This document shows positions 1 to 25,026 of a stretch of 25,026 bases of DNA, one piece after another. This DNA is from a virus. The notes below the pieces were generated by a model, which was given only the letters and a program-made list of their open reading frames with translations, was not told where the DNA came from and ran no database searches. The DNA lies in IMG/VR virus record IMGVR_UViG_3300010158_000298, positions 1 through 25,026 of that record. The stretch is one strand, 5' to 3'. The first letter of the stretch is position 1, and each line of letters begins with the position of its first letter. The position numbers were made by a program, and so were the translations under genes.

Positions 1-2
1 AT

Positions 3-2423
3 TGAACTTGGAGCGGCTGTACCTGCGTCTGCTGTACCATCTGCGTTTGTGTTCCAACGTGCATCGTGGAATACTACGCCATTCTCACTAGTCTGGTCGC
101 TGTTGTCTAATAGTACCCACTTCTTACCTGTTGGGCGACTAGCAACATACTTGTGGATTAGAGGATAGTTTTCTAAATCGCTAGTGTCAATCCACAAGTC
201 ACCGTTGTAAAATGTTCCAGTTGGCTGGCTTGCACTAACGTATGGACCAGTTGCACTAGTAATAGAACCTGAAATCGCATTAACTAGTCTACCTGCTGCC
301 GAACGATATCCGCACCACTTTGTTCCGTTGTTAATCATAATGTCAACTTCGGATACGTAAGTGTTATACCATAATGTGCCGTCATCTGGTGTTGATGTTG
401 GAGCAGTAGCACTTCCTGGTGCAACCGCAGTGCCTGAACTATTTACTGGGCTCCATAGTGTTGCAATGTACTGTGTAGTTAACGCAGTATTTGGATTACC
501 ATAAAAATTAGCAGTACCAGTAGTTCCAGTCCACGCTGTAAATATTTTAGAAAGTGGGATATTGGCACCATCTAAGAATCTAATTTCACCACCTGTTGCG
601 TGTGTAATTACAATTTGATTTGAACTAGTAACGCTAGCAACTACGTTTGTACCAGCTGGCATCTTAGCATTAAAATCTGCCGCAAATAAAGCCGCATCGC
701 CAGTTGCACCAGTGGCTGTAAATGATATGATAGGACTGCTATTTATTTGTCCAAATGCTGTCACCGTACCAGTAGCTGTACCAGTTAGTGTTATGCTAGT
801 TGTAGTTGGAGCTGGGCTTGCGGCAACTGTGTATGTACCGTTGTATGCGCTAGGTGCAACACCTGAAAGTATAACAGTTTGTCCTGCTATGTAAGCACTA
901 GCCATTGTAGGAACAGTCACAGTAATTGCTGTACCGCTTCCTGTTATTGCTGATGGATACACAACAAAAGATGCTGATAAACTTGCAGAACCAGTAAGAC
1001 TTTCTCTTACTGCAAATGTGTTTACACCCGCTGTGAATGTGCTTGCAGTTACAGCATTGCTAGTGATAGTTGTTGCACCAATGTCGTTACGAGTATAAAT
1101 TTTAAAGTGTGCAAGTGCTGGTGTAGCTTCGTCATCGTTATATTTTACATAAACTTGACCTTTACCTAGATTTAAACCGCCACCTGTTGGATCCAATGCA
1201 TACAATGCACTTTGTCCGTTAGCTTGTACTGTTGTTGGCAAACTTGCCCATGCACCAGTAGCTGAACTATATTGTTTGATAATCCAGTCAGCACCAAAGT
1301 TTGCACTAGTAGTTTTAATCCATAGCGACCCTGTTGGTGCGCCATTATTTGTAGTTGCATTGTCTGTAATTTTAAACAACGGAACACTAGTATGTGCGCT
1401 AAGTTGTAGTTGTGGAGACATGTAGATAGTTGACGCTAAACCAACTTTTGCAACTGCTGTACCACTTAATGTGATTGAACCAGTGTAAGTGGCATTGTTT
1501 ATGTTTGTACCGTCACTGTATAAATTTAAATAACCGTTGATATTAGCGGCTTTGATACCAGCTGTAGTTAAAGTGCTATTAGCATTAATCTGCGTGATTA
1601 AACTTGCTAATGTTGTACCGCTTGCTGTTATTGTTGTACCGTTAACAACAAATGTGTCAGTACCACTTGCTAGCGTGACAGTACCTGCAGAGATAGTGCC
1701 AGTGGCTGTTGGCCAGCTAGAACTCCATGCGGCTGTTCCTACTTCAACCCATGTACCAGCGGCTGTATCAGTTAGATATTTTTTCAAATATAATTTGTTT
1801 AGGCTACTAGTTGCTACAAGAGCATAGTCGCCTAATTGACCTACACTGGCCAAAGGTGCGGCACCAGCGGCGCCACCAACGCATTTTGTAACGTCTGTAA
1901 TTATTGTAAAATTCTTAGCAGTTTGTTGTTCTGTAAATGTTTGTCCGCCTGTTGCTGAGCCTGGACGTGAATCCCATTGGAATACACCAAATTTTGTGTC
2001 AGTAGTATCAAACCAGTATGTGTTATCAGCTGGAGCACCGAACGGAGCTGTTGTAGTTCCAGTTAGTGATCCTACATCTAAATCGGCACGTACTACATAA
2101 GCGCGATTACTTACTCCTAGGAAACTGTATGCGGCTTCTAGACCATACTCGTTTTGTTCACCAGCATGAATAGGATTATTACTAGCATCTGTGTAAAACT
2201 TTGGAATACCAAATGTGTCGCTTAAATCTTTTTGGCTTGTTAGCAAATATACTTCGCCAGCTTTGGATTTTTTTGTTCCTGGTGCAATACCTGTAGCGGC
2301 ACCATTTTTCTTGTCTTGTGCGGATGCTACAATGAATAGCGGTACCGTGCCGGCAGCGGCTGGTGTGTAAAACGATTCGTCTATTACTGATACGCTTACG
2401 CCGGGTGAACTTAGTTGAGCCAT
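3..2423 (-). CDS. gp18: Tail sheath protein (T4 gp18 homologue), 3' end outside window
   Basis: Contractile tail sheath subunit. The frame is open from the ATG at 2423 to the window edge: 807 codons with no stop, so the C-terminus is missing. The N-terminus reads MAQLSSPGVSVSVIDES and continues with a segment like the sheath start (DTFGIP, EYGLEAAYSFLG, AYVVRADLD at about residues 70-115), which resembles T4 gp18 'VNTFGQP...YGNDLRVVRAVD'. The rest is a long beta-rich insert. It includes two segments that look like the same module, near residues 255-300 (VVNGTTITASGTTLASLI) and 560-610 (ISFTATGATGDAALFAADFN), then WYNTYVSEVDIMINNG and KKWVLLDNSDQTSENGVV. T4 gp18 is 659 aa, so this copy is clearly longer. 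The start is supported by GGAGAT 8 nt upstream and a CATAAATA late box 33 nt upstream. The sheath assignment is firm; the insert domains are inferred. Confidence 0.85.
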   Translation of the reverse strand, partial: MAQLSSPGVSVSVIDESFYTPAAAGTVPLFIVASAQDKKNGAATGIAPGTKKSKAGEVYLLTSQKDLSDTFGIPKFYTDASNNPIHAGEQNEYGLEAAYSFLGVSNRAYVVRADLDVGSLTGTTTAPFGAPADNTYWFDTTDTKFGVFQWDSRPGSATGGQTFTEQQTAKNFTIITDVTKCVGGAAGAAPLASVGQLGDYALVATSSLNKLYLKKYLTDTAAGTWVEVGTAAWSSSWPTATGTISAGTVTLASGTDTFVVNGTTITASGTTLASLITQINANSTLTTAGIKAANINGYLNLYSDGTNINNATYTGSITLSGTAVAKVGLASTIYMSPQLQLSAHTSVPLFKITDNATTNNGAPTGSLWIKTTSANFGADWIIKQYSSATGAWASLPTTVQANGQSALYALDPTGGGLNLGKGQVYVKYNDDEATPALAHFKIYTRNDIGATTITSNAVTASTFTAGVNTFAVRESLTGSASLSASFVVYPSAITGSGTAITVTVPTMASAYIAGQTVILSGVAPSAYNGTYTVAASPAPTTTSITLTGTATGTVTAFGQINSSPIISFTATGATGDAALFAADFNAKMPAGTNVVASVTSSNQIVITHATGGEIRFLDGANIPLSKIFTAWTGTTGTANFYGNPNTALTTQYIATLWSPVNSSGTAVAPGSATAPTSTPDDGTLWYNTYVSEVDIMINNGTKWCGYRSAAGRLVNAISGSITSATGPYVSASQPTGTFYNGDLWIDTSDLENYPLIHKYVASRPTGKKWVLLDNSDQTSENGVVFHDARWNTNADGTADAGTAAPSS

Positions 2424-2456
2424 ATTATTAATCTCCATGAATACATGTTCTTAATG

Positions 2457-2464
2457 TATTTATG
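2457..2464 (-). promoter_or_regulatory. Late promoter box CATAAATA for tail sheath gene
   Basis: CATAAATA on the minus strand, 33 nt upstream of the sheath ATG. It matches the T4 late consensus TATAAATA at 7 of 8 positions and is followed by a normal leader with a GGAGAT ribosome binding site. T4-type late promoters have no -35 element and need the phage sigma factor gp55 and sliding clamp gp45. Their use here is inferred from the match and position. Confidence 0.6.
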
Positions 2465-2527
2465 GCTTTTTGAACTTTTGGCTTGGTTATAAGCCGAGAA
2501 AAGGTCTTAAAAAGGCTTAAATAAAGT

Positions 2528-2854
2528 ATGAGACCACTATGTTCCTGCGGAAGAGCACCAGTAGCTATTAATTATTATAAACACGGTAAGGCTTTTTACA
2601 GAAGCCAATGTGGACTGTGTTTAAGAGGCGTTAAAGAACCCAGATGGCAACGTTCAGGCTATGCTGTTAAAAATGCTTGTGATAAATGTGGAGTAAAATC
2701 ACCACATAAAGAAATATTTTCTGTATTTCATGTGGACGGGGATTTAAACAATTGCCGCCCTGTTAACTTAAAAACAGTATGTGCTAATTGTGCAAAGGTT
2801 CTGCATAAAGAAGGGATTCGTTGGCGTCAAGGCGATCTTGTCCCGGATTTATAA
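2528..2854 (+). CDS. Small HNH/zinc-ribbon protein (putative endonuclease-like)
   Basis: A 108-aa basic, cysteine-rich protein. It has two halves: C5-x-C7 and C28-x2-C31, then C51-x2-C54 and C85-x2-C88, all suited to zinc binding. Between the last two pairs lies FHVDGDLNNCRPVNLKTVC, with H68, D70 and N80 in the order expected of an HNH/beta-beta-alpha metal fold (H..N..NL..C..C). Small proteins of this type recur in T4-like cyanophages. Nuclease activity is possible but not shown, and a purely structural zinc ribbon is also plausible. There is no clear Shine-Dalgarno sequence. A TAAATA core ends 4 nt before the ATG. Its 3' end overlaps the convergent dNMP kinase gene by 71 nt. It stands alone on plus between two minus-strand genes. 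Confidence 0.7.
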   Translation: MRPLCSCGRAPVAINYYKHGKAFYRSQCGLCLRGVKEPRWQRSGYAVKNACDKCGVKSPHKEIFSVFHVDGDLNNCRPVNLKTVCANCAKVLHKEGIRWRQGDLVPDL

Positions 2855-3473
2855 GTTGTTTAACTTGTGCATATAAATCATCAATACTAGAATCATTAGC
2901 AAACACATGATCAAACTTGGTGCCAACCCATGCGGTTTCGCTAGCATGAATTCCTAGCTTTTGCATGCGAGTTTTAGCTAACATATAATTTATACAGCGA
3001 TCGCCGGCATTCATATCAGCGGCATCATTATACCATTCAGGTTCTGCGCCGCGTTTTACACGAATTACAATTCCGCCTGCGGCTTTAATTGATTTAATTT
3101 CGTTAGGAAAACGACAGTCTGAAATTACAATATCGTCTTTGCTGGTACGTAATTTGTTTTCTAAGCTGGCAATCCACATGTCGTCATGGAAGCCGTTACG
3201 GCAAACTTCGGTGCCCCAATATTGCAAAATGTATCTAGGTGTAAGTTCGGGCATACCTAAACGTTCTGCCCACCACGGATCTACTTGTTCGCGCCATTCA
3301 CGGGCACTTTTTGTGCGGCCTTCTAGCATTGTGCGGTCCCAACCGAACACTGCACTAACAGCATCTTTCAAACTGTTAGCAAATGATTCTCGTCGAAAGC
3401 CATGAAAATTAGTAAGATAATCGGCAATGGTATCCTTGCCTGAACCAATAAAACCACACACGCCTATAATCAT
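2784..3473 (-). CDS. gp1: Deoxynucleoside monophosphate kinase (T4 gp1 homologue)
   Basis: Phosphorylates dNMPs to dNDPs for phage DNA synthesis; cytoplasmic. The 229-aa protein begins MIIGVCGFIGSGKDTIADYL, a Walker A P-loop (G7-x4-GKD/T, K13), close to T4 gp1 'SGVKRSGKDTTADFI'. Further matches are the WGTEVCRNGFHDDMWI block (T4: LGTDLIVNNFDRMYWV) and DIVISDCRFPNEI (T4: YYIVPDTRQDHE), then a C-terminal 'VFANDSSIDDLYAQVKQLI' that parallels T4 'VITNDGSLEELFSKIKNTL'. The frame is open 28 codons further upstream, but I chose the ATG at 3473 because AGGAGAAG stands just before it and the P-loop strand follows at once. It is the last gene of the gp13/2OG/kinase run. Its 3' end overlaps the opposing zinc-ribbon gene. 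Confidence 0.87.
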   Translation of the reverse strand: MIIGVCGFIGSGKDTIADYLTNFHGFRRESFANSLKDAVSAVFGWDRTMLEGRTKSAREWREQVDPWWAERLGMPELTPRYILQYWGTEVCRNGFHDDMWIASLENKLRTSKDDIVISDCRFPNEIKSIKAAGGIVIRVKRGAEPEWYNDAADMNAGDRCINYMLAKTRMQKLGIHASETAWVGTKFDHVFANDSSIDDLYAQVKQLINPGQDRLDANESLLYAEPLHN

Positions 3474-3529
3474 AGCTTCTCCTAAAGATATGCTAGTATA
3501 TAACAGTTTTATTACAAGGTCAAGAAGTT

Positions 3530-4057
3530 TTAGAGCCAATTGATGTTGATTACACATCGAAATTTTTCATTTGTACAAGTAGAGCCACTATGTTTTTGTG
3601 TAGCATCAAACATGAGTAATCGATTAGCAACGCTGTCTACACGTTCACCGTCTTCAAAAATAGTATAGCCGTCATTACTGTTGACATAAAAAACTGCTGT
3701 TTTAGACATGGGTGCTAGCTCGTCTTCGGGAACGTCGGTGTGGTAGGAATGTACTTCTACTTGTTCTGTCCTATGATTTAAATTAGCTTTTACTCTTATT
3801 AGAATTTTAGGTTCTAATTTTTCCAGTATGGGCAATATCAAGCTCATTGTTGGCATTGGCCGATAGTCGGGACCTTTTGGAACATCGTAAAAAGAATGGC
3901 ATAGTTGCCAGTTACTATTCTCGGAGCATTCAATTTCTGCATCTCCTGTTACTACTACTGATAAAAACCAAGGAAATCCAGAGGTATAGCCTAGTAGTGC
4001 ATTTTCCAAACGATGGAAATCTTCTTTAGATAAGAAATTGTCAATAATTTTTCTCAT
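3530..4057 (-). CDS. 2OG-Fe(II) oxygenase family protein
   Basis: A 175-aa protein with the double-stranded beta-helix signature of 2-oxoglutarate/Fe(II) dioxygenases. The iron-binding H106-x-D108 is in EVHSYHTDVP, the distal histidine is H156 in DATQKHSGST, and the 2OG-contacting R167 is in KFRCVININW. The strand pattern between them (TAVFYVNSNDGYTIFEDG, then NRLLMFDA) fits the family. The substrate is unknown; phage members may hydroxylate proteins or modified bases. It lies between gp13 (29-nt gap) and the dNMP kinase (56-nt gap) on the same strand and is probably cotranscribed with them. There is no clear Shine-Dalgarno sequence; a 7-bp inverted repeat reaches the A of the start codon. 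Family call confident, role unknown. Confidence 0.78.
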   Translation of the reverse strand: MRKIIDNFLSKEDFHRLENALLGYTSGFPWFLSVVVTGDAEIECSENSNWQLCHSFYDVPKGPDYRPMPTMSLILPILEKLEPKILIRVKANLNHRTEQVEVHSYHTDVPEDELAPMSKTAVFYVNSNDGYTIFEDGERVDSVANRLLMFDATQKHSGSTCTNEKFRCVININWL

Positions 4058-4074
4058 ACTGTAGTTATACAGTA
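4057..4074. repeat. Inverted repeat at the oxygenase start codon
   Basis: Perfect 7-nt arms TACTGTA and TACAGTA flank the loop GTTA. On the minus-strand mRNA the right arm includes the A of the ATG at 4057. It could be a weak hairpin over the initiation site or a dyad operator. The stem is AT-rich, so a folded form would be marginal. Confidence 0.4.
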
Positions 4075-4086
4075 TAGAGTTGTTGA

Positions 4087-4872
4087 TTACCCAAGAACGA
4101 AATAGTATCCAGTTCCGCCGGCTACATAGGTATCAATTTCTTTATCCAAAGCTAATAGTTCTTCTTTGGCGGCACCCAATAATGCTGTGCCGTTTAGAGT
4201 GATAGGAGATCCTGGGCCTGCAATTGCTCCAAACTTGCTACGAGCTTCGCCTAAAATTTGCTTGCAAACTGCTAGTGTATAATCTTTAAGCCATTGCTTG
4301 GCATAAGTATCTTGCAGTAATACCCAGTCTGGACGGAAATTATAACTTTGAATTAAAATTTGTTCGCCTTGACTAAATGGGCGTTGTAAAATATTTAAAA
4401 TATGAGTGGTAGGTTTCCAGCTAAACTCTATGTAGCTACCAAACATACGCCCTACTAGTTTTTGATATCCGCTGAATAGTTCATATGTAGCCAGTCCGCC
4501 CATCATGCTACCAGACATCATATAAGTGTTGGTATAAGCTAGGTTAAACGGCTCAAATAACGTACCGCCCGCACCCATACCAGTTCTGCTGCCAATAGCT
4601 CTACGAAACACTTGACGCACAGTGATAATTTCATCAGGTAATCTATATTCATTTTGATCCTGTATAAGTTCCAAAAAGCTGTAACTTTCTTCCACAGCAT
4701 TAGGGCTTTTTTGTCTATATCGATTTAAAGCACGATCCAGGGCAGTTTCGTAGTGTATAGGATCTAATTCTACCTCAATCATGCCGTCGCCCAGCATTTG
4801 CTTTACATAGCTAAACACCTTGTTTCGTTCAGTTGTAGAATCAGATTGCGTTGTTGATGGTAGATCGTCCAT
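4087..4872 (-). CDS. gp13: Neck protein (T4 gp13-like head-tail connector)
   Basis: A 261-aa virion protein that probably sits at the head-tail junction. The layout is that of gp13-type neck proteins of aquatic T4-like phages. An N-terminal helical part has VFSYVKQMLGDGMIEVELDP followed by 'ALDRALNRYRQKSPNAVEESY'. The middle is Met/Gly-rich (about 95-135). The C-terminal helical block has WLKDYTLAVCKQILGEARSKFG then GPGSPITLNGTALLGAAKEE. That last block, ending in a 'G...LNG..L...A.EE' turn, is the most characteristic part. The ATG at 4872 has GGAGAAC upstream and a GATAAATA late box at 4889-4896. Its functional partners gp14 and gp15 are transcribed divergently, next door. The call rests on remembered family patterns, so gp13 is likely rather than certain. 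Confidence 0.72.
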   Translation of the reverse strand: MDDLPSTTQSDSTTERNKVFSYVKQMLGDGMIEVELDPIHYETALDRALNRYRQKSPNAVEESYSFLELIQDQNEYRLPDEIITVRQVFRRAIGSRTGMGAGGTLFEPFNLAYTNTYMMSGSMMGGLATYELFSGYQKLVGRMFGSYIEFSWKPTTHILNILQRPFSQGEQILIQSYNFRPDWVLLQDTYAKQWLKDYTLAVCKQILGEARSKFGAIAGPGSPITLNGTALLGAAKEELLALDKEIDTYVAGGTGYYFVLG

Positions 4873-4887
4873 ATAAGTTCTCCATAC

Positions 4888-4909
4888 ATATTTATCATAC
4901 GATAAATAT
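4888..4909. promoter_or_regulatory. Symmetrical divergent late promoter between gp13 and gp14
   Basis: A perfect inverted repeat: arms ATATTTATC (4888-4896) and GATAAATAT (4901-4909) around the 4-nt spacer ATAC. Each arm is a GATAAATA late box, one reading toward gp13 (minus, 4896 to 4889) and one toward gp14 (plus, 4901 to 4908). The minus box leaves a normal leader with GGAGAAC before gp13. The plus box ends only 4 nt before the gp14 ATG, so the expected start point falls on or next to the ATG. The two boxes are so close that two late polymerase complexes could hardly bind at once. Confidence 0.62.
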
Positions 4910-4912
4910 CAT

Positions 4913-6352
4913 ATGCCACGTTTATCCTTATACAAACCAGAAAAGGGCAACGACTATAAATTTATAGATCGTCAAGCCAGCGAAATGTTCCAAGTCGGCG
5001 GTACTGATGTATACTTGCACAAGTATCTTGGGCCGCCAGTAAAAGACTCTGGCACACACGATCAGCCTGCGTATGGCGTTTTAAACCCTACCAATATTCA
5101 GGATTTATTGTTCTTAGAAAATCGTGATAGGAAATATGATACTGAAATTTATAGATTGCGCGGGCACTATAATGTTGCAAATATCGACTTTAATCTAAGT
5201 CAGTTTGGCCTGTTCATTGATAGCGATACTATCTACATGACTGTACATATCAATGACATTATCAACACTATTGGTCGTAAGCCCATGAGCGGGGATGTAT
5301 TTGAGCTACCGCACTTGCGAGATGAATTTGCACTAAACGATTTTGATTTTGGTTTGCCTCGTTACTATGTGATAGATGATGTGGGTCGTGCTACAGAAGG
5401 ATTTAGTAGCACTTGGTATCCTCATTTGTACAGATTAAAATGTAAAAAAATAGTAGACAGCCAACAGTTTGCTGACATATTAAATCAACAGGCATTGGAT
5501 GCCAATGGTGATCCAGTCGCTAATACTACCCTACGAGACCTACTAAGCACACGCAATACAGAATTAGAAATAAACGCAAAAGTTTTAGCACAAGCAGAAG
5601 AAGATGCTCCTAAGAGCGGATACGAGACTAGACAATTTTATACCTTGGCTGTTGATCCTATTACTGGAAAACCATTGTTAGATACCGCTGACCAAAGCAC
5701 AATAGATGCCAGTACCGATCTTAATTTTGCCAGCGATGTAAATCAAGTGCCTGCAAGATCGGGATACACCGGTTATCTTATTGGTGATGGTTTTCCAGTC
5801 AACGGATATACTTTTGGACATGGTATACAATTTCCAAGTAGCCCTATATTAAATGATTTCTTTTTGCGAGTAGATTTTTTGCCTAATAGACTTTTTAAAT
5901 TTGATGGTGTACGTTGGGTCAAACAAGAAGATGCCGTTAGAATGACTATGACTAACAACGACACTAGAAACACCTTGAAGACCAGCTTTATCAACAACAA
6001 CAATTATACCTACAATAATGCTGTAGCAACTGATTTTGTTAAACTGGTCACAGGCAACACAATCGTAAACACTAGTATACCCTATACAACTAGCACATAC
6101 GTTGTGTTAAAATTAGACACTGATAACATAGAATATGTTGTTGCAGAGCATCCAACAATGTTAAGTTCATATGGATACGTTAATCCGTCTACAGGCATTA
6201 TCAGCCAATGTGTGCGTATAACATTGCCAATTATAAACACAGTACAACAGACTATTCCCTATGATGGAACATGGATTGTTACGTTATATAACTATAGAGA
6301 AAATCAACGTCAGAGTTTATCTCAAGTACTTAAACCTAGAGCAGATTTATAA
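4913..6352 (+). CDS. gp14: Neck protein (T4 gp14 homologue), long form
   Basis: A 479-aa head-completion/neck protein. Residues 1-190 carry the gp14-type core: FQVGGTDVYLHKYLG, then YDTEIYRLRGHYNVANID, FNLSQFGLFIDSDTIYMTVH, GRKPMSGDVFELPHLRDEF and LPRYYVIDDVGRATEGFS, ending LYRLKCKKIVDSQQF. T4 gp14 has the same order (genome-encoded FGEDT..., SKFGMQVQDEVTLSI, EPKEGDLIYFPM, LFEINWVEP). T4 gp14 is 256 aa; here about 290 extra residues follow, including RLFKFDGVRWVKQEDAVR and an Asn-rich stretch near 365. No Shine-Dalgarno sequence precedes the ATG, which lies 4 nt after a late promoter box. The stop overlaps the gp15 start (TAATG), so the two are probably translationally coupled. Confidence 0.78.
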   Translation: MPRLSLYKPEKGNDYKFIDRQASEMFQVGGTDVYLHKYLGPPVKDSGTHDQPAYGVLNPTNIQDLLFLENRDRKYDTEIYRLRGHYNVANIDFNLSQFGLFIDSDTIYMTVHINDIINTIGRKPMSGDVFELPHLRDEFALNDFDFGLPRYYVIDDVGRATEGFSSTWYPHLYRLKCKKIVDSQQFADILNQQALDANGDPVANTTLRDLLSTRNTELEINAKVLAQAEEDAPKSGYETRQFYTLAVDPITGKPLLDTADQSTIDASTDLNFASDVNQVPARSGYTGYLIGDGFPVNGYTFGHGIQFPSSPILNDFFLRVDFLPNRLFKFDGVRWVKQEDAVRMTMTNNDTRNTLKTSFINNNNYTYNNAVATDFVKLVTGNTIVNTSIPYTTSTYVVLKLDTDNIEYVVAEHPTMLSSYGYVNPSTGIISQCVRITLPIINTVQQTIPYDGTWIVTLYNYRENQRQSLSQVLKPRADL

Positions 6353-7833
6353 TGGAACATTTTTACGACGGGCAAATAAGACGTTACATAACGCAAACTA
6401 TCAGAGTGTTTAGTAACTTTGTAGTCAAATACGGTGACGGAACATTGCATCAAGTGCCTGTAATGTATGGTGATCAAGAACGACAAGTATCCAGTATCAT
6501 ACGTAATAACAGTGAAAATAAAATTTCCAGTGTTCCTAGAATTGCTGTGTATGTTAAAGAACTTAAATTAGATCGTAATAGGCTAGCTGACGCAACGTAT
6601 GTAGGTAAAGTACACATTCGTGAGCGTGATGTAATTAGCGGAGCATACACTGGTAGCCAAGGCAGAAATTACACTGTGGAAAGAATAATGCCTACACCAT
6701 TTGAATTACAAATGAAAGTTGACATTTGGGCAGCCAATACAGATCAAAAATTACAACTACTAGAACAAATCTTAGTTTTGTTTAATCCTAGTTTAGAATT
6801 ACAAACGACCGACAATTATATTGATTGGACCAGTTTAACTGTATTAAATCTAAATGACATTAACTGGAGTAGCAGAAGTGTTCCAGTAGGCACAGACAAC
6901 CCCATTGATATTGCTACTGTTACTGTTGAAACTCCAATATGGTTAAGCCCGCCAGTTAAAGTTAAACATCTTGGTATTATTAAAAAGATTATTACCAGTT
7001 TTTACAACGATGGCGAAACAAGTCAAAACGGTTACATAGAAGGCCTAGGGTCTGATCCAAGTATCGGTGGCAATGTTATATTAAACAATTTGCTAACAGA
7101 ACAAGTTACATCTATTAGTGATTTTGGAATTCAAGTTTACGGCAACCAGGCCATGATATTAAACTCAACAGAAAGTGTAATTCCAAGAAATCCAGCCATA
7201 GAAATTGGCATTAAACAAGGCGTACCAGTTGACTGGAGTGCGTTGTTTGACCAATATCCCGGCAAATATGCCGCAGGTAGCACACGAATTTATTTAAAAC
7301 AAAGTACTGGTACTGAAATTGCGGGTACAGTATCGTTGAATCCGGTTGATACTACCATATTAAGCATAAACTGGGACCTTGACACATTAGTAACTAATAC
7401 AAGTATAGATAGTAACGGATTTTTGGATACCGATATACCTCACTACAATGCAACAACTAGTTATAGGACTGCTAGTTTAGGAACTATAGACGGCATTATA
7501 GATCCAACACAAACAGGTCCTAATGACGCTAAATTTGTTGAAAGATTTGGAACGCTAGCCGCTGGACGCAGGTACTTGCTGATTGAAGATATTGGTAATG
7601 CCTCTAATGCACAACCTGCTAGTGCATGGGGACCACTAGTGGCCAAATCTAATGACATTATTGAATACACTGGCTCTGCATGGCATGTAATATTCAACAG
7701 TGCTCACGAAAAGACCACTATGATCTGGCAAACGAATATATACACTGGAGTTCAATACTTATGGAACGGAGTTTCCTGGGTCAAGAGCTTTGAAGGTGAA
7801 TACAGGGCCGGAGAATGGAGACTAGAACTATAA
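6352..7833 (+). CDS. gp15: Tail sheath terminator/stabiliser (T4 gp15 homologue), long form
   Basis: Caps the tail tube and sheath and joins the tail to the neck. The N-terminal 210 residues align in order with T4 gp15. FYDGQIRRYITQTIRVFSNF corresponds to T4 FYNSSFRRYATLMGDLFSNI. QVPVMYGDQERQ corresponds to RVPITYASKEH, VPRIAVYVKELKLD to LPRINLHLVDFSY, PFELQMKVDIWAANTDQKLQ to PIKMIYELSIFTRYEDDMFQ, and VTVETPIWLSPPV to LTFEVNGWMYPPV. T4 gp15 is 272 aa; this protein is 493 aa. Its extra C-terminal part includes KSNDIIEYTGSAWHVIFNS and ends YLWNGVSWVKSFEGEYRAG, a pattern I associate with aquatic T4-like phages. The start overlaps the gp14 stop by one base. Confidence 0.86.
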   Translation: MEHFYDGQIRRYITQTIRVFSNFVVKYGDGTLHQVPVMYGDQERQVSSIIRNNSENKISSVPRIAVYVKELKLDRNRLADATYVGKVHIRERDVISGAYTGSQGRNYTVERIMPTPFELQMKVDIWAANTDQKLQLLEQILVLFNPSLELQTTDNYIDWTSLTVLNLNDINWSSRSVPVGTDNPIDIATVTVETPIWLSPPVKVKHLGIIKKIITSFYNDGETSQNGYIEGLGSDPSIGGNVILNNLLTEQVTSISDFGIQVYGNQAMILNSTESVIPRNPAIEIGIKQGVPVDWSALFDQYPGKYAAGSTRIYLKQSTGTEIAGTVSLNPVDTTILSINWDLDTLVTNTSIDSNGFLDTDIPHYNATTSYRTASLGTIDGIIDPTQTGPNDAKFVERFGTLAAGRRYLLIEDIGNASNAQPASAWGPLVAKSNDIIEYTGSAWHVIFNSAHEKTTMIWQTNIYTGVQYLWNGVSWVKSFEGEYRAGEWRLEL

Positions 7834-8264
7834 CAGATAAAATCATATGTAGCGGTGCATTAATTTGCGCTAAATCTACTCGCAGATTTTTATTGTTACA
7901 AAAAGATCATGGCAAGCATGCCGACACTTGGGGGCTAGTAGGCGGCACAAACCTAGCTAATGAAAATCCATGGCAGGGCCTACAACGTGAAATTGAAGAA
8001 GAATTAGGCTTTCTTCCCTCAATTAAAAAAGCATTACCTTTAGAAAAATTTACCAGCAACGATGCTGTGTTTAGTTTCCACACATATTTTTGCGTAGTAG
8101 AAGAAGAATTTGTTCCAATATTAAGCGAAGAACACAGTGCGTGGGGATGGTTTATCTTAGGTCGTTTTCCTAAACCTATACACAAGGGACTAGACCTTAG
8201 TCTGCGCAATCGTGTAATTCAAACAAAGATACAAACTATAATTGATATAGTAGATAATCTTTAA
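7815..8264 (+). CDS. Nudix hydrolase
   Basis: A 149-aa Nudix-fold pyrophosphohydrolase. The Nudix box is complete: G44-x5-E50-x7-R58-E59-I-E-E62-E63-L-G65-F, in GGTNLANENPWQGLQREIEE. A strand RRFLLLQKDHGKHADTWGLVGG comes before it, as usual. Likely substrates are nucleoside diphosphates linked to another group (oxidised dNTPs, ADP-sugars, NADH); the sequence does not decide which. The box-flanking LLLQKD...WGLVGG resembles the GDP-mannose mannosyl hydrolase branch, but only loosely. The start overlaps the end of gp15 by 19 nt. The only nearby purine-rich sequence is GGAG immediately before the ATG, so coupling to gp15 translation is likely. Its stop shares the sequence TTAA with the stop of the opposing oxygenase gene. 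Confidence 0.88.
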   Translation: METRTITDKIICSGALICAKSTRRFLLLQKDHGKHADTWGLVGGTNLANENPWQGLQREIEEELGFLPSIKKALPLEKFTSNDAVFSFHTYFCVVEEEFVPILSEEHSAWGWFILGRFPKPIHKGLDLSLRNRVIQTKIQTIIDIVDNL

Positions 8265-8791
8265 TCACAAAGCAAATAAGTACTAAAAATATATTTGTCC
8301 TGTAAGGGAACATTGCCCCTATGCGGATATAAAAAGTTACTGGGAAATACCAATACACTTCCTTGTACTGCTGGTACTTTTAAATTCAATTTAGTAAATT
8401 CTGTTTCGCCTGATTCAACAGTATTAAGATAAAATAGTATAACTAAAAATCTATCGCCAGTTTGAGCATCTGCACTATCAATGTGTGTATCAAAATGATC
8501 AACATTTGCAGTATATTTTTTCATCTTACACATTTCGTATGCATGGGTGGGGACAAAATCAATAGAGCAATCTTTCAAATATCTATTCTTAATAGATTCA
8601 CATGTATCAAAAATTCTATCCATAACAGGTCGAAACATGTGAGTGTGATTCATTACCACTTGATCAAAACTTAAATTTTGCAAATCATGCCTTTGCACAT
8701 TTACTGCTTGACCAAAAATCCAAATCAAATCTTCACAAAATTCTTTATTAAGAACGTTATCATATACTCGTATGTAATCTTGTAGTTGCAT
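8261..8791 (-). CDS. 2OG-Fe(II) oxygenase, prolyl-4-hydroxylase type
   Basis: A 176-aa dioxygenase. The C-terminal double-stranded beta-helix has iron ligands H103-x-D105 (FDTHIDSAD) and H157 (FLYPHRGNV), with K166 in the 2OG-binding position (QDKYIFSTYL). The spacer GDRFLVILFYLNTVESGETEF, followed by VPAVQGSVLVFPS, is the usual P4H pattern. The substrate is unknown: prolyl or other residues of a phage or host protein are possible. I chose the ATG at 8791. The frame is open to 8848, but that extension runs through the terminator hairpin at 8815-8840. No Shine-Dalgarno sequence is present. A 7-of-8 late box AATAAATT (8797-8804) ends 5 nt before the ATG, which predicts a leaderless mRNA. Confidence 0.82.
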   Translation of the reverse strand: MQLQDYIRVYDNVLNKEFCEDLIWIFGQAVNVQRHDLQNLSFDQVVMNHTHMFRPVMDRIFDTCESIKNRYLKDCSIDFVPTHAYEMCKMKKYTANVDHFDTHIDSADAQTGDRFLVILFYLNTVESGETEFTKLNLKVPAVQGSVLVFPSNFLYPHRGNVPLQDKYIFSTYLLCD

Positions 8792-8796
8792 ATTAT

Positions 8797-8804
8797 AATT
8801 TATT
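8797..8804 (-). promoter_or_regulatory. Possible late promoter box AATAAATT
   Basis: AATAAATT on the minus strand, one base away from the AATAAATA form seen elsewhere in the window. It ends 5 nt before the oxygenase ATG and lies just downstream of a terminator, where a new promoter would be needed. The region is very AT-rich, so chance is a real alternative. Confidence 0.38.
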
Positions 8805-8814
8805 TTAAAGAATA

Positions 8815-8840
8815 AAAAAGCCACCCGAGAGTGGCTTTTT
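8815..8840 (-). terminator. Factor-independent terminator after the structural gene block
   Basis: Arms AAAAAGCCAC and GTGGCTTTTT pair perfectly (10 bp) around the loop CCGAGA. On the minus strand the stem is followed by a T-run. It lies 20 nt past the stop of the 1506-aa structural gene and should end that transcript. Confidence 0.85.
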
Positions 8841-8860
8841 GACTGCAACGAACAATCTTT

Positions 8861-11800
8861 TTACGCTTGAGCCTCGCCCCAACGTAGTACCATGTTAGCA
8901 ATAACAGTACCTTGTGTAATGTAAACGTTAATAAACAATACGTCTGGACCGTTTGGATAACAACCACGTCCACCAATTGGAGTGTTAGTCAACTCTTTCA
9001 AGTTTGACAAGTCCAATGAGTCTTTGTTAGCTGGAGAACCAACAAACGAAAATACTGTTTCGCCCGGAGTCGCCGCTGTGTTACGTGAGAAGTAAATTGT
9101 TGCACCGCTATTGACTGCTGCCGCAACACCTTGGTTAAGAGTAATTGTGCTACCGTTAATTGATTTAACTTGCGTTAAACTAAAGAACGCCGCTGGAGTT
9201 GCTGGAACTAGTACGTCATCACCCACACGAATACCGTTCACGTTGTTGACCGTAAATGATGTACCACCGATAGTGTTGATACCAGTGTTGGTCACTGTGG
9301 TAATGTTGGTAGCTGAGTTAGCAAATGTAATACCAGCGCCTGGAGCAATTTGACTGAAACTTGGTTGTCCAGTTGGCAGTGTTGTACTGTTCAAACTATA
9401 GAATGGAATCTTAGTCAAATCAGTTGGATAGTTTTGCGGATTAATAATACCTTCAATAATCAACGCCGCGTTAGTACCACCAGCACCCGCTGTAATTTCA
9501 AGACCTTGTAGCAAGAAGCTCGCACGGTTAATCAATTCGCGAATACCCAAATCACCTGTCAAAGCGTTTGATACGCTAGGTGCTTGACGCACCGCAAACG
9601 CACAGGTTTTCTTAGTAGTAACTGTAATGTTTGGACTCTGATAGCTGAAAATGTATGAACGGTCAGTATCAAAGCCGCCGTCTTGTACAAACGCCGCACC
9701 CCAGTGACTTACTACTGGACTTGCTGTTGGGGTAATTTGCATTACACCTGTACCGCTAACGTGTACAGCCGCAGATCCTGCACCAAAAGTTCTATATGAA
9801 CCATTGGTCCACTGAGTCGTACTTTGAGCTCTGGTACAACCGATCAATGCACACGTTGTCATTAGTCCGTTGTATGGGGTTGTTGCAACCGCATTTACTT
9901 GTGTTACTACAGTTCCACCGCTTGTTGTACTTACAGTAACAGACGGAGCATTAGTATAACTAACACCACTAATAGTGCCAGTGAATGTTGCAATGCTTAA
10001 AATATAATAAGTACTACCACTAATGATATTACCTAAATTTATACCCTGAGTATTGGTAAACACAATAGGTTGACCAACAGCCATATTAGTTGTATTGCTT
10101 AAAATAACTCTGTTGTAAGTTGTTCCGCTAGAACTTAATACAGTTGCAGTTATGTAAGCATTAGTAGTCTTAGTATAAGTGATAATTTCGTTATCAATGT
10201 AAACTGTTATGCTTGATCCTGTAGCCGGCGTTGGGAAGAAACTGCTGTCAAACACAGTCATTACTGTATCAGCAATGCCCATGTTAACTGAACCTACTGT
10301 ATAGCTACGTGCGCCTTCGTTTTGCACTTCATAACGTACAGGCATGTTACCAGTACGCATCCAACCTTCGTTGTTCAAGTTGTTATTACGTAAACGATGT
10401 ACAAATTTGTAGTTACCATCGTCGCCACGCATCATCCAGTCAATAGAACCAGCACCATACCATGTCCATTGCATACCAACCATCTGCATCTTATATGGAA
10501 GCATCAAGTATCCGCTTGGATTGAATGGGCTGTTTGAACCGTCAAAACGATCTTTGTTCCACTGTGTTTGTGGCACTTTATAATCGATAGTTTTGGTCAT
10601 TTTAATACCGCTCAAGCTGGTAACACCACGCCATTGTGGGTTAACATACATTAAGGTTGAGCTGACAACTTGTGTTACTACATAGGTCATACCACGAATA
10701 ACCACGCGGTCGCCTGCGGCTAACTGTGTTAAGAAACGTGTGTTAATACCAATAACTTGTCCGCTACCTGTTGTTACACTAATAGTTCCAGCCAATTGGA
10801 ATGTACTTGAACGTTTTACAACATAACATTGTTGTCCGTCATATTCAAAGAACACACCGTTTTGTTCGTCGTATGTTCCTGTACGCACAGTTGCACCGCT
10901 CCAACCTACAAAACTTAATAAGCAAGGATCTTGAATTGCGGCGCCTGTTGTTGGGCTAATACTGCCCAATGTTTGAAATGCAGTAACTTGTATTACACGC
11001 TCATCAACAATACCGGCTACAGTATAGGTACCGTTGAAACCAGTGGTCAACACGCCGTCAAGTTTTACACGAGCTCCTAGTTGGCAACCGTGATCCACGT
11101 CATCTGTTACAATAGTAATGGTTGAACCAATTGCGGTACCAGAAGCAGTAATGCTACGTACAAAGAAGTTAGGAGCCATTAAGAAACCAGTGTTAAAGTT
11201 AATCGCCTTACCTGATTGATAACGAATATATTTCTTACTCATACGAATTGCTTGCAATCCGTGTCCTGGGCTGCCTGTACCTAATTGTACACCGCCGTCA
11301 AACGGTCTGTGTTGATAGAAACTGTCAACTCGAGCATACAATGTAGCAACAATAGTTGTACCAGGTTGTATAAAGTTGATGGTTTTGCCAGTGTAGGTAA
11401 ATGTTGTTGCACTTGTGACGTTTTCAACATAGTACGGACCAGCGGCAATTTGATGATTATTAAAACCGTTGTCTGATGTAACTACCACGTTAACTGTTGA
11501 CCCGGGAACAAATCCATGGTTACTATAAGTGTTTACTGTAATCGTAGTCGAACTACTAGTACTTTGGAAACTGGCTGTGCTAGTTACACTACCAGTGCTA
11601 GAACTTACAATATACACACCTGCTTGTCCTGTAGTACCACTACTTTGTGACACAATAATAGTATTTGTTGGTACTGTATATCCTGTTGTTTGAACGCCTT
11701 GGCCAACAGCCAGTGCTCCGCTAGCGATAGCACTTACAGTCAATGTATTACCACTTAATGCGGCTGTAAAGCTACAGGCAACTGCTGGTGTACTAACTGT

Positions 11801-13381
11801 GAATGTTGGATAACCTGTGCTGATACATGTTAAAAATCCAGCATTTGCAAGGCCTGACCCTGACAGTATCAATGTTGTTCCGCAGGTAACTGCCATACTA
11901 CCGTATGCTGTAGTTTGAGTAAACACGTTACCACTACCGCCAGCTGTTGTTGGCAATGTGGTTGACACAGTAATGTTTGCACCGTCAAGGATGGCAAACA
12001 CATAGTAAGTACCAGCTACTAAGTTACCAATTGTGGTACCTGTAATGTTAATAATCTCGCCCACAGTAATGTTAGCAGTTGTACCCAGTGCTACACCGTT
12101 AGTAACTGCACTGGTTGCGCTAATTGTTGTGGTGAAAATAACGTTTTGACTGACTGTTAAAGTAGTTGAGCTAGGAACTGATGCAACATAATATTGTGTA
12201 CCAGCTACTAAATTACCAAAACTTGATCCACCGGTAACGTTCATGTTACCGCCAGTGGTTGTTTGTGTTGGAACAAATACGGGAGTTAAACTTGGGTTAA
12301 CACTCATTGTAATTGTTACACTGTCGATAATACTGACCACATAATAAGTTGCGCCAGATGTAATACCAGCAAAACTAGTACCGCTGAATGTTAACGGCAT
12401 ATTTACCGACATACCCACTGTGGTACCTAAGGTAATTGTCTGTGCTACAGCGTTGGTAGATACAGCATTTGTACGTAGTGTATTAAACACTACACTAGAT
12501 CCAACAGTCATACCCACTGTGTTGTTTACAGTGACTAAGTTGCCGCTGGCATTGGTACTGGTTGCGGTTGTTACAATAACAGCATTGATGTTGCTACTTG
12601 TATAAAATCCGCCTAGACGCAACTGAACAACAGGAGTGTATAAGCTATCGCCGTTGCTAAAACCTACTTTACCTGTAGCATAGTATGTAAATGTTGTTGC
12701 TGAAGGAACTTGATAAACAATAAACGAACCCTGGCCACGATCGTAACCTGTAATACTAGAATCTAAACCAGTGATAGTAATTGGAGTACCAGCTGTTAAG
12801 TTATGAGCGTTAAATGTAGTCACTGTAATCAAAGCGGCACTAGTATCTGTTCCGCCTGATCCTCGACTTGCATCTGTTACAACTGCGGTAACTTGAATAT
12901 CTGTACCAGGAACTTCAAAAATACTTGGATAACCGCGTTCTTGGCTAATAGTCAACCACTTAGTTGGCTGGATTCCGTACTCAAAGTCAGCGTCAAGCAT
13001 GCTTTGTGGGCTGGCTGTACGTGTGCGTTCAAACGCATCTGTACCCATATCCCATGGACGAGTTATTAATTCTGGTTTTTCGAAGAACACTTGCAAGGTG
13101 TCTGTTGCACTTTGGCCAACTGTACTAACTGCTAGGGTAATAGTTGTAATACCGTCTGTGTTATCTAATGTAGTAAGCCAGTTTGTAATGTCGTTTGCAC
13201 GAGTCATTGTAACTGTTGTACCTGCATAGGTAACGTCAGCAAAGTTATATAATATAACGTTTTTTGTGGTGTTAGTAATCACCAAAAGTTGTTGAAGGTC
13301 AACTTTTCCAGGTACCTGAATTGTGCCTACACCGGCTGCTCCTGGTGTAAAAACGTATTGTCTAATCTGACTTTTGGCCAT
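8861..13381 (-). CDS. Large beta-repeat virion structural protein (1506 aa)
   Basis: Very likely a virion component: a fibre, baseplate-associated or other tail appendage protein. Residues 1-180 (YVFTPGAAGVGTIQVPG, later ITRPWDMGTDAFERTRT, ADFEYGIQPTKW and SQERGYPSIFEVPGTD) and about 690-1060 (TGTYDEQNGVFFEYDGQQ, VVIRGMTYVVTQV, MQMVGMQWTWYGAGSIDW) match patterns I know from large virion proteins of aquatic T4-like phages. Between them (about 270-620) and again near 1090-1150 lie tandem beta modules with a recurring core, for example GNLVAGTQYYVASV, GNLVAGTYYVFAI and GNIISGSTYYILSI. Thr, Ser, Val and Gly dominate. The ATG has GGAGAG upstream and its own GATAAATA box at 13407-13414, although the four-gene block may also read through. 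A terminator follows. No enzymatic motif was seen. Exact position in the virion is unknown. Confidence 0.75.
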   Translation of the reverse strand: MAKSQIRQYVFTPGAAGVGTIQVPGKVDLQQLLVITNTTKNVILYNFADVTYAGTTVTMTRANDITNWLTTLDNTDGITTITLAVSTVGQSATDTLQVFFEKPELITRPWDMGTDAFERTRTASPQSMLDADFEYGIQPTKWLTISQERGYPSIFEVPGTDIQVTAVVTDASRGSGGTDTSAALITVTTFNAHNLTAGTPITITGLDSSITGYDRGQGSFIVYQVPSATTFTYYATGKVGFSNGDSLYTPVVQLRLGGFYTSSNINAVIVTTATSTNASGNLVTVNNTVGMTVGSSVVFNTLRTNAVSTNAVAQTITLGTTVGMSVNMPLTFSGTSFAGITSGATYYVVSIIDSVTITMSVNPSLTPVFVPTQTTTGGNMNVTGGSSFGNLVAGTQYYVASVPSSTTLTVSQNVIFTTTISATSAVTNGVALGTTANITVGEIINITGTTIGNLVAGTYYVFAILDGANITVSTTLPTTAGGSGNVFTQTTAYGSMAVTCGTTLILSGSGLANAGFLTCISTGYPTFTVSTPAVACSFTAALSGNTLTVSAIASGALAVGQGVQTTGYTVPTNTIIVSQSSGTTGQAGVYIVSSSTGSVTSTASFQSTSSSTTITVNTYSNHGFVPGSTVNVVVTSDNGFNNHQIAAGPYYVENVTSATTFTYTGKTINFIQPGTTIVATLYARVDSFYQHRPFDGGVQLGTGSPGHGLQAIRMSKKYIRYQSGKAINFNTGFLMAPNFFVRSITASGTAIGSTITIVTDDVDHGCQLGARVKLDGVLTTGFNGTYTVAGIVDERVIQVTAFQTLGSISPTTGAAIQDPCLLSFVGWSGATVRTGTYDEQNGVFFEYDGQQCYVVKRSSTFQLAGTISVTTGSGQVIGINTRFLTQLAAGDRVVIRGMTYVVTQVVSSTLMYVNPQWRGVTSLSGIKMTKTIDYKVPQTQWNKDRFDGSNSPFNPSGYLMLPYKMQMVGMQWTWYGAGSIDWMMRGDDGNYKFVHRLRNNNLNNEGWMRTGNMPVRYEVQNEGARSYTVGSVNMGIADTVMTVFDSSFFPTPATGSSITVYIDNEIITYTKTTNAYITATVLSSSGTTYNRVILSNTTNMAVGQPIVFTNTQGINLGNIISGSTYYILSIATFTGTISGVSYTNAPSVTVSTTSGGTVVTQVNAVATTPYNGLMTTCALIGCTRAQSTTQWTNGSYRTFGAGSAAVHVSGTGVMQITPTASPVVSHWGAAFVQDGGFDTDRSYIFSYQSPNITVTTKKTCAFAVRQAPSVSNALTGDLGIRELINRASFLLQGLEITAGAGGTNAALIIEGIINPQNYPTDLTKIPFYSLNSTTLPTGQPSFSQIAPGAGITFANSATNITTVTNTGINTIGGTSFTVNNVNGIRVGDDVLVPATPAAFFSLTQVKSINGSTITLNQGVAAAVNSGATIYFSRNTAATPGETVFSFVGSPANKDSLDLSNLKELTNTPIGGRGCYPNGPDVLFINVYITQGTVIANMVLRWGEAQA

Positions 13382-13406
13382 TTATTGCTCTCCGATTATC
13401 TAGTAT

Positions 13407-13414
13407 TATTTATC
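13407..13414 (-). promoter_or_regulatory. Late promoter box GATAAATA for the 1506-aa structural gene
   Basis: GATAAATA on the minus strand, 25 nt upstream of the ATG at 13381, with a GGAGAG ribosome binding site in the leader. It lies in the 46-nt gap after the 256-aa gene, so the large protein can be transcribed apart from the block upstream. Confidence 0.58.
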
Positions 13415-13427
13415 ATTGGGCCTAGCA

Positions 13428-14198
13428 TTAGATTGATCTCGTGAAGAATCCTATGGCCCATGCCGCATTTTCTGCGTATCTTTTTGTGCTTGCCTGACTT
13501 CTAAGGTTAGTAGGAGTACTAACTGCATTCCAGTACGATTCGTCATTGGCTGTCAGTGTTAATGAAGTCATTTGTCCAGCCGCTGGAGTTGTTAAACCTA
13601 TAGTCATGTTGTCTATTGCGCCTAATCCGGTAGGATTAACAGTGACAGAACCAACTCCTGTAGGGCTAAAATTAATTGTTTGATTTTGCGTTGTAGCAAC
13701 TATGTTACCCAGCTGGGTAGTTGATATGCCTGCTGTGCCAATAGTTAAACTGCCCGCAGGGCTTATTGTGGCTGTTCCGCTGGTGTTAATAAGAATATTT
13801 CCAGCGCCATCTAACGTGACATTACCTGTTGTACGAACAGTGGTAAATTGTGCGGCATTAGGAGTAATACTACCAATACTAACATTATCTAAAGTACCAG
13901 TTGAACTACTAACAACACTTACTATACCACCGCTAACTGTTAAATTACCCGTTAGACTTGTTGGGCCGCCAACAGTTATACCAGTAAGAGTACCAGGAAT
14001 ATTTACTATACTGCTGGATAAACTGGTGTTAGTTAATAAAGGAACACCGTTATAGCTGATATAGCATCCAGCACTAATTTCCACACGATTACCAGTAACC
14101 ACAAGGCTACTAACAATCATATTGCCAATACTATCAACTACAAAGTAAGGACTAGTGAATCCGCTTTGACTTCTAAATAATTTAGTTACATTACTCAT
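13428..14198 (-). CDS. Repeat-containing virion structural/fibre-like protein (256 aa)
   Basis: A beta-rich, Thr/Ser/Gly-rich protein without enzymatic motifs. It holds two copies of the module seen in the two preceding genes: STGTLDNVSIGSITPNAAQF (about residues 99-118) and GLGAIDNMTIGLTTPAAGQM (about 191-210). In between lie INFSPTGVGSVTVNPTGLG and similar strands. The C-terminus has NLRSQASTKRYAENAAWAIG, a possible capping helix. This architecture is common among tail-fibre-like proteins of aquatic phages. The ATG comes 3 nt after the stop of the 174-aa gene, so it is part of the same operon. The specific role (fibre, whisker or decoration) cannot be told from the sequence. Confidence 0.7.
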   Translation of the reverse strand: MSNVTKLFRSQSGFTSPYFVVDSIGNMIVSSLVVTGNRVEISAGCYISYNGVPLLTNTSLSSSIVNIPGTLTGITVGGPTSLTGNLTVSGGIVSVVSSSTGTLDNVSIGSITPNAAQFTTVRTTGNVTLDGAGNILINTSGTATISPAGSLTIGTAGISTTQLGNIVATTQNQTINFSPTGVGSVTVNPTGLGAIDNMTIGLTTPAAGQMTSLTLTANDESYWNAVSTPTNLRSQASTKRYAENAAWAIGFFTRSI

Positions 14199-14201
14199 AT
14201 T

Positions 14202-14726
14202 TTAGGCCATTGCTATACCGTAAGCTGCCGCAAGTGCTGTGGCAAAATTCTTTGTTACTGCGCTGTTACTGGCAAATTGTTGCGTTGAGCTCAATGCCAC
14301 GTTGGTGAATTTTCCTGCCGCAGGTGTAATTGATCCTATAGTCACGTTATCCAATGTGCCGCCATTAGCTGGGGCAATAACTAACTGACCCGTGCCCGTT
14401 GGGCTGATTGTAACTTGTGCGTTTGCAGGGCTTAAATTAACTGTGTTTGTGGCTACTAACGATGTAAACGTGCCAGCTCTTGGTACAGTCGCGCCAATTG
14501 CAATGTTATCCAATGTTCCTGTTGAGCTAGGATTAATTGTTAATGTGTTTGTGACATTTAAATTTGCTATGCTGATAGTAGGACTAATGTTAAAAGTCAA
14601 AGTGTTTGTTGTAGCATTTGTAGTAATAGCAATACCGCCGCCAGCGGCTACGGTTAATGTATTAGTAGTGGCGTTTAAACCAATTGTATTTTGGCCTGCG
14701 ACGGCAATGTAGGTATATGCACTCAT
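14202..14726 (-). CDS. Repeat-containing virion structural/fibre-like protein (174 aa)
   Basis: The shortest of three neighbouring relatives. It consists mostly of repeated beta strands: N-terminal NTIGLNATTNTLTVAAGGG, followed by the close repeat GGIAITTNATTNTLTFNIS, then two shared modules STGTLDNIAIGATVPRAGTF (about 71-90) and NGGTLDNVTIGSITPAAGKF (about 122-141). NLSPANAQVTISPTGTGQL lies between them and is nearly identical in pattern to NLTPASSNVIISPTGTGRI of the 347-aa protein. It ends in a short Ala-rich segment. The ATG overlaps the upstream stop (ATGA), with AGGAG inside the upstream gene, so translation is coupled. A structural role is inferred from composition, repeats and context. 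Confidence 0.7.
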   Translation of the reverse strand: MSAYTYIAVAGQNTIGLNATTNTLTVAAGGGIAITTNATTNTLTFNISPTISIANLNVTNTLTINPSSTGTLDNIAIGATVPRAGTFTSLVATNTVNLSPANAQVTISPTGTGQLVIAPANGGTLDNVTIGSITPAAGKFTNVALSSTQQFASNSAVTKNFATALAAAYGIAMA

Positions 14727-15766
14727 TTAATTGCTCCTAGCAATAATTGTTGTTTGACCGTGTTAAGTGTAGCAAGGTCACTTCCACCATTTTGTGGATT
14801 TGTTAATAATAATGTTGAAAACGTTGCGCCTGCAGGAGTAATACTTCCAATTATAACGTTATCCATAGTTCCTAAAATCGAAGAACTGGCTACAATTCTG
14901 CCAGTGCCTGTTGGACTGATTATCACGTTGCTACTTGCAGGTGTTAAATTTGTTTGATTTGTTGTTGTAAGTGTTGTAAAATTTGCTGGGAACGGAGTGC
15001 TACCGCCAATTATAACATTATCTATCTTGTTAGTACTGCCACTGAGTGTACTGGTAAAAGAACTAGTAACTGCTACGCTAGGGTAATTAGTTGCAGTGAA
15101 CGTTAATGTTCGCGTAGTGCTATTAGTAGTAACAGCAATGGCATTATCAGGATTGGTAATATTAAAACTATCTAGGATAAAAGCAGATCTTAACGGGCTT
15201 TGTCCTGCAACTACTATATTAGTTAATGTACTAATTTCAATTTGGCCGTTTTCAGTAATTTGTAAAAAACCGTTAGGTAAGTTACTGTTATTCCAGTTTA
15301 ATTGTTGGCCAAATTCGCCGCCTGCCGTAGTTGTCTCGCCTACAGTAGTCGGAACTGCAAGTCGAGTAATTCGTTCACTATAAGTTACTTTAAAAATTAC
15401 TTTAATATTTTTTAGCAATGTTGCATCGTCTGCTTCGTAAAACGGTGTTGCTATCAGCTTGACCACGCTATTGTCAACTGTAGTAGAAAATTGCACAAGA
15501 TCTCGTCCAAGATTAGTACGTCCATAAACTGTTATACTAGCTTGACCAGCACGAGCAGTGACCACAGCATTAACATGTTCGACATCATCAGGTCCGTATT
15601 CTAGACTTAATTCATAACTGGCTGTGGTAAAATCTTGTAAGTACCATGTATCTATCACTGTAGTCGTGTTTACAACAACAGCAGTTCCTCTGTAGGAGAA
15701 ATTTGCTTGGTTCTTGAATTTAAGGGTGTTTGCTAACCCTCGTGTGAAAAAATCAGTAAAGTTCAT
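14723..15766 (-). CDS. Virion structural/fibre-like protein (347 aa), first gene of the block
   Basis: Residues about 20-135 form a distinct N-terminal domain (NFSYRGTAVVVNTTTVIDTW, LQDFTTASYELSLEYG, NIKVIFKVTYSERI) of a type I associate with fibre-like proteins of aquatic myophages. The C-terminal half has the module shared with the next two genes: TNKIDNVIIGGSTPFPANF (about 246-265) and LGTMDNVIIGSITPAGATF (about 299-318), with NLTPASSNVIISPTGTGRI between them. The end, DLATLNTVKQQLLLGAI, may be a short helix. The ATG has GAGAG upstream and an AATAAATA late box at 15787-15794, so this gene probably leads the minus-strand structural operon. No enzymatic motif was found. Confidence 0.72.
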   Translation of the reverse strand: MNFTDFFTRGLANTLKFKNQANFSYRGTAVVVNTTTVIDTWYLQDFTTASYELSLEYGPDDVEHVNAVVTARAGQASITVYGRTNLGRDLVQFSTTVDNSVVKLIATPFYEADDATLLKNIKVIFKVTYSERITRLAVPTTVGETTTAGGEFGQQLNWNNSNLPNGFLQITENGQIEISTLTNIVVAGQSPLRSAFILDSFNITNPDNAIAVTTNSTTRTLTFTATNYPSVAVTSSFTSTLSGSTNKIDNVIIGGSTPFPANFTTLTTTNQTNLTPASSNVIISPTGTGRIVASSSILGTMDNVIIGSITPAGATFSTLLLTNPQNGGSDLATLNTVKQQLLLGAIK

Positions 15767-15786
15767 AGACTCTCGCTAGTACACTG

Positions 15787-15794
15787 TATTTATT
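15787..15794 (-). promoter_or_regulatory. Late promoter box AATAAATA for the structural gene block
   Basis: AATAAATA on the minus strand, 20 nt upstream of the ATG at 15766, with a purine-rich site in the leader. It lies in the 91-nt gap facing the divergent HAD-like gene. Confidence 0.55.
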
Positions 15795-15857
15795 CATATC
15801 AATATTATTGCTCTAGGCAGAAAAATATGCTAAATTACTATAACAAGAGGAGTTTGT

Positions 15858-16436
15858 ATGGGCCGTTATTCGGAGTATTTTAAAGATGTTTGGAAGCTAC
15901 AACAGGGTAGAAAAATTATAGGGCTGACATTGTTTGGCGTTATATTTGATAACACCACACCGTTTACTCCGGGCAACCAACTGTCAATTTCTGACGATGT
16001 GGCTGATGCTGTAAAATTAATAACTCAAAAAGGGCATGATTTTTTAGTAATCATGGGTCAACCGCCTAGCAGAACAAAGAACTTGGATTTAAAAGATTTT
16101 GAAAATATTCTTGGTGCATTTAAAGAAATAGTGGAAAGTCTGGGCGGCCGTGTTAGAAATAACTATTACAGCCCAAGCACTGAAAAAACTGACCCGTATG
16201 TTAAACCTAATACAGGTATGTTTGAGCGTGCCGCTAATGAAAACCCAGTTAAATGGGATGAGACTTTTTACATTGGTGCGGATATGAATGATGTAAAAGC
16301 CGCAAATAAAATGAAATCAACACCTATACTGATAACAGGACTTAGTAAACAAACTAAAACTAAGGCTTTCGAGCTTACAAATCAAATTAAAATTAAAGAA
16401 TACGGGTCGTTATTAGAATTTGCTAAAACACTCTAA
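15858..16436 (+). CDS. HAD-superfamily protein, GmhB/HisB-N-like, probably inactive
   Basis: A 192-aa protein with the layout of HAD class III phosphatases such as D,D-heptose-1,7-bisphosphate phosphatase. Motif I would be LTLFGVIFDN: the place of the usual D-x-D is taken by T24 and F26, so both the nucleophile and the acid/base aspartate seem missing. Motif II, usually TNQ, reads M66-G67-Q68. The motif III lysine remains (K116 in YVKPNTGMFERA), as does a motif IV-like YIGADMNDVKAANKM (D142, D145). Hence a HAD fold is likely, but ordinary phosphatase chemistry is not. The start is supported by AGAGGAG 7 nt upstream; a TAAATT box near 15831-15836 may be its promoter. The gene ends at a bidirectional terminator facing the glycan cassette. 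Confidence 0.75.
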   Translation: MGRYSEYFKDVWKLQQGRKIIGLTLFGVIFDNTTPFTPGNQLSISDDVADAVKLITQKGHDFLVIMGQPPSRTKNLDLKDFENILGAFKEIVESLGGRVRNNYYSPSTEKTDPYVKPNTGMFERAANENPVKWDETFYIGADMNDVKAANKMKSTPILITGLSKQTKTKAFELTNQIKIKEYGSLLEFAKTL

Positions 16437-16465
16437 AAAAAAGAGCTCTTAGGAGCTCTTTTTTT
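16436..16465. terminator. Bidirectional terminator between HAD-like and carbamoyltransferase genes
   Basis: Arms AAAAAAAGAGCTC and GAGCTCTTTTTTT pair perfectly over 13 bp around the loop TTAG. It begins in the stop codon of the plus-strand HAD-like gene and touches the stop of the minus-strand carbamoyltransferase gene. The A-run and T-run let it work in both directions. Confidence 0.88.
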
Positions 16466-18164
16466 ATGCTGTCTTTGTAAGTAACTTGCCTATTTCTGGC
16501 ATCCACAAGTACTTCATGTCGGACTTTAATAAAGTTTCCGTTGCTTCTTTAACAGTTTCCACCAGAGGATCTCCAGCTAGATTAAAACTGGTATTAAACA
16601 AAATTGGAACAGATTTAATCTTTTCAAATTCACTGATCAATTCGTAATAGTGAGGGTTTTGTTCTTGTGTAACTGTTTGAATTCTACAAGTTCCATCTAC
16701 GTGTGTGATTGCTGGAATTACATCTTGTTTGTCATCTAGTACATTTACAGCATACATCATAAATGGAGTGTCTTGTTTGCTTCTCAAATCAAACCATTCA
16801 TGTACTTTTTCAGCAAGCACAGTACCAGCAAATGGACGGAACCACTCGCGGCGTTTAACTTCATTAACAAGATCTTTGCCGTTCTTAACTGTTGGGTCAA
16901 ACAAAATACTTCTATTGCCCAATGCACGGGGGCCTGCTTCACTGCGACCTTGATACAAACAGACAATATTTTCTTCTGCAATAATTTTAGCAACATCGGC
17001 AGCCGTAACATCAGTTACGTCAAATCCTGTAAAATCTGCGGTAGCATATTCTTCGCTATGATCTGGGCCAAGATACAATGTAGTTAAGGGTGCCTTAATA
17101 GAATCTTGGCTCATTTTTCTATATACCATTTGACAAGCACCCATTACATTGCCGCCATCGTGAGCTACTGGTTCATGATAAAATTCAACATCGGGAAATT
17201 CTTTTAAGAATTCGTAATTGGCAACACAATTAAGAATATATCCGCCAGCCATAACTACTTTTTTCTTGCCAGTCATTTCAATAGCTAGGCGAATTAAATC
17301 CGCCACACGGCGTTCCGATGACTTTTGCACAGCGTAAGCCAAATCTTTTCTATAATCGTCGATCAAATCTTCATCACTATGCCAGCTGACATCGCCACAA
17401 ATTGCACCTAGTTCCGAATCCATATCACAGCGTACTAGACTGCCGGCTGGAAAACGTGGCTTGATAAAACTACGATTGTTAAATTTACCATCGTCGATTT
17501 TAATTGTATCATTAGGTTTACCATAAGGAGCGAGTCCCATAGTTTTGCCAGCTTCGATGGCATGGAATCCTAAAAATTGTGTAACAGCTTCATAACTTTT
17601 TACAATACCGTGGCCATCACTGCACTCTACTCTAGCACCTTGATAGTCAACTCCAAAACTGTCGGGACTATTACAACCATAGTTAACTAACAATTGTTTA
17701 ATGTCCGCTGGATAGTTACAGTCCCAGATACTTTCAACTTCCCAAGTATCTTCCCAAAGGTGGGGAGCTTGCTCGTGCATGAATCCACTGCCTGCACCGT
17801 CTACAACCACTGCCACTGCATCGTCGAATCCACTATTATAAAATGCAGTAACAGCGTGTGTTAAATGATGGTCATCGCCCAGTTTAATTGTTTCTAATTT
17901 TCGACCTTGTTGTTTCTTACGTGCATAGCAAGTGTAAGGATCTTCAGCAGTCCATGGCATTTTTCCAAATGAATTGCGTGTACCGCAAAGAACAATATAG
18001 TCAATTGTATCAGTATATTCGTAGGCTTTTTCCATACCCATGTAAGGATTGCCGTCGTACTTTAATCTACTCAATCTGTCTTCTTCAATGTAAAAGATTA
18101 ATTCACTATCTTTGTACAGTGCTGTAGCACCATTATGGCCTACGTTGATTCCTAATAACCACAT
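16464..18164 (-). CDS. Carbamoyltransferase (NodU/CmcH/TobZ family)
   Basis: Transfers a carbamoyl group from carbamoyl phosphate, via carbamoyl-AMP, to a hydroxyl of a sugar or other small molecule. The 566-aa length is typical. The N-terminal Kae1-like domain starts MWLLGINVGHNGATALY and has the metal site D98-H99-H100-x2-H103 (DDHHLTHAVTAFYNSGF), VVVDGAGSG (about 119-126), MAGGYILNCVANYEFL (305-320) and HDGGNVMGA (335-343). The C-terminal domain has GRSEAGPRALGNRSIL (406-421), REWFRPFAGTVL (439-450), HVDGTCRIQTV (488-498) and ILFNTSFNLAGDPLVET (521-537). All hallmark blocks are present, so it should be active. I chose the ATG at 18164 (AAGGA upstream), 10 nt after the glycosyltransferase stop. 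The acceptor is probably the glycan made by that neighbour (inference). Confidence 0.92.
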   Translation of the reverse strand: MWLLGINVGHNGATALYKDSELIFYIEEDRLSRLKYDGNPYMGMEKAYEYTDTIDYIVLCGTRNSFGKMPWTAEDPYTCYARKKQQGRKLETIKLGDDHHLTHAVTAFYNSGFDDAVAVVVDGAGSGFMHEQAPHLWEDTWEVESIWDCNYPADIKQLLVNYGCNSPDSFGVDYQGARVECSDGHGIVKSYEAVTQFLGFHAIEAGKTMGLAPYGKPNDTIKIDDGKFNNRSFIKPRFPAGSLVRCDMDSELGAICGDVSWHSDEDLIDDYRKDLAYAVQKSSERRVADLIRLAIEMTGKKKVVMAGGYILNCVANYEFLKEFPDVEFYHEPVAHDGGNVMGACQMVYRKMSQDSIKAPLTTLYLGPDHSEEYATADFTGFDVTDVTAADVAKIIAEENIVCLYQGRSEAGPRALGNRSILFDPTVKNGKDLVNEVKRREWFRPFAGTVLAEKVHEWFDLRSKQDTPFMMYAVNVLDDKQDVIPAITHVDGTCRIQTVTQEQNPHYYELISEFEKIKSVPILFNTSFNLAGDPLVETVKEATETLLKSDMKYLWMPEIGKLLTKTA

Positions 18165-18174
18165 GTGTAGTTCC

Positions 18175-19098
18175 TTATTTTGTTGTTTTTTCGATATGCT
18201 TTTTAATATTAGCAATGATAGATTTTAATTCTTCTTTGCTAAAATCCATGATAGTATCATTTAAACGGTCTGCTTCTTCGCATCCAAATCCACAAATTCT
18301 AATAGGGCTGTAAACTCTTTCAGCATTTTTCTTTTCTACAATATTGAAATGATCTGGATATGTAATATTGATAGGGTATGTGCTACCGCATACCACAGTA
18401 CCGGGCTTGTTAAATGAATATGCCATATGCTGGCCCACACTATCACATCCAATAAAATAATCACTAGCTTCGATTACAGCCGCCCAAATTCGCAACGGCA
18501 TTTGTTCTTGTGGCTGAAACAAAGGAACATTCATGACTTCTAACTTGTGCTCGCCCATATAAATCATATTATATTCTTTGCTTAACTCGCCAACTAGTTC
18601 AATAAATGCGCTTTGCTCAAGACTGCGACTGCTTCCATCAAATACAATGCCCGGGCCCATTGTACTGCTACGGCCAAATGGTTGGATTACAATAGTTTTC
18701 TCTTTGCCCATTTGCTGTTTTACTTGACTAATAACTCCGCAGGCGCTCATTTCTTCTTGCTTGCTTAGTACTAGAGTAGGTACCACTGTTTTTGTAGTAC
18801 GCTCTCCTAGAATTTCCCACCAGAAACTTTGTTGTAAACTACTGCGTTGATTATAATACTCGTGATCTCTGTAAGGCTCAGGAGACACCAGTTGATTATC
18901 TTTGATTAATGTGTCAAACAAGCCTTTGTGATTGACATCATATGCCAAATCTTGCAAAACAGGATGCCCGAGAAACATTTCCATGCCGCCTTCGCAAACA
19001 ATACCTGCGAGTTCTCCTCGGCGATTCAATTCTTCAAGGGCAGGAATACTGGCCAATACTCTACCTGCTCCTCCGTTGACAAACACGACTTTTTTCAT
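18175..19098 (-). CDS. Glycosyltransferase, GT9/heptosyltransferase-like (GT-B fold)
   Basis: A 307-aa protein with the two-domain GT-B pattern. The N-terminal Rossmann half begins KKVVFVNGGAGRVLASIPAL, in the place of the usual 'G.iGD.i...P.l' loop. The C-terminal half has IVIQPFGRSS (136-145), the helix with YFIGCDSVGQHMAYSFNKPG (214-233; D219, S220, H224) and VVCGSTYPINITYP (235-248), the donor-site signature of heptosyltransferases (GT family 9). The donor could be ADP-heptose or another nucleotide sugar; GT9 members vary. A late box (19127-19134) and AAGGA precede the ATG. It is probably cotranscribed with the carbamoyltransferase, which starts 10 nt after it. The fold is confident, the exact donor and acceptor are not. 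Confidence 0.78.
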   Translation of the reverse strand: MKKVVFVNGGAGRVLASIPALEELNRRGELAGIVCEGGMEMFLGHPVLQDLAYDVNHKGLFDTLIKDNQLVSPEPYRDHEYYNQRSSLQQSFWWEILGERTTKTVVPTLVLSKQEEMSACGVISQVKQQMGKEKTIVIQPFGRSSTMGPGIVFDGSSRSLEQSAFIELVGELSKEYNMIYMGEHKLEVMNVPLFQPQEQMPLRIWAAVIEASDYFIGCDSVGQHMAYSFNKPGTVVCGSTYPINITYPDHFNIVEKKNAERVYSPIRICGFGCEEADRLNDTIMDFSKEELKSIIANIKKHIEKTTK

Positions 19099-19126
19099 AG
19101 GGTTCCTTAATGTGCGTAGTTAATGA

Positions 19127-19134
19127 TATTTATT
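19127..19134 (-). promoter_or_regulatory. Late promoter box AATAAATA before the glycosyltransferase
   Basis: AATAAATA on the minus strand, 28 nt upstream of the ATG at 19098, inside the 46-nt gap after the second SGNH gene. It divides the cassette into two transcription units, although read-through from upstream remains possible. Confidence 0.56.
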
Positions 19135-19144
19135 GTACGCTTGT

Positions 19145-19918
19145 TTAGTATAATTGATTCTTGGTAATATAGTCAACCAATAATTTGCCAAATGCCGCAT
19201 GTGGTACTTCGTCAAAATGTTGTTGTTGCCGTTGATGTGTTGGAAAATGTTTTAAGCAAAAATCATGCATTGTTCGCTCTTCGGGCCAGAAATAATGAGC
19301 ACTTTCTTCCAACAATGGAAATGAATAATCCCCACATGTGGCAACAAACACATATCGGTATCCACGGCTTTTTAAAAATGCTTCCATGGCTGCCATGCGA
19401 GCTTGCTGTGCTGGAATTAGTACAGGATCTGTCCAAATGAATTTAGTTAGCCAGGGCAGAACATGGTTGCTTAAATCTATTTTTTCTTTATCTTTGTTTG
19501 TGATTAATATTTCTAAAAATGGACTGACAAACGCCACTTTGTGATCAATTGCTTCAGGTGCTTCGGTATAACGTTCCAGCTCTCGATCAATTTGATCAGT
19601 AGAGCTGAACGGATTGACTCCATAAAATCCTTCGGCATCCAGTTCCGTTCTGGTAAGGCTGGTCCAAGCAATCATAACAAATGTATCTTTGGGATCAATC
19701 ATGGTTTTTTCCAACTCGATTAAATCTGCTATCGTGGTTTTAAAAATAAAATCGTTAGTTGCTCCGTTGTAAGCACTGTTGATATAAGTATCGCAACCTA
19801 GATCATCTGCCACATGTTTGGCAAAACATAATTCTTTATTACGCTCTTCTCTGTTGTTGTGCCCAAAAATTTCCATTCCGAAGACAAAACTATCTCCGTT
19901 GCAATAAAAAGTTGTCAT
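19145..19918 (-). CDS. SGNH/GDSL-family hydrolase (257 aa)
   Basis: An SGNH-fold esterase or acyltransferase-like protein. Block I is YCNGDSFVFG with the nucleophile S10. Blocks II/III are seen in INSAYNGATNDFIFKT (G52, N55, the oxyanion-hole residues). The C-terminal catalytic pair is probably D236 or E237 with H240 in QHFDEVPHAAFGKLL; the spacing is slightly off the classic D-x2-H. Members remove or move acyl groups on sugars, lipids or peptidoglycan. No signal peptide is seen, so it acts in the cytoplasm or on virion parts before release. The ATG overlaps the stop of the upstream sulfotransferase-like gene by 4 nt, which suggests coupled translation. The substrate is unknown. Confidence 0.75.
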   Translation of the reverse strand: MTTFYCNGDSFVFGMEIFGHNNREERNKELCFAKHVADDLGCDTYINSAYNGATNDFIFKTTIADLIELEKTMIDPKDTFVMIAWTSLTRTELDAEGFYGVNPFSSTDQIDRELERYTEAPEAIDHKVAFVSPFLEILITNKDKEKIDLSNHVLPWLTKFIWTDPVLIPAQQARMAAMEAFLKSRGYRYVFVATCGDYSFPLLEESAHYFWPEERTMHDFCLKHFPTHQRQQQHFDEVPHAAFGKLLVDYITKNQLY

Positions 19919-20694
19919 AATTTATATCTCAATTGTTGTCCTCTGTATATTAACATATTGTTACACATTTCGTCATACATTAAATTATTGGTAGTAAATC
20001 CTAAAAATTTTACTATACTGCCCAACACGTTGTCGAGGTTATCAAACATATATTCTTTGTACATTATTTCAAAAAATCTATCATCGTAATCAGCACTATT
20101 TGGAACATTTTTAGCGGTTAATTCGACATGAGACTTAGCCCACGAAAATTCCTGCGGGTTATCTCCAATAGTTGTATATTTTTCCCACAAGGCATCTGTA
20201 GGTTCTATGCCATTTGATTTGCAAAATTGATCAAATTTTTCCCTAGTCTTAGGACCCCAGCGAAGAAAATTAGCTGTACATACTAACAAGTCGTCTTGTT
20301 CAATATTGATTTGTATACATTTTGCTTGAGGGAACGCCTGCATAAACACGTTTATGTTACAGCAACTTATTGCAATTACATGCGGTACTCGTTCTAGTGG
20401 TGCGCCCTTTACAGATTTTAATGTGTCATGCAAATATGCAATTCTATCTTCAAGCGAGAATGAATCATAGTCAGTATCTTGAATGATCTGCATGCCTTTT
20501 TCTGATTTTGCAAACTCGGTGTAAAAATTATTAATAGTTCTTATTTGCTTGTTGGCGTAACTTGACCCAATTTGATCAAATATAAATGCATGTATAGGGT
20601 CGCTTGCATTGTATAGTAAGCTAGCTAAAAACCACCCACCTGATCCAGCTGGATAATGAACAAACAATATTGGTAAATCTTTTAGTTTATGCAT
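19915..20694 (-). CDS. Sulfotransferase-like P-loop protein (259 aa)
   Basis: Not securely identified. The N-terminus, LPILFVHYPAGSGGWFLASLL, has a strand, a glycine/serine loop (P15 to G20) and a helix, as in the 5'-phosphosulfate-binding loop of PAPS-dependent sulfotransferases or in a P-loop nucleotide-binding protein. A strand HVIAISCCNINVFM and KCIQINIEQDDLLVCTANFL, with an acidic/hydrophobic continuation, could be the later core strands. The end (FEIMYKEYMFDNLDNVLGSI, then KFLGFTT) resembles the closing part of sulfotransferases, where the protein returns to the core ('...Y..L...P...l..i..FLG'). It overlaps the flanking SGNH genes by 13 and 4 nt. A kinase-like role is the main alternative. 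Confidence 0.55.
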   Translation of the reverse strand: MHKLKDLPILFVHYPAGSGGWFLASLLYNASDPIHAFIFDQIGSSYANKQIRTINNFYTEFAKSEKGMQIIQDTDYDSFSLEDRIAYLHDTLKSVKGAPLERVPHVIAISCCNINVFMQAFPQAKCIQINIEQDDLLVCTANFLRWGPKTREKFDQFCKSNGIEPTDALWEKYTTIGDNPQEFSWAKSHVELTAKNVPNSADYDDRFFEIMYKEYMFDNLDNVLGSIVKFLGFTTNNLMYDEMCNNMLIYRGQQLRYKL

Positions 20695-21437
20695 AACATA
20701 TTCAATTTTTTAAAATATTCTTCAGCATAAGAGTCTGCTGTTAACACATCATAGTGAAATCCATCTCTTGCAAAATCTAATTGTTTTAAGCTGGCAAAAT
20801 AAACAACGTTATTTCTATCCAAGTATTGATAAACTTTACTGTGCAGTTGATCTCTATGTTCAAAATCTGCAAAATCTGGTATAAAACTATGTACTATTTT
20901 AGTTTTTCCTTTTTTACTTTCTACTAAATCTATATTTTTTAAAAAGTTTTCTAGGTCGTTATTGTCGTGAGTGTCAAACCAAACAGCCCTATCTTCATCT
21001 AGCAAATAATTGTCATCGAGTTCTCTTCTATGTAAAAAACTCCACTGTATTAATATATTTGTTGGCTGTAAATTTTCTAAGATATATGCTACTCTGCGAG
21101 CAATCCAATCATTGCTGGCACCATTCATACTTATATTAATAATAGGTGTGTTTAATTTTAGTGATAGTAATTGTGGCCATGTATCATCAAACGTTTGTCC
21201 TAACCCAAGGGTAAAACTATCGCCTAAACACCACGTTTGACCACTTACATCTTCAGGCCAATCGTTGTCCCTATAACCTAAATAATTATACATATAGATT
21301 ACTTGCTTAGGCCATGTTTTAAACCGCGGTAAATTTTTGCAAGATTCTGGGCTATCAATTCCCATAGTTGAAAACATAGCATTGGCAGTGCCTGTTAGTG
21401 CTAGTTCTTTGATCATATCATCTGTTAACATTATCAT
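20682..21437 (-). CDS. SGNH/GDSL-family hydrolase (251 aa)
   Basis: A second SGNH-fold protein, with a 65-residue N-terminal extension not present in the 257-aa relative. Block I is TWCLGDSFTLGLGQ (G72-D73-S74, nucleophile S74). NISMNGASNDWIARR supplies the oxyanion-hole G106 and N109. The C-terminal catalytic pair is D225-x2-H228 in FARDGFHYDVLT. All three catalytic positions are intact, so activity is expected, probably as an esterase or O-acyltransferase on a sugar. The ATG at 21437 lies inside the upstream gene (20-nt overlap); a second ATG two codons later (21431) is equally possible. The 3' end overlaps the next gene by 13 nt. No signal peptide was seen. Confidence 0.78.
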   Translation of the reverse strand: MIMLTDDMIKELALTGTANAMFSTMGIDSPESCKNLPRFKTWPKQVIYMYNYLGYRDNDWPEDVSGQTWCLGDSFTLGLGQTFDDTWPQLLSLKLNTPIINISMNGASNDWIARRVAYILENLQPTNILIQWSFLHRRELDDNYLLDEDRAVWFDTHDNNDLENFLKNIDLVESKKGKTKIVHSFIPDFADFEHRDQLHSKVYQYLDRNNVVYFASLKQLDFARDGFHYDVLTADSYAEEYFKKLNMLCIN

Positions 21438-22542
21438 ACCAATCCTGTAGTTCTGTCAATGCAATATTGCCTAATTCTTCTATACTGTATCTATGTTCAA
21501 GATTGTTTTTAGCACTCCAATCATTATACGTGTCTATACATTCTTTAAAATTCTTAATCATTAAGGCTTTTTCAGCTAGTGTTTGTAATTTTATAGGCAC
21601 TCCATGTATCAGTTCTCGATCCATTACTTGTTGGCTTACTGTCTTATACACTGAAAAATATTGTGAGAAATTTGTTTTTACAAATTCTTGATCTTGTATA
21701 GCTAGTGACGATCTGGACAAAATCTTTTGTAGTCCCATACTGTTAGTGGGCAATTGAGTATTTTCTTTATTATCAAGTAATCTGAATTCTTGTTGATTAG
21801 CAATCTTAAGACTAAAATCAGTAAGGTCGCTAATCAAGTAATGACAAGCGTTCCATTTATTCCAACTAATGCCATAAGTGTCTTCCCATTTTTTAGCTGG
21901 TTGATTTGCAGGAAAGATATCTAACTGATTAACGAATCCATCTAAATTTTTAACGTCCGTTTCGTAATTAAAAATCTTGTTAACCATAAAATGATCGCTA
22001 GACCATTTTAAATAATTTATATACTTGTCAAGATATTCTGTAAAAACTTTTAAATCCACAGTGATTTTGTTTTTGTAAAGTGCGCCGAATGCTTCGATTT
22101 TTTCTTCATGTTGATAAACGTTTAATTTTTTACTAAACGCAACTATGCACCAACTTAACGCATGTTCAAACAAGTTTTCTCTGCGGGCACTTATAATATA
22201 AAAATTGTCATTGATGTATTTGTAAAAACTCAATTGATCAGGTAGTGAATCTTTTCTATTAATAATATGATATTGAGCAAGTCTACTTACTGTATATTGA
22301 TCTACGCTGGCTAACAAACTAGTAGTTTCTTTTAAACTTTGATGATACCCCCAGTCTTCTTTGGCAGGTTTACCAAGTAATTCTTGATTGTATTTTTCGC
22401 TGTGATATTTTACCAGGCCGTTAGTTAGTTCGTGTAAATTGATTACGGGTTTGCCGTAGTCATGCCCTTGCATTACCATGGTGATAAATTTTTGGAGTAA
22501 ACTTGACCCTACACGATCGGGCGTTAGCACAATTACATTCAT
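21418..22542 (-). CDS. Sulfotransferase family protein (374 aa)
   Basis: Begins MNVIVLTPDRVGSSLLQKFI, a first strand, then a phosphosulfate-binding-type loop (residues 8-15) and helix. The second hallmark is the 3'-phosphate-binding segment DNFYIISARRENLFEHALSW, with R120/R121 and S130. This order and spacing (about 110 residues apart) fits PAPS-dependent sulfotransferases that act on sugars. The C-terminal 150 residues, rich in Lys, Asn and Gln, are not recognised. I start it at the ATG at 22542. The frame can also begin at a TTG at 22548, but there the AATAAATA box (22549-22556) would abut the codon. No Shine-Dalgarno sequence is present. The gene leads four overlapping genes. The acceptor is unknown. 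Confidence 0.68.
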   Translation of the reverse strand: MNVIVLTPDRVGSSLLQKFITMVMQGHDYGKPVINLHELTNGLVKYHSEKYNQELLGKPAKEDWGYHQSLKETTSLLASVDQYTVSRLAQYHIINRKDSLPDQLSFYKYINDNFYIISARRENLFEHALSWCIVAFSKKLNVYQHEEKIEAFGALYKNKITVDLKVFTEYLDKYINYLKWSSDHFMVNKIFNYETDVKNLDGFVNQLDIFPANQPAKKWEDTYGISWNKWNACHYLISDLTDFSLKIANQQEFRLLDNKENTQLPTNSMGLQKILSRSSLAIQDQEFVKTNFSQYFSVYKTVSQQVMDRELIHGVPIKLQTLAEKALMIKNFKECIDTYNDWSAKNNLEHRYSIEELGNIALTELQDWYDNVNR

Positions 22543-22548
22543 AGGCAA

Positions 22549-22556
22549 TATTTATT
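22549..22556 (-). promoter_or_regulatory. Late promoter box AATAAATA for the four-gene sulfotransferase/SGNH unit
   Basis: AATAAATA on the minus strand, 6 nt upstream of the ATG at 22542. In T4, late transcripts start about 6 nt after the box, which here falls at the start codon. It is 15 nt from the plus-strand box CCTAAATA, so the two form a divergent pair. Confidence 0.55.
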
Positions 22557-22571
22557 CACGTTTGTTTAGGG

Positions 22572-22579
22572 CCTAAATA
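22572..22579 (+). promoter_or_regulatory. Possible late promoter box CCTAAATA for the third oxygenase
   Basis: CCTAAATA matches the TAAATA core of the T4 late consensus (6 of 8 positions) and lies 13 nt before the ATG at 22593. It is weaker than the other boxes listed, and AT-richness makes chance matches possible. Confidence 0.4.
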
Positions 22580-22592
22580 TTACTGGATAAGT

Positions 22593-23225
22593 ATGTTTAT
22601 GAAAAAGATTTCAAAAATATTTCCTGTAATGATGATGGAAGCAGTTATAGATGACTATGAATCTATTAACAATCAGCTAAAAATTGAAATTAAATCGCTG
22701 TTTGAGAAAATTGATGAAAAAAGAGTACTAAGTCATAAATGGGACGATTATATTATAACTGAAGATTCGCACAATTTAGGTTATTCGTCATTTAACAGTA
22801 CTGACTATCACGATTTAACCAAAGTTCCAGAATTTAAATTCTTCTATGATCATATTTCTAAACTAATAACTGAATTTTTCTCTCAATTGAAATATACTGG
22901 AGATTGGCATTTTACAAATTCTTGGTCTAGTGTATATCCTAAAGGCGCCTATATTCCGTTGCACGATCACAAACCTGTACAGTGGAGCGGAGTATACTAT
23001 GTAAATGCTCCGGCAAATTGTGGAAATATACGATTTGTAGACCCAAAAGAATATGCATTACAAAACGAACCAGAAACTATGGAAGGTCGTGGGTTTTGGA
23101 AACACGTTGTAATTCCTAGCTCAGGGCTAATGCTAATGTTCCCTGGTTATTTAAAGCATGAAAGTATGCCTAGCGAAAGCGACGAAGATCGTATCATTAT
23201 CAGTTTTAATATCAACTGTAGCTAG
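22593..23225 (+). CDS. 2OG-Fe(II) oxygenase (PF13759-type)
   Basis: A 210-aa putative dioxygenase of the group found often in cyanophages and other aquatic phages. The hallmark stretch is SWSSVYPKGAYIPLHDHKPV then WSGVYYVNAP, with iron ligands H124 and H126. LMLMFPGYLKHESMPSESDE follows, with distal H189, then R200 in DRIIISFNI as the 2OG-binding residue. The family pattern is 'W.n.y.kG.y...H.H....SGVYYv' and 'FP..l.H...p......R..iSFN', matched throughout. Its substrate is not known. The ATG at 22593 and one two codons later (22599) are both possible; GGAT is the only weak ribosome-binding element. The gene stands alone on plus between two minus-strand blocks and ends at a strong terminator. 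Confidence 0.85.
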   Translation: MFMKKISKIFPVMMMEAVIDDYESINNQLKIEIKSLFEKIDEKRVLSHKWDDYIITEDSHNLGYSSFNSTDYHDLTKVPEFKFFYDHISKLITEFFSQLKYTGDWHFTNSWSSVYPKGAYIPLHDHKPVQWSGVYYVNAPANCGNIRFVDPKEYALQNEPETMEGRGFWKHVVIPSSGLMLMFPGYLKHESMPSESDEDRIIISFNINCS

Positions 23226-23230
23226 TCAAC

Positions 23231-23257
23231 AAAAAAGGAGCTAAATGCTCCTTTTTT
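23231..23257. terminator. Bidirectional terminator between third oxygenase and His-rich gene
   Basis: Arms AAAAAAGGAGC and GCTCCTTTTTT pair perfectly (11 bp) around the loop TAAAT. It lies between convergent genes, 5 nt after the oxygenase stop and 17 nt past the stop of the minus-strand gene, with an A-run and T-run on either side. Confidence 0.88.
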
Positions 23258-23274
23258 ATTTTAACTACTAGCAA

Positions 23275-24123
23275 TTAAGCTGATTTAGTCGGTGCTGGTG
23301 TATACACTGGAGGTGTAAATGTTTCAACCTCGTGTGTTATCACTGCATCAGGCCCAGATACTGGAGTTCCATTACCAGTTACTACAACACCGCTTGGAAC
23401 TTTGTCCGAAGCACTGCCCGCTGGAGTAATAGCGTCTGGATGATCTCCGGGATTATCAACATGCTCAGTCACTGTGCCTGTCATTGCTGGCTTCCAATTA
23501 TGATTAGCGTCTAATTCAGGTAGACCCACTGCATGTGTTCCTGGTGTAAATGCCGCTTGTGCGCCTGAAACATTACCTGCCAACATTTGATAGAACAATG
23601 GTACAAACTTAGCTGGGATAGTAATAACTTCTTCGTCATCCACGTGATGTGTATGCTCGCCGCCTGGACCAAATGCAGTTAGCTGAATGTCTACTGTATA
23701 AGGCTCATCTTTATGCTCGTAAACTAAATCAAGTTTTTCATCAGTATATACTTGACCTTCAACAAGCCATTCGTGATGCTCTTCGTCTTCGTTGAATCCA
23801 TGACCACCAATATTAGCTTCCACGTGAACATAAGTCTTATGCTCTTCGGGTCTGTGCAACACGTTCTTAATAATGTGTGCATGAGGAGGCCCAGGTTCTG
23901 GTTTAGGATGTTCTAAATCCCATTCAATATAATATTGTTCGCCTGAAATCCACTGACCGTTTTTAAACCACCAGCCTACATGGCAGCCGTCTGGAACTTC
24001 TTCCCAGTGACCTGGAATGTCGTTCTTTTCAATCTGCTCCGGATGGATGAGCCCGTGTGGACTCATTCCGTCTTCGAGGATTTCTGTGATATGATTATCT
24101 ATAATTCTTGCCCAAATTCCCAT
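23275..24123 (-). CDS. His-rich, acidic virion-associated protein (282 aa), function unknown
   Basis: I do not recognise a named family with confidence. The N-terminal 60 residues (WARIIDNHITEILEDG, LIHPEQIEKNDIPGHWEEVP, HVGWWFKNGQW) follow a pattern common to small phage tail-associated proteins. There a short beta segment with 'F/IHP' and 'W..VP......GW.....G' occurs in fibre-linked or fibre-assembly proteins. Histidine is unusually frequent, 23 of 282, with clusters such as PPHAHII, EDEEHHEW and GEHTHHVDDEE, suited to metal binding. The C-terminal 80 residues are Pro/Thr/Gly-rich and probably extended. The start has AAGGAG upstream and comes 10 nt after the stop of the Cys-rich gene, so they form one operon. 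A virion role is inferred from context. Confidence 0.6.
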   Translation of the reverse strand: MGIWARIIDNHITEILEDGMSPHGLIHPEQIEKNDIPGHWEEVPDGCHVGWWFKNGQWISGEQYYIEWDLEHPKPEPGPPHAHIIKNVLHRPEEHKTYVHVEANIGGHGFNEDEEHHEWLVEGQVYTDEKLDLVYEHKDEPYTVDIQLTAFGPGGEHTHHVDDEEVITIPAKFVPLFYQMLAGNVSGAQAAFTPGTHAVGLPELDANHNWKPAMTGTVTEHVDNPGDHPDAITPAGSASDKVPSGVVVTGNGTPVSGPDAVITHEVETFTPPVYTPAPTKSA

Positions 24124-24133
24124 TTGATTCTCC

Positions 24134-25026
24134 TTAATCTTTCCAATATATTAGTGCCATGCCGGTTCCTGCTGGACTTAATCTCCAGTCTAGCTCGCTT
24201 GGAGGGAACGCCAACGCTGGACCACTGCCGTTACACAAATCATAAGATCCACCATAACAGACACATAGTAAATAACTTCTGTAAACGCCGCTTCCGCCGC
24301 CTTTACCTGCTTTTTGCGCACCATTACAGTAGGCAAAGCCACCTGAACCGCCTAATGTACCTGCACATGCGAAGATGTACGGAGCAATGGCCTGCATCAT
24401 TTTGTCTGCACAACAAACTCTTCCGCTTGTACCTAAACAGCAAATTAAAGTAAAGTTAAACATTGCGTAGGCATCAACACCGTTCAAACAGCATGATCCT
24501 GTGAAAAATGTCATATCACAGCAGAATGAACCTACACCACCTGTACCAGCGCCTTCGCCTGAGTTGTCAGGGTGTGTATCCCACATGTTGCTTACGAAAC
24601 CACTGTTTGGTGAGCAAATTGATTGGAATGTTCCTTTACCTGAACTGCCGCTACCGCACATACTGTGGATATCGTGCCATGGATAAAATCTTGGTGCAGA
24701 ACCTTGTGGTTTTAGAACACTTGCCGAACCTTCACCGTGGAAGTTAGCTCCATAACTCATAAAGTTATAGTATTCTTGTCCGCGGCCTTCGTCGTTGTCA
24801 AAGCCACCCCAACCGCCATGTCCGTTTTTAATACGCATGTTTTGGCAAGTACCTTGATAGTGTTGGCACTCACAATATGTACAGCATTGGAATTTAGTTC
24901 CGCCACCGCCACCAGTTGCCGACATACAGCACATATTACGTAGTAATTGTCCCCAAGTTGTTGTGTTATAACTTTGCTTGTGGCAAATACATGTACACCA
25001 GTGACTGCGAATTGGCTGACGGCAGA
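24134..25026 (-). CDS. Cys/Gly-rich protein, possible tail-tip or fibre protein, 5' end outside window
   Basis: The frame stays open from 24134 to the window edge (297 codons), so the true start lies beyond 25026 and the first internal Met (24934) is probably not the start. The visible part holds 26 cysteines in 296 residues, many as CC doublets (MCCMS, QCCTYC, FCCDM, SCCLN, ICCLG, VCCAD). It also has C-x-C pairs (TCICH, CEC, CVC) and glycine runs such as SATGGGGGTK and GKGGGSG. Large aromatic residues are frequent; the C-terminus ends LDWRLSPAGTGMALIYW. Gly-rich segments recall phage adhesin tips (for example T-even gp38), but the cysteines do not. Possible readings are a disulfide- or metal-stabilised receptor-binding protein. 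No family could be assigned. Confidence 0.65.
   Translation of the reverse strand, partial: CRQPIRSHWCTCICHKQSYNTTTWGQLLRNMCCMSATGGGGGTKFQCCTYCECQHYQGTCQNMRIKNGHGGWGGFDNDEGRGQEYYNFMSYGANFHGEGSASVLKPQGSAPRFYPWHDIHSMCGSGSSGKGTFQSICSPNSGFVSNMWDTHPDNSGEGAGTGGVGSFCCDMTFFTGSCCLNGVDAYAMFNFTLICCLGTSGRVCCADKMMQAIAPYIFACAGTLGGSGGFAYCNGAQKAGKGGGSGVYRSYLLCVCYGGSYDLCNGSGPALAFPPSELDWRLSPAGTGMALIYWKD

Follow-up and report, generated by a model that had tools for sequence, protein, structure and literature searches.

The window analysed here is the entire 25,026 nt of the IMG/VR virus record IMGVR_UViG_3300010158_000298, which derives from a large T4-like virus of bacteria. Its minus strand carries a cassette of six ORFs, which are, in the order of transcription, PL1 (21418-22542), SGNH2 (20682-21437), PL2 (19915-20694), SGNH1 (19145-19918), a GT9-like glycosyltransferase gene (18175-19098) and CarbT (16464-18164). 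The ORF coordinates confirmed this arrangement as an earlier note on this DNA had described it; the successive overlaps are 20, 13 and 4 nt, followed by gaps of 46 and 10 nt. The same note had made its proposal depend on co-occurrence in related phages, and five contigs other than the window were found to hold the full set of six genes. The cassette is composed of two modules, the GT9-like gene with CarbT (module A) and PL1 with SGNH2 (module B). Downstream of CarbT, an inverted repeat read in the sequence (AAGAGCTC..GAGCTCTT, 16437-16463) with A/T tracts resembles a bidirectional terminator that ends both the cassette and the convergent unit.

A motif scan located the late promoter box ATAAATA on the minus strand before the first gene, PL1 (22549-22555), and before the fifth, the GT9-like gene (19127-19133), where late boxes had been noted. 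The motif occurs 8 times in the window, where 11 copies are expected, and is not enriched; seven of the eight copies, however, start 11-35 nt 5' of a gene start in the correct orientation (binomial P ~1e-11). The genes with such a box are those for the sheath, both neck proteins, the big structural protein, fib3, the GT9-like protein and PL1, in agreement with the proposed late control and fibre context. Of 21 loci, 20 retain the box upstream of the GT9-like gene (background 0.8%), and fib3 keeps its own late box in all 13 loci (13/13). Scanning for sigma-70 promoters gave matches at chance level only.

Beyond the terminator lie three fibre-like genes, fib3 (14723-15766, minus strand, no family match), fib2 (14202-14726) and fib1 (13428-14198), and the gene of a large virion structural protein (8861-13381, minus strand; PHROG 5838, virion structural, 8e-232), a homologue of which adjoins gp13 in S-CAM1 and S-CAM3. 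On the other side of the cassette, orf24 (24134-24934, minus strand) encodes a Gly/Cys-rich protein (18% Gly, 8% Cys) that is a candidate fibre-tip acceptor. Cyanophages encode Gly/Cys-rich proteins at the equivalent position, which resemble orf24 in composition alone, sequence similarity between them not being detected. Two further genes, left unused by the earlier note, carry much of the meaning of the locus. The first encodes a convergent HAD-IIIA protein (15858-16436, plus strand) whose best NCBIfam match, as for four homologues, is the heptose-bisphosphate phosphatase GmhB (3.9e-12, below cut-off). It lacks the catalytic Asp nucleophile, reading TLFGV in the window vs DRDGV in the marine locus L025, and a GmhB-like HAD gene lies beside the GT9-CarbT pair in the window, in L025 and in L131. 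The second encodes a divergent 2OG-Fe(II) oxygenase (PF13759; 22593-23225, plus strand; Pfam 1.4e-20, PHROG 81 6e-35), homologues of which are present in many cassette loci.

CarbT is certainly, as judged by its sequence, a NodU/TobZ-type O-carbamoyltransferase. It is full-length, as had been claimed, with both Carbam_trans_N and Carbam_trans_C (Pfam 4e-61; PHROG 1601, 2e-155), and it matches carbamoyltransferases in the PDB including TobZ (down to 2e-53). The residues H100, H104, D123 and D337 as well as GPRALGNR (adenylate motif GPRALGxR) are invariant in ten homologues; we take the conserved His and Asp residues to form the metal site, as in TobZ. The superfamily of CarbT also includes a phage enzyme that carbamoylates 5hmC (PMC8670742), which raises the alternative that CarbT carbamoylates a hydroxymethylated base and that the GT9-like enzyme glycosylates DNA. 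We regard this as very improbable: a protein of the thymidylate synthase family, the known route to 5hmC, was present in none of ten records with the GT9-CarbT pair, including those of 356 kb and 280 kb. CarbT is moreover distant from the DNA enzyme (25% identity over partial length, 62 bits) compared with its 45-48% identity to cyanophage 'Nol' proteins, and the unit is late and sits amid fibre genes.

The GT9-like protein matches PHROG 8954 (9e-98) and is, by its sequence, GT9-like and not a formal member of the family. It has no Pfam match, the cut-off of PF01075 was not reached, no cut-off of a curated family was passed, and the NCBIfam model of heptosyltransferase III scored 6.5e-4, below its cut-off. 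Alignment with hhalign to E. coli WaaF/C/U/Q gave 91% over 90 columns, compared with 0.3% for a GT4 control. The C-terminal donor-site motif D-[ST]-x-x-x-H-x-A is present, with D219, S220, H224 and A226 invariant. The GT9-like gene and CarbT are adjacent in each of the 20 IMG/VR loci that hold both (GT9 identity 41-82%) and also in annotated marine cyanophages. In Vibrio phage D505, a distant relative of the GT9-like gene directly precedes a tail protein gene. Matches labelled as cellular lie on marine MAG contigs from unrelated phyla, mostly short, and are probably binned phage.

In module B, PL1 is predicted to have the fold of a sugar sulfotransferase like Stf0 (AF2 pLDDT 91.4). Ranks 1-4 of its Foldseek matches are all Stf0 (1tex; E only 2.4e-3, probability 1.0), with kinases next. 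The P-loop PDRVGS (P-D-[RA]-V-G-S-[ST]) is conserved across 39 diverse homologues, as are R121, S130 and E38; the spacing of R121 and S130 is 9, compared with the 8 that we assume to be canonical for the Arg and Ser of the 3'-PSB in PAPS sulfotransferases. Profile searches of Pfam, PHROG and PDB with PL1 returned nothing significant, no cellular homologues were found, and isolate phages gave no match either. The PL1-SGNH2 pair is absent from the PHROGs and from the isolate phages, but relatives of PL1 were found on at least 132 IMG/VR stretches. SGNH2, the partner of PL1, is an SGNH/GDSL hydrolase: Lipase_GDSL_2 was matched by 35 of 39 homologues, in all of which Ser74 (GDS), Gly106, Asn109, Asp225 and His228 (DxxH) are invariant. 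Of 40 PL1 lineages, 31 have the two genes linked, in one orientation or the other. PL1-SGNH2 appears to be a pair not described before, and it recurs across many large phages. In six phage records an APS-kinase-like gene lies 36-2058 nt from PL1, and a literature search of limited scope found no report of phage sulfotransferases or of a phage APS kinase. We put forward, as a speculative proposal, that PL1-SGNH2 and a PAPS supply from the phage APS-kinase-like protein form a module that is dedicated to sulfation and widespread among phages, in which a carbamoylated heptose glycan on the virion would be sulfated with the SGNH hydrolase as an obligate editing partner.

The claim of two sulfotransferases in the cassette is supported for PL1 in terms of its carbohydrate sulfotransferase fold. 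PL2 shares the fold (AF2 pLDDT 87.5), its top Foldseek matches all being PAPS sulfotransferases (E 2e-4) with a tyrosylprotein sulfotransferase as the best, but it does not have the residues expected for PAPS binding. Its P-loop YPxGxGGWF contains no Lys or Arg, and the Arg and Ser of the 3'-PSB are absent, being replaced by Ile131 and Cys139. From its modelled structure, PL2 may at most work like a PAPS sulfotransferase. Nothing significant was obtained for PL2 in profile searches of Pfam, PHROG and PDB, nor was a match in the isolate phage collection; its relatives, none of which were detected by a plain pattern scan, were recovered by an alignment-based scan. SGNH1 is DUF6071/SGNH-like (Pfam DUF6071, 4.6e-7) with invariant Ser10, Asn55 and His240 and a mostly conserved Gly; no Asp is conserved at the third position ahead of the His. 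Among the family names first given to the genes, that of SGNH2 was borne out, the GT9 name faces a Pfam-negative protein with weak heptosyltransferase matches, SGNH1 proved to be DUF6071-like, and PL1 and PL2 are sulfotransferase-like by fold alone.

The best match of PL2 would also suit a chemistry of protein side chains or small molecules that involves no glycan, that is, hydroxylation, halogenation, tyrosine sulfation and O-carbamoylation of virion proteins or of a peptide. The fuller clusters L028 and L054 carry oxygenases, a tryptophan halogenase and a luciferase-like monooxygenase, and 2OG oxygenases are recurrent in many cassette loci. The constant neighbours of CarbT, however, are the GT9-like gene and heptose genes, the halogenase is sporadic, and the best match of PL1 is a sugar sulfotransferase, so that this alternative is doubtful. 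In L028, the Trp halogenase (2.7e-102) and Bac_luciferase (4.9e-33) genes lie between SGNH2 and the GT9-like gene.

The closest known case is the 'LPS' cluster T4-GC 302-308 of the cyanophages P-SSM2, S-SSM7, S-CAM1, S-CAM3 and Sf-FS3, which shares with the window a GT9-like gene next to a Nol-like carbamoyltransferase gene, 2OG oxygenases nearby and the position between fibre and neck genes. The earlier statement that no named system holds this set stands for the six genes jointly, but not for the GT9-like and Nol-like part, which is annotated in the 'LPS cluster' of P-SSM2 and other cyanophages. In these five phages the GT9-CarbT pair is followed by one or more of a heptose kinase, a nucleotidyltransferase, GmhA and an HldD-like epimerase, as given by the annotations (kinase and epimerase of S-CAM3 were checked). 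The cyanophage cluster thus adds genes for ADP-heptose synthesis, whereas the window has SGNH1, PL2, PL1-SGNH2 and the degenerate GmhB-like HAD instead. No ADP-heptose synthesis genes were found in the window, and gmhA was found in none of 14 large relatives; with the HAD nucleophile also lost, ADP-heptose would need to be supplied by the host. For the window phage, heptose is suggested by analogy with the cyanophages.

Gram-negative hosts have ADP-heptose, and they build the LPS core on the cytosolic face, so that its modification needs no flippase. This counts for a recoding of the host surface, in which late modification of a glycan at the surface of the infected cell, the LPS core or another, would spare the progeny loss on debris or keep competitors from adsorbing: the GT9-like enzyme would add a core heptose, CarbT would carbamoylate it as WapO does, and PL1 would sulfate it. 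No membrane glycosyltransferase, flippase or polymerase was recognised in the cassette unit, which counts for decoration of the virion, but the missing flippase is weak evidence since LPS-core modification does not need one either. The nearest cellular relatives of the pair's chemistry, heptosyltransferases and WapO (PMC8005017), also act on the LPS core. Structural-type late promoters speak against this alternative, as does the constant position of the GT9-CarbT pair between fibre and structural/neck genes, in the window's group as well as in the cyanophage genomes. Furthermore, the LPS of Synechococcus WH8102 contains no heptose (PMC4515613), yet Sf-FS3, a phage of this strain, carries the heptose cluster; the native LPS core is therefore not the acceptor in Sf-FS3. 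On balance, host-surface recoding seems less likely than decoration of the virion.

Decoration of a glycan, as first proposed, is the best reading of the cassette, and the context favours heptose, and the virion over the host surface. With a probability of about one half, we propose that the late-expressed cassette in the tail-fibre region decorates a heptose-containing glycan on fibre proteins with a heptose-type sugar, carbamoyl and perhaps sulfate. In module A, the GT9-like enzyme would use a nucleotide-activated donor to transfer a heptose-type sugar, and CarbT would carbamoylate a hydroxyl of that sugar, much as WapO is supposed to act on HepII of Pseudomonas. In module B, which would be exchangeable, the Stf0-like PL1 may sulfate the glycan from PAPS, and at neighbouring positions SGNH2 may remove or transfer acyl groups; PL2 and SGNH1 could have accessory roles. 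The acceptor would most likely be a virion protein, either the Gly/Cys-rich fibre-tip proteins or fib1-3, with residues perhaps hydroxylated by the flanking 2OG oxygenases. Such decoration might alter adsorption or shield the fibres from decoy or degrading molecules.

Several known systems resemble parts of this scheme. The core heptose of Pseudomonas is placed by GT9 enzymes. In the rhizobial Nod factor system (NodU/NolO, NodH/NoeE with NodPQ, NolL/NodL), a single glycan receives carbamoyl and acetyl groups as well as sulfate, for which dedicated enzymes make the PAPS. The cassette would work in a like manner, and CarbT is ~30% identical to rhizobial plasmid carbamoyltransferases; the Nod factor, however, is a heptose-free lipochitooligosaccharide signal and non-viral. 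Stf0, the trehalose sulfotransferase of Mycobacterium, is the best fold match of PL1, but there is no match at the sequence level, PL1 is longer (374 vs ~245 residues) and it has a conserved SGNH partner. WapO, a putative carbamoyltransferase acting on the LPS-core heptose HepII (PMC8005017), differs in its chromosomal LPS-core locus, its LPS acceptor and the lack of a sulfotransferase or SGNH gene. The 5hmC carbamoyltransferase (MetaGPA, eLife 2021) is phage-encoded and of the CarbT superfamily, but is paired with a thymidylate synthase homologue and is not close to CarbT.

A genome comparison in 2010 left the cyanophage 'LPS' genes without a function and asked whether they play a role or are 'stuffer DNA' (PMC3037559). 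The GT9-carbamoyltransferase core of these unexplained genes is now linked to the fibre loci of two groups of phages, with late promoters shown in one of them, and for the cyanophage-type core this yields the testable claim that heptose and carbamoyl are present on the fibres. The PL1-SGNH2 pair would give a first lead to phage-encoded sulfation and, if the reading as a sulfation module is true, viruses would encode the sulfation of their own structural proteins.

The window, the entire 25,026-base IMG/VR record, stems from a T4-like myovirus with tail sheath, gp15-type sheath stabiliser and neck genes. Its six cassette genes lie, exactly as the earlier note had described, on one strand (the minus strand), from PL1 (22542-21418) through SGNH2, PL2, SGNH1 and GT9 to CarbT, which ends at 16464; consecutive genes overlap by 20, 13 and 4 nt and are then separated by gaps of 46 and 10 nt. 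A bidirectional terminator-like repeat at the CarbT end is shared with a convergent HAD gene.

Viral-contig scans yielded loci L002-L118, including 21 with GT9, which group into 15 clusters at 95% DNA identity. In these, GT9 adjoined CarbT in every locus holding both, and PL2, PL1 and SGNH2 were either all present or all absent. The cassette therefore divides into a GT9-CarbT core that is constant and a PL2/PL1/SGNH2 module that can be exchanged; SGNH1 and 2OG oxygenases surround these two modules. The proposed check for co-occurrence in related phages gave the complete set in five further loci (L015, L028, L029, L040 and L054); L027 holds the first five genes and its contig ends inside GT9. 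The usual order is PL2-PL1-SGNH2-...-SGNH1-GT9-CarbT, whereas PL2 lies behind SGNH2 in the window.

The late promoter box ATAAATA occurs eight times in the window, not above chance, but seven copies lie on the correct strand and begin 11-35 nt ahead of a gene (P about 1e-11): sheath, both necks, the big structural protein, the fibre-like gene fib3, GT9 and PL1. Late boxes before the first and fifth cassette genes, as claimed earlier, were thus recovered. In related loci the box preceded GT9 in 20 of 21, fib3 in 13/13, neck13 in 7/7 and neck14 in 8/9 (0.8% at random positions), and PL1 in 38/89. It was absent upstream of CarbT (0/25) and SGNH1 (0/11), as expected for genes inside units. Being kept before GT9 and absent before CarbT, it makes GT9-CarbT very likely a late unit.

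CarbT proved complete, as stated, with matches to structurally characterised O-carbamoyltransferases, TobZ and GdmN among them. Carbamoylation of DNA by CarbT is disfavoured, as CarbT is poorly similar to the 5hmC enzyme and a PF00303 protein was absent from ten records, two of them as long as 356 and 280 kb. GT9 gave no PF01075 match; its phage profile reached 91% against E. coli heptosyltransferases (control 0.3%), and the S-CAM3 homologue weakly matches heptosyltransferase III, RfaQ and heptosyltransferase I. A distant relative (24%) in Vibrio phage D505 (L121, 6989-7726) lies immediately ahead of a tail protein gene of 5.3 kb. Phage-type GT9 genes also occur on marine MAG contigs (L133-L140, one of 335 kb) whose assignments span unrelated phyla of bacteria and archaea; these contigs are likely misbinned phage.

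In P-SSM2, S-SSM7, S-CAM1, S-CAM3 and Sf-FS3, GT9-CarbT precedes genes for heptose-7-P kinase and/or nucleotidyltransferase, for GmhA and for an epimerase; the S-CAM3 kinase and HldD-like epimerase match family models. The S-CAM1/3 block sits between a tail-fibre gene and a big structural protein next to gp13 that is homologous to the window's big protein. The window cassette is a variant of the cyanophage fibre-locus heptose/carbamoyl cluster, which is known but unexplained. The proposal that the cassette builds or edits a decorated glycan is partly supported and has been sharpened. The convergent HAD gene (15858-16436) best matches GmhB with its catalytic Asp replaced (TLFGV for DRDGV) and is apparently a maintained pseudo-phosphatase. 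The protein is conserved in relatives with the Asp lost; the HAD of marine L025 retains it. Since gmhA is absent from the large relatives, these would need host ADP-heptose.

The LPS of Synechococcus WH8102 contains neither heptose nor KDO (PMC4515613), yet Sf-FS3, a phage isolated on WH8102, carries the block; here the native LPS core is therefore not the acceptor, and the best fit is an acceptor on the virion. Recoding of the host surface by the cassette enzymes is a less likely alternative. Direct protein chemistry, suggested by the Trp halogenase, luciferase-like monooxygenase and many 2OG oxygenases of fuller clusters, is a still less likely alternative to glycan decoration. The halogenase lies inside or beside the cassette region at L028:13750-16396, as does the monooxygenase, and at S-SSM7 L119:17158-18645. 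The window has one clear 2OG-Fe(II) oxygenase (22593-23225) and two further candidates (3530-4057, 8261-8797) whose homologues lie among oxygenases; relatives often carry several such genes side by side. Tripartite tricarboxylate transporter proteins TctC (1e-20) and TctA (1e-19) occur beside clusters in large phages (L015:15109-16059, L058:14899-15876, L054:19119-19491).

As to glycan decoration, the two sulfotransferase-like genes claimed earlier were upheld in fold. The PL1 model (pLDDT 91) has Stf0 as first structural match. For PL2 (pLDDT 87.5) the first 31 hits, at low TM-scores, consist of PAPS sulfotransferases plus the related retinol dehydratase; however, its P-loop lacks the expected basic residue and has Cys for the usual Ser, so that PL2 shares the fold without belonging to the PAPS sulfotransferases. 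SGNH1 retains Ser, Asn and His and lacks an invariant Asp.

APS-kinase-like genes were found in 12/20 PL1 records, 36-2058 nt from PL1 in six (two of these records being closely related); a seventh, L016, has one within the cassette region itself. APS_kinase is their best or second-best Pfam family, with only about the first 90 positions of the family covered, and they fall below NCBIfam cut-offs; given this partial match and the missed cut-offs, they are putative suppliers of PAPS. Fusions of an APS-kinase-like domain to a C-terminal nucleotidyltransferase-like domain (L058:9183-9977, L117:11968-12762, L108:8609-9445) could be minimal PAPS-synthetase-like proteins. Other P-loop proteins lie near PL1, one with a weak Sulfotransfer_3 match. 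Two tandem PL1 genes stand between neck13 and neck14 in L003 (5743-8084), L004-L006 and L008, with SGNH2, GT9 and CarbT absent from the stretch examined. In L114, PL1-SGNH2-CarbT has a nucleotide-sugar epimerase and a DegT-type aminotransferase (3333-6477) at a distance of a few kb, which suggests a variant with an amino sugar.

PL1 relatives occur on at least 132 viral stretches, many on 200-520 kb records, with no match in isolate phages, Pfam or PHROG. Of 40 PL1 lineages defined at 85% identity, 24 have SGNH2 immediately next to PL1 (8 with both genes on one strand, 16 tail to tail) and a further 7 have it no more than 2.5 kb away; some of the other lineages are on cut-short contigs. That the pair is kept through opposite orientations suggests that selection acts on PL1-SGNH2 itself, not merely on the operon, and the pair is apparently undescribed.
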